NCBI GenBank assembly: GCA_026225475.1
Contig: JAMFSU010000152.1
Coordinates: 1-64,000 of the forward strand
DNA length: 64,000 bases
Source: Duganella sp.
GTDB taxonomy: Bacteria > Pseudomonadota > Gammaproteobacteria > Burkholderiales > Burkholderiaceae_D
Direction of reading: 5' to 3'
How positions within the stretch are numbered: the first letter of the stretch is position 1; each line of letters begins with the position of its first letter. The translations under genes and the position numbers were made by a program. Positions 1 to 64,000 of the stretch are shown here, one piece after another. The notes under the pieces were generated by a model. The model was not told the origin of the DNA, searched no databases, and saw only the letters and a program-made list of their open reading frames with translations.

Positions 1-56
1 GCAGCGCAATGCGCAGCGAGCAGTTGAATCTGATCCGCTTCGAGCCGGGCCAGTGA
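1..56 (+). CDS. C-terminal end of an unidentified protein (5' truncated)
   Basis: An open frame enters from the left edge and stops with TGA at 54-56. The last visible residues are LNLIRFEPGQ. The piece is too short to assign to a family. It is called only because the frame is open and the composition looks coding; it could also be chance. Confidence 0.35.
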   Translation, partial: SAMRSEQLNLIRFEPGQ

Positions 57-61
57 TGTGC

Positions 62-328
62 TGTAGAAAATGGATAAGAGGGGCGCATGTTTGAGCGCAG
101 CGAGTTTGCGACCCTCCCATTTTCTGCAGTGCATCGCTGGGAACCCCGTAGGGGCTCGGATCGCGCGGTCGCCTTCTTTTGCTTAGCTTTTCTTGGCGAG
201 ACAAGAAAAGTAAGCGGCTGCCGGGCCGCTCCCGGCAAGCTCGTCCGAAGAAAACAAAGAGTCAACTACACACTGAGGTAAGCGGCTGCCAGCGCGCACC
301 CGGCTAGCGCGTCCGAAGAACACAAAGC
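62..328. repeat. Structured Burkholderiales-type intergenic repeat with tandem 51-bp units
   Basis: The stretch combines three elements. Positions 62-73 pair with 117-128 as a long-range inverted repeat. A 9-bp perfect hairpin lies at 187-210 (CTTTTCTTG, loop of 6, CAAGAAAAG). Two direct copies of about 51 bp lie at 210-260 and 278-328, matching at about 43 of 51 positions; each starts GTAAGCGGCTGCC and contains GTCCGAAGAA. A 64-codon open frame at 87-281 runs through it, but its translation (MFERSEF...) resembles the spurious product often predicted from such repeats in Burkholderiales. I treat the whole as a non-coding repeat. Confidence 0.65.
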
Positions 329-356
329 ATCAGTAGCCAAGAAAAACACCTCGGCC

Positions 357-2393
357 TTACACTGACGAGAACTTGCGTCCCTCAGTCAGCATCAAGTTAA
401 AACTCTCCACCGGCACCGCGCGCGAGAACAGAAAACCCTGCAACTCATTGCAACCGGCTTCCTTGAGGAAGTTGAACTGCGCGATGTTTTCCACGCCTTC
501 GGCAATCACCTTGTGGCGCAGTTGCTTGGCGATGCCAATGATGGCACTGGCAATTGCACAGTCGTTGGTGTCTTCAGGTATGCCCATCGTGAATGAGCGA
601 TCAATCTTGAGTGTGTTGATTGGAAAACGCTTCAGATACGACAGACTGGAATAACCAGTACCGAAGTCGTCGAGCGAAATCGTGACGCCCAGCAGACAGA
701 TCTTTTCCATGATCGAAATCACGCGATCGGTACCGTGCATCAGCATGCTTTCGGTAATTTCCAGTTCCAGCCAGTCGCCACTCAACTGATAGCGGCTCAG
801 TGCAGCGCGGATACGATCAGGCAAGGAACGCGTGAATTCGCGCGCCGTGATATTGATAGCAATACGCAACGGTTCCTGGCCCGCATCCTTCCAGCGGCGC
901 GCCTGCGCGCAGACGGTTTCGAGCACCCAATCGCTTAACTGCACGATCAGGCCGGTCTCTTCCGCAATCGGAATGAAATCGCCCGGCAGCAGCAAGCCGC
1001 GTTCCGGATGCTGCCAGCGTACCAGCGCTTCGGCACCGGTAATCTCGCCGCTGATCATGTCGACCTTGGGCTGGTAGTACAACAGCAGCTCGTCGTATTC
1101 GATGGCATGCAACAAACCAGTTTCAATTCGCAGCAAGTTGAGCGTATGGCGGTTCATGTCTTCGCTGTAATACGCGTAACCACCTTCGTTGTTTTCGCCG
1201 CCCTGCTTGGCGCGGTACATGGCGATGTCGGCCAGTCGTAGCAGGGTTTCGGTGTCGCGGGCATCCTGCGGGTACATGCTGATGCCGATACTGGCACCGA
1301 CGCGCAATTCGTGGCCGTCGATGAAGAACGGTTCGTCAAACAGGGAAATCAGTTTTTGCGCGACAAAGCCAGCGTGATAATCCTTGTCGATATCAAACAT
1401 GGCAATTGCAAATTCATCGGCGCCCAGACGCGCGACCACATCTTCATCTCGCAAGGCCTTGCGCAGGCGGATGGCGACTTCGACCAGCAACATGTCGCCA
1501 GCAACATGGCCGAGCGTGTCATTGATGGGCTTGAAGCGGTTCAGGTCGATGAACATGACGCAGCCGTAGACATCATTGCGCTGCTGCGCTTCGTTCAAGC
1601 TTTGGTCGACCGTTCGGGTGAGCAGCGTACGATTGGGCAAGCCGGTCAGTGAATCGTAATAGGCCAGATGATGAATCAGCTTTTCGGCGTTCTTGCGTTC
1701 GGTGATGTCGGTGAGATAGCCGATGATGCCAATGGGCTGGCCATGCTGATTGCGCATGACCGACAGCGACAGGCTGGCCCAGAATGCTTCGCCGGATTTC
1801 TTGCGGCGTCGCACTTCCATTTCACGGCCGCCCTGTGCCAGAAAAATATCGTTGAGTGAGGTGTCGTCTTCGCCGTCGTTTTCATACAGGAACAAGACAT
1901 TGCGGCCGATCGCTTCCTGCGCGGTGTAGCCGAACAATTGTTCGGCGCCACGGTTCCAGCTGGTGATGAAACCGGCCTGATCCATCATGATCACCGATTC
2001 ATGCATCTGGTTGAGGATTTGCGCCTGCTGCTCCAGCTTGGCTTCGATCAGATCCAACGCACGGCTGCGTTTTTCGCTATCGGCACGATTTTGCAGCAGC
2101 CGTCCGGTCAAGGCGGCAAACGAGAGAAGTCGGGCACTGTCGGCTTCGCTGTAGGCGCTGGCAGGTTCAGGAAAACGGTAATGGCCGTAACACAGTCCCT
2201 CGTGCTCAGCCGCTTGCTGCAGCCACAGGCCCGCGTGCGGCGCGTCGGAGAAATAACGACCGCCGGGCTTGCCCATATACGCCGAGACGACGGTTCCCAA
2301 GGCCTCATACAGCGCCGAGCCCTCCAGGCCCAACACGGCGTCGAGCAGTGCTGAACAACAGGCCAGATCATTGCTGCTGAGGGTTGCCATCAT
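357..2393 (-). CDS. PAS-GGDEF-EAL protein, probable c-di-GMP phosphodiesterase
   Basis: Cytoplasmic signalling protein of 678 aa. After an N-terminal region of about 120 residues comes a PAS domain (HESVIMMDQAGFITSWN onward), then a GGDEF domain (YYDSLTGLPNRTLL) and a C-terminal EAL domain. The cyclase signature is degenerate, GADEF instead of GGDEF, so cyclase activity is doubtful. The EAL domain keeps its catalytic motifs: EALVRW, DDFGTGYSS, EGVE and a QGFLFSR ending. Hydrolysis of c-di-GMP is therefore the likely output, with the GGDEF domain perhaps sensing GTP. The start is taken at the ATG at 2393, 2 bp after the upstream stop and preceded by GAGG; a start at 2453 would overlap the upstream gene by 58 bp. 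Probably co-transcribed with the HDOD gene before it. Confidence 0.88.
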   Translation of the reverse strand: MMATLSSNDLACCSALLDAVLGLEGSALYEALGTVVSAYMGKPGGRYFSDAPHAGLWLQQAAEHEGLCYGHYRFPEPASAYSEADSARLLSFAALTGRLLQNRADSEKRSRALDLIEAKLEQQAQILNQMHESVIMMDQAGFITSWNRGAEQLFGYTAQEAIGRNVLFLYENDGEDDTSLNDIFLAQGGREMEVRRRKKSGEAFWASLSLSVMRNQHGQPIGIIGYLTDITERKNAEKLIHHLAYYDSLTGLPNRTLLTRTVDQSLNEAQQRNDVYGCVMFIDLNRFKPINDTLGHVAGDMLLVEVAIRLRKALRDEDVVARLGADEFAIAMFDIDKDYHAGFVAQKLISLFDEPFFIDGHELRVGASIGISMYPQDARDTETLLRLADIAMYRAKQGGENNEGGYAYYSEDMNRHTLNLLRIETGLLHAIEYDELLLYYQPKVDMISGEITGAEALVRWQHPERGLLLPGDFIPIAEETGLIVQLSDWVLETVCAQARRWKDAGQEPLRIAINITAREFTRSLPDRIRAALSRYQLSGDWLELEITESMLMHGTDRVISIMEKICLLGVTISLDDFGTGYSSLSYLKRFPINTLKIDRSFTMGIPEDTNDCAIASAIIGIAKQLRHKVIAEGVENIAQFNFLKEAGCNELQGFLFSRAVPVESFNLMLTEGRKFSSV

Positions 2394-2395
2394 GT

Positions 2396-3613
2396 TCAGG
2401 CCTCGCGACTGACTTTGGATGCCCATCGATAGGCCTGTATCAGTGCGCGGCAATAACCTTCGGCAGTGATTCCGGCGCTCTCCAGGTCACTGTGCCGCAG
2501 CGGCTTACTGCCGTATTCAGCGCGTTCCACCACATCTAGCAACCGGCCCAGGCGGCCGCGCCGCTGCATCAGCGCATCGACAATATCCTGTGGCAACTTG
2601 AGCGGTTCGATGATCAGGCTCAAGGGCATTGTCAGCAATACATCTAGCAGCGAAAACATGCCGATGATGAAGGCGCGGTCCTGCTCGTCACGGTCGCCAT
2701 CGATCTGCTGGCACAAGGCTTCCATCATGGCAGCACGTGCAGCGGCGCGCGGCAGCAGCGGATTGGCAGCTTCGTCGCCGGGGAAACGTGCATACAGCAG
2801 TAACTGCAACCAGCGCTGTAACTGACGGCGGCCCAGCAGGTTGATGGCTTGGGTGAAATTGGTGATATGCGCCGAAAAACCGAACGCGGCCGAACTGACC
2901 AGCTTGAACAATTGATAGGACAAGGCTGGGTCTTGCTTGAGCAAGGCTTCCAGCTCTGGCGCGTCGGCATCATGCGAGACCAGTTCTAGCAACTTGACCA
3001 GGCGGCCGCGCGAGATGGCGTCTTTTTGTACGATATTCGACGCTGGCAGCAGCGGGTATTCACCGCTGAACCAACGGAAACCTTCGGCGCGGCAGGCATC
3101 GAAGCGCACCGGATCGGGCACGTTTTCGGCAATATGAGGACCGCGCAGACGATGCAGCCAATCAGTCGCTTCGTCGGCCACACCGGCGCTGCAATCAAGC
3201 GTGATCGATTCGATTACATCGGGAAACACGGCGTTACGTGCCGGCAGACCATCAGCGATCAAGCCGTAGCCGAGCTTGGACAAGCGTTCCAGCAAGGCGG
3301 CCCGGCTTGGATCAGCACAATACTCGACCGGAATCCGCAGGATCAGGCTGAGACCCTTGGGCGGCGCGCCGAACTCACCGACAAAGCGCTCCGGATGGGT
3401 AACTGGGACGATGCACGACAATTGGTCCAACGCATCACCTAACGCGAACTCGTTGAATAGCCGAGACAGCAAACCGCTGTCGTTTTCGTCGAGCGGAGAG
3501 ACATGCAGTGACAGCGCCGTCCACAGGTAGTGAACGTCTGCTACAGGCTGTAGAAATACGAGAGGAAAAGAAGGAATGCTTTTATCCTGAACAGCCATTT
3601 TTTTGGGCGTCAC
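2396..3613 (-). CDS. HDOD-domain protein with degenerate EAL-like N-terminus
   Basis: A 405-aa protein of the YuxH/CdgJ type. The first half has the length and spacing of an EAL domain but lacks the EAL/ELL motif and metal ligands. The second half is an HDOD domain (LLKQDPALSYQLFKLVSSAAFGF, then LGRRQLQRWLQLLLYARF around residues 250-275, given here in outline). HDOD proteins act as regulatory adaptors in motility and signalling, not as enzymes. It resembles the product of 18688-20064, which shares LGRRQL-x-RW-x-Q. The GTG at 3613 is used; ATG at 3598 (codon 6) is an alternative. It lies 2 bp upstream of the PAS-GGDEF-EAL gene, suggesting a shared output. Confidence 0.8.
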   Translation of the reverse strand: MTPKKMAVQDKSIPSFPLVFLQPVADVHYLWTALSLHVSPLDENDSGLLSRLFNEFALGDALDQLSCIVPVTHPERFVGEFGAPPKGLSLILRIPVEYCADPSRAALLERLSKLGYGLIADGLPARNAVFPDVIESITLDCSAGVADEATDWLHRLRGPHIAENVPDPVRFDACRAEGFRWFSGEYPLLPASNIVQKDAISRGRLVKLLELVSHDADAPELEALLKQDPALSYQLFKLVSSAAFGFSAHITNFTQAINLLGRRQLQRWLQLLLYARFPGDEAANPLLPRAAARAAMMEALCQQIDGDRDEQDRAFIIGMFSLLDVLLTMPLSLIIEPLKLPQDIVDALMQRRGRLGRLLDVVERAEYGSKPLRHSDLESAGITAEGYCRALIQAYRWASKVSREA

Positions 3614-3807
3614 GGTGAGCGGCCGGACGTCTTTTAATTAATTAAATACCAACAATAAATAAAGTACTTTCATGAAAAATACTTATCTAAATTCAAATAT
3701 TTTTCAAATATACCCGATAAATCGCGGCTTGCCTAAACGCACTGAATAAAATCTCGATAAGGCATAGGCGCGGGGCCATAAAGCGGTGTTTTATCCCCCA
3801 GCGTGAC
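3614..3807. promoter_or_regulatory. AT-rich promoter region upstream of the HDOD/EAL pair
   Basis: A strongly AT-rich 194-bp stretch in otherwise GC-moderate DNA. It contains a perfect 14-bp palindrome TTTAATTAATTAAA at 3633-3646 just upstream of the HDOD start. I cannot pick one -35/-10 pair with confidence. The region also follows the hemW stop codon. Confidence 0.4.
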
Positions 3808-5049
3808 TCAGATCAGGAACATTTCCTGCAAATCATTCAAAAACCGCTGCCCCAGCTCGGTGGGTTGGATGATTTTATGGTCGCGCAGCAACAAGCCTTT
3901 GCTCTCCGCTTGGTTGAGTGCACCCTCGATGGCGTTGATGCTCATGCCGGTGCGTTCGGCAAACAGGTTGACCGGGAAGCCATCCTGCAACCGCAAGGCA
4001 TTGAGCATGAATTCGAAACCGAGTGCGTCACGACCGATTTCGCCCTCTTCCTGAATGGCATTGCCGGCGCGCATGTGCTCCAGATAGGACTGCGGGTGCT
4101 TGTAGCGCATCTGGCGCACGATGCGATGCGGGAATGACAGTTTCGAGTGCGCCCCGGCGCCAATGCCAAGGTAATCGCCAAATTGCCAGTAATTGAGATT
4201 GTGGCGCGCCTGCCGCTTGGGTTGGGCATAGGCCGACACTTCATAATGACCATAGCCGGCGGCGCTGGTCAGGCTGGCGATCATGTCTTGCATGTCAGCG
4301 CTGCTATCGTCGTCGGGCACGGCTGGCGGGTATTTGGCGAACAAGGTGTTCGGTTCCAGCGTCAGGTGATACAGCGACAGGTGCGGCGGCGCACAGGCAA
4401 TTGCAGTCTCGATGTCGCGCTGCGCTTCGGCCAGGCTTTGCGCTGGCAAGGCGTACATCAGGTCGAGGTTGAAATTGTCGAAATTGGCATGCGCGATCTC
4501 GACCGCACGACGGGCTTGATCGCCATCGTGGATACGTCCCAGCGCGGCCAGGTGGGTGGAGTTGAAGCTCTGGATGCCGATCGACAGTCGATTGATACCG
4601 CTGGCCCGATAGGACTTGAACTTCTCGGCCTCGAAGGTACCGGGATTGGCTTCCATGGTGATTTCAATATCAATATCGAGCGGCAGCAAGGTGCGGATAT
4701 CGGACAACAAGCGATCCAATCCGGCCGCCGACAGCAGGCTCGGCGTGCCGCCGCCGATGAAGACGGAATACACTTTGCGGCCCCAGATCAAGGGCAGCGC
4801 CGACTCCAGATCAGCACGCAAGGCGTCGAGATAGGCCTCCTCGGGAAAACTGCCTTTGACTTCGTGCGAGTTGAAGTCGCAATACGGACATTTCTTCACG
4901 CACCAGGGAAAATGCACATACAGCGACAATGGCGGCAAGGCCGTCAATTGCAGGCTGCCGGGCTTGAGGAAGGCCAACGCGGCCTGTGCCGGGCTGTTTA
5001 CCGGCTGGCTTGAAGCAATCGCAACGCTGATCGGCTTGATCGGAATCAT
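3808..5049 (-). CDS. hemW: Radical SAM heme chaperone HemW
   Basis: A 413-aa member of the HemN-like family. The radical SAM cluster motif is visible as CVKKCPYCDF (CxxxCxxC), where the residue after D is F and not the extra cysteine of true coproporphyrinogen dehydrogenases. Other family marks are FIGGGTPSLL, EANPGTF, SIGIQSFN and LYHLTLEPNT. HemW inserts heme into target proteins and is not itself an oxygen-independent coproporphyrinogen oxidase. Its ATG overlaps the last codons of rdgB (ATGA-type overlap at 5046-5049), so translation is probably coupled. Confidence 0.93.
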   Translation of the reverse strand: MIPIKPISVAIASSQPVNSPAQAALAFLKPGSLQLTALPPLSLYVHFPWCVKKCPYCDFNSHEVKGSFPEEAYLDALRADLESALPLIWGRKVYSVFIGGGTPSLLSAAGLDRLLSDIRTLLPLDIDIEITMEANPGTFEAEKFKSYRASGINRLSIGIQSFNSTHLAALGRIHDGDQARRAVEIAHANFDNFNLDLMYALPAQSLAEAQRDIETAIACAPPHLSLYHLTLEPNTLFAKYPPAVPDDDSSADMQDMIASLTSAAGYGHYEVSAYAQPKRQARHNLNYWQFGDYLGIGAGAHSKLSFPHRIVRQMRYKHPQSYLEHMRAGNAIQEEGEIGRDALGFEFMLNALRLQDGFPVNLFAERTGMSINAIEGALNQAESKGLLLRDHKIIQPTELGQRFLNDLQEMFLI

Positions 5050-5630
5050 CGCAGCTTTTCTACCAAGGCACGCAAGGCCTGGCCGCGATGCGAGCAGGCA
5101 TTCTTTTCGGCGGCGCTGAGTTCGGCGGCGGTCTTGTTCAGTGCGGGCAGCCAGAAATACGCGTCGTAGCCGAAGCCACCGTCGCCACGTGGTACGGCGA
5201 TGATTTCACCGTGCCAGCTACCGTCTGCAATCACCGGTTGCGGATCATCGGCATGCCGCACATAGACCAACACACAATAATAGTAGGCCGATTTATCGGC
5301 ATGCGCGGCCAGGTCAGCTACCAGCTTGGCGTTGTTGGCCGCATCCGACTTCGGCTCGCCAGCATAGCGCGCTGACCAGACACCAGGCGCGCCGGCCAGG
5401 GCGTTGACGCAGACACCTGAATCGTCGGCCAGTGCCGGCAATCCGCTCAGGCGAGCGGCATGGCGCGCCTTGGTCAAGGCATTTTCGACAAAGGTGGCAA
5501 ACGGTTCGTCGGCTTCCGGGACATTGAATTCTCCCTGTGGATGCACGTCGAGGCCGATGGCACCGAGCAAGGCGCCGAATTCCTTGAGTTTTCCCTGATT
5601 ATTGGAGGCAAGAACGATTTTCTGAGTCAT
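5046..5630 (-). CDS. rdgB: XTP/dITP pyrophosphatase (RdgB/HAM1 family)
   Basis: A 194-aa enzyme that hydrolyses non-canonical purine triphosphates (XTP, dITP) to monophosphates, protecting DNA and RNA from their incorporation. Family motifs are SNNQGKLKEF near the N-terminus, ADDSGVCVNAL, GAPGVWSARYAG, GDGGFGYDAYF and a SHRGQAL end. The frame is open further upstream, but the start at 5630 (MTQKIVLASNN) matches the family N-terminus. It overlaps hemW downstream by 4 bases. Confidence 0.94.
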   Translation of the reverse strand: MTQKIVLASNNQGKLKEFGALLGAIGLDVHPQGEFNVPEADEPFATFVENALTKARHAARLSGLPALADDSGVCVNALAGAPGVWSARYAGEPKSDAANNAKLVADLAAHADKSAYYYCVLVYVRHADDPQPVIADGSWHGEIIAVPRGDGGFGYDAYFWLPALNKTAAELSAAEKNACSHRGQALRALVEKLR

Positions 5631-5796
5631 GGCAATGGAGAGCAAATACGGGCAAAAAAGCGCGCTAGCCATGGCGGCAAACAGCATCCATAGCTAGCAA
5701 AGAGGTCAATGGCGGGATTGTAAAGCGATTCCGGCTGCGCCGCTGATGACGCCGCCGGCAATTGATATCTAAAAAACAAGCAAATCGACTGGCTAA

Positions 5797-6525
5797 TTAC
5801 AGACCAAGCGCCTGTTTCTGCAATACCAGTAATTCGCCAATGCCCTTTTGCGCAATGTCGAGCAGGCTGTTGAGCGTAGCGCGGTCAAATGCAGCGCCTT
5901 CGGCGGTGCCCTGTACTTCGACGAAATGACCGGTATCGGTCATGACCACATTCATGTCAGTGTCGCAATCGGAATCTTCCAGATAATCGAGATCGAGCAC
6001 TGGCACGCCGCGATAGACGCCGACCGAAATGGCAGCAACGAATTGCTTGACCGGAATGGCGCTGATCAGGCCGCGTTGCTGCAATACCGAGAAGGCATCA
6101 TAGGCCGCGACCATGGCGCCGGTAATGGCGGCAGTACGGGTGCCACCATCGGCTTGCAAGACATCGCAATCGAGATGCAGCGTGCGTTCGCCGAAGGCTT
6201 CCAGATCAAACGCGGCACGCAAGGCGCGGCCGATCAAACGCTGGATTTCCTGGGTACGGCCCGATTGCTTGCCCTTGGCAGCTTCGCGGTCCATGCGGGT
6301 ATGTGTTGAACGCGGCAACATGCCATATTCAGCGGTCAGCCAGCCCTGCCCTTTGCCTTTCAGAAAACCGGGCACCTTTTCTTCGATGCTGGCCGTGCAC
6401 AGCACACGTGTGTCGCCGAACTCCACCAGCACCGAGCCTTCCGCATGCTTGGTATAGTGACGCGTGAGCGCCACCGGGCGTAAATCGTTGGTGGCGCGTT
6501 GGCTGGGACGTTGGAACTGTGTCAT
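5797..6525 (-). CDS. rph: Ribonuclease PH
   Basis: A 242-aa phosphorolytic 3'-5' exoribonuclease that trims tRNA 3' ends. Typical motifs are present: [60 protein letters not shown] and [12 protein letters not shown]. Length and termini are normal for the family. It is separated from rdgB by about 165 bp and is divergent from yicC, a pairing found in many proteobacteria. Confidence 0.96.
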
Positions 6526-6785
6526 GCAATTTCCTTAACAAGAGGGTGCGGCGGCGTTGCTGCAAGTGACGCCAGGTGGCAAGACGAAGCCGTGATCATC
6601 GTTTTGATGGCGTCAGGCGGGTAAACTTTTTACAATGCCGTTGCCAAAGCCCAATACAATCACGGTCCATCTTTAATTTCACCGGCATTGTCTTGATAAA
6701 CTGCCGGTTTGTAAAGCCAACCCGCAGCTGCCTGGCCTGCGCAGCCGCGATTGTGGCCTGATTACCATCACCCGGAGAAGCAAAC

Positions 6786-7694
6786 TTGACCATCTACAGC
6801 ATGACCGGCTATGCCGTCACCAAACGTGAAACCCCTGCCGGCACGGTCACGGTGGAACTAAAAAGCGTCAATTCGCGTTTCCTCGACCTGCAATTTCGCA
6901 TCAATGACGATCTGCGCTCACTGGAACCAGCGCTGCGCGAAGTCATCATCAACAAGCTGGTGCGCGGCAAGGTGGAATGCCGCCTCAGTTTCGGCCGCAA
7001 GAGCAGCGAGGGTAGCAGCCAGGCGCTCAACCAGAGCCTGCTGAGTGCATTGGCGGTGCTGCAGAGCCAGGTGCGCACGCAGTTCGCCGATGCGGCGCCA
7101 TTGACGGTCAATGAATTGCTGCGCTGGCCCGGCGTCATCGAAGAAGCCGAAATCGGCCAGGACACACTGCAAGCCGACGTCATGGCGAGCCTGCAACTAA
7201 CTATGAGCGCCTTCCTCGATAGTCGCGCCCGCGAAGGTGCGGCCTTGCAGGTGGTATTGGAGACCCGCATCGACGCCATGGAAGCGATCGTCGCCCGCAT
7301 CACGCCGCTGGTGCCGCAACTGGTGGCGCAGTTCCAGCAAAAGGCCACCGAACGCATGCAGGAAGCACTCGGCCTGGCCACCAAGGATGGCGTCAGCGCG
7401 GCGCTGCCGCGTGAAGAAGTGCTCGAACGCATCCGCCAGGAAGTCACGCTGTATGGCATCCGCATCGATATCGCCGAAGAATTGGCACGGCTGTCAGCGC
7501 ATCTGGCCGAGACCCGGCATATCCTGAAAAAAGGCGGCCAGGTCGGCAAACGCCTCGATTTCATGATGCAGGAATTGAACCGCGAAGCCAATACTGTCGG
7601 CTCCAAAGCGGCGATGAAAGAACTGGCAGATGCCTCGATGGAACTGAAGTTATTGATTGATCAAATGCGCGAGCAAGTGCAAAACCTCGAATAA
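6786..7694 (+). CDS. yicC: YicC/YloC family endoribonuclease, TTG start
   Basis: A 302-aa protein with the family N-terminus (MTIYSMTGYA), the central KSVNSRFLDLQFR and the conserved C-terminal EANTVGSKA motif. YicC-family proteins are reported endoribonucleases acting in RNA turnover. The start is a TTG at 6786, supported by GGAGAAG 7 bases upstream and by the family N-terminus; the next ATG (6801) would cut into the conserved SMTGYA. A long inverted gene arrangement with rph lies upstream. Confidence 0.9.
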   Translation: MTIYSMTGYAVTKRETPAGTVTVELKSVNSRFLDLQFRINDDLRSLEPALREVIINKLVRGKVECRLSFGRKSSEGSSQALNQSLLSALAVLQSQVRTQFADAAPLTVNELLRWPGVIEEAEIGQDTLQADVMASLQLTMSAFLDSRAREGAALQVVLETRIDAMEAIVARITPLVPQLVAQFQQKATERMQEALGLATKDGVSAALPREEVLERIRQEVTLYGIRIDIAEELARLSAHLAETRHILKKGGQVGKRLDFMMQELNREANTVGSKAAMKELADASMELKLLIDQMREQVQNLE

Positions 7695-7816
7695 AATCCC
7701 GCTCTGATGGCGCGCTGCCAGCGCCGTTTCAGAACTTCTTGCGGGGCGCTCAATCGAATACCGGCGGCAGCAAACAGCACTGTTTTGCATCGCCGCTTTC
7801 TTTGCGAAGGCTATTT

Positions 7817-8545
7817 ATGTTCTACAAACTTTTTCTTGCTTTGGTATTGGCCGCTGGCACGACAGCTTATGCCGAGGACAGCAGCACCCCGCTCAATCCA
7901 AACAATCCGCCCGCGCTGGCCGATTACCGGATGAACTACCGCGACATGGTCGAGATTGCCAACGACAAAAGATTGCCGCATAGAATTTTTTATGCGCCCT
8001 CTTCAGGCCCTGACGCCACATGGTTTGATGCGGTCAAAAAAGGCGATCTCGCCAGCGTCAAACGAATGCGCGAACAAGGCCAGAATCTCGAAGCCAAGGA
8101 CGAAGCCGCACTCGGCCAGACCGCATTGGGCTGGGCCGCCTTCATCGGTTACGAAGACCTGGTACGTTACCTGGTCAGCCAGGGCGCAGACCTATTTGCC
8201 ACCGACCGCGGCGATGTCCAGAACGTGCTGAAATCGGCCACGCTCGGACAAAACGTCGCCGTCTTCAAATTTCTGCATGAGCAATTGAAAGACAAAGTCG
8301 ATCTCAACGATACAAAAACCGACCAGCAAGGCGAAACGCTGCTGATGATCGCCGCCAGCAATGACCGCGTTCAGATCGTCAAATACCTGCTGAGCCAGCA
8401 TGTCGAGCTCAATATCGTCAGCCGCCCGCTTGGCCAGGATGCGCTGACTTCTGCTTGCAGCCGTGGCAATCTCGATGTCGCCGCCTTGCTGATCGAAGCC
8501 GGTGCGATCAATCACCACACCGGCAAGGCCAACTGCGTCGATTGA
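7817..8545 (+). CDS. Exported ankyrin-repeat protein
   Basis: A 242-aa protein beginning with a clear signal peptide (MFYKLFLALVLAAGTTAYA, cleavage after about residue 19). The mature part has several ankyrin-type repeats, for example TALGWAAFIGYEDLVRYLV, ETLLMIAASNDRVQIVKYLL and ALTSACSRGNLDVAALLIEAG. A periplasmic location and a protein-binding role are likely; no enzyme domain is visible. The start at 7817 is preceded by CGAAGG. A start further upstream at 7739 would bury the signal peptide. It sits between yicC and gmk. Confidence 0.8.
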   Translation: MFYKLFLALVLAAGTTAYAEDSSTPLNPNNPPALADYRMNYRDMVEIANDKRLPHRIFYAPSSGPDATWFDAVKKGDLASVKRMREQGQNLEAKDEAALGQTALGWAAFIGYEDLVRYLVSQGADLFATDRGDVQNVLKSATLGQNVAVFKFLHEQLKDKVDLNDTKTDQQGETLLMIAASNDRVQIVKYLLSQHVELNIVSRPLGQDALTSACSRGNLDVAALLIEAGAINHHTGKANCVD

Positions 8546-8649
8546 AGCAGCACCAGCGGGCTCGCTGAAATAGTCCCGGTTTGCTAGAATACCGCCTCCC
8601 TGCTGCGCATTGCGCCGCGCTCACCACCACTGGTCCAATAGGAATCTTC

Positions 8650-9291
8650 ATGCCCACAAAAAAACCGACATCCGGCAGCCTGTTCATGGTGGTGGCGCCG
8701 TCCGGCGCCGGCAAATCGACGCTGGTCAATGCCTTGCTCAAGCAGGAGCCGGACATCAAACTGTCGATTTCCTACACCACGCGGCCACCACGCCCTGGTG
8801 AAGAGCATGGCAAACAATACTATTTCACCACGCCAGAAGACTTCCTCAAGCGCCAAGCCGAGGGTGAATTCCTTGAATGGGCCGAAGTGCACGGCAATTA
8901 CTATGGCACCTCACGACTGATGATCGCCGACCAAATCGCCAATGGCACCGATGTGCTTCTGGAAATCGACTGGCAAGGCGCACAACAGGTCAAAAAGCAG
9001 TTTTCCAATGCCATTGGCATCTTCATTTTGCCGCCCTCGATTGCTGCGCTGGAAGAGCGTTTGACCAAGCGTGGCCAGGACGAACCGCATGTCATTACAC
9101 GCCGCATTCTGGCCGCTGGCGGCGAAATCGCCCACTCTCCAGAGTTCGAATATGTTATTATCAATCAAGAGTTTGCTATTGCTTTGTCAGAACTGACAGC
9201 AATCGTCAAAGCCGCACGTTGCCGCTTTCCGCAACAAGCTGCCCGCAATACCTTCTTATTCACTCAGCTTGGCATTCACGCCAGTAGTTGA
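8650..9291 (+). CDS. gmk: Guanylate kinase
   Basis: A 213-aa enzyme converting GMP to GDP with ATP. The P-loop APSGAGKST, the GMP-binding [11 protein letters not shown] and [16 protein letters not shown], and [13 protein letters not shown] are all present. The start at 8650 follows AATAGGAATCTTC and gives the normal N-terminus ([15 protein letters not shown]). The same order gmk-rpoZ-spoT is found in many proteobacteria and the three are probably co-transcribed here. Confidence 0.96.
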
Positions 9292-9371
9292 ATTCAGCAG
9301 CAAGCTTTGCCGCGCTGCCGGATTCCGAGCGAATCTTAGTTGAACCAGACAATATGTCATCAGGAGTTTTA

Positions 9372-9575
9372 ATGGCCCGTATCACCATCGAAGATTGCCT
9401 CAAGCAAATCCCTAACCGTTTTCAATTGACCCTGTCCGCAACTTACCGCGCACGTCAATTGCTGCAAGGCCACACACCAAAAGTGGACTCCAAGGACAAG
9501 CCTACCGTCATCGCCCTGCGTGAAATCGCAGCTGGCAAAGTCGGCATCGAGATGCTCAAAAAAGTGCCGGCCTGA
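9372..9575 (+). CDS. rpoZ: RNA polymerase omega subunit
   Basis: A 67-aa protein with the standard omega sequence [10 protein letters not shown] and [16 protein letters not shown]. Omega assists assembly of RNA polymerase and carries part of a ppGpp site. The start at 9372 has CAGGAG 7 bases upstream; an in-frame ATG at 9288 overlapping the end of gmk is not credible. spoT follows 38 bp later. Confidence 0.96.
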
Positions 9576-9613
9576 GTTTTATTCCACGTCCATGTTGCCG
9601 ATAACGCCTCCGT

Positions 9614-11929
9614 ATGAGCCTGCCACCACCAGATTCAAACCTCGGCTCTCCGTTATCAGCAGCAGCTAGCGCTTCGTCCAGCAATTCCCGCGCGCCATCC
9701 GGCCGTGCGGGTGCAAAATCCGCAACCAATCCTTCCTCTGTGACACCTCCTGCTGTCAATCCTGCTCCGGCCTTGCATAGCGGTGTGGCGACGTTCACCC
9801 ATCTGACGCTCAAGCTCGAAGAATATCTGACCCCTTCCGAATTGAAGAAGGTCAAGGAAGCCTATCGTTTTTCCGACGAGATGCATCTGGGGCAAATGCG
9901 CAAGTCGGGCGAACCGTATATTTCGCACCCATTGGCGGTGGCAGAAATCTGCGCCGACTGGAAGCTGGATGCGCAAGCCATGATGGCGGCGCTACTGCAC
10001 GATGTGATCGAAGATCAGGGTGTCAAGAAGGAAGAGCTGATCGAGCGTTTCGGCGCGCAAGTGGCCTCGCTCGTGGATGGATTGTCGAAACTCGACAAGA
10101 TCGAATTCCAGAGCCAGATCGAAGCGCAGGCGGAAAACTTCCGCAAGATGTTGCTGGCAATGGCACGCGATGTGCGCGTGATCCTCATCAAGCTGGCCGA
10201 CCGGCTGCACAATATGCGCACGCTGGGCGCCATGATCCCGGAAAAAAAGCGCCGCATTTCACGCGAGACCATGGAAGTGTATGTGCCGATTGCGCACCGC
10301 CTTGGTCTGAACAATATTTATCGTGAGCTGCAAGAACTGTCGTTCTCGCATCTCTACCCTTTGCGCCACCGCACCTTGTTCAAGGCAGTCAAGGCGGCGC
10401 GCGGCAATCGCCGCGAAGTGGTGACCAAGATTCTGGAGTCGGTTACCAGTACCTTGATCGCAGCCAGCATTCCGGCCCAGATCGATGGACGTGAGAAAAC
10501 CTTGTATGGCATCTACCGCAAAATGCGCAACAAGCACCTGTCGTTCTCGCAGGTGCTCGATGTGTATGGTTTTCGCGTGGTGGTCGACAGCTTTGCCAAT
10601 TGCTATGTCGCGCTGGGCGCGCTGCATTCGTTGTTCAAGCCAATGCCAGGCAAGTTCAAGGATTACATCGCCATTCCCAAGCTCAACGGCTATCAGTCGC
10701 TGCATACCACTGTAATCGGGCCGTATGGTACACCGGTGGAATTCCAGATCCGCACCCAGGAAATGCATCGTGTGGCCGAATCAGGCGTCGCTGCGCACTG
10801 GCTGTACAAGGATGACGAAGGTAGCCTGACCGATCTGCAACAGCGCACCCACGCCTGGCTGCAATCCTTGCTCGACATCCAGAAACAGACCGGTGATTCG
10901 GCCGAATTCCTGGAGCACATCAAGGTCGACCTGTTCCCGGACTCGGTCTATGTGTTCACCCCCAAGTCCAAGATCATTGCATTGCCGCGCGGCGCCACCG
11001 CGCTCGACTTTGCCTACAATATTCACACCGATGTCGGCGACCAGACTACTTCGGCCGTGATCAATCACGAACCGGCACCATTGCGCACCGAATTGCACAA
11101 CGGAGACATCGTTGAAATCATCACCTCGCCATCCTCGCGCCCGAGCCCTAACTGGCTCGGCTATGTGCGCACCGGCAAGGCCCGTTCGGCAATCCGCCAT
11201 CGTCTGCGCACCGCCAATCTGGCAGAGTCGCAAGCGACCGGCAAACGCCTGCTGACCAACGCACTCAGCACGCTCGGCATCGAGCCGGATCTGCCCATCG
11301 TTGTCATTGAACGCCTGCTCAATGAATCCAGTGCCAAGACCATGGACGAGCTGTATGTAGATATCGGCATCGGCACGCGCATGGCACCGTTGGTGGCGCG
11401 TCACATCATGGGCATGATCGAAGGCGGCAGTTCAGTGCCGATGCTCGACGTCGAAGGCCATATGTTGCCGAGCAAGCCCGATCCAGTGGTCATCACTGGC
11501 AATGAAGGCGCCACGGTACAACTGGCCTCCTGTTGCCTGCCAATTCCGGGGGACAAACTGATCGGCCATCTCAAGCATGACCAGGCGCTGATCATTCATG
11601 TGGAAGAATGCGAAACCGGCAAACGCTATCGCGAAAAGGAACCGGACCGCTGGATTGAAGTCACCTGGGGTACGGACCTGAATCGCCGCTTCGAATCGCG
11701 CATTACGATCCTGGCGCACAACCAGAAAGGCGCGCTGGCACGCATTGCGGCGGAAATCGGCGAAGCCGATGCGCATATTGTGTCCGTCACCATGGATGAC
11801 GATGGCGATGAATTGATGAAGCACCTGCGCTTCACCATTCAGGTCGAAGACCGCATACACCTGGCCCGCACCATGCGCGGCATCCGCAGCATCGACAGCG
11901 TCACGCGCATCTTGCGCGAACGCAGCTAG
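9614..11929 (+). CDS. spoT: Bifunctional (p)ppGpp synthetase/hydrolase (SpoT/Rel type)
   Basis: A 771-aa stringent-response enzyme. After a Ser/Ala/Pro-rich N-terminal extension of about 55 residues comes an intact HD hydrolase domain (HPLAVAEI, HD at 129-130, ED at 133-134, then LADRLHNMRTL). The synthetase domain follows (GREKTLYGIYRKM, DVYGFRVVV, GKFKDYIAIPK, YQSLHTT). Its RFKD-like signature, here GKFKD, is that of bifunctional enzymes and not of RelA. TGS and C-terminal ACT domains complete the protein. Both activities are expected. It is downstream of rpoZ, whose product binds ppGpp with RNA polymerase. Confidence 0.93.
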   Translation: MSLPPPDSNLGSPLSAAASASSSNSRAPSGRAGAKSATNPSSVTPPAVNPAPALHSGVATFTHLTLKLEEYLTPSELKKVKEAYRFSDEMHLGQMRKSGEPYISHPLAVAEICADWKLDAQAMMAALLHDVIEDQGVKKEELIERFGAQVASLVDGLSKLDKIEFQSQIEAQAENFRKMLLAMARDVRVILIKLADRLHNMRTLGAMIPEKKRRISRETMEVYVPIAHRLGLNNIYRELQELSFSHLYPLRHRTLFKAVKAARGNRREVVTKILESVTSTLIAASIPAQIDGREKTLYGIYRKMRNKHLSFSQVLDVYGFRVVVDSFANCYVALGALHSLFKPMPGKFKDYIAIPKLNGYQSLHTTVIGPYGTPVEFQIRTQEMHRVAESGVAAHWLYKDDEGSLTDLQQRTHAWLQSLLDIQKQTGDSAEFLEHIKVDLFPDSVYVFTPKSKIIALPRGATALDFAYNIHTDVGDQTTSAVINHEPAPLRTELHNGDIVEIITSPSSRPSPNWLGYVRTGKARSAIRHRLRTANLAESQATGKRLLTNALSTLGIEPDLPIVVIERLLNESSAKTMDELYVDIGIGTRMAPLVARHIMGMIEGGSSVPMLDVEGHMLPSKPDPVVITGNEGATVQLASCCLPIPGDKLIGHLKHDQALIIHVEECETGKRYREKEPDRWIEVTWGTDLNRRFESRITILAHNQKGALARIAAEIGEADAHIVSVTMDDDGDELMKHLRFTIQVEDRIHLARTMRGIRSIDSVTRILRERS

Positions 11930-11939
11930 AAACAGCTCC

Positions 11940-12896
11940 TTAAGCTGCCAGCGCGCTCGATGCTGCCACCAATGCCGCCGGCAACTTGCCATGGTTGCCG
12001 GTACATGGCGTGCCTTGCAACTGTCGTTCGACAAAATCGATCAAGGCAGTGACTGCCAGCGAGAGTTGCCGGCGATGCGGGTAGACGGCATAAAATCCAC
12101 TCAGGTCACGCGAATACTGCGGCAGTATCGTCACCAGAGTGCCGCGCCGCAAATCCTCTGCGGCAATGATCAACGGCAACAAGGCCACCCCAAGACCCGC
12201 CCGCGTAGCGCGCAACAAGCCTTGCGCGGTATTGACACACAAGCGTGGCGCGACCCGCAACGTTTCCACGCCTTGCGGCCCTTCCAGCCGCCACAAGGTA
12301 TGAACGCCCTGACTCGAATTGGTCAAGCATTGATGCTGCTGCGCCAGTTGCTCCAGCGATTCCGGTACCCCGTGCTGTGCCAGATAAGCAGGACTGGCCA
12401 GTAATGCACGATAGCTCTCGCCCAGCTTGCGTGCCACCAGGCTGGAATCGGGCAATTGCCCGGAGCGGAATGCAACGTCGATGCCACCAGCGATCAAATC
12501 GACATAGTCGTCGCTGAGTTGGAATTCAAGATTGACCTTGGGATACTGCTCCATGAACGTGGAAATCCAGTCCATCGCAAAATTGTCAAAGAAGTCGGCC
12601 GGCGCCGCCACCCGCACCGAACCGCTCGGCTCGCGGCTGCTATCGGCCAGATGCAGGCCAGCCAACTGGATATCTTCAATGCCCGGCGCACAGCGCTCGA
12701 AGAATTCGCGTCCGGCCGCGGTGGTATTCAATTGTCGCGTCGAACGCTGCAACAAACGCACGCCCAGTTGCTGCTCCAGCAACTGCACGCGCCGACTGAC
12801 GGTATTCGACGGCATGACCAAGCGCCGTCCAGCACCGGCAAAACTACCGGCACGCACGACATGGACAAAAACGGCAATATCGTTAAGATCGAGCAT
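11940..12896 (-). CDS. LysR-family transcriptional regulator, divergent from azoR
   Basis: A 318-aa LysR regulator. The helix-turn-helix lies in residues 1-65 (MLDLNDIAVFVHVVRAGSF, RRLVMPSNTVSRRVQLLEQQ), followed by a periplasmic-binding-like effector domain. It reads away from the azoreductase gene across 132 bp, the usual LysR target layout, so it probably controls azoR. It converges on spoT with a 10-bp gap. Confidence 0.85.
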   Translation of the reverse strand: MLDLNDIAVFVHVVRAGSFAGAGRRLVMPSNTVSRRVQLLEQQLGVRLLQRSTRQLNTTAAGREFFERCAPGIEDIQLAGLHLADSSREPSGSVRVAAPADFFDNFAMDWISTFMEQYPKVNLEFQLSDDYVDLIAGGIDVAFRSGQLPDSSLVARKLGESYRALLASPAYLAQHGVPESLEQLAQQHQCLTNSSQGVHTLWRLEGPQGVETLRVAPRLCVNTAQGLLRATRAGLGVALLPLIIAAEDLRRGTLVTILPQYSRDLSGFYAVYPHRRQLSLAVTALIDFVERQLQGTPCTGNHGKLPAALVAASSALAA

Positions 12897-12975
12897 GATT
12901 CATTCTATAAATGGATTAGTGAAATCAAATTCTCCCATCTATTGCCCATAATGAAAAGAACTTAAGCTGCTTGCA

Positions 12976-12992
12976 TCGCACTCTTGGTGCGA
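12976..12992. promoter_or_regulatory. Inverted repeat in the lysR/azoR intergenic region
   Basis: TCGCAC-N5-GTGCGA is a perfect 6+6 inverted repeat about 37 bp before the azoR start. It is a candidate operator for the divergent LysR protein. The evidence is position and symmetry only. Confidence 0.35.
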
Positions 12993-13028
12993 CCGCACAT
13001 TCATTACAGCAACTTTCAAGGATATTTC

Positions 13029-13637
13029 ATGAGCACACTTCTGCATATCGATTCCAGCGCCCGCTTTACCGGTTCAATCACCCGTCAACTCAGCGCCGCC
13101 TATGTTGAACAATGGCAAGCCAAGCATGCCGGCGGGCGCGTCATCGCACGTGACCTCGCCAGCGAAGCACTACCGCATGTCAGCGAAGCACTGCTGGGTG
13201 CCTATTTCACCCCGGCCGACAATCGCAGCGCCGAACAACAATCGATCATTGCCTTGTCCGACAAGCTGGTCGATGAGTTGATCGCCGCCGACACGCTCGT
13301 CATCGGTATTCCGATGTACAACTTTGCGCCGCCATCAGCATTCAAGGCCTGGATCGACCATATCTGCCGTGCCGGCCGCACCTTCAAATATGGTGAAAAC
13401 GGCCCGGTCGGCCTACTCAGCGGCAAGCGCGCAGTGGTCATCCTGACCCGTGGCGGCGTGTACTCGGAAGGCCCAGCTCAAGTATTTGATTTCCAGACTG
13501 CCTACATCAAGAGCGTACTCGGTTTCATCGGCATCACCGATGTCGAACTGGTCGTCGTCGAAGGCGTGGCAATGGGTGAGGACAAGACCAAACTAGCCAT
13601 TGCACAAGCGCAAGACAAGCTCAGCGCTGCTGTCTAA
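13029..13637 (+). CDS. azoR: FMN-dependent NADH-azoreductase
   Basis: A 202-aa flavodoxin-fold quinone/azo reductase. Family motifs are LLHIDSSARFTGSITRQL, IPMYNFAPPSAFKAWIDH and RAGRTFKYGENGPVGLL. Such enzymes reduce quinones and azo compounds with NAD(P)H and respond to thiol or quinone stress. The start at 13029 is preceded by AAGGAT and fits the family N-terminus. The divergent LysR gene is its likely regulator. Confidence 0.93.
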   Translation: MSTLLHIDSSARFTGSITRQLSAAYVEQWQAKHAGGRVIARDLASEALPHVSEALLGAYFTPADNRSAEQQSIIALSDKLVDELIAADTLVIGIPMYNFAPPSAFKAWIDHICRAGRTFKYGENGPVGLLSGKRAVVILTRGGVYSEGPAQVFDFQTAYIKSVLGFIGITDVELVVVEGVAMGEDKTKLAIAQAQDKLSAAV

Positions 13638-13653
13638 GCAAGCACTGCAGGAA

Positions 13654-13688
13654 CAGCCCTCCAGTTTGCACTGGTGGGCTTTTTTTTG
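13654..13688 (+). terminator. Rho-independent terminator of azoR
   Basis: AGCCCTCCAG pairs with CTGGTGGGCT (one mismatch) around a 6-base loop and is followed directly by a run of T (TTTTTTTT). It lies 17 bp after the azoR stop codon. Confidence 0.9.
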
Positions 13689-13795
13689 TCTGAATGGTCG
13701 ATCCGATGCAGCGCATTGGCATAACAACGGAATTTGAAAGCGCATTGTGATGGGATGCCGTAAAACGAGCACAACAAAACTATTTCTACATATAT

Positions 13796-14764
13796 ATGCA
13801 TTCTTCATCAATTTTTAAGTCACCATATGCCGAGACAACAATAGAAATTTTGCCAAGCACAAGCATCTCAAACGCTAGTGTTACAGCCAGCATTCACGAC
13901 GTACACAACGCACAGCCGATAGCCGTCCATCACAAGGTGGACCAACTAACGATGCATTGGCTACGTTGCCTGAGTTGCGGCCACTGGGAATCGATCAAGA
14001 CCATGATCACCGACCAGCGTGCCGCGCACGTAGTCAATGCTACTGATGCACAAGGCCGGACAGCCTTGATGCAGGCGGTTTGCGCACGCCGTCCGGATGT
14101 CGTCCAAGCCTTGCTCACGTTGGACAAGTTGCGCATTAACGCCACCGATCACGAGGGCAATACTGCTTTACTGCTGGCCGCTTACGTTGGCGATGACGGC
14201 CTTGTCGACGTGCTGTGCAGCGCCGATATCAATGCCGCCGACCATCAGGGCGACACCGCCTTGATCGTGGCCGCCAACAATGCGCATTTGCACATTGTCA
14301 CGCGTTTGTTGCAGTTACCCGCCATCGATATCAACATCGCCAACAAATGCGGGCTGACCGCGTTGCATTGCGCAGCACTGGCCGACCACAGCTACATTGT
14401 CGATGCATTGCTCAACAGCGACTGCATCGATGTCAATGCCGTTGACGAGAACGAGCATAGCGCCCTGATGCTGGCAGCGGCCAGCGGCAATCTTGAAAGT
14501 GCAGAACTGCTGCGCAATGATCCGCGCTGTAATGTCAACCTCAGAGATGGTGAAAACAAGACTGCCGCCATGTTCGCACAAGACTATGCCGCGCTGCCAG
14601 ACTCCTTGCCACCGAGGCCCTCGCAATTCAATTGCGGCCCTCCCTGCCTGCATGCCAGTAGCCGCACAATGTCACATCTATTGCACTTGCGTTGCTGCTC
14701 TACAAGAGCAAAGCCCGAGGACAGCATTCCACTGGTAGTTTTCAAAAGCACAGCGCCACACTGA
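13796..14764 (+). CDS. Cytoplasmic ankyrin-repeat protein
   Basis: A 322-aa protein with about six ankyrin repeats between residues 80 and 265, such as GRTALMQAVCARRPDVVQAL, GNTALLLAAYVGDDGLVDVL and HSALMLAAASGNLESAELL. No signal peptide or membrane segment is visible. The N-terminal 50 residues are Ser/Thr-rich and the C-terminal 55 residues are Cys/Pro-rich; both are unlike known domains. The upstream DNA is AT-rich (TACATATATATG) and lacks a clear ribosome site, so the start is uncertain. A binding or effector role is possible but not shown. Confidence 0.68.
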   Translation: MHSSSIFKSPYAETTIEILPSTSISNASVTASIHDVHNAQPIAVHHKVDQLTMHWLRCLSCGHWESIKTMITDQRAAHVVNATDAQGRTALMQAVCARRPDVVQALLTLDKLRINATDHEGNTALLLAAYVGDDGLVDVLCSADINAADHQGDTALIVAANNAHLHIVTRLLQLPAIDINIANKCGLTALHCAALADHSYIVDALLNSDCIDVNAVDENEHSALMLAAASGNLESAELLRNDPRCNVNLRDGENKTAAMFAQDYAALPDSLPPRPSQFNCGPPCLHASSRTMSHLLHLRCCSTRAKPEDSIPLVVFKSTAPH

Positions 14765-14778
14765 TAACGGCACCAGCG

Positions 14779-16137
14779 TCAGTGTGCGGCACCACCCATG
14801 CTCTTGTGCAAGCGCCGCAGGCCCAGCCAGACGCAGGCAGCAAATACCGGCACCATGATGCCGGTAGCAATATCGGGATTGATCGGCACGCCAGCGGCCT
14901 TCATAGCTTTGCCCAGATAGCCGAACAAACCAACCATGTAATACGAGATCGCAGCCACCGACAAGCCCTCAACCGCTTGCTGCAAACGCAATTGCTGGGC
15001 CGCGCGCGCATTCATCGATTCGAGAATCTGGCGGTTTTGCTGCTCTTGTACGATGCCAATGCGGGTGCGTAGCAAATCATTGGTGTGGGCAATCCGTTCG
15101 GCCAGCGCCTCCTGCCTGCGCGCCACCGAGGCGCAGGTATCCATGGCGGGAGCCAGCCGCCGATCCATGAATTCGCCGATGGTCGGTACACCGTCAACCC
15201 GTGTTTCGCGCAATTCTTCAATGCGCGCCTTAACCAGCCGGAAATAGGCTTGCGAGGCAGAAAAACGGTAGCTGTTTTCTAGTGACATTTTCTCAATGCG
15301 CGCTGCCAGGCCGGTAATGCGGCGCAAGATCTGCTCATCGCCCGCATGCGTGGCAGCACTGTCGGTCAAGCCATCGGCGTCGACCATGGCCGCCGTCAGT
15401 GTTGCCAGATCACTTTCGATTGCATTGAGCGCGGGTGCTGCCTTTTGCGCATGTGGCAAGCCCAGCAAGGCCATCATGCGATAGGTCTCAATTTCCAGAA
15501 TACGCTGTACCAAGCGGCCATCCTGCATGTCACGCAAGTCAATATCGCGCACCACAAAACGGCTGAAACCATCGGCCTGGATCAGGAAATCAGTCCATAT
15601 CTCACCACCCTGCAAGACCTTGCTGGAGGCCAGCAACTGGCCCTCGAACAAGCCCCTCAACCTGCTGTCAAGCGTCTCCTCGGCAGCGTCATGATTGCCG
15701 CCAGCGGGTTGCTCCAGCACTACATGCGCGGCGACCATGATCTTGCCTTGCAACGCCAGCAACCATTGTTGCGGCACCTGCCTGAGCGGCACCGCGGCAA
15801 ATGCCTGCTCGGTGCTCAAGGGCGTCGCATGGCGGTGCGCGAAAGTGTAAGTAGCGAATTCGGTATGGCACTCCCACTTGAGGCGGAACTGGCCAAAATC
15901 GTGGAAAAAGTGCTTGGCGTCAATACCGGGCGCAGTCACGCCGAAATGCTGACACAAGTCGCTCAACAAACCGTGTTGATGGGAAAAATGACCATTGGCA
16001 TCGGCCTGATCGCGTAGATATACGGCAATATGGCTCAGACTTTCTGGCGCGCGCAGATGCAGGAATGGCCGCGAATGCACCTCCGCTGCCAACGGCACGC
16101 GCAAGGGATGATTCAAACTGGCATAGACAATCGACAT
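14779..16137 (-). CDS. DUF3422 family membrane-anchored protein
   Basis: A 452-aa protein of the DUF3422 family, recognised by NHPLRVPLAAEVHSRPF at the start and by WECHTEFATYTF. The last 60 residues hold two membrane segments (ISYYMVGLFGYLGKAMKAAG and IMVPVFAACVWLGLRRL). The long N-terminal part is soluble, with a helical, probably coiled-coil section before the membrane. The function of the family is not known. It converges on the ankyrin gene with a 14-bp gap. Confidence 0.82.
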   Translation of the reverse strand: MSIVYASLNHPLRVPLAAEVHSRPFLHLRAPESLSHIAVYLRDQADANGHFSHQHGLLSDLCQHFGVTAPGIDAKHFFHDFGQFRLKWECHTEFATYTFAHRHATPLSTEQAFAAVPLRQVPQQWLLALQGKIMVAAHVVLEQPAGGNHDAAEETLDSRLRGLFEGQLLASSKVLQGGEIWTDFLIQADGFSRFVVRDIDLRDMQDGRLVQRILEIETYRMMALLGLPHAQKAAPALNAIESDLATLTAAMVDADGLTDSAATHAGDEQILRRITGLAARIEKMSLENSYRFSASQAYFRLVKARIEELRETRVDGVPTIGEFMDRRLAPAMDTCASVARRQEALAERIAHTNDLLRTRIGIVQEQQNRQILESMNARAAQQLRLQQAVEGLSVAAISYYMVGLFGYLGKAMKAAGVPINPDIATGIMVPVFAACVWLGLRRLHKSMGGAAH

Positions 16138-16295
16138 GGGCTCTTAACTTAATAATATGGAAATGGAAAACTGGAAATGCGAAGGACGCACGATGCCCAT
16201 ATGGAAGCATGATTCATTCCATACCGCCATCCGCAATGACCGCAATGACGGTAAAAAACCATCACGACAATCCATGCCCTATCAGGCGCGCCGAC

Positions 16296-16853
16296 TCAAT
16301 CGGGCGGCACCGGATAGCTAACCGCAATAACGGTCAAATGATCGATTCCGGCCGGGGTCTGCAGCGTCACTTCATCGCCTTCGCGCGCCTTGGTCAAGGT
16401 ACGCGCCACCGGTGAAATCCAGCTGATCTTGCCATTGAGGGGATCAAGTTCATCGATGCCAACAATGGTCACGGTCTGCTCCACGCCGTGCTGGTTTTCG
16501 TACGTCACGGTAGCGCCGAAGTAAATCTGGTCGCTGCCATGATGTACCGAAGGCTCGACCACTTCGGCAATGTCCAGGCGCTTGGTGAGGAATCGAATGC
16601 GCCGGTCGATTTCGCGCAAACGGCGCTTGCCGTAAATATAGTCGCCATTTTCCGAACGGTCGCCGTTGGAGGCGGCCCAGGAGACGATGCGCACCACTTC
16701 CGGCCGTGCTACATCGATGAGATGCAACAGCTCGTCCTTAATGCGCTGATGTCCCTGCGGCGTCATATAATTCTTGCTGCCGACCGGCAGTGCCGGCAGC
16801 GCCAGCTCATCATCGTCGTCGCCGTCGGATTCTTTTACAAATGCTTTGTTCAT
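16296..16853 (-). CDS. greB: Transcription elongation factor GreB
   Basis: A 185-aa factor that rescues backtracked RNA polymerase by stimulating transcript cleavage. The coiled-coil tip ASNGDRSENGDYIYGKRRL and the MTPQGHQRIKDEL helix are typical, and the spacing matches GreB more than GreA. An acidic N-terminal stretch of about 20 residues (SDGDDDDEL) precedes the domain. The start at 16853 is chosen over 16892, which would add 13 residues of no family likeness. It is divergent from the methylglyoxal synthase gene. Confidence 0.93.
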   Translation of the reverse strand: MNKAFVKESDGDDDDELALPALPVGSKNYMTPQGHQRIKDELLHLIDVARPEVVRIVSWAASNGDRSENGDYIYGKRRLREIDRRIRFLTKRLDIAEVVEPSVHHGSDQIYFGATVTYENQHGVEQTVTIVGIDELDPLNGKISWISPVARTLTKAREGDEVTLQTPAGIDHLTVIAVSYPVPPD

Positions 16854-17037
16854 CGCTTCGCCTGCCTGTTCATGGAGCGCCCGTGACAACACGTGACGCT
16901 ACGTCTGTCCATCATTGTAGCGGTATGTTAAAGTTCCCGGCATGGCTCATGCATGCGATTGCACACCACCGTCGGCGCCGCTGGCCAACAATTCCAATAA
17001 CATCCCAAGACACCCAACTCTTTCTCCAGCCTCGATC

Positions 17038-17949
17038 ATGCCTGCCATCACGCCCCCTGCTGCTTCCGTTACCCGTTATCGCATTGGCTTGGCAGCCAAC
17101 CGCGCCCACCAGGATGCACCTAATTCTGCACTAGTGCAGTTGTTGCGCGGCTCGCGCGCGCGCATCGAAGCCTTGCAGCCGCAACTGGTGGTGGTCGGCC
17201 GCACGCTCGACGCCATCGGCCAACTCGGATTGCTGCCTGACTACCCACATCTAGAACGCTTCCCCTATGGCCGCCAGGGCGGCCTGATGAAGCTGGTCTC
17301 GCGCGTGGTCGACAGCGACCCTGAGCGCAAGCTCGATGCCATCATTTACCTGATCGATCCAGTTGATCCGTCATCGACCTTTCCCGAAGCAGTGGCCTTG
17401 AAGCGCCAATGCGTGATTCACGGCAAACCGTTTCTGTCGACGCTGGCTGGCGCACAGGAATGGTTTGAACTGGAAGCCATCGCCAGCGGCGCAACGGCCG
17501 ATCCCAAACTCGATGGCCCGTTCAATCTAGCCAATGAAGGCATCGCACTGATCGCCCATGATTCGATGAAGTCACGTATGTTGGCCTTGGTCGAACGTCA
17601 TTTCGAGGTACTCGACAGCTTCGCATTTCGTTGCGCCACCGGTACCACTGGCGGCTTGCTCAACGAACTGGCGCAAAAAATCAAAGGCCGCGAGGCCGGC
17701 CGCAACTGGGTCAAGCCATTCCTCAGCGGCCCGCTCGGCGGCGATGCGCAAATTGCCGAACTGATTCTGGAACGCCAATGTCGGCGTGTGCTGTTCCTGG
17801 AAGACCCGCATGTGGCACGCCAACACGAAGCCGACATTCAGTTGCTCGAACGCGCAGCGCGCACCGTGACCGATTTTGCCTCCTGCATGAGCGATGAAAA
17901 ATGGGGCGATCGCTGGCTGAGTCTGATCAAGCAACGCCAGGTGCGTTAA
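17038..17949 (+). CDS. mgsA: Double-length methylglyoxal synthase with two MGS-like halves
   Basis: A 303-aa protein about twice the usual 130-155 aa. The C-terminal half (about 165-280) keeps the residues known from E. coli MgsA: IALIAHD (H174, D175), TGTTGG (202-206), LSGPLGGDAQ (D236), DP at 256-257, H263 and D266. Conversion of dihydroxyacetone phosphate to methylglyoxal is therefore plausible. The N-terminal half (about 13-145) repeats the same order, with IGLAANR, VVVGRTLDAIG, GRQGGLMKLV, IYLIDPVDP and HGKPFLST, but the active-site Asp of GGD is Leu and the His/Asp pair is not visible. The start at 17038 is the best guess; one at 16942 is possible. Confidence 0.82.
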   Translation: MPAITPPAASVTRYRIGLAANRAHQDAPNSALVQLLRGSRARIEALQPQLVVVGRTLDAIGQLGLLPDYPHLERFPYGRQGGLMKLVSRVVDSDPERKLDAIIYLIDPVDPSSTFPEAVALKRQCVIHGKPFLSTLAGAQEWFELEAIASGATADPKLDGPFNLANEGIALIAHDSMKSRMLALVERHFEVLDSFAFRCATGTTGGLLNELAQKIKGREAGRNWVKPFLSGPLGGDAQIAELILERQCRRVLFLEDPHVARQHEADIQLLERAARTVTDFASCMSDEKWGDRWLSLIKQRQVR

Positions 17950-18054
17950 CCGCGCAACCCTAACCGCAGTCACAATCGTGGCTTGTTTTTTGTGCTGGCA
18001 CCCAACATATCAGGGTCTGTCTACCTGCAACCACGTTTTTGGTGAGGCCCGCTC

Positions 18055-18639
18055 TTGCTGCACAAGCTCCGAAAATACCTGCTGGCGCCACTCATCTATA
18101 CCGCCGCGATCCTGCTGCTATTCGAAGAATGGTTATGGCATGCCTGCAAACGACTGCTGGCACGCCTGCCGCTACTGCCCTTCATCGCGCGATTGGAAAC
18201 CTGGGTAACCTCGCTATCGCCCTATGCAGCGCTAGCCATCTTCCTGCTACCCAGCCTGTTGTTGCTACCGGTCAAAATCCTGGCGCTGCTATCGATTGCC
18301 CATGGCCACCCCAGCCTCGGCCTGATCATCGTGCTTACCGCGAAAGTCATGGGGACGGCCTTGGTGGCATGGCTTTACGGCTTGACCAAAGCGGCGCTGA
18401 CGTCTCTGGCCTGGTTCGTGCGCTGGCGCGATGCATTGCTGCGCTTCAAAGATCGCATGATTGCGCAACTGCGCGCCACCCGCGCCTGGCAACAGGTCGA
18501 AGCCGGTATGGCCGCATTGAGTGCCAGCCGTAGACGCTGGTGGTCGGCTTGGCAACAACGATGGCGCAAGAACGGCCGTGGTAATTGGCTGATGCGCGTG
18601 ATAAAAAAATACGCCGCAAAGCGACGTGATCGGCGTTGA
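18055..18639 (+). CDS. Small membrane protein with very basic C-terminus, unknown function
   Basis: A 194-aa protein not assigned to a family. Hydrophobic segments appear at about 10-25 (LAPLIYTAAILLLFEEWLW), 58-80 (AALAIFLLPSLLLLPVKIL) and 88-110. The last 70 residues are rich in Arg, Lys and Trp (SRRRWWSAWQQRWRKNGRG) and should be cytosolic. The start is a TTG at 18055 with GTGAGG 7 bases upstream. It follows the methylglyoxal synthase gene by 105 bp. Confidence 0.68.
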   Translation: MLHKLRKYLLAPLIYTAAILLLFEEWLWHACKRLLARLPLLPFIARLETWVTSLSPYAALAIFLLPSLLLLPVKILALLSIAHGHPSLGLIIVLTAKVMGTALVAWLYGLTKAALTSLAWFVRWRDALLRFKDRMIAQLRATRAWQQVEAGMAALSASRRRWWSAWQQRWRKNGRGNWLMRVIKKYAAKRRDRR

Positions 18640-18687
18640 TCTCGTACAACGTCACCGGCAGCAGCGCCGTGTACAAGTGCCTCGGTG

Positions 18688-20064
18688 CTAGCCGGGAGGA
18701 GTGGCAGTAGCCTTGCCGAGCTTGCCGCTGTCCGCAGCGCTCTGCTCACCCAACTTGAGATCCTGGTCCGGCGAAGGAACTGGCGTATGCCCCAGGTTCG
18801 TGGAAATATTGTTACCCCATTCAAACGCCTGCGTTTCCACCTCGTAAAACTCATCCGCCGGCATTTGCAACCCGATCAATAATGCATTGAGCTCAGCGCT
18901 GGGCTTGTCAGCCCGCTCGGTCCATTCTGCCAATTGCAGGATTTCGCCATAGAAACCAGTGCGGAACAGCAAGGCATCGCGGATTTCGTCACTCACCGTG
19001 ATTTGCGTCAGAATGGTTTCCATACGCATGCCAAACAAGGCATCGATCAAGGACATGATGCCGACCGTGAACGCGATTTCAGACATCTTGCGACGGCCTG
19101 GGCGCAGCTTCTCGGTAATCAATTCCAGCATCTTGCCGCGTGTCGCTGCCAGAATCAGCAGCGGCGACAGCGTGTGGACACGATCTTTCTCGGTATTGGC
19201 AAACAGCAGAATTTGCATCCAGCGCTTCAACTGGCGGCGACCCAGCACGATCAAGGCCTGACCGAGTGAGTCGATGTGCTTCATGAAGCCATACACCGGC
19301 GTGTTGACCAGACGCAGCAGCGTCAGGCTCAACGCCACGTCGCGCTTGATGTAACGGACGATTTCACCATTATCGACATTGCGCACCAGCAAGGTCAGGA
19401 TATGCATGATGACGATCTTCGATGCTTCCAGCTTCTTGCCTTGCAAGATCACCGGTTTGGCAAAGTAATAGCCCTGGAAGTAGTCGAAGCCGAAAGTCAC
19501 ACAGTCGCGGAACTGCTCGACGGTTTCCACCTTTTCGGCCAGCAGCATTTTTTGTGCTCGCTTGAAATGCACACTCAGCTTGAGCAGCTTGCTGGGATCG
19601 AGTTCCATGACATCGATCTTGATGATCTTCACCAACGGCAGCAATTGCTCAATGTCTTCTGACTCGGCGATCACGTCGTCGAGCGCAAATACATAGCCGG
19701 CACGCACCAGCTCGGTGACACGCTTGACCAGCTCAGGAGTGACCTTGACGGTTTCCAGAATTTCTAGCACCACCTTGTCAGTCGGCAGGAAATTGATGAA
19801 ATCGCTCATCAACACGGTGGCATCGACATTGATGAAGCCCAGCAGACTGCCAATGACGTTATTTAAACCCAGCTCGGATGCGTGGGCGATCACCGACGCC
19901 GTTGCCGATACATCGTCATTGACGTTGGCAGGACCGAACGCGGCATTACGGAACAGCAGCTCGTAGCCAATCAGTTCCTGCTCGCGATTGAGAATCGGTT
20001 GCCGGGCTAGGAAAAAATCGTGGGCGTGCGCTGGGGTAGCGTGGTCAGGAGACAATTCAGTCAT
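18688..20064 (-). CDS. EAL-like/HDOD signalling protein (YuxH/CdgJ type)
   Basis: A 458-aa protein with a degenerate EAL domain (ARQPILNREQELIGYELLFR, residues about 20-40; EAL replaced by ELL) and a C-terminal HDOD domain (LLRLVNTPVYGF, LGRRQLKRWMQILLFAN). The catalytic glutamate pattern of active phosphodiesterases is not retained, so it is probably a non-enzymatic c-di-GMP or motility adaptor. It is the closer-to-consensus paralogue of 2396-3613. The last 40 residues are a Pro/Ala/Gly-rich tail. Convergent with the small membrane protein gene. Confidence 0.85.
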   Translation of the reverse strand: MTELSPDHATPAHAHDFFLARQPILNREQELIGYELLFRNAAFGPANVNDDVSATASVIAHASELGLNNVIGSLLGFINVDATVLMSDFINFLPTDKVVLEILETVKVTPELVKRVTELVRAGYVFALDDVIAESEDIEQLLPLVKIIKIDVMELDPSKLLKLSVHFKRAQKMLLAEKVETVEQFRDCVTFGFDYFQGYYFAKPVILQGKKLEASKIVIMHILTLLVRNVDNGEIVRYIKRDVALSLTLLRLVNTPVYGFMKHIDSLGQALIVLGRRQLKRWMQILLFANTEKDRVHTLSPLLILAATRGKMLELITEKLRPGRRKMSEIAFTVGIMSLIDALFGMRMETILTQITVSDEIRDALLFRTGFYGEILQLAEWTERADKPSAELNALLIGLQMPADEFYEVETQAFEWGNNISTNLGHTPVPSPDQDLKLGEQSAADSGKLGKATATPPG

Positions 20065-20240
20065 GATTTTTTTAGATTACCCCAACACGTACTGCAGACA
20101 ATAGAACTTCGACGGGGCCGACCGTGGCCTGCCGCAACGCCGTCACAAAACCAGAACACATTTTACCGACAAGGTGCCAGCGCTGCACAAGCGCCAACGG
20201 CTTGTGCGCATTATCGTTGTTGCCACGCCTGAACTGCATC

Positions 20241-21128
20241 TCACGCTTCTCCGGATTCGAGCACAAAACCAGCACCACTGTCGCGCCCCAGCACCTTGAC
20301 CAGATACGGCATCGCTTCCTTGAGTGCCGCCTCCAATGTCCAGGGTGGATTGAGCACGAATATGCCGCTGCTGTGCAAGCCAAAGCCATCCGGCGATGGT
20401 GAACAAATCGACAAGGTCACGTTCAGCCAGCTTTTAGCCCCCAGGCGCTTGAGACGATCAGAAAACTGCTTCGATTCGATGCGTTGCAAAACAGGATACC
20501 AGACTGCGTAAGTCCCTGTTGGAAAGCGCACCAGCGCATCCTGCAATGTTTCCTTGACGCGTTGATAATCGCGCTTGTCTTCATAGGGAGGATCGATCAA
20601 CACCAGTGCGCGCCGCGATGGCGGCGGCAACAAGGCTTTCAGACCGAGAAAACCATCGCCGCGCTCGATTATCACGCGCTTGCCGCGGCCATTCGGCCGC
20701 TGCCCTTGCTCGGCAGCATGTGCATCGAGCTTGCGAAAGTTGTCGGCCAGCACCTTGACTTCAGTCGGATGCAATTCAAACATCCGCAAACGATCCTGTT
20801 CACGCATGACCTGATTGGCGCAATACGGCGAGCCTGGGTAGTAACGCATCTTGCCGCTGGGATTGAGGTCTTTGACCAACTGCACATAATCAGCCACCAG
20901 CGGCGGCAGATCATTGCGTTCCCACAACGGTTCAATACCGGTTTCGTATTCGGCATTCTTGCTGGCGTAATTCCCGTCCAACGCGTAGACACCTGCGCCG
21001 GCATGGGTATCAATCACCATGTAGGGAGTTTCTTTTTGGCCGAGATAGCGCAGTAATTGAATTGTCACCATGTGCTTGAGCACATCAGCATGATTGCCAG
21101 CGTGGAAGGCATGGCGGTAACTCAGCAT
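20241..21128 (-). CDS. rlmJ: 23S rRNA (adenine2030-N6)-methyltransferase
   Basis: A 295-aa SAM-dependent enzyme. The family N-terminus MLSYRHAFHAGNHADVLKH and the catalytic DPPYE motif (LVLIDPPYEDKRDY) are both present. RlmJ methylates A2030 of 23S rRNA. The start at 21128 matches the family; an upstream ATG at 21164 would add 12 unrelated residues. The 176 bp after the stop hold nothing I can assign. Confidence 0.93.
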   Translation of the reverse strand: MLSYRHAFHAGNHADVLKHMVTIQLLRYLGQKETPYMVIDTHAGAGVYALDGNYASKNAEYETGIEPLWERNDLPPLVADYVQLVKDLNPSGKMRYYPGSPYCANQVMREQDRLRMFELHPTEVKVLADNFRKLDAHAAEQGQRPNGRGKRVIIERGDGFLGLKALLPPPSRRALVLIDPPYEDKRDYQRVKETLQDALVRFPTGTYAVWYPVLQRIESKQFSDRLKRLGAKSWLNVTLSICSPSPDGFGLHSSGIFVLNPPWTLEAALKEAMPYLVKVLGRDSGAGFVLESGEA

Positions 21129-21303
21129 AAAATCTTCGGTCCCAGAGAGGTTAATGTGTCGCAAGCGACAATAGATGAAAAGCCCCGTGATACCAGATTT
21201 GTATTACCAGATCACGACTAGATTCGCATTCTAACAAGGTTAAACGCGCAATAGTCGCTCTGCACAACGATTATTACAAGCCACCACCCACAACATTGCA
21301 ACT

Positions 21304-23052
21304 TCAATTGTCCGATTGATCAAGCCGAAAGTAGGCTTCCAGCAACGAAGTCTTGAATACAGCGCCGAGCAGGCGACGGTCTTCGACGCTGGCAATCACA
21401 GGCAGGCGCTCTCCCTGATGATCCAGGAACAATTGCAGGGCCTCACCGAGAGACATCTCCGGCGTCACTTCGTGTAGAAAGTGACTGCGAATGAAGTCGC
21501 CAGCGCGCTTGGTTTCGGTATCGTTCTTGTCGAGCAACAAGGACGTCACATCCTGCAAGGCCACCACGCCCAGAAAACGTTGCTCTTGGTCGACGATATA
21601 AATGTATTTGACTGGATGCGTCAAAAACATCTGCGTCACTGCGCTCAACGGTGCATCGGACTGCAGTACCGTATCGGCGGGCCGAATCAGGTCACGCATA
21701 TGGGTGCCGCGCAGACGCATGCGTTCGGCGGCATCGCGATGGCGCTTGAGGGTGATTTCATACATCGAGTCGCCATCCAGGCTACGCGCCACTACATAGG
21801 CCACCACGCACGACAGCATCAACGGCAATACCACCTGATAACTGAGCGTCATCTCAAAGATCATCAGGATTGCCATCAAGGGCGCATTGGTCGCCGCCGC
21901 CAGAAAAGCACCCATGCCAACCATGGCATAAGCAAACGGCCAAGAGACGGCATGCGGCCATAAGGCATGGGCGACATCGCCAAACAGCAAACCAATCGCG
22001 GCACCGACAAACAGGGTCGGTGTAAATATCCCGCCCACCGCACCGGAACCGACGGTCATACAGGTGGCCACGACCTTGTACAACAGCACTAACAATACTG
22101 TGGTCCACAGCCAATCGGTATGCAACAGCGCGTTGACCACACTGTAGCCATTGCCCCACACTTCCGGCACCTGGATCGACATCAACCCCACCAGCAAACC
22201 GCCGACACCGAGCCGGATCGGCAATGGCAGACGGGTTTTCTGGAATGCTTGTTTGCTCACCTTCAGCAGCCGCAGGAACTGCGGCGCCAGCAAGCCGGCC
22301 AACACACCCAACAAGACAAACAGCAGAATTTCCACCCCCGCCACTTCCGGGAAGAACGGCATTTCATAGGCAGGCTTGTAGCCGGGCAATTCGCGCATGG
22401 TGATATTGGCGACCACTGAGGCCACCACCACCGGCCCGAAGGACTCCATCAGCAAGGCACCCAACACAATTTCGGTGATGAAAAAAGCCCCGGCAATCGG
22501 TGCGTTGTAGGCCGACGTAATACCAGCTGCAGCGCCACAGGCAACCAGCAGACGCAGGCGCGGTGCCGGCAAATGAGTAAAACGACCGATTAGCGAGGCA
22601 CACAGCGCCGCCAGTTGCACCATCGATCCTTCACGGCCGATTGAGCCGCCCGAGCCAATCGTCGACAGCGATGACAGACTGCGCAACAAGGTCTGCCGTA
22701 CCGGAATGTGGCCGTCGCCGATGGCAACCGCCTCCATATAATCGGACGTCGCACCAGCCGGCATGCGGCGCGCCCAGATCAGGAACAATCCAGCCACGAC
22801 GCCGCCGCAGGTCGGCAGCAAAACGCGCATCTGCCACGACAAACCTTTGGCGATTTCGACAAAGCTGCCGCTATGGCCGGTCAACAAAATTTGCACTGCA
22901 CTGATGCATTCGCGGAACGCAATCGTCGCCAGCGCCCCGACAAAGCCAATCAACGCCGCCCACACCAGCATTGCCTGACTGTCCGATAAACGTATCCATT
23001 GTTGCAGCCGGAAACGCATTTTCAGCAGTAGTGTGCGCATCGTCGCCGGCAT
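21304..23052 (-). CDS. ClC-family chloride channel/antiporter with C-terminal CBS domains
   Basis: A 582-aa membrane protein. The ClC selectivity motifs are GSGGSIGREGSMVQ and GAVGGIFTPTLFVG. About ten hydrophobic helices fill residues 25-430, and two CBS domains follow (VKYIYIVDQEQRFLGVVALQ and EALQLFLDHQGERLPVI). CBS domains usually bind adenine nucleotides and gate transport. Its ATG overlaps the ModE-like gene stop by one base (TGATG at 23050-23054), so the two are co-translated. Confidence 0.9.
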   Translation of the reverse strand: MPATMRTLLLKMRFRLQQWIRLSDSQAMLVWAALIGFVGALATIAFRECISAVQILLTGHSGSFVEIAKGLSWQMRVLLPTCGGVVAGLFLIWARRMPAGATSDYMEAVAIGDGHIPVRQTLLRSLSSLSTIGSGGSIGREGSMVQLAALCASLIGRFTHLPAPRLRLLVACGAAAGITSAYNAPIAGAFFITEIVLGALLMESFGPVVVASVVANITMRELPGYKPAYEMPFFPEVAGVEILLFVLLGVLAGLLAPQFLRLLKVSKQAFQKTRLPLPIRLGVGGLLVGLMSIQVPEVWGNGYSVVNALLHTDWLWTTVLLVLLYKVVATCMTVGSGAVGGIFTPTLFVGAAIGLLFGDVAHALWPHAVSWPFAYAMVGMGAFLAAATNAPLMAILMIFEMTLSYQVVLPLMLSCVVAYVVARSLDGDSMYEITLKRHRDAAERMRLRGTHMRDLIRPADTVLQSDAPLSAVTQMFLTHPVKYIYIVDQEQRFLGVVALQDVTSLLLDKNDTETKRAGDFIRSHFLHEVTPEMSLGEALQLFLDHQGERLPVIASVEDRRLLGAVFKTSLLEAYFRLDQSDN

Positions 23053-23411
23053 CAGCTCGATCCAGCCTCAGCCATCAACGAGCGCAGATAAGACATGTCT
23101 TTCTCCACTGCACTGTCGGCGCGTTTCTGCATATGCTGATAACAGGTAATCACATCGCGTGCCAGCGCCGTGATACTGGCGCCACCGCCTTTGGCGCCGC
23201 CGGTCGCGGTGGCCACCAGCGGTTGCTGGAAACAGCGATTCATTTCTTCGACCAGCAGCCAGGCGCGCCGGTAGGACATCTCCATCTCGCGCGCCGCCGC
23301 CGAGATGGATCCGGCACGATCGATCGCTTGCAGCAATGCTGCCTTGCCGGGGCCGAAGGCAATAGTGTCGCCTTGCATGAGGCGCAGTCTGACGGATTTG
23401 GAATTGCTCAT
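23052..23411 (-). CDS. modE: Single-domain ModE-like molybdate regulator
   Basis: A 119-aa protein consisting only of the winged-helix DNA-binding part of ModE (LLQAIDRAGSISAAAREMEM, SYRRAWLLVEEMN, GGAKGGGASIT). The two molybdate-binding Mop/TOBE repeats of full ModE (about 260 aa) are absent and the stop follows naturally. It is divergent from modABC and a ModE-like box lies on the modA promoter. How it would sense molybdate is unclear. The start at 23411 (MSNSKSVRLRL) is preferred to 23441. Confidence 0.85.
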   Translation of the reverse strand: MSNSKSVRLRLMQGDTIAFGPGKAALLQAIDRAGSISAAAREMEMSYRRAWLLVEEMNRCFQQPLVATATGGAKGGGASITALARDVITCYQHMQKRADSAVEKDMSYLRSLMAEAGSS

Positions 23412-23465
23412 GGACAGGATTGTAGCAAGGCGCGGCAGCAAATTATATGCTGCCCCTGCAACAGA

Positions 23466-23494
23466 TTGACGACCGCTATATCCTTACGTATATT
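23466..23494 (+). promoter_or_regulatory. Promoter of modABC
   Basis: TTGACG (23466-23471) and TATATT (23489-23494) are separated by 17 bp, close to the sigma-70 consensus. They lie 63 bp upstream of the modA start in the modE/modA intergenic region. Confidence 0.75.
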
Positions 23495-23497
23495 TCG
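23474..23497. promoter_or_regulatory. ModE box overlapping the modA promoter
   Basis: CGCTATAT-N7-TATATTTCG closely matches the known E. coli ModE operator pattern (CGxTATAT, 6-8 bp spacer, ATATAxCG). It covers the spacer and -10 of the predicted modA promoter, which implies repression of modABC by the adjacent ModE-like protein. Confidence 0.72.
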
Positions 23498-23556
23498 GCA
23501 ACACTTGTTCAATGTTCTCCCCTAGCCTACCGCCTTGGAATTCATCAGGAATGTTC

Positions 23557-24324
23557 ATGCCCAAATCGTTTTCCCGCCTTGTCATCGCTGCCGCCAGCAC
23601 GATCTTGTTTGCCCTCGGTGCCGCACCTGCGCACGCAACCGATCTGGTGGTTTCAGCCGCGTCAAGCCTGACCAATGCCTTCAAGGATCTGGGCAGCGCT
23701 TTTGAGCAACAACATCCGGGCGTCAAGGTCATCAACAACTTCGGCGCTTCCGACATTCTGATGCAGCAAATCGTGCGCGGCGCGCCAGCCGATGTCTTTG
23801 CCTCGGCAGATCAGACTGCAATGGACAAGGCAGTGGCCGAAAAAGCCGTGCAACCGGCGACACGCAAGAACTTTGCGGCCAACCAGATTGTCTTGATCGT
23901 GCCGCATGACAGCACCCTGCAATTGACCAAGCTCAACGACCTCACGCAAGCAAACGTCAAGCGGATTGCCTACGGCAACCCGGCATCAGTGCCCTTTGGC
24001 CGCTACACCAAAACCGCGCTGGAACAGGCCGGCCTGTGGGAAGCCGTGACGGCCAAGGGCGTGCTGGCGCAAAACGTGCGCCAAAGCCTGGACTACGTGG
24101 CGCGCGGTGAAGTCGACGCCGGATTCGTCTTTGCCACGGATGCCGCCGTGATGCAAGACAAGGTCAACGTCGCCATCCGCATTCCATCCAATACGCCAGC
24201 GACCTATCCGATCGCACTCACCGCCAGCACCAGCCAGGGCGAATTGGCCAGCAAATACCTAGACTATGTGCAATCGCCGGCCGGCCAGGCGACCCTGGCG
24301 CGTTATGGCTTTCTGAAACCTTGA
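23557..24324 (+). CDS. modA: Molybdate ABC transporter substrate-binding protein
   Basis: A 255-aa periplasmic protein. The signal peptide is MPKSFSRLVIAAASTILFAL followed by GAAPAHA. The mature part starts TDLVVSAASSLTNAFKDL and has the ModA signatures GASDILMQQI, GAPADVFASAD, YGNPASVPFGRY and EVDAGFVFATDA. The start at 23557 has AGGA 7 bases upstream, whereas the ATG at 23551 is too close to that site. First gene of modABC. Confidence 0.95.
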   Translation: MPKSFSRLVIAAASTILFALGAAPAHATDLVVSAASSLTNAFKDLGSAFEQQHPGVKVINNFGASDILMQQIVRGAPADVFASADQTAMDKAVAEKAVQPATRKNFAANQIVLIVPHDSTLQLTKLNDLTQANVKRIAYGNPASVPFGRYTKTALEQAGLWEAVTAKGVLAQNVRQSLDYVARGEVDAGFVFATDAAVMQDKVNVAIRIPSNTPATYPIALTASTSQGELASKYLDYVQSPAGQATLARYGFLKP

Positions 24325-24354
24325 TCGCTGTTTAAGTCTTTTTCCTTCGCACGC

Positions 24355-25032
24355 ATGGGCGCTATCTGGACTCCGTTGCTGCTCTCGTTCAAGGTCGCGG
24401 GTTGGGCCACCGCGCTCAATCTGGTGCTCGGCGTAGCAGCTGCCTATGGACTGTCGCGCTGGCGTTCGCCGCTACGCGATCTGGTCGATGCCCTCCTGAC
24501 GCTGCCGCTGGTGCTGCCGCCGACCGTGCTCGGTTATTACCTGCTGGTCTTGTTCGGCCGGCGCGGCACCTTCGGCGCCTGGCTGTCGCAGATCGGCATT
24601 GAACTGGTGTTTACCTGGCAAGGTGCGGTGCTGGCCTCGACCATCGTGGCTTTTCCACTGGTGCTCAAATCGGCGCGCAGCGCGTTTGAAACCGTCGACA
24701 AACAATATGAACATGCCGCCCGCGTATTGGGCGTGTCGGAAGCCGGTGTATTTTTTCGCATCAGTCTGCCGCTGGCGGCACGTGGCATCGCCGCCGGTGT
24801 GTTGCTGGCGTTTGCACGCGCACTGGGCGAATTCGGCGCCACGCTGATGATTGCAGGCAATCTGCCAGGCCGTACCCAGACCCTGTCGGTTGCCATCTAT
24901 GAAGCGGTGCAGGCGGGCGACGACAATACTGCCACGCTGCTGGTGCTGATCACCTCCGTCACCTGCATTGCGGTGTTGCTGATCGCCGGTCGCCTGGTGC
25001 CAACGCAAGCCCAGCGGGCCGACCTGTCATGA
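24355..25032 (+). CDS. modB: Molybdate ABC transporter permease
   Basis: A 225-aa inner-membrane protein with about five hydrophobic segments. The permease EAA loop reads EHAARVLGVSEAGVFFRISL, and LPLVLPPTVLGYYLLVLFGR is typical of ModB. It overlaps modC by 4 bases (ATGA at 25029-25032), showing tight coupling. No strong ribosome site is visible before the ATG. Confidence 0.94.
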   Translation: MGAIWTPLLLSFKVAGWATALNLVLGVAAAYGLSRWRSPLRDLVDALLTLPLVLPPTVLGYYLLVLFGRRGTFGAWLSQIGIELVFTWQGAVLASTIVAFPLVLKSARSAFETVDKQYEHAARVLGVSEAGVFFRISLPLAARGIAAGVLLAFARALGEFGATLMIAGNLPGRTQTLSVAIYEAVQAGDDNTATLLVLITSVTCIAVLLIAGRLVPTQAQRADLS

Positions 25033-25700
25033 GCGTCGCCCTGCACATTCAGAAACAGTTGCGCGCACGCGACCGCGTCTTCAATCTGGACCTCGGCTTT
25101 GCCTCCGACAGCGACCGCATCGTCCTGTACGGTCCCTCAGGTGCCGGTAAAAGCCTCACGCTCAAGGCCATGGCCGGACTGATGACGCCGGATGCCGGCA
25201 CGATCACGCTCAATCAACGCACCTTGTTTGATGCCGCCAGTGGCATCAATGTCCGCCCGCAGGAACGCAACGTCGCCTATCTGTTTCAAGACTATGCGCT
25301 GTTTCCGCATCTGACCGTGGCGCAGAACATCGCCTTCGGCCTGCGCCGCAGCTGCTTCAACCTGCGCCGTCCTGCCAGCCACCCGGCGGTGCAGCGCTGG
25401 TTGCAGGCATTCGGCCTGGAAGCCACTGCCGCCAGCTTTCCATCGCAGATTTCCGGCGGCCAGCGTCAGCGCGTGGCATTGGCGCGCGCCTTGGTGGCGC
25501 AACCGGACATCTTGCTGCTCGATGAACCATTTGCCGCACTCGACTTGTCGCTGCGCGCCCGCATGCGTCAAGAATTAAGCGACTTGCAACAACAATTACA
25601 GGTGCCGATGCTGATCATCACGCATGACCCGGCCGATGTCGAAGCACTCGGCGATGCTGTATTCGAGGTACGCGACGGCATAATCCAGCAACACAAGTAA
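25029..25700 (+). CDS. modC: Molybdate ABC transporter ATPase, short form without Mop domain
   Basis: A 223-aa ABC ATPase. Walker A is GPSGAGKS, the signature is ISGGQRQRVALARAL, and Walker B is DILLLDEPFAALD. Normal ModC is about 350 aa because of a C-terminal TOBE/Mop domain that binds molybdate. Here the protein ends soon after the switch histidine (ITHDPADVEAL), and no remnant of the domain follows before the hairpin at 25721. The transporter should work but may lack molybdate-dependent inhibition. Confidence 0.9.
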   Translation: MSVALHIQKQLRARDRVFNLDLGFASDSDRIVLYGPSGAGKSLTLKAMAGLMTPDAGTITLNQRTLFDAASGINVRPQERNVAYLFQDYALFPHLTVAQNIAFGLRRSCFNLRRPASHPAVQRWLQAFGLEATAASFPSQISGGQRQRVALARALVAQPDILLLDEPFAALDLSLRARMRQELSDLQQQLQVPMLIITHDPADVEALGDAVFEVRDGIIQQHK

Positions 25701-25714
25701 TCGACACCATCCAA

Positions 25715-25745
25715 TAAAAAAGCCGCACTCTTGTGAAGTGCGGCT
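25715..25745 (-). terminator. Rho-independent terminator of aceA
   Basis: AGCCGCACT (25721-25729) pairs perfectly with AGTGCGGCT (25737-25745) around a 7-base loop. Read on the minus strand the stem is followed by TTTTTT, so it ends aceA. It lies between convergent modC and aceA and may also block modC readthrough. Confidence 0.85.
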
Positions 25746-25821
25746 TGCTGCTGCGCCGTCGGTATTGCCGACGGGTGCTAGTTTATTGTCGTCTCCTCGG
25801 CCACTAAACCTGTACGCTCAA

Positions 25822-27126
<1,305 letters not shown>

Positions 27127-27182
27127 GGTCTATCTCCTTAAGGTTGAAAAAAATGGAGGTCAGAAGTGAATTCCATGACTTC

Positions 27183-27225
27183 ATAGTAGGCGCTTCTGTG
27201 CGCAGCAACAATGTCTTATATAAGA
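27183..27225 (-). promoter_or_regulatory. Predicted aceA promoter with adjacent 12-bp palindrome
   Basis: On the minus strand TTGTTG (27206-27211) and TACTAT (27183-27188) are 17 bp apart. Just upstream of the -35 lies the perfect palindrome TCTTATATAAGA (27214-27225). The palindrome is a likely operator for a dimeric regulator; its identity is unknown. The rest of the 390-bp aceA/thioesterase gap (27127-27516) is AT-rich and shows no further gene. Confidence 0.5.
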
Positions 27226-27516
27226 TATATGAATATTTATTAATCTTTTAAAATCAAATACTTAAATTTAGTTTTTTGCGATACGAAATGAAATTTCTAT
27301 GAATGAAATGCACCTTTGATGCTACGCACTCCAGCATTTCACAATATGAAACTCGTTTTTTGCATGCTGAAAATCAGCCACAGAAGCCGGCGTTTGCAGG
27401 CCTTTTACTTGCGTCATAAAAGTGACTATCATGACTAGCGCGACAAAGCCGCCGTCGAGAAGAGGCGCCAATGTCCAATGCATTGATGACAACCCGCTCC
27501 CGTCAGAAGGATAAAC

Positions 27517-28044
27517 ATGAACAAAGAAGAGACACTGCAACAATGGCAACAACAAGAAGCCGCCGTACGCGCCAAACTGGCAGCGCCTGGCGTCGCCTCG
27601 CTGGACGAGCTCAAGGCCGGCAGCGGCATGGACTTTCTGCAACGGATCTGGGATGGTGAGTTACCGTCGCTGCCGATTGGCACCTTGATGGACTTCATCC
27701 CGGTCGAAGGCGAGCCAGGCCGTATCGTGTTTCAAGGCAGTCCTGGCCCACAGCACTACAACCCGCTCGGCAGTGTGCATGGCGGTTATTTCTGCACCTT
27801 GCTCGACTCGGCCGTGGGCTGTGCCGTGCATTCGATGCTGCCGCAGGGCATGGGCTATACCACGCTGGAGCTGAAGGTCAATCTGATCCGTGCACTCACC
27901 ACCAAGATCGGTCCGGTGCGCGCCGAAGGCAAGGTGATTCAGGTTGGCAACCAGGTCGGCATTGCCGAAGGCCGCATTTTCGATAGCGCCGGTAAACTAT
28001 ATGCACATGCCACGACTACCTGCCTGATCTTTGCGTTGCCGTAG
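27517..28044 (+). CDS. PaaI-family hotdog-fold thioesterase
   Basis: A 175-aa protein with the hotdog thioesterase core NPLGSVHGGYFCTLLDSAVG and YTTLELKVNLIRAL, matching the PaaI/YdiI group. It probably hydrolyses an aromatic or acyl-CoA thioester; the substrate is not evident. AAGGA lies 6 bases before the ATG. It is divergent from aceA. Confidence 0.88.
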   Translation: MNKEETLQQWQQQEAAVRAKLAAPGVASLDELKAGSGMDFLQRIWDGELPSLPIGTLMDFIPVEGEPGRIVFQGSPGPQHYNPLGSVHGGYFCTLLDSAVGCAVHSMLPQGMGYTTLELKVNLIRALTTKIGPVRAEGKVIQVGNQVGIAEGRIFDSAGKLYAHATTTCLIFALP

Positions 28045-28093
28045 ATCACTGTAGTGGCAACCGCGATGTGCTGCAGCATAGGCGACGCATGAC

Positions 28094-28122
28094 CAGCTTA
28101 TGCAGTTTTACTGCATAAGCTG
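28094..28122 (+). terminator. Perfect 12-bp hairpin after the thioesterase gene
   Basis: CAGCTTATGCAG and CTGCATAAGCTG are perfectly complementary around a TTTTA loop. The following AGTTGTTT is only weakly U-rich, so it may be a terminator for the thioesterase gene or an operator for the FUSC gene that starts 75 bp later. Confidence 0.5.
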
Positions 28123-28197
28123 AGTTGTTTAAACCGGCAAGAAAGGTCAGAATGGCGTCTATAGAAATTTAACGTAGCGTCTACACCGACCAACTCC

Positions 28198-30420
28198 ATG
28201 CATTACGCTCTGGATATCCGTACTTTCCTCTTCAGTCACTATTTCTATACCGGTGTGCGCATCGCCACCGGCGTCGTCGGAATGACCATGCTGGTGTTCA
28301 ACATGGCCGATATGCAGACCACCATGACGGTGTTTCTCGGCGCCCTGTGCACCAGCCTGATGGATCTGCCCAGCCCCTTGCGGCACAAATTCAATGAAAT
28401 GCTCGCCGGCGTGCTGTTATGCACGATTGTGATGCTGGTCATCAGCCTGTGCGCTCCGGTCGTCTGGCTGGTCAGCGTGATGATGGTGCTGGTCAGCTTC
28501 CTGGCCAGCATGATGATGATCTACGGCAAGAAAACCCAGCCACTGCAATTTGCCGCGCTGATGGTGATGACGCTGTCGATGGAAAACAATGTGCCGGTCG
28601 AAGACGCCTTCCTGCATGCCGGCTTTTTTCTCGGCGGCGGACTCGGTTATCTGACTTATTCAATGACCATTTCCTGGTTCATGCGTCGCCGCGTCAAGCA
28701 GCAAGTGCTGGCCGAGGCCTTGTTCGAGCTGGCGCGCTATCTGCGCATCAAGGCCGACTTCTACGATGTTCGCAGCGATCTGGGTACGCAATTCAATACA
28801 CTGGTACGCCACCAGATCGTGCTGGCAGACAAATTACAAGCCTCGCGTGATCTGGTGTTTCGCGACATGCGCACCAAGCAGGATGGTTTGCTGGTGCATG
28901 TCCAGTTGAGCATGCTGGAATTGTACGAACAGGTCTTGTCGACCCATGCCGACTATGCGCTGTTGCGCAGCCATTTTGGCGACGCCGATGTGATGGTGTT
29001 CCTGCGTGACCTCGCCAACAAGACCGCCGAAGACATTGAATCGATCGCCTATGCCGTCACGCGCAAGCGTGCCTCGATGCCAACCGTGAACTACAAGGCA
29101 GAAATGCGCGCAATCCAGTACGAGTTGCAGCAACTGCAACAGGATGCGCTGGCCGGCAAGATTCCCGATGATGCCATCACCATACTGCGGGTGACGTACA
29201 ACAAGATCAAGGACATTATCGAACTGATTGCACAATTGCATCTGGCCACGCAACAGCCGATTGACGCAATCCCCATTCTGCCCGGCGCTGACATGACGCC
29301 GTTCCTGACCCAGCAAAAATACAAAGCCAGTCTGCTGCTGGCCAATCTGCGCTGGCAATCGCCGATTTTCCGTTTCGCCATCCGCGTCGCGCTGGCAGTG
29401 TCGACCGGCTTGTGGATGGCTGGCCAGTTACCTTACATGTCGCATGGCTACTGGATTGTGCTAACCATCGTCATCATTCTCAAGCCCAATTACAGCAGCA
29501 CCAAACAACGCCTGATGGACCGCTTGATCGGCACCATCATCGGCTGCCTGTTGACGGCGCTGATCCTGCATTTCGTCCATGATCAGATCGGCTTGCTGGC
29601 AGCCTTGTTCGTCGCCAGTGTGGCGGCACCGGCCTTCACCTATGTCAAATATCGCTATACCGCGATTGCCGCCTCGGTGCAAATCCTGATGCTGCTCAAC
29701 CTGCTGGTGCCGGCCGGCCATGAAGGCGTGGTCGGCGAACGCTTGATCGATACCTTTATCGGTGTGGCAATTGCCACGGTGTTCAGCTTTGTGCTGCCGA
29801 GTTGGGAATACCGCGACTTGCCGCGCCTGCTCAAAAACGTCTTGCACGCCAGCCACCGCTATATCAAGGCCAGTCGCGACCTGCTGGAAGGCAAGGTCGG
29901 CGACGACTTCTTCTACCGGGTCTGCCGCAAGGGCTTCATGGATAGTCTGTCGGCATTGATTTCCGCGCAAGTGCGCATGATGGATGAGCCCATCAGCAAA
30001 CAGCGTGCCGTGCAGGAAATCAACCGCTTTGTGGTGCAAAACTATCTGGTGGCAGCGCACATTGCCGCCCTGCGCATCTTGTTGCGGCGGCATGCTGCTG
30101 GCTTGCCGCGCGAGCCGGTGAACCAGTTGATCGAACAAACCTACCAGAATGCCACGGCACATCTGCTAAAGGCGCAAGGCGCACTCAACGCTGCACCGGT
30201 ACCCAGCGCCAACACCCCTGCAGCACCCGTATCAAACAATCCGTTAGACGACACGATCGCCGCCGAAGGCGTTGAAACGGAAATCGCGCCAGATACCATC
30301 GCCTGGGCTGGCTGGCATACCTTGCAACGACGTTCGGCCCTGCTCGACCAGGATTTGCAGGCAATTGTCGCCCAGACCGCCAGCATCGAAGCTATCCTGC
30401 GGCAGTCCGAGCTGGCCTGA
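28198..30420 (+). CDS. FUSC-family inner-membrane transporter (YccS-like)
   Basis: A 740-aa membrane protein with two six-helix FUSC blocks (about residues 15-160 and 390-540) separated by a soluble helical domain. The second block shows YMSHGYWIVLTIVIILKPNY, typical of YccS-like proteins. The C-terminal 150 residues are cytosolic and include a Pro/Ala linker. FUSC proteins export aromatic acids or related compounds. It stands alone, not with a HlyD partner. It converges on metE with a 3-bp gap. Confidence 0.83.
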   Translation: MHYALDIRTFLFSHYFYTGVRIATGVVGMTMLVFNMADMQTTMTVFLGALCTSLMDLPSPLRHKFNEMLAGVLLCTIVMLVISLCAPVVWLVSVMMVLVSFLASMMMIYGKKTQPLQFAALMVMTLSMENNVPVEDAFLHAGFFLGGGLGYLTYSMTISWFMRRRVKQQVLAEALFELARYLRIKADFYDVRSDLGTQFNTLVRHQIVLADKLQASRDLVFRDMRTKQDGLLVHVQLSMLELYEQVLSTHADYALLRSHFGDADVMVFLRDLANKTAEDIESIAYAVTRKRASMPTVNYKAEMRAIQYELQQLQQDALAGKIPDDAITILRVTYNKIKDIIELIAQLHLATQQPIDAIPILPGADMTPFLTQQKYKASLLLANLRWQSPIFRFAIRVALAVSTGLWMAGQLPYMSHGYWIVLTIVIILKPNYSSTKQRLMDRLIGTIIGCLLTALILHFVHDQIGLLAALFVASVAAPAFTYVKYRYTAIAASVQILMLLNLLVPAGHEGVVGERLIDTFIGVAIATVFSFVLPSWEYRDLPRLLKNVLHASHRYIKASRDLLEGKVGDDFFYRVCRKGFMDSLSALISAQVRMMDEPISKQRAVQEINRFVVQNYLVAAHIAALRILLRRHAAGLPREPVNQLIEQTYQNATAHLLKAQGALNAAPVPSANTPAAPVSNNPLDDTIAAEGVETEIAPDTIAWAGWHTLQRRSALLDQDLQAIVAQTASIEAILRQSELA

Positions 30421-30423
30421 TTC

Positions 30424-32592
30424 CTACCCTTGCGCCTGACGCAGCAAACGCGCCGCCTGCACCATCTGCCCCAAGGCTTGTTGCGTTTGTGGCCAGGTGC
30501 GCGTCTTCAAGCCGCAATCCGGATTGATCCACAAGCGCTGCGCCGGAATCTCCTGCTGCGCCTTTTCCAGCAACGCCATTTCCTCACCTGAGGTGTCGAT
30601 GGTGATCACGTCGGCATCCATGGCGGCAATCCACGGCAGGATATCGTTGACTGCCGAGTAACCCATGTGCATGTGGATCTGTGTCTCGTCCTTGGCGCCA
30701 GCGACGCTGATCTTGAACGCATGCACTGCCCAGTTGAGATAATTTTTCCAGTCGTTGGCCTTAAGCGGCAGGCCTGCGCGAAATGCGGGTTCATCAATCT
30801 GGATCATGCCGATGCCCGCCTTTTCCAGATCACCAACTTCATCACGCAACGCCAGCGCGATTTGCAAGGCGGTCGTCGCGTGCGGTTGATCGTCGCGCAC
30901 GAATGACCATTGCAACATCGTAACCGGCCCGGTCAGCATGCCCTTCATAGGCTTACTGGTCAGGCTTTGCGCAAACTGGCTCCAGCCCACCGTCATCGCT
31001 TCCGGGCGATAGACATCGCCATAAATGAATGGCGGCTTGATGCAACAAGCGCCGTCACGCTGTACCCAGCCGTTGACGGTGAGGCCGTAGCCCCACAATT
31101 GCTCGCCAAAATATTCCACCATGTCATTGCGCTCCGGCTCGCCATGCACCAGCACATCCAGACCAAGCTGTTCCTGCTGCTGCACCACCAGGCGGATTTC
31201 GTCGCGCATGCTTTCCAGATAGTCCAGATGAGCGATATCACCCCGCCTGTAGGCCGCATGCATATGACAGATCTGCGCCGTCTGGGGAAACGAACCGGTT
31301 GTCGTAGTTGGAAATGCAGGCAGATTCCAGCGCGCCTGTTGCACGGCGTTACGCGTCGAAAAAGTCGAATGACGGGTGGCGTCGCCAGCACTGACCTGCT
31401 GCAAGCGCTTTTGTACCAAGGCATTGCGAATACGCGGTGATTGCCGCTTTACCGCCAGGGCCGCACGGGCGGCAGCAAACTTGCTGGCGACCTGATCGGT
31501 GTAGGCTGCCAATGCCTGCTTGAGGGTGACGATTTCATCCAGCTTTTGCACCGCGAAGGCCAGCCAGCTCTTGAGTTCGGCATCGAGTTTTGATTCGTGG
31601 CCGAGATCGACCGGGACATGCAGCAACGAACAGCTGCTGGCCAGCCACAAGCGCTCGCCGAGTTTTTCCTGCAACGGCTTGAGCACTGCCAACGCAGCAT
31701 CCAGATCGCAGCGCCAGATATTGCGGCCATCGACAATACCAACTGACAGCACCTTATCCAGCGGCCAATGATTGGCGAAGGCCTGCAATTGCGCGACACC
31801 GCGCACGCCATCCAGATGCACCCCAGCCACCGGCAAGGTGCGCAGCAGATCAAGGTGTACGCTGACCTCATCAAAATAAGTGCTCAACAGCAGCGGCGGT
31901 GCAATCTCGCTCAGTTCGCCATAGACCGGAGCGAAAGCCTCCAGCCAAGGCTGCGCCAATTCCAGCGCCAGAATCGGCTCATCCATCTGCACCAGTGTCA
32001 CGCCCTGCTCCCGCAGTCGCGCCAGCACCTTGCGATAAGCCGCCACGGCCTGCGGCAGCAACGCCAATGGATGCGTCAGCCCGCCCTTGGCTTTACCCAG
32101 ATAGAGCAGGCTCAGCGGCCCGAGCAACACGACCTTGCTGCGATGTCCAAGCGCCTGCGCTTCGGCCACCTCCTCAAACAGCCAATCGACACCACCGTCG
32201 AAGCGGACGTCGGGCGTCCATTCCGGCACCAGGAAGTGATAATTGGTATCGAACCAGTTGCTCATTTCCATGGCTGGTTGCTGGCAGTCGCCGCGCGCCA
32301 TGGCGTAATACGCCGGCAAATCAAGTTGGGCGGCATCTAACTGATACCGGGTCGGCAACGCGCCGAGCAATGCCAGCGTGCCAAGCACATGGTCATACCA
32401 GGCAAAGTCGCCCACCGTGACCAGATCCAGTCCGGCATCGGCCTGCAACTGCCAGTGCTGCGCACGCAAGCGCTGACCAACATCCTGCAAGCCAGCTTGC
32501 GCCAGTTCACCCTGCCAGAAAGCCTCCATGGCGAATGTCAATTCCCGCTGCGCGCCGATGCGCGGAAAACCCACTACGTGTGCCAAACCCAT
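30424..32592 (-). CDS. metE: MetE-type methionine synthase lacking key zinc-site residues
   Basis: A 722-aa homologue of cobalamin-independent methionine synthase (E. coli 753 aa). The N-terminal folate domain is normal ([30 protein letters not shown]), as are [29 protein letters not shown] and [10 protein letters not shown]. The zinc site is altered: H642 and C693 (PDCGLKT) remain, but the position of Cys643 is Gly644 (HMHMGYS for HTHMCYC) and Glu665 is Asp666. About 30 residues that carry the DIHSP motif and proton-donor His694 are missing between LLE and [12 protein letters not shown]. The reading frame is continuous. It is divergent from metR. Normal methionine synthase activity is doubtful. 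Confidence 0.88.
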
Positions 32593-32641
32593 GTTCCACC
32601 CCGAAGACCAACAATCGACAACTTGCCATGTTGCGCGCAGA

Positions 32642-32692
32642 TGAACTATGATTCAAACGAGATTTTCTAAGGATTAACTTGAATTTTATTCA
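32642..32692. promoter_or_regulatory. MetR-type sites in the metE/metR intergenic region
   Basis: TGAATTTTATTCA at 32680-32692 fits the MetR consensus TGAA-N5-TTCA exactly and ends 2 bases before the metR ATG. A second near-match, TGAA-N6-TTCA, lies at 32642-32655. Both agree with MetR control of metE and self-regulation. Confidence 0.7.
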
Positions 32693-32694
32693 TA

Positions 32695-33627
32695 ATGCCA
32701 GCACCACTATCGCCCATCCTTGAACTACGCCATCTGAGAACCCTGCAAGCGCTCAAGCAAGCAGGCAACCTATTGCGTGCAGCGACCCTGCTCAATCTCA
32801 CACAATCGGCGCTATCACATCAGATCAAGCAATTGGAAGAGCACCACGGTGCGGCGCTGTTTGAGCGAAAATCGGTGCCGGTTCGCTTCACACCGGCCGG
32901 CGAGCGGCTGCTTAAACTGGCAGATGACGTATTGCCACGCGTGGCCGAAGCCGAACGCGATCTGGCGCGGCTGTTGCAGGGTGAGGCAGGTCAATTGCGC
33001 ATTGCAGTCGAATGCCATACCTGCTTTGACTGGCTGATGCCGTCGATGGATGTGTTTCGCAAGCGCTGGCCGGAGGTCGACATGGATATCGTCTCCGGTT
33101 TTCAGGCTGACCCGATTGGTCTGCTGCATGAACACCGCGCCGATGTCGCCATCGTTGCTGAAATCGATGCCGATGAACCGGTCGATTACCATGCGCTGTT
33201 TCGTTTTGAGATCGTCGCGCTGCTGGCGCACGACCACCCGTTGGCGCACAAGACGTACCTGAGTGCGGAGGATTTCGCCAGCGATACCCTGATCACCTAT
33301 CCGGTACCCGATGACATGCTCGACGTGGTGCGTCAGGTACTCAAACCGGCCGGCATCAATCCACCCCGCCGCACCACAGAACTGACAGTCGCCATGCTGC
33401 AATTGGTCGCCAGCCGCCGTGGCATCGCCACCTTGCCACTGTGGGCCGCACAGAACTATCTCAAGCGCGACTATGTGCTGGCCAAACCCATCAGCGCAGC
33501 AGGATTGACCGGCAAGCTGTATGCTGCTTGCCGACCGGAACTGTCGAGTAAATCCTATCTGATTGATTTTGTCGCGTCGACGCGTGAAACCAGCTTTCTC
33601 AACCTGCCTAATGTTGAATTACTGTAG
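32695..33627 (+). CDS. metR: LysR-family methionine regulator MetR
   Basis: A 310-aa LysR regulator. The helix-turn-helix is in LLRAATLLNLTQSALSHQIK. The effector domain starts with LRIAVECHTCFDWLMP, a sequence typical of MetR, which responds to homocysteine. Divergent metE and MetR-type boxes between the genes support the name. The ATG at 32695 is forced by an in-frame TGA at 32680-32682; no good ribosome site is visible. Confidence 0.92.
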   Translation: MPAPLSPILELRHLRTLQALKQAGNLLRAATLLNLTQSALSHQIKQLEEHHGAALFERKSVPVRFTPAGERLLKLADDVLPRVAEAERDLARLLQGEAGQLRIAVECHTCFDWLMPSMDVFRKRWPEVDMDIVSGFQADPIGLLHEHRADVAIVAEIDADEPVDYHALFRFEIVALLAHDHPLAHKTYLSAEDFASDTLITYPVPDDMLDVVRQVLKPAGINPPRRTTELTVAMLQLVASRRGIATLPLWAAQNYLKRDYVLAKPISAAGLTGKLYAACRPELSSKSYLIDFVASTRETSFLNLPNVELL

Positions 33628-33718
33628 TAAGTTCAACGCCCCCGGAAATCCGCTCAAGGACGCCTCGTGCTACAGCCTAGGCAACGGCGATGAAAACTGC
33701 AGTTGACCTGTGCTCGTC

Positions 33719-35455
33719 TTAGTCGCGCTTTTCCAAAACCGTCGCCGGTTGCTCGTATGACAAAATCCGGTGCAACCGCTTTTGTTCAAACATACGCTCA
33801 TCAGCCACACGCAACAGCGTTTCAACATCAAGTCCATCTTGCGGATACAGGGCCGCACCGATGGAAGCATCGACGTGATAAAGATTGCCGTCGCGCCCTT
33901 CAATGGCCTGATTGAGGAAGTTGCGAATTTTGTCAGAGATCGACTTGGCGACACTTTCCTCGGATACGCCATGCAGATACACCACAAACTCATCGCCACC
34001 GAAGCGCGCCACGGCATCATCCTTGCGCAACGCATGTTGCAGTTGCGAAGCTGCCGAGATCAATACCTTGTCGCCTTCGTCGTGGCCGTATTGGTCGTTG
34101 ATGGACTTGAATTTATCGAGATCGATGAACAATAGCGCAAAGCGCAGTGGTGCCGCCTCGCCACCTTTGCGACGGCGGAAATCGATTTGCGCCACGAAGG
34201 AGTCGCGATTGAGCACATTGGTGAGACGATCCGTACGCAGGTTATGCTCCATTTCCTGGAAACTCTGCGCCAACTGGCCGATTTCATCACTGCGATCAAT
34301 ATTGAGTGAAGGGAACGGCTCGCCATTACCGATGCTCTTGGCCGCCAGTGTGAGCTTGCGAATATCGCGCAAGACCCAGCGCAGAATCACGAAACCAAGC
34401 ACAAAAGTCATGCACACGGCGATAAAACCCAGCAACAAGGTTTGATACACCCCGCCGGTGACCGAGCCGAGGAAATCGGAGCGGCTCACGGCACTAACGG
34501 CAAGCCAATCAACCCCGGCATCGTCATGATGCAAACGGAATGCTAACTCGGTCTTCGGCCCCGCAGTCTGCAAGGCTTGCACCACCAGCTCGCCCGGCAC
34601 CAGCTTGTGCGACTTCAGATATTGCTGCACATCGGCATAGGCTTCGCGCACCACCGGCGACCTGCTTTGCCCGGCCTGCAGGCGCCTCACATTGTTGCCG
34701 TCGACCTGATGGATTGGTTCGTTGACCGAAGTCGCAATCAGCTCACCACTCATTTCCATGACAAATGCCACCCCGTGCGGACTCAAGGGCAAGGCTTCCA
34801 GAAACTCGCTGAGCTGGCGCAAGCCGATACTGCTGCCAGCCACACCAAGTAACACGTGATCGGCGCTATAGACCGGTTTGGATAAGGTAATGCCGAGATG
34901 TTTGAGGCGAAAATCGGTAAACACCTCCGACCAGGTTTCCTTGCGCCGTGCGATGGCACTGGTGTACCAAGGACGTGTGCGCGCATCGTAATCCTGCGCC
35001 ACGATCAATACCGGTGGCGTTCCAGGTCCGCGCAAGTGATAGACAAAACTCTTGCCGGGTGGATCACGCCGGCTATACATGAACAGGTTCAGCTCTTCCT
35101 GCTTGATGCCAAGGAAGCTGCCGTCAACGCCACCAAAATACACATAACTCGGATCGTCGAACAGGCTATTGGCCAGCCACAGGCGCTCTTCCAGCATGGC
35201 CTTGTCTTTGGGAAAGGGCAGATAGACGGGCTGACCACCTTTTTGGGCCGGCGGAATGGGATCCGGCGACACCACGCGCAAACTTTCGCGCGCGCCCATC
35301 AACTGCCGGTCAACCGCCTGGCTGACACGACTCATGGTATCCATCAAGGCATTGCGCGCCAACACTTCTGTGGCGTCATCGCCAGCGCGATACAAAAACC
35401 AGCCAATGGTGATGGCCAGACATGACATCAAAAAGACAAACGGAAGGATGAACAA
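33719..35455 (-). CDS. Membrane diguanylate cyclase with Cache-type sensor
   Basis: A protein of at least 578 aa with an N-terminal membrane helix (MFILPFVFLMSCLAITIGWF), a large periplasmic region of about 290 residues of dCache type, a second helix (LLGFIAVCMTFVLGFVIL), a HAMP segment and a GGDEF domain. The active motif ARFGGDEF is intact and an RKDD inhibitory site sits five residues before it, so c-di-GMP synthesis with feedback control is expected. The first codon here is TTG. A CTG at 35479 preceded by AGGGGTGG would add LKQSSLQR and may be the real start. Confidence 0.88.
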   Translation of the reverse strand: MFILPFVFLMSCLAITIGWFLYRAGDDATEVLARNALMDTMSRVSQAVDRQLMGARESLRVVSPDPIPPAQKGGQPVYLPFPKDKAMLEERLWLANSLFDDPSYVYFGGVDGSFLGIKQEELNLFMYSRRDPPGKSFVYHLRGPGTPPVLIVAQDYDARTRPWYTSAIARRKETWSEVFTDFRLKHLGITLSKPVYSADHVLLGVAGSSIGLRQLSEFLEALPLSPHGVAFVMEMSGELIATSVNEPIHQVDGNNVRRLQAGQSRSPVVREAYADVQQYLKSHKLVPGELVVQALQTAGPKTELAFRLHHDDAGVDWLAVSAVSRSDFLGSVTGGVYQTLLLGFIAVCMTFVLGFVILRWVLRDIRKLTLAAKSIGNGEPFPSLNIDRSDEIGQLAQSFQEMEHNLRTDRLTNVLNRDSFVAQIDFRRRKGGEAAPLRFALLFIDLDKFKSINDQYGHDEGDKVLISAASQLQHALRKDDAVARFGGDEFVVYLHGVSEESVAKSISDKIRNFLNQAIEGRDGNLYHVDASIGAALYPQDGLDVETLLRVADERMFEQKRLHRILSYEQPATVLEKRD

Positions 35456-35536
35456 CCGTTGTAAAGAAGATTGCTTCAGAATTCCACCCCTTGCTTGTTC
35501 CCAAAGTCGCCATGATCGGCCAGGTCCAGAAACAAA

Positions 35537-35568
35537 CGGCCATGCTCAGACAAAGTCTGCTCTGGCCG
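35537..35568 (-). promoter_or_regulatory. Two-tier hairpin upstream of the diguanylate cyclase gene
   Basis: CGGCCA (35537-35542) pairs with TGGCCG (35563-35568) and inside it CAGAC pairs with GTCTG. On the minus strand it is followed by TTTGTTTCT. It lies in the leader region of the diguanylate cyclase gene and could be an attenuator or a second terminator. Confidence 0.4.
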
Positions 35569-35673
35569 CACCCCCAAATGACACCACATATTTATTATTT
35601 TTTCATTCACGATTTAACACTGCGCAATTGGTCCGCCGACTGCACTCTATTTGCAAGATTTTAATCGTTTATG

Positions 35674-35738
35674 CAAAAAAATTCCCTGACACTCGGAAAT
35701 CCGCTATTTTTTGCGGAAAACGTTCCAAGTATCAGGGA
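35674..35738 (-). terminator. Branched Rho-independent terminator of clpB
   Basis: An 11-bp stem (35683-35693 with 35728-35738, one mismatch) encloses an inner TCCGC/GCGGA hairpin. Read on the minus strand it is followed by ATTTTTTTG. It begins about 40 bp after the clpB stop. The rest of 35456-35778 has no gene. Confidence 0.8.
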
Positions 35739-35778
35739 GCTAGAAATAGCATAATTACAAAGAGTTAATCAAGACATT

Positions 35779-38373
35779 TCATTCCGTCGCAAATGAAAGT
35801 GCGCCATTTTGGACACTCACGTGAACCACATCCTTGGGACCGAATTTGCCTTGCAGAATCAGTTTCGACAACGGGTTCTCGATTTGCTGCTGGATTGCCC
35901 GCTTCAATGGCCGCGCCCCATAAACCGGATCAAAGCCTGCTTCGGCGATTTTTTGCAAACCAGCTTCGGTCATCACCAGCCCGATATCCATCTTGGCTAG
36001 CCGCTGTTCAAGGATATGCAACTGAATCTTGGCAATTGCACCGATGTTCTTTTCATCGAGCGCATGGAACACCACGATCTCATCGACCCGATTAATGAAC
36101 TCTGGCCGGAAATGCAACTTGACCTCCGCCATCACTGCCATCTTGATTACCGCCGGGTCGCTGCCTTCCATCGCCTGTATCTTGTGTGAACCAAGATTGG
36201 AGGTCATCACGATCACGGTATTCTTGAAATCCACGGTGCGTCCCTGACCATCCGTCATGCGACCATCGTCGAGCACTTGCAGCAAAACGTTGAACACATC
36301 GGGATGCGCCTTTTCGATTTCGTCGAGCAGGATCACGCTATACGGCTTGCGGCGTACAGCTTCAGTCAGATAACCGCCCTCTTCGTAACCGACATAACCG
36401 GGCGGCGCGCCAATGAGCCGTGCCACCGAATGCTTCTCCATGAATTCACTCATGTCGATACGGATCATCGCTTCTTCGGTATCAAAAAGATAAGACGCCA
36501 GGGCCTTGCACAACTCCGTCTTGCCAACGCCGGTTGGCCCCAGGAACATGAATGAACCATAAGGCTTACCGGGATCGCCCAGTCCAGCGCGCGAACGCCG
36601 GATTGCATCGGAGACTGCAACAATGGCCTCGTCCTGTCCGACCACGCGATGGTGCAGCTCATCTTCCATATGCAACAATTTCTCGCGTTCGCCCTGCATC
36701 ATGCGCGAGACGGGGATACCGGTCGCGCGTGCGACGATTTCAGCGATTTCTTCGGCGCCGACCTGAGTGCGCACCAGCCTTGGCTTGTGGCCGGGCAGAT
36801 TTTCAGTCGCAGCATCCTGCTTGTTCTGCGCCTCCAGCGCGGTTTCCAGTTCGGCCAGCTTGCCGTACTTGAGTTCCGACACCACTTGCCAATCGCTCTT
36901 GCGTGTGGCTTCTTCCATTTGCAGACGCACGCGCTCGATCTCTTCCTTCAGATGCTGGCTACCTTGCACGGTGGCTTTTTCAGACTTCCAAATTTCTTCC
37001 AGATCGGCATATTCACGTTCGAGCTTGATGATTTCTTCTGCGATCAAGCTCAGGCGTTTTTGCGATGCCTCATCCTTTTCGCGCTTGACCGCTTCGCGTT
37101 CGATTTTCAACTGAATCAGGCGGCGATCCAGTTTGTCCATGACTTCCGGCTTGGAGTCGATTTCAATCTTGATCTTGGCCGCTGCTTCATCAATGAGATC
37201 GATCGCCTTGTCCGGCAGGAAGCGGTCGGTAATATAGCGATGTGACAACTCGGCAGCAGCCACAATGGCCGGATCGGTAATATCGACACCATGGTGCACT
37301 TCATATTTTTCCTGCAACCCGCGCAAGATGGCGATAGTCGCTTCGACACTCGGTTCGTCCACCAGAATTTTCTGGAAACGGCGTTCCAGCGCGGCGTCCT
37401 TTTCAATGTACTTGCGATACTCATCGAGCGTGGTCGCACCGACGCAATGCAGTTCACCGCGCGCCAAGGCCGGCTTGAGCATATTGCCGGCATCCATCGC
37501 ACCTTCGGCCTTGCCTGCGCCCACCATGGTATGCAACTCGTCGATGAAGACGATGGTCTGGCCTTCATCCTGAGCGATTTCCTTCAGCACTGCCTTGAGA
37601 CGTTCCTCGAACTCGCCGCGATACTTGGCGCCGGCCAGCAAGGCCGCCATGTCAAGCGACAGCACGCGCTTGGATTTGAGGCTATCAGGCACTTCGCCAT
37701 TGACAATACGCTGCGCCAGACCTTCCACGATGGCGGTCTTGCCCACGCCCGGCTCACCGATGAGTACCGGATTGTTCTTGCTGCGCCGTTGTAGCACCTG
37801 AATTGCGCGGCGGATTTCATCGTCGCGGCCGATCACCGGATCGAGCTTGCCATTGCGAGCGCGCTCGGTCAGGTCCACCGTGTATTTCTTGAGCGCTTCG
37901 CGTTGCCCTTCCCCCTCCTGCGACGACACACTGGCGCCACCACGCACAGCGCTGACGGCCGCTTCCAGCGATTTACGCGTCAAACCGCTATCGCGCGCGG
38001 CGCGGCCGGCATCGGACTTGTCTTCGAGCAGGCCAAGCCAGATCATTTCGCTGGCGATGAACTGGTCGCCACGCTTTTGCGCTTCCTTGTCGGCCAGATT
38101 GAGCAACGCCACCAATTCGCGCCCAATCTGCACTTCGCCGCCATTGCCGGAGACTTTCGGCAAACGCGTCAATGCATGTTGCAAGGCCGAATTGAAGCTG
38201 ACCACATTGACTCCGGCACGCTGCAACAGCGAACGGGCGCCGCCATCGTCCTGCGCCAGCAGCGCCAGCGCCAGATGGCTGGGTTCGATATATTGATTGT
38301 CGTTGCCGACGGCCTGGCTTTGTGCGTCAGCCAGCGCTTCCTGCAATTTGGTCGTTAGTTTGTCAAGACGCAT
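35779..38373 (-). CDS. clpB: Disaggregase chaperone ClpB
   Basis: An 864-aa AAA+ hexameric ATPase that resolves protein aggregates with DnaK. Order: N-domain ([16 protein letters not shown]), first AAA domain with GEPGVGKT, middle coiled coil, second AAA domain with GPTGVGKT and the closing [19 protein letters not shown]. Length and motifs are normal. A sigma-32-type promoter lies just upstream and a strong terminator follows, so it forms its own transcription unit. Confidence 0.97.
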
Positions 38374-38401
38374 GGTGTACTCCGAATTTTGAATACTTAT
38401 A

Positions 38402-38429
38402 AAATTGGGCCGTACGTGGCGAATTCAAG
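38402..38429 (-). promoter_or_regulatory. Sigma-32 (heat-shock) promoter of clpB
   Basis: On the minus strand CTTGAA (38424-38429), a 14-bp spacer and CCCAATTT (38402-38409) closely match the sigma-32 consensus CTTGAA-N13/15-CCCCATTT. It is about 30 bp upstream of the clpB start, which is a well-known heat-shock gene. Confidence 0.78.
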
Positions 38430-38458
38430 CTGCGCAACGATGGCGACGGCAACGATAC

Positions 38459-39037
38459 TCAGTAAACTTGATCCAGATCAATTCGCGCTGCCTCGCTCAT
38501 CCGGCGCAACTGCTGCAAATGCTCATCCAGCGCTGCCAGCGATTGTTGCAAGACGGCGCAAATATCAGGGTCAGCCAACATGGCATCGCGGTCAAGTCGA
38601 TTACTGGGTAAATTCACCGTCAGCGACGCTGCCAGCACCACGTCGGCATTCATCATCGCCAGCGTTTCCAGCAACGAGGCCTGCGCATGCATGGCGCGGC
38701 CCGATGCATTGAGCGCCGCCACCGGTTTGTTGATTAGTTCGCCACTGCCGACCAGCCAATCCAGGGCATTCTTGAACGCGCCTGGCAAGCCATGCGCATA
38801 CTCCGGACAGGCAATCAGAACGGCATCGGCATCACGAACGGCGGCGCGCAGGCGCACAAGTGCCGCATCCTCGCTCAGTTCCTGGTCAGGATTGAATGAG
38901 GGGAGTTCCCCCCAACCAACATAGTGACGCAGTTGCACGTGCGACGGCGCCAATGCGGCTGCGGCCTGCAACAAAGCGCTATTGGACGAAGCCGCACGCA
39001 GGCTGCCCGACAAACTCAACACCGAAAACGAACTCAT
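38459..39037 (-). CDS. NADPH-dependent FMN reductase family protein
   Basis: A 192-aa flavodoxin-like protein with the FMN phosphate loop LSGSLRAASSNSALL and the ACPEYAHGLPGAFKNALDWL motif typical of chromate/quinone or FMN reductases. It probably uses NAD(P)H to reduce FMN or quinones. It lies upstream of clpB on the same strand but clpB has its own promoter. The LysR gene at 39098-40039 ends about 60 bp upstream. Confidence 0.88.
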   Translation of the reverse strand: MSSFSVLSLSGSLRAASSNSALLQAAAALAPSHVQLRHYVGWGELPSFNPDQELSEDAALVRLRAAVRDADAVLIACPEYAHGLPGAFKNALDWLVGSGELINKPVAALNASGRAMHAQASLLETLAMMNADVVLAASLTVNLPSNRLDRDAMLADPDICAVLQQSLAALDEHLQQLRRMSEAARIDLDQVY

Positions 39038-39097
39038 GATTTGATCCCTGCTAAGACTGCGGCAATTCTAGCCTGGCAAACAACCTAGTACCAGCGC

Positions 39098-40039
39098 TCA
39101 TGGCGCATGCACCGCAATGCGCTCGAGCGCCTGATGATCATCTTGCAATGCCTTGTCGACGCTCTCATGCATCCAGTCGACCCAGGTGCTGATCTTGGCA
39201 TCCAGATACTGGCGCGAGGGATACAACGCGTACACGCCCAACTGCTGCATGCGGTAATGCGGCAACACACGCACGATGGTGCCGGCGCGCAAGGCATCGA
39301 CGGCAGCAAAAATTGGTAGCACGCCGATCCCCATGCCTTCCTTCAGGCTCAACAGCATGGCTTCGGCCACATTGACCTGAAAATTGGTCTTGAGTGCAAT
39401 CTTGGAATTACCCTCCGGCCCCTCCAGCGCCCACTCATCAAGCGGCGACAGCGAACTGACCAGCTGCAGACAGTTGTGATGCGGCAAATCCTCAGGGCGC
39501 TGCGGTGTGCCGTGTTTTTCCAGATAGAACGGTGACGCGCACAGAATGCTGTAGACGCTGCCCAACTGACGATAGATCAAGCCCGAATCGGGTAACTCGC
39601 GCGCCAACACCAGCGACACATCGAAGCCATCTTCCAGCAAGTCGGGAATCCGTTGCGCCAGCGTCAGCTCGATCGCCACATCGGGATAGCGTTTCTGATA
39701 ATTAGAAATGGCCGGGATCACATACCGCTGGCCAAAACTGGTCATGGTATGGATGCGCAAGCGCCCGGATGGCCGCACATAGGCATCGCTGGCCTCGGCC
39801 TCGGCTTCCTGCACATACGACATGATCTGTTCGCAGCGCAACAGATAGCGCTCGCCTGCTTCGGTCAATGCGATCCGGCGCGTGGTGCGATTGAGCAGGC
39901 GCGTACGCAGGTGCCGTTCCAAATCTGCAACAGCACGCGACACATGCGCTGTCGTTAAATCCATTTGTTGCGCCGCCAGCGTGAAACTGCCAGCATCGAC
40001 AACGCGCATGAAAACGCGCATGTTTTGCAAGGTATCCAT
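39098..40039 (-). CDS. LysR-family regulator divergent from the efflux operon
   Basis: A 313-aa LysR regulator of the CrgA/AaeR-like group: MDTLQNMRVFMRVVDAGSF, then QQMDLTTAHVSRAVADLE, then an effector domain. The start at 40039 has AGGACAGGA just upstream; 40108 would add 23 unrelated residues. It is divergent from the NodT-FUSC-DUF1656-HlyD operon, like AaeR beside aaeXAB in E. coli, and is its probable regulator. Confidence 0.87.
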   Translation of the reverse strand: MDTLQNMRVFMRVVDAGSFTLAAQQMDLTTAHVSRAVADLERHLRTRLLNRTTRRIALTEAGERYLLRCEQIMSYVQEAEAEASDAYVRPSGRLRIHTMTSFGQRYVIPAISNYQKRYPDVAIELTLAQRIPDLLEDGFDVSLVLARELPDSGLIYRQLGSVYSILCASPFYLEKHGTPQRPEDLPHHNCLQLVSSLSPLDEWALEGPEGNSKIALKTNFQVNVAEAMLLSLKEGMGIGVLPIFAAVDALRAGTIVRVLPHYRMQQLGVYALYPSRQYLDAKISTWVDWMHESVDKALQDDHQALERIAVHAP

Positions 40040-40201
40040 AGTTTTCCTGTCCTGATCCGGCTGAGTTACCGCGTTGCTTAGCGATACAGTCAATTCCGGA
40101 TGCTGCATTGTTACCTAAAACAGCGGCCGCATTATTGCAAATATTGAAATAACCATTTGTGTTTCCTACTGTATTTCCCGCAATAATTACCAAATACAAT
40201 G

Positions 40202-40220
40202 GCAAACACTGGATATTTGC
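40202..40220. promoter_or_regulatory. Inverted repeat in the LysR/efflux intergenic region
   Basis: GCAAA-N9-TTTGC lies 19 bp before the NodT ATG in a 199-bp AT-rich intergenic stretch (40040-40238). It is a candidate LysR binding site; support is weak, from position and symmetry only. Confidence 0.3.
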
Positions 40221-40238
40221 ATTTTTTTGGATAATCTC

Positions 40239-41774
40239 ATGACTACCTTTGCCGACAAACGCTTGTCTGTGACGCCACTGCTGGCGCTGAGCCTGTGCCT
40301 TGCCATCGCGGGATGTGCCGACAATCGCGGCATCAAGCCGCAAGCCGCCCTGCAGCAGCCCAATACGCTCGATGTCGGCAATGCCATCCGTCAGGTCGGT
40401 GCCGAGGCCGGTTGGCCCAAGCGCGCCTGGTGGGAAAACTATGCCGATCCACAACTAAACCGGCTGGTGCTGGCCGCTGTGGCCGGCAACCCCAGCATGG
40501 CGATGGCCGCCGCCCGTGTGCGTCAGGCGCAATCGTTGGGGGAAGTGGCACATGCTGGTGAGTTGCCCACGGTAGGGTTTGAGGCTTCCATCAGTCGCAA
40601 GGACTGGTCCAACAACCCGTATTACGGCGCTGCTGGCCCGGGTGAGCTGACCTGGAACAATACCGCCACACTGGGCCTGTCGTATGGCCTCGACTTCTGG
40701 GGCAAAGACCGCAACACCAGCGAGCGCGCCCTGGATGAAATCCACGCCGTCGCCGCCGACGCCCGCGCCGCACAGCTAGAGCTGGAAGGCAATGTGGTGC
40801 GCACCTATGTGCATCTGTCGCTGCAATACGGCTTGCTGGACAACACCAAAAACACGCTGGAACAAGAGCAACGCATCCTCGATCTGGCGCAACGCCGCCT
40901 CAAAGGAGGTATCGGCACTCAGATGGAGATCACCCAGGCAGAAGTACCACTACCGGAAACCCGCCGTCAGATGGAAGCGTTGGAAGAAAGCATTGTGCTC
41001 ACACGCAACCAGTTGGCAGCATTGCTTGGCCAAGGCCCTGGCGCCGGCGACAGCATTACCCGCCCCGGTCTCGATCTGCAAGCGGCAATCGGCCTGCCTA
41101 GTGCGCTGCCGGCAGAGCTGATCGGTCGCCGCCCGGACATCAGTGCCGCGCGCTGGCGGGTCGAAGCAGCCGCCAAAGGCATCGAAGTCGCCAAGGCAGC
41201 GTTTTATCCCGATATCAATCTGCTTGCCAGCATCGGCCCACAGGCAACCGGCGGCAGCCTGCTCAGTTTCCTCAGCGCCAAGAATCTGGCCACCAGCTAT
41301 GGCCCGGCCATTTCATTGCCGATTTTTGAAGGCGGCCGGCTGCGTGGTCAGCTCGGCGCCACCACGGCTGGCTACGATCTGGCAGTGGAGCACTACAATC
41401 AACTGCTGAGCCTGGCGCTCAAAAACATTGCCGACCAGATTGTCACCCAGCAATCCTTGGCACGGCAACAAAAGCAAGCCGATCTGTCAGTGGCAGCGGC
41501 GCAAAAGAACGTCGACATTGCCACCCGCGCCTATCAGCGCGGCCTGACTAACTATCTCAATGTGCTGACCGCACAAACCCAATGGCTGCGCCAGCAACAA
41601 ATGGTGCAGCAATTGCTGGCACAGAAGCTCAACTCCTATGCCAGCCTGACCGTGGCACTCGGCGGCGGCCTGGACAGCATAGCCATGCCTGAGCAACACG
41701 ATCACAACGACAATAACGACAACCGCGACGACACTGCCGTCGCGGCGGCCGCCAAAGCAGGAGCAACACGGTGA
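40239..41774 (+). CDS. Outer-membrane efflux lipoprotein, NodT family
   Basis: A 511-aa TolC-like channel protein. The lipoprotein signal LCLAIAGC places the lipidated Cys at residue 26. Family motifs are WWENYADPQLNRLV, RRPDISAARWRVEAA, and AYQRGLTNYLNVLTAQ. It forms the outer-membrane exit for the adjacent FUSC and HlyD proteins. The His/Asn/Asp-rich end (EQHDHNDNNDNRDD) is unusual. Its stop overlaps the GTG start of the next gene. Confidence 0.92.
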   Translation: MTTFADKRLSVTPLLALSLCLAIAGCADNRGIKPQAALQQPNTLDVGNAIRQVGAEAGWPKRAWWENYADPQLNRLVLAAVAGNPSMAMAAARVRQAQSLGEVAHAGELPTVGFEASISRKDWSNNPYYGAAGPGELTWNNTATLGLSYGLDFWGKDRNTSERALDEIHAVAADARAAQLELEGNVVRTYVHLSLQYGLLDNTKNTLEQEQRILDLAQRRLKGGIGTQMEITQAEVPLPETRRQMEALEESIVLTRNQLAALLGQGPGAGDSITRPGLDLQAAIGLPSALPAELIGRRPDISAARWRVEAAAKGIEVAKAAFYPDINLLASIGPQATGGSLLSFLSAKNLATSYGPAISLPIFEGGRLRGQLGATTAGYDLAVEHYNQLLSLALKNIADQIVTQQSLARQQKQADLSVAAAQKNVDIATRAYQRGLTNYLNVLTAQTQWLRQQQMVQQLLAQKLNSYASLTVALGGGLDSIAMPEQHDHNDNNDNRDDTAVAAAAKAGATR

Positions 41775-43993
41775 ACACGCCTGCCGCCTCTGCTGCTGCC
41801 GGTCTTGGCCGGCAAATACAAGAAGCCGCCCGCGACTGGGGCCGCACTGAATTTCCGAACTGGATCTACGTCTTCAAGATGGTGTTTGCCGGCTTGCTGG
41901 CGCTGGGCATCGGTTACGCGCTCGACCTGGAGTCGCCGCGCTCGGCGCTGATCACCGTGTTCATCGTCATGCAGCCGCAAAGCGGCATGATCCTCGCCAA
42001 GAGTTTTTATCGCGTCATCGGTACGCTGGTTGGCTCAGTCGCCATCGTGGTGCTGGTCGGCCTGTTTTCGCAAACGCCGGAACTGTTCCTGCTGGCGTCG
42101 GCGCTGTGGATTGGCCTGTGCACGTTTGGCTCTGCGCACAACCGCAATTTCCGCTCCTATGGCTTCGTGCTGTCCGGCTACACCGTGGCGTTGATTGGCT
42201 TGCCGGCGGCACTCAACCCGGCACTCACCTTTGATTCGGTAATGACCCGCGTGACCGAAATCACGGTCGGCATCGTCTGCGCCGGCGTGGTCAGCGCACT
42301 GGTATTGCCGCGCGCCAGTGCGCCTGATCTGGTACGCATCATTCGCGGCCGCTTTACCGCCTTTGTCGACCTGGTCGGCAATACGCTCGGCGGCAGCGCC
42401 GATCGCCAGCAACTGGAAGCCACCAACGCACGCTTTGTCGGCGACATCATCGGCCTCGAAGCCTTGCGTAGCGCCGCCATTTTTGAAGACCCGGAAATCC
42501 GTCTGCGCAGCGGCCGTCTGAGCCGCATGAACAGCGAATTCATGGCCCTGTCCACCCGGGTGCATGCATTGCACCAGTTAATGAACCGTTTGCATGCCGG
42601 CCACACGCCCGGTGCGCAATTTGTCATCGACTCCATCTCGCCCTACTTCCATGAAGTGCAACCCTTGCTCACGCGTACCGGCGGCGAACCGGTCATGAGC
42701 GCGCTGGATGCGGCCGAAGCGGCGCTCAAGCTGGAGAACTACAAACAGGATCTGCCGCGCCGGGTGCGTGCCACCCGCACCGAACAGGCACCGATGCTAA
42801 GCGACGAAGCGCTGCTCGACTTCGATACCGCCGCCGAGCTGCTGTATCGCGTCATCGACGAATTGCATGCCTATACGCTGACCTATGCCTCGCTAGTGCA
42901 GCGCCGCCACGAACGTGAAGAGTGGGACCACAGCTACGCACCCAAGACCAGCAAATTCATCGCTGGTATCGCCGGTGCCCGTGCCGCAATTACCTTGATC
43001 GGACTCTCAGCATTCTGGATCCTCAGCGGCTGGCCCACCGGCGATGTCGCCGCGCTCAATGCCGCGGCCTTCTGCGCCATTACCTCGGCCGCCCCGGACC
43101 CCGCCAAAGCTACCCGTACCGTGACCCTCGGTGTGGTCGGTGCGGTGGTGCTCGGTTACTTCTATACCTTCCATGTGATGCCGCGTCTGGATGGCTTCTG
43201 GATGCTGGCCGCAGCACTCACGCCGGTACTGCTGTTTGCCGTGTTGCTGACCACCAAGCCGGCCACGGCCGGTTATGGCCTGGGCATCTGCATTTTCTTC
43301 CCATTCCTGGCCGCGCCCGACAATCTGGTGAATTTCAACGCTGCCGGTTACCTCAATTCAGCGATTGCCCTGATGGTCTCGCTCATCGTCACTACCGGCG
43401 CCTTCGCCATACTGATGCCGCCGACCACCAACTGGACCGTGCGTCATCTGGAAAAACAGTTGCGCAAGCAAGTGATCCAAGCCTGCTTCGGCAAGCTGGC
43501 GCATCTGGCCTTGCAGTTCGAAAGCGGCACCCGTGATCTGATGCACCAAATCACCATGATCACCAGCGACCGCCCTGCCTTGCGTCAACAAGCATTTGGC
43601 TGGATGTTCGCCACGTTGGAAATCGGCCATGCCGTCATCGAATTGCGCACCGAACTCGATGGCATCCGCAGCCGCAATCCCGGTTTGTTGCCGCCGTCCG
43701 CCTACGCGGCACTGGATCGCCTGCGCCAGACATTGCCAAGCTTGTTCCAGCGGCCCGACCGAATCACGCTGGCGGCAGTGCTGATGGCCAACGACAGCGC
43801 CATTGTCGAAGTACAGACAGCGATCGGCCCGCATTATCGCGAACCCAGCGAACGGCACCGGCTGCAACGCACGCTGAGTTATCTGCACTTCATTCGTACT
43901 GCGCTACTCGATCCGCAATCGCCGCTGCACCCCATGCATACCGACGACATTACCTCAACCACCCGCGCCAACGGAGCCGCTCATGCCGCGTGA
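41771..43993 (+). CDS. FUSC-family efflux pump (AaeB-like)
   Basis: A 740-aa inner-membrane protein with two groups of hydrophobic helices (about 30-190 and 395-545), as in AaeB, which exports hydroxylated aromatic carboxylic acids. Visible marks are YALDLESPRSALITVFIVMQ and GFVLSGYTVALIGLPAA. The GTG start at 41771 overlaps the NodT stop (GTGA). Its 3' end overlaps the DUF1656 gene by 11 bases. The substrate cannot be told from sequence. Confidence 0.9.
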   Translation: MNTPAASAAAGLGRQIQEAARDWGRTEFPNWIYVFKMVFAGLLALGIGYALDLESPRSALITVFIVMQPQSGMILAKSFYRVIGTLVGSVAIVVLVGLFSQTPELFLLASALWIGLCTFGSAHNRNFRSYGFVLSGYTVALIGLPAALNPALTFDSVMTRVTEITVGIVCAGVVSALVLPRASAPDLVRIIRGRFTAFVDLVGNTLGGSADRQQLEATNARFVGDIIGLEALRSAAIFEDPEIRLRSGRLSRMNSEFMALSTRVHALHQLMNRLHAGHTPGAQFVIDSISPYFHEVQPLLTRTGGEPVMSALDAAEAALKLENYKQDLPRRVRATRTEQAPMLSDEALLDFDTAAELLYRVIDELHAYTLTYASLVQRRHEREEWDHSYAPKTSKFIAGIAGARAAITLIGLSAFWILSGWPTGDVAALNAAAFCAITSAAPDPAKATRTVTLGVVGAVVLGYFYTFHVMPRLDGFWMLAAALTPVLLFAVLLTTKPATAGYGLGICIFFPFLAAPDNLVNFNAAGYLNSAIALMVSLIVTTGAFAILMPPTTNWTVRHLEKQLRKQVIQACFGKLAHLALQFESGTRDLMHQITMITSDRPALRQQAFGWMFATLEIGHAVIELRTELDGIRSRNPGLLPPSAYAALDRLRQTLPSLFQRPDRITLAAVLMANDSAIVEVQTAIGPHYREPSERHRLQRTLSYLHFIRTALLDPQSPLHPMHTDDITSTTRANGAAHAA

Positions 43994-44183
43994 AATCTCT
44001 TTCTTTGACGCCTATGTGCCGACCCTGTTGCTGGCCGTGTTGCTGGCCGGCGCACTGGCACTGGCACTGGACCGCATCCTGTCCTGGCTGGGCCTGTACA
44101 ACCTGGTATGGCATCCGGCGCTGTTCCGCGTGAGCATGTTTACCTGCATTGCGGCATTGCTGGGTCTGGCAATCTATCGCTAA
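43983..44183 (+). CDS. DUF1656 small membrane protein (AaeX-like)
   Basis: A 66-aa protein with two hydrophobic helices (PTLLLAVLLAGALALALDRI and LFRVSMFTCIAALLGLAIY). It begins MPREISFFDAYVP, as in the AaeX/DUF1656 family, which accompanies FUSC and HlyD genes. It overlaps the preceding gene and is part of the efflux operon. Confidence 0.88.
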   Translation: MPREISFFDAYVPTLLLAVLLAGALALALDRILSWLGLYNLVWHPALFRVSMFTCIAALLGLAIYR

Positions 44184-44221
44184 GTACCGAAAAAATAGTG
44201 AAATCTCAGGAGTATTCCATC

Positions 44222-45097
44222 ATGCTGGTCAAATCGATTTTCCGTTTTCTCATCACCGCGCTGATTTTTGTCATCGCCATTTTCCTGGCTTACACGCTAT
44301 GGCAACACTACATGGTCTCGCCCTGGACGCGCGATGGCCGGGTGCGTGCAGAAGTCATCAATATCGCGCCAGACGTGGCCGGACAGGTAGTTGATCTGCC
44401 CGTGCGTGACAATCAGCTGGTGCACAAGGGCGATTTATTGATGCAAATCGACCCGGCCCATTACCAACTGGCCTTGCAACAGGCGGAAGCCACCGTGCAG
44501 GGACGCAAGGCCGACCTCGACATGCGCCGCGCGCAAGCGCGCCGCCGTGCCGACATGGATAGTCTGGTGGTGTCGCGCGAAAACCGCGAAGACGCTAGCA
44601 GTCAGGTCGCCGCCGCCGACGCGCAATATCAGGTGGCGCTGGCCCAGCGCGATACTGCCAAGCTCAATCTCGACCGCACCAAGGTCTATGCGCCAGTCGA
44701 TGGCTACGTCACCAATCTGAACGTGCGCCGCGGCGACTATGCCAGCGTCGGTGCGGCCAAGATTGCCATTATCGACAGCCATTCGTTCTGGGTCTATGCG
44801 TATTTTGAAGAAACCAAACTGCCGTATCTGGCCGTCGGCGATAAGGCCAAGATTCAATTGATCAACGGTGCTACCTTGCGCGGCCATGTCGACAGCATCT
44901 CGCGCGGCATTTACGACCGTGACAATCCACAAAGCCGGGAACTGCTGGCCGACGTCAATCCAACTTTCAACTGGGTGCGTCTGGCACAACGGATTCCCGT
45001 ACGCATCCAGCTCGATGAAGTCCCCAAGGATGTCTTGCTGGCCACCGGCCTGACCTGCACCGTGGTACTGGAACCGGCCAGCCAGCAAAAGAAGTAA
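44222..45097 (+). CDS. HlyD-family membrane fusion protein (AaeA-like)
   Basis: A 291-aa periplasmic adaptor with one N-terminal membrane helix (FLITALIFVIAIFLAYTLW). The lipoyl-like halves (VAGQVVDLPVRDNQLVHKGD and TKVYAPVDGYVTNLNVRRGD) flank a short coiled coil. It links the inner FUSC pump to the NodT channel. AGGAG precedes the ATG at 44222. Last gene of the operon, converging on mntH with a 6-bp gap. Confidence 0.92.
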   Translation: MLVKSIFRFLITALIFVIAIFLAYTLWQHYMVSPWTRDGRVRAEVINIAPDVAGQVVDLPVRDNQLVHKGDLLMQIDPAHYQLALQQAEATVQGRKADLDMRRAQARRRADMDSLVVSRENREDASSQVAAADAQYQVALAQRDTAKLNLDRTKVYAPVDGYVTNLNVRRGDYASVGAAKIAIIDSHSFWVYAYFEETKLPYLAVGDKAKIQLINGATLRGHVDSISRGIYDRDNPQSRELLADVNPTFNWVRLAQRIPVRIQLDEVPKDVLLATGLTCTVVLEPASQQKK

Positions 45098-45103
45098 GCT
45101 GGC

Positions 45104-46423
45104 TCAGCCCTGAAACACTTGCAGCACCAGCCACAGATTGGCCGCACTGATGCCGAAAAAAAGTAACCAGGCCAGTGCGGCAGTCCACCAGCGATTGGCG
45201 AACTGGCCCATCAGATCGTGCCGACTGGTCAGCCGGATCAGTGGATACATCGCAAACGGCAATTGCAGGCTCAACACCACCTGACTCAATACCAGCAGTC
45301 GTCCGACCGAATGGTCGCCCAGCGTCAGCACGCCGATCATCGCCGGAATCAAGGCCAGCCCGCGCGTGACCAAGCGGCGCTGCCAGCACGGAATCTTCAG
45401 CTTTAAAAACCCTTCCATGATCACCTGACCCGCAATCGTGCCGGTAAAGGTCGAACTCTGCCCCGCGGCAAACAAACCAATGCCAAACAAAATCGCCGCC
45501 AGCGAACCACCAGTAATCGGATCCAGCAAATGATAGGCAACGTCGAGGTCAACCACGTCGGTACGGCCGCTATGATGAAATGCCGCAGCCGCCAAAATCA
45601 GGATGGCGGCATTGATCGCCATGGCAATGATCAATGACACCACGGTATCGACGCGGGTATACCGGATCGCTTCCAGCAGCGCGGGAGCATCGCGGCGCAC
45701 TGCCCGTGTTTGCACGATTGAGGAATGCAGATACAGGTTGTGCGGCATCACGGTGGCGCCCAGCACGCCAATGGCCAGATACAGCGGTTCGCGCGAAGAC
45801 AGGGCCTGCAAGGACGGCACAAAGCCTTGCACCACGGCATGCCAGTCAGCGTTGACCAGCGCCAGTTGGGCGAACAGGCACACTGCGATGGTCAGCACCA
45901 GGCCCAGAATGACCGCCTCAACCTGACGAAAGCCGCGTCCCTGCATGCCCAGCACCAGCACCGTATCCAATGCCGTCAACATCACGCCGACCGGCAGCGA
46001 TACCCCCAGCAACAGTTTGAACGCCAGCGCACAACCGAGCACCTCCGCCAGATCGCAGGCAATGATCGATAGTTCGGCAAAGACCCACATACCCTTGCCA
46101 ACCAGCGGCGGATAATTTTCGCGCGAGTGCACCGCCAAATCCTTGCCGGTCACGATCCCCAGCCGTGCGCACAGGCATTGCAGCACAATCGCTGCCAGGC
46201 TCGACAACATGACCACAAACAAGAGTTGATAACCGAATTGCGAACCGGCCTGGACCGAAGTGGCCCAATTGCCCGGATCCATGTAACCAATCGAAATCAG
46301 CAAACCTGGGCCGACATAGACCTTCAGTTTTTGCCATAGCGTGGCTTGCGGCGGCAATGTGACACTACCAGACACTTCGGAAGGACAAAACGGCGCGGTA
46401 GCGGTAGTCGGCAGACGATACAT
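45104..46423 (-). CDS. mntH: Nramp-family manganese transporter MntH
   Basis: A 439-aa proton-coupled Mn(II)/Fe(II) importer with about 11 helices. The metal-binding DPGNW (residues 49-53) and the MPHN motif of helix 6 (GATVMPHNLYLHS) are present, as is the LFAAGQSST stretch. The start at 46423 (MYRLPTTATAP) is chosen because longer forms would run through moaE in another frame. Its promoter could lie in moaE or the 52-bp gap; no Mur/MntR box was recognised. Confidence 0.92.
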   Translation of the reverse strand: MYRLPTTATAPFCPSEVSGSVTLPPQATLWQKLKVYVGPGLLISIGYMDPGNWATSVQAGSQFGYQLLFVVMLSSLAAIVLQCLCARLGIVTGKDLAVHSRENYPPLVGKGMWVFAELSIIACDLAEVLGCALAFKLLLGVSLPVGVMLTALDTVLVLGMQGRGFRQVEAVILGLVLTIAVCLFAQLALVNADWHAVVQGFVPSLQALSSREPLYLAIGVLGATVMPHNLYLHSSIVQTRAVRRDAPALLEAIRYTRVDTVVSLIIAMAINAAILILAAAAFHHSGRTDVVDLDVAYHLLDPITGGSLAAILFGIGLFAAGQSSTFTGTIAGQVIMEGFLKLKIPCWQRRLVTRGLALIPAMIGVLTLGDHSVGRLLVLSQVVLSLQLPFAMYPLIRLTSRHDLMGQFANRWWTAALAWLLFFGISAANLWLVLQVFQG

Positions 46424-46475
46424 GGAGAATAGTAAAGAAGGTGAAAACGATAGAATCGGGTACTGCCCTGATGCT

Positions 46476-46937
46476 TTATTGGTCGGCGTCCAGCCATTTG
46501 GCACGCGCCTGCACGTCGCTTTCACGCGCATCGACCCAGCGCGCACCGTCAGGGGTCTGTTCTTTCTTCCAGAACGGCGCTTCGGTCTTGAGAAAATCCA
46601 TGATGAATTCACAGGCCGCAAACGCCTCGCCGCGATGACGTGCGGCGACCGCCACCAGCACGATCTGGTCAAGCGGCTTGAGCGGGCCGACGCGATGTAT
46701 CACCAAAGCATCGACAATATCCCAGCGGGCGCTGGCATCGCTGACGATCTGCTGCAAGGCTTTTTCGGTCATGCCGGGATAGTGCTCCAGCACCAACTCT
46801 GCCACACTGGCGCCGTCATTGAGATCGCGCACCGTGCCGACAAAACTGACCACTGCGCCCACCTTGGGATTGGCTGCGCGCAAGGCAGCAATGTCGCTGC
46901 TCAGGTCGAAATCGGCAGTCTGGATACGGATAGGCAT
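46476..46937 (-). CDS. moaE: Molybdopterin synthase catalytic subunit MoaE
   Basis: A 153-aa subunit that, with MoaD, adds sulfur to cyclic pyranopterin monophosphate to form molybdopterin. Motifs: GAVVSFVGTVRD, LVLEHYPGMTEKAL, HRVGPL, and the C-terminal KKEQTPDGARWVDARE with the catalytic Lys. In this genome moaE is separated from moaD by a gluconate permease and a methyltransferase gene. Confidence 0.94.
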   Translation of the reverse strand: MPIRIQTADFDLSSDIAALRAANPKVGAVVSFVGTVRDLNDGASVAELVLEHYPGMTEKALQQIVSDASARWDIVDALVIHRVGPLKPLDQIVLVAVAARHRGEAFAACEFIMDFLKTEAPFWKKEQTPDGARWVDARESDVQARAKWLDADQ

Positions 46938-47012
46938 AAGGACGACGGGAAAGTGAACTCCGCGTCATTGTACCGAATGTACGGGCACCACTGAAGTGGC
47001 TACCCAGAAAGC

Positions 47013-47039
47013 ACAAATCCCGGACTGGCCGGGATTTGT
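47013..47039 (-). terminator. Hairpin after the gluconate permease gene
   Basis: ACAAATCCCGG pairs perfectly with CCGGGATTTGT around a 5-base loop, 32 bp after the permease stop codon on the minus strand. The U tract is short (GCTTTC), so termination may be partial. It would separate the permease from moaE. Confidence 0.6.
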
Positions 47040-47070
47040 CATGCAGATCAAGGCCCTGCGGCCAGATCGA

Positions 47071-48447
47071 TCAGACCAGCACGCCCCACAACAGCAAGGT
47101 CATGCCCAGGCCAACCACCGAGACGATGGTTTGAATCACCGACCAGGTTGCAAAGGTTTGCTTGAGATCGAGGCCAAAGTATTCCTTGACCATCCAAAAG
47201 CCGGCATCATTGACGTGGCAGAAAAACACCGAACCGGCACCGATCGACAAGGCCATCAGCGCATTATGCGTACCCGACAACGTCGCCACCAGCGGCGCCA
47301 CGATACCTGCGGTAGCAGTTGTCGCAACAGTGGCAGAACCGGTAGCCTGGCGCAAGGCCACGGCAATCAACCAAGCCAGCAAGATCAACGGCATATGGGT
47401 GCCGCTGGCGACCTTGATAATGGTATCGCTGATACCAGCAGTCAACAGCGCCTGCTTGAGGCCGCCACCGGCACCGATGGTCAGCAGCAGACCGGCAATC
47501 GGCGGCAAGGCCTTGCGCAGGATCACGCCCACGGCGACACGACTGACGCCACGGCTCCAACCCAGCACCACAATTGCAAACAAGACCGTCACAGTCAGCG
47601 CAATAATAGGTTCGCCGAAAAAGTTGAGCATCTCAAACACGGTGGTTTCCGGCGTCAGCCAGATCTTGGCCACGGTACGGCCCAACATCAGCACCACTGG
47701 CAACAGGATGGTCACGATCGACGGCAAGAAGTCTGGCTGCAGTGCAGCTTCCTGCTGGCCCTTGAACAAGGCGCCGATCTGCTCCGGCTCGCCGACCTTC
47801 AGGCGTGGGGCCAACCACATGCCATATAACGGACCCGCCAGAATCACTGCCGGAATCGCCACCACAAAGCCCAGCAACATAGTGGTGCCAAGGTCCGCAT
47901 GCAAAGCGCTCACCGCAATCAACGGTCCCGGATGCGGCGGCAGCAAGGCGTGCAAAGTCGTCATACCGGCCAACGCAGGAATCGCCACGCGCAGGATCGG
48001 TTGTTGTGAACGGCGCGCCATCACAAAGATGATCGGTGCCATCATGACCAGACCGACTTCAAAGAACAGCGGCAAACCGATCACCAGGGCCACCACTGCC
48101 ATCATCCACGGAATCGCCTTGCCCTTGGCATAACGCAGCAAGGTGGTGACGATCTTGTCAGCCGCACCAGAGTCCGCCATCAGCGCCCCCAGCATGGCGC
48201 CGAGTGCAATGATGATGCCAGCTTCGCCGAGGATGCTGCCGGCGCCTTTGCTGAAAGCCGATGCGATCTTTTCCAGCGGCAGACCGGCGCTGGCACCACC
48301 TAAAAAGGTGCCCAGCAAAATCGATAGGAATGGTGCGATCTTGAGAACGCTGATCAGCACCACAATCGAGATCAGCGCTGCCAATACGGACAACAACAGG
48401 CGCGTGTCCTGTGCCGCCCAGGCAACAATTGCGGTAGTAGAGTGCAC
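47071..48447 (-). CDS. GntP-family gluconate/proton symporter
   Basis: A 458-aa inner-membrane permease with 12 or more helices. It shows GntP-family marks GEAGIIIALGAMLGALMADSG (given in part), LHALLPPHPGPLIAV and LRQATGSATVATTATAGI. Gluconate or a related sugar acid is the likely substrate. No gluconate kinase is nearby; it stands inside the molybdenum cofactor gene group. Confidence 0.9.
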   Translation of the reverse strand: MHSTTAIVAWAAQDTRLLLSVLAALISIVVLISVLKIAPFLSILLGTFLGGASAGLPLEKIASAFSKGAGSILGEAGIIIALGAMLGALMADSGAADKIVTTLLRYAKGKAIPWMMAVVALVIGLPLFFEVGLVMMAPIIFVMARRSQQPILRVAIPALAGMTTLHALLPPHPGPLIAVSALHADLGTTMLLGFVVAIPAVILAGPLYGMWLAPRLKVGEPEQIGALFKGQQEAALQPDFLPSIVTILLPVVLMLGRTVAKIWLTPETTVFEMLNFFGEPIIALTVTVLFAIVVLGWSRGVSRVAVGVILRKALPPIAGLLLTIGAGGGLKQALLTAGISDTIIKVASGTHMPLILLAWLIAVALRQATGSATVATTATAGIVAPLVATLSGTHNALMALSIGAGSVFFCHVNDAGFWMVKEYFGLDLKQTFATWSVIQTIVSVVGLGMTLLLWGVLV

Positions 48448-48502
48448 GAGGTTTCCTTCTCTTCAGTCAGTTATTAGATTTTTTCTTGATTCAACCGGTA
48501 AC

Positions 48503-49168
48503 TCAAGCCGGCTTGCGCCACACCGTCGCCAACCAAGCCTGCTCTGCGCGCAGCAACCCATCAGGGCGGTAATAATGGCGTATTTCAACGAATCCCGCCA
48601 CCGTCATGAAACTGCGCCAGGCCTCCAGATCGTGATAAGAACCATAGCGACCGCTGCTCCAGCCTTCGCTATTATTGCCACGCGGATTGGAGCAAAACAG
48701 CACGCCGTCCGACTTCAGGCAGGCATGCAACTGGCTCAGCACGCGCGGCAACTCAGACGCTGGTATATGAAATAACGAAGCATTGGCAAACACGCCATCA
48801 AAATGCTGCACGGGCAGATCAAGGTCGAAGAAACTCTGCAACCAGACTTCGCAACCGGAATCGGCACGCGCCATCTCGACAAAGGCAGCGGTGCCGTCGA
48901 GACCGATGGCCTGATGGCCCAACCGCGTGAAGGTCTGCAAATCACGGCCAGGGCCGCAACCAAAATCGAGTATCGTCAGCGGCGCCGGCTGATCGCGCCC
49001 GATGGCGTCGAGCAAGGCATTGATATTCTGGCTGACATCATGATCCCGCGTGCCTGCACGGAAATCGTCGGCACGCTCGGCATAGTGCGTCAACGTACCT
49101 TCGGCGATGGCATCGAGTTGTTTTTTGGGCAGTGGCCGCGGCCGGCTCAATGCAGATTTATCCATCAT
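48503..49168 (-). CDS. Class I SAM-dependent methyltransferase coupled to moaD
   Basis: A 221-aa protein with SAM-binding motif I ILDFGCGPGRDL and a second acidic strand end (AIGLDGTAAFVEMA). The later motifs are FDGVFANASLFHIP and SDGVLFCSNP. The substrate is not known. Its first ATG follows the moaD stop with no gap (TGAATGATG), so it is probably translated together with moaD. The start may be the first or second of two adjacent ATGs. Confidence 0.83.
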   Translation of the reverse strand: MMDKSALSRPRPLPKKQLDAIAEGTLTHYAERADDFRAGTRDHDVSQNINALLDAIGRDQPAPLTILDFGCGPGRDLQTFTRLGHQAIGLDGTAAFVEMARADSGCEVWLQSFFDLDLPVQHFDGVFANASLFHIPASELPRVLSQLHACLKSDGVLFCSNPRGNNSEGWSSGRYGSYHDLEAWRSFMTVAGFVEIRHYYRPDGLLRAEQAWLATVWRKPA

Positions 49169-49426
49169 TCAACCACCCGTGACAGGCGGAAAAAAAGCCA
49201 CTTCACCGCCCTCTTCAATCACGGTATCCGGCTCGGTCATGACCTGATCATAAGCCATGCGCAAGGCCTTGTCCGGCGCCAGCACTTCCATCCACAAACC
49301 GCCGCGTCCCATCAGGAAGGCGCGCACGTCACCGATCGTCTTGACATGAGCCGGCAAGTCGATGATTTCTTCAGAAGCGCCGAGCGCCTCACGCACGCTG
49401 GCAAAAAAACGCAGTTCAATTTTCAT
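49169..49426 (-). CDS. moaD: Molybdopterin synthase sulfur-carrier subunit MoaD
   Basis: An 85-aa ubiquitin-fold protein ending in the required GG (FFPPVTGG), which carries the thiocarboxylate. It begins MKIELRFFASVREALG, a standard MoaD start. It lies 43 bp after moeA and directly before the methyltransferase gene. Confidence 0.94.
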   Translation of the reverse strand: MKIELRFFASVREALGASEEIIDLPAHVKTIGDVRAFLMGRGGLWMEVLAPDKALRMAYDQVMTEPDTVIEEGGEVAFFPPVTGG

Positions 49427-49469
49427 GGTATTTACATTCAGTCAATGTCATTACAGGCGACCACCGCGA

Positions 49470-50696
49470 TCAATGCAGCAACTCGGCGAAACTGAGGAAG
49501 CGTACCTGATCACCCGCAACAATGGTCTGTCCCGGCGCATTGTCGATCAAGCCATCAGCCCAGACCGTCGAGGTCAGTACGCCCGAGCCTTGATGCGCAA
49601 ACAGATCGAGTCCGCCAGTATCGTTAAAACGCGCACGCAAAAATTCTTGACGGCGGTCAGCACGCGGCCAGTCGAAATCGGCGCGCATGTGCAACACCCG
49701 CGGCTGCACTTGTTGCACTCCCTGCAGTCGCAACAGGAAGGGCCGCACAAAAATAAGGAAGGTCACAAAGGTCGACACCGGATTGCCGGGCAAGCCAAAG
49801 AAAAAAGCCTTGCCGCCAGCGGCGCGATCAATTTCGCCGAACGCCAGCGGCTTACCTGGCTTCATGGCGATCTGCCACATGTTGAGCCGCCCTTCTGCCT
49901 GCACCGCCGGTCTCACATGATCTTCCTCGCCCACCGAAACACCACCGCTGGTGATGATCAAATCATGATTGGCAGCGGCCGCGCGCAAGGTCTCACGCGT
50001 GGCTTGCAATTGGTCGGGGACGATACCGTAATCACTGACTTCGCAACCCAGGTTTTCCAGCAGGCCGCGCAATAGAAAGCGGTTGGAGTTGTAAATTGCG
50101 CCAGGTGCCAAGGTTTCGCCCGGCATGGTCAATTCATCGCCAGTGAAGAACACCGCGACCCGTAATTTGCGCAGTACCGGCAACGTCGCCAGGCCAACCG
50201 ATGCCGCCAGCCCCAATTCCTGCGCGCGCAGGCGGCCCCCGGCCGGCAGGATGATGGCGCCGCTGGTGATGTCTTCGCCGACGCGGCGGATCCATTGACC
50301 GGCTGTGGGCGTGGCGCGGATGATGACGTCGTCGCCATCCGGCTCGCAGTCTTCCTGCATGACGATGGCATCGGCACCAGCCGGCACCATGGCGCCGGTA
50401 AAAATGCGCGCTGCGGTACCTGGCGCCAACGCAGTGCCGACATGGCCGGCGGCAATACGTTGTGACACTGGCAAGCGCGCCGTGCCGCTGCTGCAATCGG
50501 CAGCGCGCACGGCATAGCCATCCATCTGCGAATTGTCCATGCCCGGCACATTGATTTGCGCCACTTGGTCGGCTGCCAGGACGCGGCCATTGGCGTTCAA
50601 GGTCGGCAGATTTTCTATTTCGCCAACGGCGACAGCAGCATTGAGCAGCAATTCGCTTGCGTCAACAACACTAAGCAATGGTGGTTTGGCTTGCAT
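49470..50696 (-). CDS. moeA: Molybdopterin molybdenumtransferase MoeA
   Basis: A 408-aa enzyme that inserts molybdate into adenylated molybdopterin. Motifs: DNSQMDGYAVRAADC, IFTGAMVPAGADAIVMQEDC, FFTGDELTMPGE, DLIITSGGVSVGEEDHV and MKPGKPLAFGEI. The start at 50696 (MQAKPPLLSV) fits the family; the frame extends to 50786 but the extra 30 residues look non-coding. First gene of the moeA-moaD group. Confidence 0.94.
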   Translation of the reverse strand: MQAKPPLLSVVDASELLLNAAVAVGEIENLPTLNANGRVLAADQVAQINVPGMDNSQMDGYAVRAADCSSGTARLPVSQRIAAGHVGTALAPGTAARIFTGAMVPAGADAIVMQEDCEPDGDDVIIRATPTAGQWIRRVGEDITSGAIILPAGGRLRAQELGLAASVGLATLPVLRKLRVAVFFTGDELTMPGETLAPGAIYNSNRFLLRGLLENLGCEVSDYGIVPDQLQATRETLRAAAANHDLIITSGGVSVGEEDHVRPAVQAEGRLNMWQIAMKPGKPLAFGEIDRAAGGKAFFFGLPGNPVSTFVTFLIFVRPFLLRLQGVQQVQPRVLHMRADFDWPRADRRQEFLRARFNDTGGLDLFAHQGSGVLTSTVWADGLIDNAPGQTIVAGDQVRFLSFAELLH

Positions 50697-50782
50697 GAGG
50701 ATAGAAATGGGGTTGCCTGAGAATCGCTGCCGAGGTGTTTGGCAGACACCGTGAATGGTGCGCCAAAGAGGCAAATAGTGCC

Positions 50783-50814
50783 ACAAAAAGAAAAGGTGCG
50801 CCGTAGCGCACCTT
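50783..50814 (-). terminator. Rho-independent terminator of the liv operon
   Basis: AAGGTGCGC (50793-50801) pairs perfectly with GCGCACCTT (50806-50814) around a 4-base loop. On the minus strand it runs into TTTTCTTTTTG. It follows livF by about 112 bp and separates it from moeA. Confidence 0.88.
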
Positions 50815-50926
50815 CGGACCTGCTAACCCAGTCTCAGAGGCATGGCTCCTCCTTACGATACCCGCCATGCAACATCATCGGTATCGGGCCAGAGTATGTT
50901 CTTACCGGATCGATCAGCCGAGCGCA

Positions 50927-51655
50927 TCAATGATGCGCGCCGCCACCGAGATAGGCCGCCTGCACCGCAGGATCATTTTGCAGTTTGTCAGCCGGGCCGT
51001 GCACCGAAATCCGGCCATTTTCCAGCACATAACCATAGTCCGCGACATTCAACGCTGCCGCTGCAAACTGCTCCACCAGCAACATCGTAATACCTTGCTG
51101 CTTCAAGCGCAGGATGATGCGAAACACTTCGTCGACCAGGATCGGTGCCAATCCCATTGACGGTTCATCAAGCAGAATCACGTCCGGATTGAGCATGACT
51201 GCCCGCGCCATCGCCAGCATTTGCTGCTCGCCACCGGACAAGGTTCCGGCCAACTGGGTCTGGCGTTCCTTAAGACGCGGGAACAATTCCAATGCTCGCT
51301 CCAGATCGTGCGCAATGTCGCCCTTGGGACGCGCCCGTGTGAAGCGCGGGAAAGCACCCAGCAACAGATTGTCGGTCACGCTCATGGTGGCAAACACGCG
51401 CCGTCCTTCCGGCGAATGGGCCAAACCAGCGCGCGCGATCTGGTGCGAATCCTGACCCGTGACATCCTTGCCCCCCAACATCACGCTACCGCCCTTGGGT
51501 TTGATCATGCCGGAAATGGCGCGCATGGTGGTGGTCTTGCCGGCACCGTTGGAACCGATCAGCGTCACCACTTTACCTTTGGGCACGTCCAGCGAAATGC
51601 CATGCAGCACTTGCACCTTACCGTAGGCGGCTTGCAAATTCGAAATCGTCAGCAT
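50927..51655 (-). CDS. livF: Branched-chain amino-acid ABC transporter ATPase LivF
   Basis: A 242-aa ABC ATPase with Walker A GSNGAGKT, signature LSGGEQQMLAMARAV, Walker B VILLDEPSMGLAP and the family ending GRISVHGPADKL. It pairs with the LivG half of the preceding fusion. The ATG at 51655 is 1 base after the stop of that gene, showing coupling; 51685 is unlikely. Confidence 0.95.
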   Translation of the reverse strand: MLTISNLQAAYGKVQVLHGISLDVPKGKVVTLIGSNGAGKTTTMRAISGMIKPKGGSVMLGGKDVTGQDSHQIARAGLAHSPEGRRVFATMSVTDNLLLGAFPRFTRARPKGDIAHDLERALELFPRLKERQTQLAGTLSGGEQQMLAMARAVMLNPDVILLDEPSMGLAPILVDEVFRIILRLKQQGITMLLVEQFAAAALNVADYGYVLENGRISVHGPADKLQNDPAVQAAYLGGGAHH

Positions 51656-51656
51656 C

Positions 51657-53624
51657 TCAAGCTCCCGCAGTGGTTGGATTGGCAAGATCGGCCTCGGCGG
51701 TGCTGCCGCCGAGATAGGCTTCGATCACCTTGGGATCGGCTTGCACCGCAGCTGGTTTGCCTTCGGCAATCTTTTGGCCGAAATCAAGCACGGTGACGGT
51801 GTCGCAAATCGACATGACCACATCCATATGGTGTTCGATCAGGATGATGGTGATGCCAACATCACGAATCTTGCGGATGATCGCTACCAGTTCCTTGATA
51901 TCGGGTGCAGTCAGGCCGGCCGCGGGTTCGTCAAGCAGCAACAGGCTCGGATTGAGACCGAGCGCACGGCCAATCTCCAGCAGTCGCTGTTTGCCGTAAG
52001 GCAGATTACGCGCTTCCTCGTTGGCCAGATCGGCCAGGCCAATGAACTCCAGAATCGCTGCCGCACGTTCGCGCGCTGCGCGCTCTTCGCGCCGGTAACG
52101 GGGACTTTGTATCATGACATCGGCGACATTGCTGTTGAACGTGTGATGCAGACCAACCAGAATATTCTCGGTGGCACTCATCTCGCCGAACAACTGCACG
52201 TTCTGGAAAGTGCGCGCCACGCCGCCGAGTGCAATCAGCGATGGCGTCTGGCCGGTGATGGTGCGGCCATCGTATTCGACTGCACCGGCAGTGGGACGAT
52301 AGATGCCGGTCAGCACATTCATCATGGTGCTCTTGCCGGAGCCGTTAGGGCCAATCAGGCCGTGTACGGTGCCCTTGCGCACATCGAGATCAACCTGGTT
52401 GAGCGCCTTGAGGCCGCCAAACTGCATCAACACTTGGTTAACCTTGAGCAAGGTCGCGCCGTCTTCCTTGAGCGCGGCCGTGGTGATCACTGCTGCGGTG
52501 TGGCTGCCATCAATCTGCAGTTGTGGCGGCATGGCCCGGCTCAACGCGCGGCCGAACAAATTGCGGCAAAAGCCGACAATGCCATCCTGCAGGTAGTACA
52601 CCACAAACAGGGTCATTAGGCCGAAGATGGTCAGGCGCCAGTCGGTAATATTTTCCAGCTTGTAGGCAAATCCGGCCATCAAAATGGTCGCCGCCATAGG
52701 CACCGCGACTTCACGCGGCGTCTTGGTCTTCTTGACGACGGAGGCAATGCCGCCGGCCGTGACAATTACTGCCGCGACGGTCGCGATCTGGCGAAACAAG
52801 GCGATATCTGACAGCAGGCTGGGCAGCATGACCACAATCAAGGCGCCGATCAGCGACCCCATACGCGACTTGCGCCCGCCCATGATGACCGCCAGCAAGA
52901 ACAAAATGGTCAACTCGAAATTATAGGTATTGGGTGAAATGTATTCTTCCGAATACGCATACAGGCATCCCGACAATCCCGCCAGACCGGCGCTGATGAC
53001 GAAGGCATAGACCTTGTAGCGATACACCGACACGCCCATGCAATCAGAAGCGATCGGACTGTCGCGCAGTGCCTGGAATGCGCGTCCCAGATGCGAGCGC
53101 AGAATGCGATGCACGACGATCAGCGACAACACCATCAACACTGCCACCACATAGAAGAACTGTACCTCGGTCAATTTGACGTCATTGAACATGGGCTTGG
53201 CGACCTTTAGCCCCATCGGCCCTTCGGTCAGGAACGTCATTTCATTGATCAGAATCTGGATGATGGTGCCAAACGCCAGCGTCACCATGGCCAGATACGG
53301 TCCGGTCACACGCAAGGCCGGCAACGCCAGCACGGCACCGAACACCGCAGTCACGGCGATGCTGGCTGGCGCCACAATCAGAAACGGCAAGCCTAGTTTG
53401 AAATACAGCACGCCTGCAGTGTACGAGCCGATGCCAAACAAGCCGGCATGGCCGAGCGACACCTGGCCGGTGTAGCCGACCACGATATCGAGACCGAACA
53501 ACAGAATGGCGTAGATCAGGATGGTCTCTGCCAGATGCAGATAATAAGGATTGGTCATCACCAGCGGCAGCGCCGCTAGCGCTGCGATGCCGAGCAAGGA
53601 CAGCAAGAGGATTTTTTTGTTCAT
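51657..53624 (-). CDS. livM: LivM-LivG fusion: permease and ATPase in one protein
   Basis: A 655-aa fusion. Residues about 1-340 are the LivM permease (DIVVGYTGQVSLGHAGLFG, LRDSPIASDCMGV, eight or more helices). After a linker with two more hydrophobic segments comes LivG with Walker A GPNGSGKS near 425-432, LPYGKQRLLEIGRAL and LLLDEPAAGLTAPD. One polypeptide thus serves as both subunits. The start at 53624 (MNKKILLLSLLG) is 5 bp after livH. Fusions of this kind occur in other betaproteobacteria. Confidence 0.93.
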   Translation of the reverse strand: MNKKILLLSLLGIAALAALPLVMTNPYYLHLAETILIYAILLFGLDIVVGYTGQVSLGHAGLFGIGSYTAGVLYFKLGLPFLIVAPASIAVTAVFGAVLALPALRVTGPYLAMVTLAFGTIIQILINEMTFLTEGPMGLKVAKPMFNDVKLTEVQFFYVVAVLMVLSLIVVHRILRSHLGRAFQALRDSPIASDCMGVSVYRYKVYAFVISAGLAGLSGCLYAYSEEYISPNTYNFELTILFLLAVIMGGRKSRMGSLIGALIVVMLPSLLSDIALFRQIATVAAVIVTAGGIASVVKKTKTPREVAVPMAATILMAGFAYKLENITDWRLTIFGLMTLFVVYYLQDGIVGFCRNLFGRALSRAMPPQLQIDGSHTAAVITTAALKEDGATLLKVNQVLMQFGGLKALNQVDLDVRKGTVHGLIGPNGSGKSTMMNVLTGIYRPTAGAVEYDGRTITGQTPSLIALGGVARTFQNVQLFGEMSATENILVGLHHTFNSNVADVMIQSPRYRREERAARERAAAILEFIGLADLANEEARNLPYGKQRLLEIGRALGLNPSLLLLDEPAAGLTAPDIKELVAIIRKIRDVGITIILIEHHMDVVMSICDTVTVLDFGQKIAEGKPAAVQADPKVIEAYLGGSTAEADLANPTTAGA

Positions 53625-53628
53625 GGCA

Positions 53629-54519
53629 TCAGACCTTTTTGATCGCAGTTTTGCCAAACAGGCCCGCCGGCTTGACAGCCAGCACCAGCAACAGCAACAG
53701 CAGACCCGGCACTTCCTTGTAGCCGGTGGAGATATAGAAACCGGTCAGTGTTTCCGCCACACCCAGAATCAGACCACCGACGATCGCCCCCATCCCCGAG
53801 GTCAGGCCGCCGACGATCGCCACGGCAAATGCCTTCAGACCGAGTGCCGTACCCATGGTGGCACCGGTCAGTGTCAGTGGCGCCACCAGCACGCCTGCGA
53901 ACGCCGCCGTGGCAGACGACAAGGCGTAAGAAAAGGTGATTACCATGCTGGTATTGATACCCATCAAACCGGCTGCGTCGCGGTCATTGGAAGTGGCTAC
54001 CACTGCCTTGCCATAAATCGATTTGCGATTGAACGCTTCCACCGCCAGCATGATCGCCAGCGCGCCGACCACCACCAGCACCTGCATCGGCTGCACATTG
54101 GCGCCGAGGATCTGGAACGGTTTTGCCGACAAGGGGCTGGGGAATGGCAGATCATCCTTGCCCCAGATGTTTTCTGCGACGTTCTTGAAAATGATGGCCA
54201 GTGCAATAGTCGACATGATCCAGCCGAATTCCGATTTGATCTTGATCGCCGGACGCACGCCTATCCATTCGACGAACATGCCCTGCAGCGCGCCAAACAC
54301 CAGCACCACCGGAATCATTAGCCAATAATTGAGATACGGGCCGCCATGAATATTGCCGACCACCGACAACCCGACCAGTGCGCCCAACATGAGCGCTTCG
54401 CCCTGACCGAAATTGAGGGTGCCGGAAGTGGCGAAAGTCAGTTGATAACCGAAGGCAATGACAGCGTAGATCATGCCTAACGCAACACCGCTGATAACCA
54501 GCTGTAACAGAATGTCCAT
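53629..54519 (-). CDS. livH: Branched-chain amino-acid ABC permease LivH
   Basis: A 296-aa inner-membrane permease with about eight helices. Family marks: LVISGVALGMIYAVIAFGYQ, LNFGQGEALMLGAL and the EAA-like STSNDRDAAGLMGINTSMV (in part). It partners LivM. The start at 54519 follows TTAGGTAG. It is separated from livK by 210 bp with a terminator-like hairpin. Confidence 0.95.
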   Translation of the reverse strand: MDILLQLVISGVALGMIYAVIAFGYQLTFATSGTLNFGQGEALMLGALVGLSVVGNIHGGPYLNYWLMIPVVLVFGALQGMFVEWIGVRPAIKIKSEFGWIMSTIALAIIFKNVAENIWGKDDLPFPSPLSAKPFQILGANVQPMQVLVVVGALAIMLAVEAFNRKSIYGKAVVATSNDRDAAGLMGINTSMVITFSYALSSATAAFAGVLVAPLTLTGATMGTALGLKAFAVAIVGGLTSGMGAIVGGLILGVAETLTGFYISTGYKEVPGLLLLLLVLAVKPAGLFGKTAIKKV

Positions 54520-54659
54520 AATTTCTACCTAAGAAGCGGTTGCCACGCAATGGCAATTGAATCGATGCGCCGGTTCACCATGGCGTGGTAGCCGGGATGG
54601 CTTGTGACCCATCCCTGGCCTGATACCAATGGCAGCGGTAAACCGACCAGCGATTCTGC

Positions 54660-54696
54660 GAAAAAGGCCAGCCCCCGGTTTGCAAGGACTGGCCTT
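54660..54696 (-). terminator. Terminator-like hairpin between livK and livH
   Basis: AAGGCCAG near 54664 pairs with CTGGCCTT ending at 54696, and on the minus strand the stem is followed by TTTTT. It lies 34 bp after the livK stop. Partial termination here would give more binding protein than membrane subunits. Confidence 0.75.
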
Positions 54697-54729
54697 CATG
54701 CTTGAACGACGACGACGCTGCCGTTGAAT

Positions 54730-55881
54730 TTACTTGCCGAGAATGACGCGGCCGTTCTTGACCTCGCCCATGACCACCATGTTTGGCTTGATCGCTTCAT
54801 GATCGGTATGGGAAAACGGTTTTTCGTAAGTCGTCACCACGCCTTCGACCTTGCCATTGAGGTTTTCCAGTGCGGCGCGCACTTTTTCACCGTCGGTGCT
54901 ACCCGCTTGCTTGATGGCGGCGGCCAGCAGGTAGATGGAGTCGTAACCTTGGGCTGCCGAGACGGCCGAAGGAATGCGATCAATCTTGTAGGCTTTTTGG
55001 TAGGCTTCGATGAAGGCTTTGCGCTTGGGCGTATTGCCATCCTGGATGAAGGTTTGCGGCATGCGCGCACCATTGCCGTTCTTGCCCGAGTTGTCGATGA
55101 AGTTACCCATCGACAACGGCCAGCTGCCAATGATAGGCACGTGCCAGTCGAGCTTTTCCATGCCGTTGGCGATCTGCGCCAACTCCGGACCAATACCGTA
55201 GGTCAGCACAACCTGCGCACCGCCCTGCTTGGACTTGAGCAACTGGGCCGTCATGTCGACGTCCTTGATGTTGTATTTTTCGACCGCAACCGGGGTGATC
55301 TTTTTGCTGGCCAAGACCTTTTCCAGATCTTCACGACCCAGTTGGCCGTAGTTGGTGGAGTCGGCCAGAATCGCCACCTTGGCGTATTTTTGCTTGTCGA
55401 CGGCTTCATCGGCGATCATCTTGGCCTGGATCTGGTCGCTGGCCGAGGTGCGGAAGATGTAGTTGTCTTTTTCTTTTTCAAACTGCTTGGTGATCACGCT
55501 GCCGGTAGCAACGTTGTTGATCACCGGAATCTTGGCTTCCTGATAGAAGCGCTGCGATGCCAATGCAACGCCGGTATTGATGAAGCCGACTGTGGCGACG
55601 ACTTTTTCCTTGTTGATCAATTCTTGCGCGACCTGCACGCCACGCTCATTCTTGGCTTCGTCATCGCGTTCGATCAATTGCAACTGGCGGCCCAACACAC
55701 CACCGGCAGCATTGATATCAGCCACCGCCAGTTTGACGCCATCGCGCATCGACGCACCCATTGGCGCCGAACCGCCAGTAAACGGACCAGACACGCCGAT
55801 CTTGATCGGTTCTGCGGCTTGGCTGGACAGGGACAGGCTGAGCAAGGCTGCTGCAACCAAAGCTTGGGTTTTGTAATTCAT
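54730..55881 (-). CDS. livK: Branched-chain amino-acid substrate-binding protein LivK
   Basis: A 383-aa periplasmic protein with a signal peptide (MNYKTQALVAAALLSLSLSS, cleaved near QAAEP). The mature start IKIGVSGPFTGGSAPMGASM is typical of Leu/Ile/Val-binding proteins. Other marks are DDEAKNERGVQVAQELINKE and ATVGFINTG. AGGAGGA lies before the ATG, the strongest ribosome site in the window. It leads the liv gene set. Confidence 0.94.
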   Translation of the reverse strand: MNYKTQALVAAALLSLSLSSQAAEPIKIGVSGPFTGGSAPMGASMRDGVKLAVADINAAGGVLGRQLQLIERDDEAKNERGVQVAQELINKEKVVATVGFINTGVALASQRFYQEAKIPVINNVATGSVITKQFEKEKDNYIFRTSASDQIQAKMIADEAVDKQKYAKVAILADSTNYGQLGREDLEKVLASKKITPVAVEKYNIKDVDMTAQLLKSKQGGAQVVLTYGIGPELAQIANGMEKLDWHVPIIGSWPLSMGNFIDNSGKNGNGARMPQTFIQDGNTPKRKAFIEAYQKAYKIDRIPSAVSAAQGYDSIYLLAAAIKQAGSTDGEKVRAALENLNGKVEGVVTTYEKPFSHTDHEAIKPNMVVMGEVKNGRVILGK

Positions 55882-56043
55882 TGTCTTCCTCCTGGTTTAA
55901 TTATTTTGGCCCGGCACTCCTGCATGAGGCAGTAAGGCCGAACCAACTATTTACCTGATCGCGTGTGTCCGCAATTCTAAGTATTAGGTTTTCGTCGTGT
56001 CGGGGCTGATTCTGTCGCATCTACCTTTCTCGAAACTTACATT

Positions 56044-56460
56044 TCAGTCAGGATGTGTACCGAGAATACGACGTACGCGATCAGGCAAGCGTACCGATTT
56101 TGCCTGTTCAAAGTTGACCCAGACGATTTTTGCTGTGCCTTCAGCATAGAGGATTTGCGAATCGTCACTCGCTAAAATTTGATAGGTAGTTTCCACACTG
56201 GAGCGTCCCGGTATCCGTGCAAACATGCGCACTTCGATATCGGCCGGATACTTGAGCTGACGCAGGAAAGTGCACGCAGTATGGACCACCACCGGTCCTT
56301 CGCCATCGGCGACCATGGCGGCATCGCCAGCTTCCAGCCATTCGATGCGGGTCTGCTCCATGTAGCGAAAATAGACGGTGTTGTTGACGTGACCAAAGGC
56401 GTCCATGTCGCCCCAGCGTACCTTCATGTGTGAAGTGTGAATCAAGATTGTGTCAGTCAT
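56044..56460 (-). CDS. Acyl-CoA thioesterase, YbgC/FadM family
   Basis: A 138-aa 4-hydroxybenzoyl-CoA thioesterase-type hotdog protein. The catalytic motif WGDMDAFGHVNNTVYFRYME carries the active Asp. The likely role is hydrolysis of acyl-CoA esters in fatty-acid metabolism. It is divergent from the ETF-QO gene; the 283-bp gap between them holds no other gene that I can recognise. Confidence 0.88.
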   Translation of the reverse strand: MTDTILIHTSHMKVRWGDMDAFGHVNNTVYFRYMEQTRIEWLEAGDAAMVADGEGPVVVHTACTFLRQLKYPADIEVRMFARIPGRSSVETTYQILASDDSQILYAEGTAKIVWVNFEQAKSVRLPDRVRRILGTHPD

Positions 56461-56743
56461 ACGCGAGTGTCTCTCCTGTGTTCGCTGATTGCGTTGCCAA
56501 CATTATGTCCAATATCACGCCCATTTAATGTCAGACCAGATTGAATTAATTTTATCCATCCTGCTTGGTGCGCCCGCACGTCCCACTGCATCAACGCATT
56601 TCCCCTGCTGGGTACAGGGAAATCAAATAAAATGCGCACGTCGGGACATATTTTGCTGTGCAGACTAGCATTCTCTCGTAAAATGCCAACCAATAGCACG
56701 ACCGTTCGCAAATGTTTTTACCAAAAAATAGACGAGACAATCC

Positions 56744-58432
56744 ATGACCCAAACTCAAGACTTACTGGCGCAATACGGCCCACGTGAAACGATGGACTAC
56801 GACGTCGTGGTCGTCGGTGGCGGCCCGGCAGGACTTTCTGCGGCGATTCGCATCAAACAACTGGCGGCCGACACCGGCCGTGAAATTGCCGTTTGCGTGC
56901 TGGAAAAAGGCAGCGAAGTCGGCGCCCACATCTTGTCCGGTGCGGTCATGGACCCACAGGCCCTCACTGAATTATTCCCCGACTGGAAGGAACGCGGCGC
57001 GCCGTTAAACACCCCTGTGAGCGAAGATCGCTTTCTTTTCCTGTCCGCCAGCAAAGCCTTCCAGACACCGTCTTGGATGCTGCCAGCTTGTTTCCAGAAT
57101 CACGGCAACTATGTGATCTCGCTGGCCAACGTGGTGCGCTGGCTTGGTCAGCAGGCCGAAGCCTTGGGCGTAGAGGTGTTTCCCGGCTTCGCCGCGGCCG
57201 AAATCCTGTACAACGACGACGGTTCGGTCAAAGGCGTAGCCACCGGCAACATGGGTGTTGACCGCCATGGTGAACCGACGGCAGCGTTTCAGCTCGGTAT
57301 GGAATTGCATGCCAAGTACACGTTCTTCGCCGAAGGCGCACGCGGCCATCTGGGTAAGCAACTGATCAGCAAATACCAGCTCGATGCCGGCAAGGACCCA
57401 CAGACCTATGCGCTCGGCCTCAAAGAAATCTGGGAAATCGATCCCAAGCTGCACCAACCGGGTCTGGTGGTGCATACCGCAGGTTGGCCGCTGGATCGCA
57501 GCACCTATGGCGGTTCTTTCCTGTATCACTTGGAAAACAATCAGGTTGCCGTGGGCTATGTGGTTGGTCTGGCTTATGAAAACCCGTATCTGTCACCTTA
57601 CGAAGAATTCCAGCGCTACAAGACCCATCCTGAAATCCGCAAGTTCTTTGAAGGTGGCAAGCGTCTGGCTTATGGCGCGCGCGCAATTACCGCGGGTGGT
57701 CTGCAATCACTGCCGAAGCTAACTTTTCCGGGTGGCGCGCTGATTGGCTGCGATGCCGGCTTCCTCAATGCTTCGCGCATCAAGGGCAGCCACGCGGCCA
57801 TCAAAACCGGCATGCTGGCCGCTGAAGCGGTCGTAGAAGCCTTGGGCAAGGATCGCCAATACGATGAGCTGAGTGCTTACAGTGCCGCGTTTGAAAAGTC
57901 CTGGCTGCACGAAGAATTGCACAAGGCGCGCAACTTCAAGCCATCGATGAGCAAGGGTTTATTGACCGGCACACTGCTGGTCGGTATCGACCAGGTGATC
58001 TTCGGTGGCAAGGCGCCCTGGACGCTGCATCATCAACATGCTGACCATGAATGCCTGAAACCGGCGGCCGACTTCGCGCCGATTGTGTATCCGAAGCCCG
58101 ATGGCAAGTTGACGTTTGACCGACTGTCATCGGTGTTCATTTCCAACACCAATCACGCCGAGGATCAGCCCATCCATTTGACGCTGAAAAATGCCGCCGT
58201 GCCGGTCGACGTCAACCTGGCCAAATATGCAGGCCCGGAGGCGCGTTACTGCCCTGCCGGTGTGTATGAGTTCGTCAAGACGGAGGATGGCAACGGCAAC
58301 AGCGCCGATCGCCTGCAAATCAATGCGCAGAACTGTGTGCATTGCAAGACGTGCGATATTAAAGACCCAACGCAGAATATCGTCTGGGTCACGCCTGAGG
58401 GCGGCGGCGGGCCGAATTATTCGAATATGTAA
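56744..58432 (+). CDS. Electron transfer flavoprotein-ubiquinone oxidoreductase
   Basis: A 562-aa enzyme passing electrons from reduced ETF, fed by acyl-CoA dehydrogenases, to ubiquinone in the inner membrane. It has the FAD motif VVVGGGPAGLSAAIR, a GSEVGAHILSGAV segment, and the C-terminal 4Fe-4S cluster with CPAGVYEF and CVHCKTCDIKDP. The ending GGGGPNYSNM is usual for this family. It fits with aceA in fatty-acid use. Confidence 0.95.
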   Translation: MTQTQDLLAQYGPRETMDYDVVVVGGGPAGLSAAIRIKQLAADTGREIAVCVLEKGSEVGAHILSGAVMDPQALTELFPDWKERGAPLNTPVSEDRFLFLSASKAFQTPSWMLPACFQNHGNYVISLANVVRWLGQQAEALGVEVFPGFAAAEILYNDDGSVKGVATGNMGVDRHGEPTAAFQLGMELHAKYTFFAEGARGHLGKQLISKYQLDAGKDPQTYALGLKEIWEIDPKLHQPGLVVHTAGWPLDRSTYGGSFLYHLENNQVAVGYVVGLAYENPYLSPYEEFQRYKTHPEIRKFFEGGKRLAYGARAITAGGLQSLPKLTFPGGALIGCDAGFLNASRIKGSHAAIKTGMLAAEAVVEALGKDRQYDELSAYSAAFEKSWLHEELHKARNFKPSMSKGLLTGTLLVGIDQVIFGGKAPWTLHHQHADHECLKPAADFAPIVYPKPDGKLTFDRLSSVFISNTNHAEDQPIHLTLKNAAVPVDVNLAKYAGPEARYCPAGVYEFVKTEDGNGNSADRLQINAQNCVHCKTCDIKDPTQNIVWVTPEGGGGPNYSNM

Positions 58433-58438
58433 GCAAAA

Positions 58439-58472
58439 GGGCAAGCCATCTTCTTGGAAAGATGGCTTGCCC
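58439..58472. terminator. Bidirectional terminator between ETF-QO and NUDIX genes
   Basis: GGGCAAGCCATCTT and AAGATGGCTTGCCC form a perfect 14-bp stem with a 6-base loop between two convergent genes. On the minus strand it is followed by TTTTGCTT. On the plus strand no U run is seen, but the stem is very stable. Confidence 0.85.
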
Positions 58473-58507
58473 TATCGAGACTTGCAAGTGAAACTGCTGC
58501 AATATTG

Positions 58508-59071
58508 CTATACGGCAGTCGGCAGCCACTGACCGTTGACGATTTTCTCCAGCCAGAACGTCCCAATCACCGTCTTGACATCAGTCACCTGCCCAAGACG
58601 TACCTGCTCGAGCAAATCGCTTAATGGCAGTTTGTAGACATCGAGGAACTCACCGTCGTCGAGCTTACGTGGCCCTGCCGTCAAACCGCGCGCCAGATAC
58701 AGATCGAGATGTTCGTCGGAATAGGCAATGGCATTGTGGATGGTGCAGACAAATTGCCAGTCGGTTGCGGTATAGCCGGTCTCTTCTTGCAATTCGCGCT
58801 TGGCGCAAGCCAGATGGTCTTCGCCGGGGTCGATTTTGCCCGCAGGGAACTCGATAAACACTTGATCCAGCGGATAACGGAATTGCCGCTCCAGCAACAC
58901 TGAACCATCGTCAAACAAAGGCAGAATCGCTACCGCACCAGGATGGCGAATAAATTCGCGCACCGCCGGTTTGCCGTCGGGAAGTGCAATGACGTCGCGC
59001 TGCACTTTGAGGAAATGGCCTTCATAGACCAGTGCCCCATCGACTTTGCTTTCTTTGAGATGTGCGTCCAT
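58508..59071 (-). CDS. NUDIX hydrolase, ADP-ribose pyrophosphatase type
   Basis: A 187-aa protein with a complete NUDIX box GKIDPGEDHLACAKRELQEETGY (G-x5-E-x7-REL-x2-EE-x-G, written in part). The N-terminal RDVIALPDGKPAVREFIRHP resembles ADP-ribose diphosphatases, so ADP-ribose is a likely substrate. It follows the DUF2818 gene and nuoN on the same strand. Confidence 0.88.
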   Translation of the reverse strand: MDAHLKESKVDGALVYEGHFLKVQRDVIALPDGKPAVREFIRHPGAVAILPLFDDGSVLLERQFRYPLDQVFIEFPAGKIDPGEDHLACAKRELQEETGYTATDWQFVCTIHNAIAYSDEHLDLYLARGLTAGPRKLDDGEFLDVYKLPLSDLLEQVRLGQVTDVKTVIGTFWLEKIVNGQWLPTAV

Positions 59072-59115
59072 GGCGGAGCCTAGCAGAAGTTGGGAAAAGC
59101 GCTACCGAGCGCCGC

Positions 59116-59430
59116 TCAGCCGCGCTGCTTGCGCAGATAACGCAGAACGTAGCCCGGATAAGCCAGCACCAGAAACAGACAGCCGGTCACCGCATAGAAC
59201 TGCCAGGTCTGTACAAAGACATTGCCGATATTTGCTTCAAACAAATGTGCAATGGTGCCAACCAGAAAATACAGTGCCAGCAACTCCAGCAAGCGCAGCC
59301 AGGCTGGCTTGCTGTAGTCAGTTGATTTGCTCAGAGGAATCAGCGCGAACAACTGCTGATTGAAGAAAGGCAAGTTGGCGGCGAACACCGCCAACAGAAT
59401 CACACACCAGCTCAACAAGGATACATTCAC
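59116..59430 (-). CDS. DUF2818 family membrane protein
   Basis: A 104-aa protein with three hydrophobic helices: WCVILLAVFAANLPFF, LLELLALYFLVGTIAHLF and FYAVTGCLFLVLAYPGYVL. It matches the DUF2818 family, which in betaproteobacteria follows nuoN as here (13-bp gap). Its role is unknown; it may be linked to complex I by context only. Confidence 0.85.
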   Translation of the reverse strand: MNVSLLSWCVILLAVFAANLPFFNQQLFALIPLSKSTDYSKPAWLRLLELLALYFLVGTIAHLFEANIGNVFVQTWQFYAVTGCLFLVLAYPGYVLRYLRKQRG

Positions 59431-59443
59431 TGCGTCATCAACC

Positions 59444-60955
59444 TTATGCTGCGATGGCTTTGGTCAGGAATGTACCCAATGTCGTGACGATTGCGTTGGT
59501 GCAGGCATCCATCAGATGCCCTGGCCACAGACCAAGCACCAGTACCGCCATACCGTTGATGCTCAAGACCAGACGGATGTCAAAACCGGCAACAATCTTG
59601 TTGTCATCAGCAGGCTCGTCGAAGTACATCAGCTTGACCACGCGCAAGTAGTAGAACGCACCGACCAGCGAGAACACCACTGCGACCACCGCCAGCCAGA
59701 TCTGACCGGTACCAATCACTGCCTGCAACACCGACAGTTTGGCGAAGAAGCCAACCATCGGAGGAATACCCGCCAGCGAGAACATCAACACCAACATCAC
59801 GGCAGCAAACCATGGGCTGCGCTTGTTGAGCCCCTTGAAGTCTTCCAGGTTCTCGGCTTCAAAGCCGGAGCGCGCCATCAGCAGGATCACACCAAAGGTA
59901 CCCAGGGTGGACAGCACATAGGTGATCGAATAGAACAGCGACGAGCTGTAGGCGTTGACGGCCTGATAGAGGTTGCCATCGACGAAGCCCGACAGCATGC
60001 CCAGCAACATGAAACCCATGTGCGAGATGGTCGAGTAGGCCAGCATGCGCTTGATGTTGGTTTGCGCAATCGCCGTCACGTTACCAATGACGATCGACAT
60101 GACGGCCAGCACCATCAGCATTTGTTGCCAATCGATGGCCAACGGCAACAAGCCTTCGACCAGCAAACGGAAAGTCATGGCAAACGCTGCCAACTTTGGC
60201 GCACCGCCGATCAACAACGTCATCGGGGTAGGCGCGCCTTGATAGACGTCCGGCACCCACATATGGAATGGCACGGCGCCAAGCTTGAAGGCCAGGCCTG
60301 CCACTACGAACACGATACCGAACACCAACACGTTACGGTCGACCGCACCAGAGACGATGGCACGGAACACTTCGTTCAACTCCAGCGAACCGGTCGCACC
60401 ATACAACATGGAAATACCGTAGAGCAGGAAACCGGAAGCCAGCGCACCAAGCACAAAGTACTTCATCGCCGCTTCGGTCGCTTTCGCATCATCGCGGCGC
60501 AGGGCCACCAGTGCGTACAGCGACAACGACATCAGTTCCAGGCCCAGATACATGCTCAGCAAGCTGTTGGCTGAGATCATAATCATCTGGCCCAGCAAGG
60601 AGAACAGCGCCAGCGCGTAGAACTCGCCGCCCAGATGCCCGCCACCGACGATGCCGCGGTCGCTGTTGTATTGACGACCGTAGATCAGCGTCAGGCCGAC
60701 GGCCAGATACGAGAACAGTTTCAGGATGCCGGCCAGCGGATCGGAGACAAACATGTTGCTGAAGGTATAGACCGTTTCGCCACCCGCATAGGAGGTGAAG
60801 GTCAGCACCGCACAGACAACCAGTGCCAACAGCGACAGCAGATAGGTGATGACGCGTTTAGTATCCGGCAAAAACATATCGATCAGCAAGATTGCAGAAG
60901 TCGCAATCAGCAGAAATATTTCCGGATAGACAGGGATCAGATTAATGTTGTTCAT
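59444..60955 (-). CDS. nuoN: NADH-quinone oxidoreductase subunit N
   Basis: A 503-aa antiporter-like membrane subunit of complex I with about 14 helices. Motifs: [54 protein letters not shown] with its essential Lys, and [14 protein letters not shown]. It starts 160 bp after nuoM; that gap holds no gene. Confidence 0.96.
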
Positions 60956-61115
60956 TTAGTTACCGCTTAGTTTCGTCCGCGTATTTTGTCCGCTTACCGT
61001 TGCCGCCGTTTTCACCGAGTGCCCTGTCATCCAGGACCCTACCTGCTTCGAAACGCCGTACCGAATCGCTGCTGCGCGTCGCCGCAGCCTAAGCCATGGC
61101 GACGCTTGTTACTTG

Positions 61116-62606
61116 TTAATTGATTTTCGACACTGATACATGCTGCAGCAGATCAGCCACCGAAGTCTGCATCGTGTCCATCACTGGCGCTGGGTACAAG
61201 CCCATCACCAGCACAGCCACAGCCAGCAGACCAAGGATGAAGAATTCGCGGCCATTGACATCAGTCAGTTCTGCCACATGATGATTGGCAACCTTGCCAA
61301 AAATCACGCGTTTGGCCAACCACAACGAATACGCTGCGCCCAGGATCAAGGCGGTTGCCGCCAGTAAGCCAATCCAGAAGTTGAACTTGACCGCACCCAG
61401 AATCACCATGAATTCGCCGACGAAACCGGAAGTCGCTGGCAAGCCGCAGTTGGCCAGCGAGAACAGGATGAAGAACGCAGCGAAACGCGGCATCTTGTTG
61501 ACCACACCGCCGTACTGGGCGATTTCACGGGTATGCATACGGTCGTACAGCACGCCGATTGACATGAACATCGCGCCCGACACAAAGCCGTGCGAAATCA
61601 TCTGGGCAATCGCGCCCTGCACTGCCATGTCGTTGAACATGAAGAAGCCCAGCGTGACGAAGCCCATGTGGGCAATCGACGAATACGCCACCAGTTTTTT
61701 CATATCTTGCTGCACCAGTGCAACCAGACCAATATAGATCACCGCCACCAGTGACAAGGTAATCATGAAACCGGATAACGCATGGCTGGCGTCAGGCAGG
61801 ATAGGCAGCGAGAAGCGCAGGAAACCGTAAGCACCCAGCTTCAGCATGATCGCCGCCAGCACGATAGAACCGCCAGTAGGAGCTTCGACGTGGGCATCCG
61901 GCAACCAGGTATGCACTGGCCACATTGGCACCTTGACCGCAAATGCCATCAGGAAGGCGAAGAACAGTAATTCCTGCTCAAACATCGTCAATGGCAATTG
62001 ATGCCAGGTCGGGATGTCGAAGCTGCCGCCCGAGGACAGGAACAGATAGATCAGCGCGATCAGCATCAGCAGCGAACCGAGCAAGGTGTACAGGAAGAAC
62101 TTGAACGCGGCATAGACGCGATTGGTACCACCCCAGACACCCACGATGATGAACATCGGGATCAGCGTCGCTTCAAAGAACACGTAGAACAACATGCCGT
62201 CGAGCGCCGAGAACACGCCGTTCATCAGACCCGACAGAATCAGGAACGCACCCATGTACTGACCAACGCGCTTCTGGATCACTTGCCAGCCGGCCAGCAC
62301 CACGATCACAGTGATGAAGGCAGTCAGCGGAATGAACCACAGCGAGATGCCGTCAATACCCAGGAAGTAATTGATGTTGAATCGATCGATCCAGGGTGTC
62401 TTTTCGACAAACTGGAAACCGTGTGCCGCAGCATCGAAATGCTGAATCAGCGGAAAGGTCACTGCCAGGCTGATCAGCGCGCCAATGAGCGCAAGCCAGC
62501 GTGCAATGGATGGATTTTCGTCGCGACCGACTGCCAGCACGAGCGCACCGAATGCGATCGGACACCAAATCGCAAGGCTCAGGAGAGGAAAAGTTGACTG
62601 CATCAT
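61116..62606 (-). CDS. nuoM: NADH-quinone oxidoreductase subunit M
   Basis: A 496-aa proton-pumping membrane subunit of complex I. Motifs: FEATLIPMFIIVGVWG, KVPMWPVHTWLPDAHVEAP, GSIVLAAIMLKLGAYGFLRF and AYSSIAHMGFVTLGFF. Two adjacent ATGs (62606 and 62603) can both serve as start. It lies 20 bp after nuoL. Confidence 0.97.
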   Translation of the reverse strand: MMQSTFPLLSLAIWCPIAFGALVLAVGRDENPSIARWLALIGALISLAVTFPLIQHFDAAAHGFQFVEKTPWIDRFNINYFLGIDGISLWFIPLTAFITVIVVLAGWQVIQKRVGQYMGAFLILSGLMNGVFSALDGMLFYVFFEATLIPMFIIVGVWGGTNRVYAAFKFFLYTLLGSLLMLIALIYLFLSSGGSFDIPTWHQLPLTMFEQELLFFAFLMAFAVKVPMWPVHTWLPDAHVEAPTGGSIVLAAIMLKLGAYGFLRFSLPILPDASHALSGFMITLSLVAVIYIGLVALVQQDMKKLVAYSSIAHMGFVTLGFFMFNDMAVQGAIAQMISHGFVSGAMFMSIGVLYDRMHTREIAQYGGVVNKMPRFAAFFILFSLANCGLPATSGFVGEFMVILGAVKFNFWIGLLAATALILGAAYSLWLAKRVIFGKVANHHVAELTDVNGREFFILGLLAVAVLVMGLYPAPVMDTMQTSVADLLQHVSVSKIN

Positions 62607-62626
62607 GGTTGATATTTACTTTTATC

Positions 62627-64000
62627 TTATTTGGCAAACGGATACGGCATGAACCAAACCAGGAAACCCAGTACCCCGATAATCATTACGAAAGCGTAAT
62701 GGTAGATGTAGCCGGACTGCCACAGGCGTGTGAGTTTGGAGAACCAGTTGACGACCTTGGCGCTGCCGTTGACGATCAGGCCGTCAATCAGCGCCTTGTC
62801 ACCCACTGCCCACAAACCGCCACCGATCATACGTGCGCCACCGGCAAACACGACTTCATTGAACTTGTCCAGGTAGTACTTGTTGTCCAGCAAGGTATAG
62901 ATCGCGCTGAACTTCTGCTTGATCCAGGCCGGTACGCGTGGATTGACCATGTAGAAGTAATACGCGACGACTACACCTGAAATGGCCAGCCACAATGGTG
63001 CCGAGGTCAGAGAATGAATTGCCATGGCGAGCGGGCCGTGGAATTCCTCAGCCAACTCTGCGACGGCCTTGTGGTTTTCGCCGACAAAAATCACGTTCTT
63101 GAAGAAGTCGCCGAACACCATTGGCGAAATCGCCAGGAAACCAATGATCACCGATGGAATCGCCAGCAGGATCAGCGGCAGTGTCACCACCAGTGATGAT
63201 TCATGCGGCTTCTGTCCTGGTGCCAGACCATGGTGTTCGTGCTCGTCATGATCATCATGGGCATGCTCGTCGTGACCATGGACATGATCGTCATGCACAC
63301 CATGGGCCGCAACCGGTGCGTGGTGATCGTCATGGGCGTGTGCCTTGCCGAAACGCTCTTCGCCATGGAACACCATGAAGTACATACGGAACGAGTAGAA
63401 CGCAGTCACGAACACGCTGGCCAGCACGGCAAAGTAGGCAAAGCCGGAGCCCGGCAGATGCGAGGCTGCGGCCGCTTCGATGATGCTGTCCTTCGAATAG
63501 AAACCGGAGAAGAACGGCGTACCGATCAGTGCCAGCGAACCCAGCAGCGATGTGATCCAGGTAATCGGCATGTACTTGCGCAGACCGCCCATATTGCGCA
63601 TGTCTTGATCATGGTGCATGCCGATGATGACCGAACCGGCACCAAGGAACAGCAAGGCTTTGAAGAATGCGTGCGTCATCAGGTGGAACACAGCGACCGA
63701 ATAGGCCGAGGAACCCAGTGCGACCGTCATGTAACCGAGCTGCGACAGTGTCGAATAGGCCACCACGCGCTTGATGTCAGTCTGCATGGTGCCGAGGAAG
63801 CCCATGAACAGCGCCGTAATGGCACCGATGACCAGGATGACCGACAAGGCGGTGTCCGATAATTCAAACAGCGGCGACATGCGCGAAACCATGAAAATAC
63901 CAGCGGTCACCATGGTGGCCGCGTGAATCAGCGCTGAAATCGGGGTCGGGCCTTCCATCGAATCTGGCAGCCAGACGTGCAATGGGAACTGTGCCGACTT
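62627..64000 (-). CDS. nuoL: NADH-quinone oxidoreductase subunit L, 5' part outside window
   Basis: The C-terminal 457 or so residues of NuoL, which is normally near 620-690 aa; the frame stays open to the window edge ([20 protein letters not shown]). It carries the antiporter-like helices and the conserved [11 protein letters not shown] motif, and ends with the lateral helix and last membrane segment ([18 protein letters not shown]). An unusual loop with 15 His in 37 residues lies at about 63228-63345. Confidence 0.96.

Follow-up and report, generated by a model that had tools for sequence, protein, structure and literature searches.

Can a two-domain methionine synthase gene that has lost part of its zinc site and its acid residue still serve a cell, and if so, as what? 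The 64,000-nucleotide stretch of Duganella DNA analyzed here (the window) raises this question at an altered MetE homologue of 722 amino acids, MetE1, delimited by open reading frame and domain profiles at positions 30424..32592 of the minus strand. A preliminary description had placed the gene exactly, and its product is a full two-domain MetE homologue. The frame is open across all 722 codons, without stops or frameshifts. Both Pfam domains are recognized, Meth_synt_1 with an E value of 5e-118 and Meth_synt_2 with 4e-121, and identity to 36 two-domain MetEs is 50-69%. A FUSC-family membrane protein gene converges on metE (28198..30420, plus strand) and marks the orthologous locus in other genomes. 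A MetR-like LysR regulator gene diverges from it (32695..33627, plus strand).

Loss of zinc, acid and folate-contacting residues

Conserved positions are given in E. coli numbering, in which the UniProt features are the zinc ligands His641, Cys643, Glu665 and Cys726 and the DIHSP histidine, His694. MetE1 was compared with E. coli MetE and 124 loci in an alignment of 126 rows, where at least two contigs occur twice because two collections were used. Its aligned residues are His642, Gly644, Asp666 and Cys693 in window numbering, the same as first described. Gly644, encoded by GGT (30661..30663, minus strand), replaces Cys643, and Asp666 (30595..30597, minus strand) replaces Glu665. Cys726 is kept as Cys693 (30514..30516, minus strand), and His641 also remains. 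The earlier report of an in-frame loss of the segment with His694 was right in substance but slightly imprecise in place. The junction of the deletion, which removes beta7 and the DIHSP motif, lies at 30570..30571 (minus strand) and not near 30565, between MetE1 residues 674 and 675; 34 residues (102 nt) are missing against the closest relatives, or 31 net against E. coli. Imperfect 9-nt repeats, GCTGCTGGA and GCTGATGGA, flank the deleted 102 nt in relatives such as G148 and G154. Three of the five zinc and acid positions are therefore changed in MetE1. Position 643 is Cys in 124 of the 126 aligned MetEs and Gly in two, MetE1 and L041, the protein from the same locus of relative G161; His694 is present in 124 of 126.

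Displacement of the zinc or acid residues to another part of the protein was considered and rejected, as no displaced residue was found in the alignment or by segment search of the assembly. A 57-residue query from a relative, spanning the missing segment, matched only contig C6 of the window assembly and, without the segment, MetE1 itself. The Glu-to-Asp change alone would be tolerable for activity, since a study of core methionine synthases (PMC7857596) reports Asp at the Glu665 position of a characterized MesB.

Contact roles for folate and homocysteine are those named for T. maritima MetE in PMC539065, moved to E. coli numbering by motif offset. On this assignment, four of seven folate contacts (R17, K20, K117, R515, K518, W561 and E605) are changed: K20T (Thr19, 32536..32538), K117N (Asn112, 32257..32259), R515C at the contact to the folate tail (Cys516, 31045..31047) and E605A at the contact to the pterin (Ala606, 30775..30777), all on the minus strand. 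The homocysteine side chains assigned from the same source, Ser433, Glu484, Met490 and Asp599, are all kept. An earlier impression that the N-terminal folate domain and the rest of the protein look normal has to be withdrawn: K20T and K117N are assigned folate contacts in that domain, and R515C, E605A, I431T, S511R, Y512D and others are changed elsewhere.

To put these losses in proportion, 162 columns were defined as invariant across 123 sequences, with MetE1, L041 and the contig-truncated L135 set aside. MetE1 departs at 27 of them (18 substituted, 9 deleted); in a leave-one-out comparison no sequence among the 123 departed at more than six. Changes are enriched at the folate contacts assigned from PMC539065 (4/7 versus 12/138 of the non-ligand invariant columns present; Fisher p = 0.003) and at all ligand columns together (7/16 versus 20/146 others; p = 0.007). 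The C domain (15 of 105 columns present) has no significantly higher share of substituted columns than the N domain (3 of 48; p = 0.18). Judged by residues known to be needed, MetE1 would almost certainly not act as a methionine synthase.

Predicted structure

An AlphaFold model of MetE1 has an overall pLDDT of 90.6 and no beta7. Block means fall to 61-74 over residues 661-700, with values under 50 at 668-673, as compared to 84-90 over the same residues in a canonical control (L064) that was modelled in the same way and has beta7 at 686-690. The model aligns with 1u1h over 700 residues by VIA-align (Z 56.6, rmsd 1.9). Because it is guided by canonical relatives, the model is no proof that the damaged barrel folds, and loss of beta7 should, on this prediction, be damaging to the C-terminal barrel.

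A second MetE and MetH in the same genome

The question whether the genome also has metH was answered positively, and a second metE was found with it. This gene, on contig C6, encodes MetE2, which is canonical at the five zinc and acid positions and 53% identical to MetE1 over the main matched segment. MetH was found in all nine genomes with a metR-metE1 locus, and a C6-type MetE in five of these (the window genome, G161, G148, G154 and G157). Redundancy alone is insufficient for the change, because G148, G154 and G157 hold MetE1, MetE2 and MetH and keep MetE1 canonical at the zinc and acid positions. MetE1 is also canonical there in G014 and G140, which have two MetEs each. Altered MetE1 occurs in two of the five genomes holding MetE2 versus none of the four in which MetE2 was not found, numbers too small for significance; one of the four, G162, is only 63% complete.

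Two RNA elements were noted on contig C6. A phage-type C4 antisense RNA (Rfam RF01695, 67.7 bits) occupies the end of the contig next to the gene for MetE2 (L212:38-126), and a manganese riboswitch lies at L212:4177-4346.

The same locus in relatives

A close metR orthologue (at least 80%) with adjacent metE was present in nine of 34 genus genomes, and no close metR-metE1 locus was found in the other 25. Seven of the nine copies are canonical at all five zinc and acid positions. The change is thus not general among relatives, but it recurs in more extreme form in G161. There, L041 is an open frame of 675 amino acids between the same metR and FUSC neighbors that ends after beta6. It has lost four of the five zinc and acid positions and, on the PMC539065-based assignment, all four homocysteine side chains and five of seven folate contacts, including all four lost in MetE1. 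L041 and MetE1 are 55% identical. Against the four genomes of the G148 group, identity of the window genes and those of G161 is, respectively, 87-89% and 87% for metR, 85-86% and 80-81% for FUSC, and 74-75% and 54-55% for metE. In G152 the locus is present without metE. The metR-like gene at that locus (L215:5198-6232) is only 58% identical to window MetR; the regulator may have drifted once its partner gene was gone.

Searches beyond the genus used the pattern QIHxHM-[codon RSN]-Y for replacements of Cys643. It matched one of 392 family genomes, that of the window, and two of 399 order genomes. The second order match, in G665, was rejected as an apparent chance hit outside any long open frame. 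No other convincing replacement was seen in these 392 family and 399 order genomes with a pattern that does not catch all variants and misses, for example, the QMHLHLG of L041; 263 of the 392 family genomes match L041. Short, apparently dead metE remnants with internal stops occur in the same family at G072:C10:27501-27800 and G102:C71:88-420.

Other observations concern gene content of the genus. Genes at window positions 50927-64000, among them a branched-chain ABC transporter, ETF-QO and a proton-translocating NADH dehydrogenase-type subunit, are also found in the G161 stretch and not in the 60-kb stretches of G148, G157 and G156. Of the 34 genus genomes, 21 hold an open frame of approximately 350-430 amino acids with a 28-31% match to the C domain of MetE1; in several genomes it lies close to a MetR-like gene (e.g. 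G151:C34). These frames are probably MesD-type core synthases.

One loss or two

The Gly codon is GGT in both the window gene and that of G161, and the corresponding codon is TGC in the other six of eight genomes compared, a pattern that favors a single, ancestral event; both genes are likely to have inherited the loss of the zinc Cys. Of 15 window changes, 10 are at columns where L041 is changed too (42 of 133 present in both; p = 0.006), an overlap that loses strength when the domains are taken separately (one-sided p = 0.04 and 0.06). C643G is the only common change with an identical residue; the other overlapping losses led to different residues and are possibly independent. In metE trees the two altered genes group together (support 96-98 with the full-length protein, 89 with the N domain alone and 44 with the C domain alone), a grouping that could reflect long-branch attraction.

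Neighbor genes, filtered at >60% identity, place the window genome with G161 at support of 62 (10 genes), 81 (7 genes) and 71 (12 genes). A 5-gene neighbor tree gave 67 for the other grouping, and a 15-gene tree, whose filter let through at least one paralogue of 35% identity, put G161 with G169/G170 at 100. G162, with its short contig, was left out of all trees and codon models, and G154 out of the 15-gene and filtered neighbor-gene trees. Topologies compared by codon models differed by 6 to 19 log units, to be read with caution, as some fits of that set had not converged and gave negative likelihood differences. On neighbor genes, support for the window genome and G161 as sisters is weak at best.

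Selection on the altered copies

Codon branch models treated the window gene and that of G161 as sisters, with branch times taken from the metR fit and not re-estimated. In the N domain, omega was 0.155 (background), 0.199 (window), 0.33 (G161) and 0.33 (stem); in the C domain it was 0.073, 0.129, 0.549 and 0.32, respectively. These values depend on the metR clock and are compatible with a short recent neutral phase. On the window branch, omega = 1 was rejected (2dlnL 201 for N, 226 for C) and equality with background was not (1.9 and 3.3). The stem was raised above background (6.4 and 10.4). The G161 branch was also above background (41 N, 234 C) yet below 1 (186 N, 43 C), its C domain becoming neutral at a shorter time (omega 1.07 at t = 1.5). 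Under the other topology with free times, the window N domain showed 0.184 versus a background of 0.157 (2dlnL 0.5), and the C domain was raised to 0.16 versus 0.074 (10.5), still below 1 (45). The raised C-domain value under that topology is relaxation. Rates relative to metR, computed by hand from tree branch lengths with the topology fixed, show a window C domain approximately 2.2 times faster than the summed canonical branches (3.14 versus 1.41) and an N domain close to the usual pace (2.6 versus 2.4).

Simulations of stop codons gave different degrees of assurance for the two genes. If the excess divergence of the G161 gene were neutral, 8.6-10.6 stops would be expected; there are none, and none of 200 runs was stop-free with either baseline. 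For the window gene approximately 2.3 stops are expected from the excess divergence, and 10.5% of 200 runs were stop-free. The case for retention is therefore good for the G161 frame, whereas for the window gene it is no more than suggestive.

Regulation

Between metE and metR, TGAATAAAATTCA (32680..32692, minus strand) matches the core TGAA-N5-TTCA of the MetR consensus ATGAA-N5-TTCAT, as given in PMC4239095. This core is perfect only in the window and G170 among the nine loci, with weaker forms in the others. The preliminary description held that MetR control is kept. In its favor, the divergent metR is conserved, and the intergenic block can be aligned at all nine loci, G161 included, with most of it conserved; however, the block also serves metR, so its conservation is not proof of metE expression. 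MetR control of MetE1 is plausible on these sequence features. A search for riboswitches gave no Rfam match at the gathering threshold within 28000-36000. A simple scan showed no terminator after the window metE; in G154, G156 and G157, inspection by eye showed an inverted repeat and a T run downstream of metE.

Retained protein or decaying gene

We consider it about an even bet that MetE1 is, in full, a non-catalytic MetE paralogue, or pseudoenzyme, freed by redundancy and then retained. With MetE2 and MetH present, the metR-linked copy would have lost its zinc and folate chemistry before the window and G161 lineages split, as the shared GGT codon suggests, and would then have been unable to methylate homocysteine with methyl-folate as donor. 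MetE1 of the window lineage would have been kept as an open, constrained protein, probably still transcribed from a putative MetR-type divergent promoter. The G161 copy appears to have drifted further, with the N-terminal barrel its better kept part. Loss of catalytic residues with frame and selection kept, the pattern of a pseudoenzyme, is what the sequences suggest, less strongly for the window gene alone. The marks of an ordinary pseudogene are absent: stops and frameshifts are lacking from MetE1 (722 codons) and L041 (675 codons), and omega is not approximately 1. Any retained role is a guess, namely homocysteine or partner binding under MetR. The kept side chains Ser433, Glu484, Met490 and Asp599 mean that MetE1 may still bind homocysteine or methionine. 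A further proposal, doubtful when taken as a whole, is that it is a MetR-controlled protein that binds homocysteine or methionine without methyl transfer, for example serving the MetR circuit as buffer, sensor or partner. The double-barrel fold would then be preserved for binding instead of catalysis, and G161 would represent a later stage, with constraint left mainly on the N-terminal barrel.

A close rival to retention of a non-catalytic paralogue is early decay of a redundant gene, in which the window copy was recently inactivated, that of G161 is further along, that of G152 is lost, and most of the genus is without the gene. We regard such decay as a serious possibility, though short of an even chance. 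It accords with the presence of MetE2 and MetH, the G152 locus without metE, the 25 of 34 genus genomes in which no close metR-metE1 locus was found, deletion of beta7 between short repeats, raised C-domain omega under the other topology, and the restriction of altered copies to genomes holding MetE2 (2/5 versus 0/4, not significant). A window gene without stops is also compatible with approximately 60 neutral changes (P about 0.1). Decay is harder to square with a G161 frame open over 675 codons where about nine stops are expected, with window-branch omega well below 1, and with losses that favor the assigned folate contacts over other invariant columns; for these three reasons the evidence leans to a retained paralogue. 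In addition, the apparently dead remnants of G072 and G102 show internal stops and fragmentation, and the redundant G148, G154, G157, G014 and G140 keep MetE1 canonical at the zinc and acid positions.

The view that MetE1 is a regulated gene for a protein altered or losing function was broadly right, but its further suggestion of a different sulfur acceptor or metal geometry is poorly supported, because MetE1 is missing folate contacts, a zinc Cys, the DIHSP His and beta7 all at once. We would give little weight to the unlikely reading that MetE1 is still an active methyltransferase, altered in its methyl donor, acceptor or metal geometry. The kept His641, Cys726 and assigned homocysteine contacts would suit such an enzyme, and PMC7857596 describes core MetE families that use other methyl donors and a MesB that tolerates Asp at the Glu665 position. 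The same study, however, gives His and not Gly at the Cys643 position of most MesC. Moreover, DIHSP and beta7 are missing from MetE1, which nevertheless retains a folate-type barrel whose assigned contacts are lost. It is more improbable still that the deletion is an assembly or sequencing error. The assembly is a draft of 169 contigs, but the deletion is in frame and, like a real one, is flanked in relatives by short imperfect repeats; setting it aside would still leave 18 independent substitutions at invariant columns. An assembly artefact as the whole account fails to explain these substitutions.

Comparison with known systems

If retention of a non-catalytic paralogue is the true reading, one locus in one genus presents a natural series of canonical, zinc- and folate-dead, truncated and absent metE, with which one could test what a double-barrel enzyme retains once catalysis is lost. 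The altered genes also set an annotation trap. The NF003556 equivalog (cut-off 541) scores MetE1 at 972.8 and L041 at 649.9, and with both Pfam models it accepts, and still names as a working enzyme, the two altered proteins; only the stricter cut-off of TIGR01371 (929.95) is above both (897.1 and 569.9). Predictions of B12 independence from metE presence would thus be wrong where such a gene is the only metE. In the open-access literature we found no paper on a catalytically dead two-domain MetE; related papers concern metE loss and B12 dependence.

MetE1 resembles the two-domain MetEs of E. coli, T. maritima (1xdj/1xpg) and A. thaliana (1u1h) in predicted double-barrel fold, both Pfam domains, the metR divergon and the homocysteine side chains, as assigned from PMC539065. 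It differs from them by Cys643 to Gly, Glu665 to Asp, deletion of His694 with beta7, and loss of four of the seven folate contacts so assigned. The core methionine synthases MesA-MesD (Price et al. 2021, PMC7857596) have a homologous catalytic barrel and no folate-binding domain; MetE1, in contrast, keeps its N-terminal barrel. Some core relatives described there have no zinc ligands, such as MesB-like proteins of Chloroflexales, and the MSBL-1 MesC has Gly at the Glu665 position, for which another function is suggested. The nearest likeness is to L041 of G161, which shares the metR/FUSC locus, the GGT Gly codon, the four assigned folate losses and an open frame with MetE1. L041 differs in its length of 675 amino acids, its end after beta6 and the loss of all four assigned homocysteine contacts.
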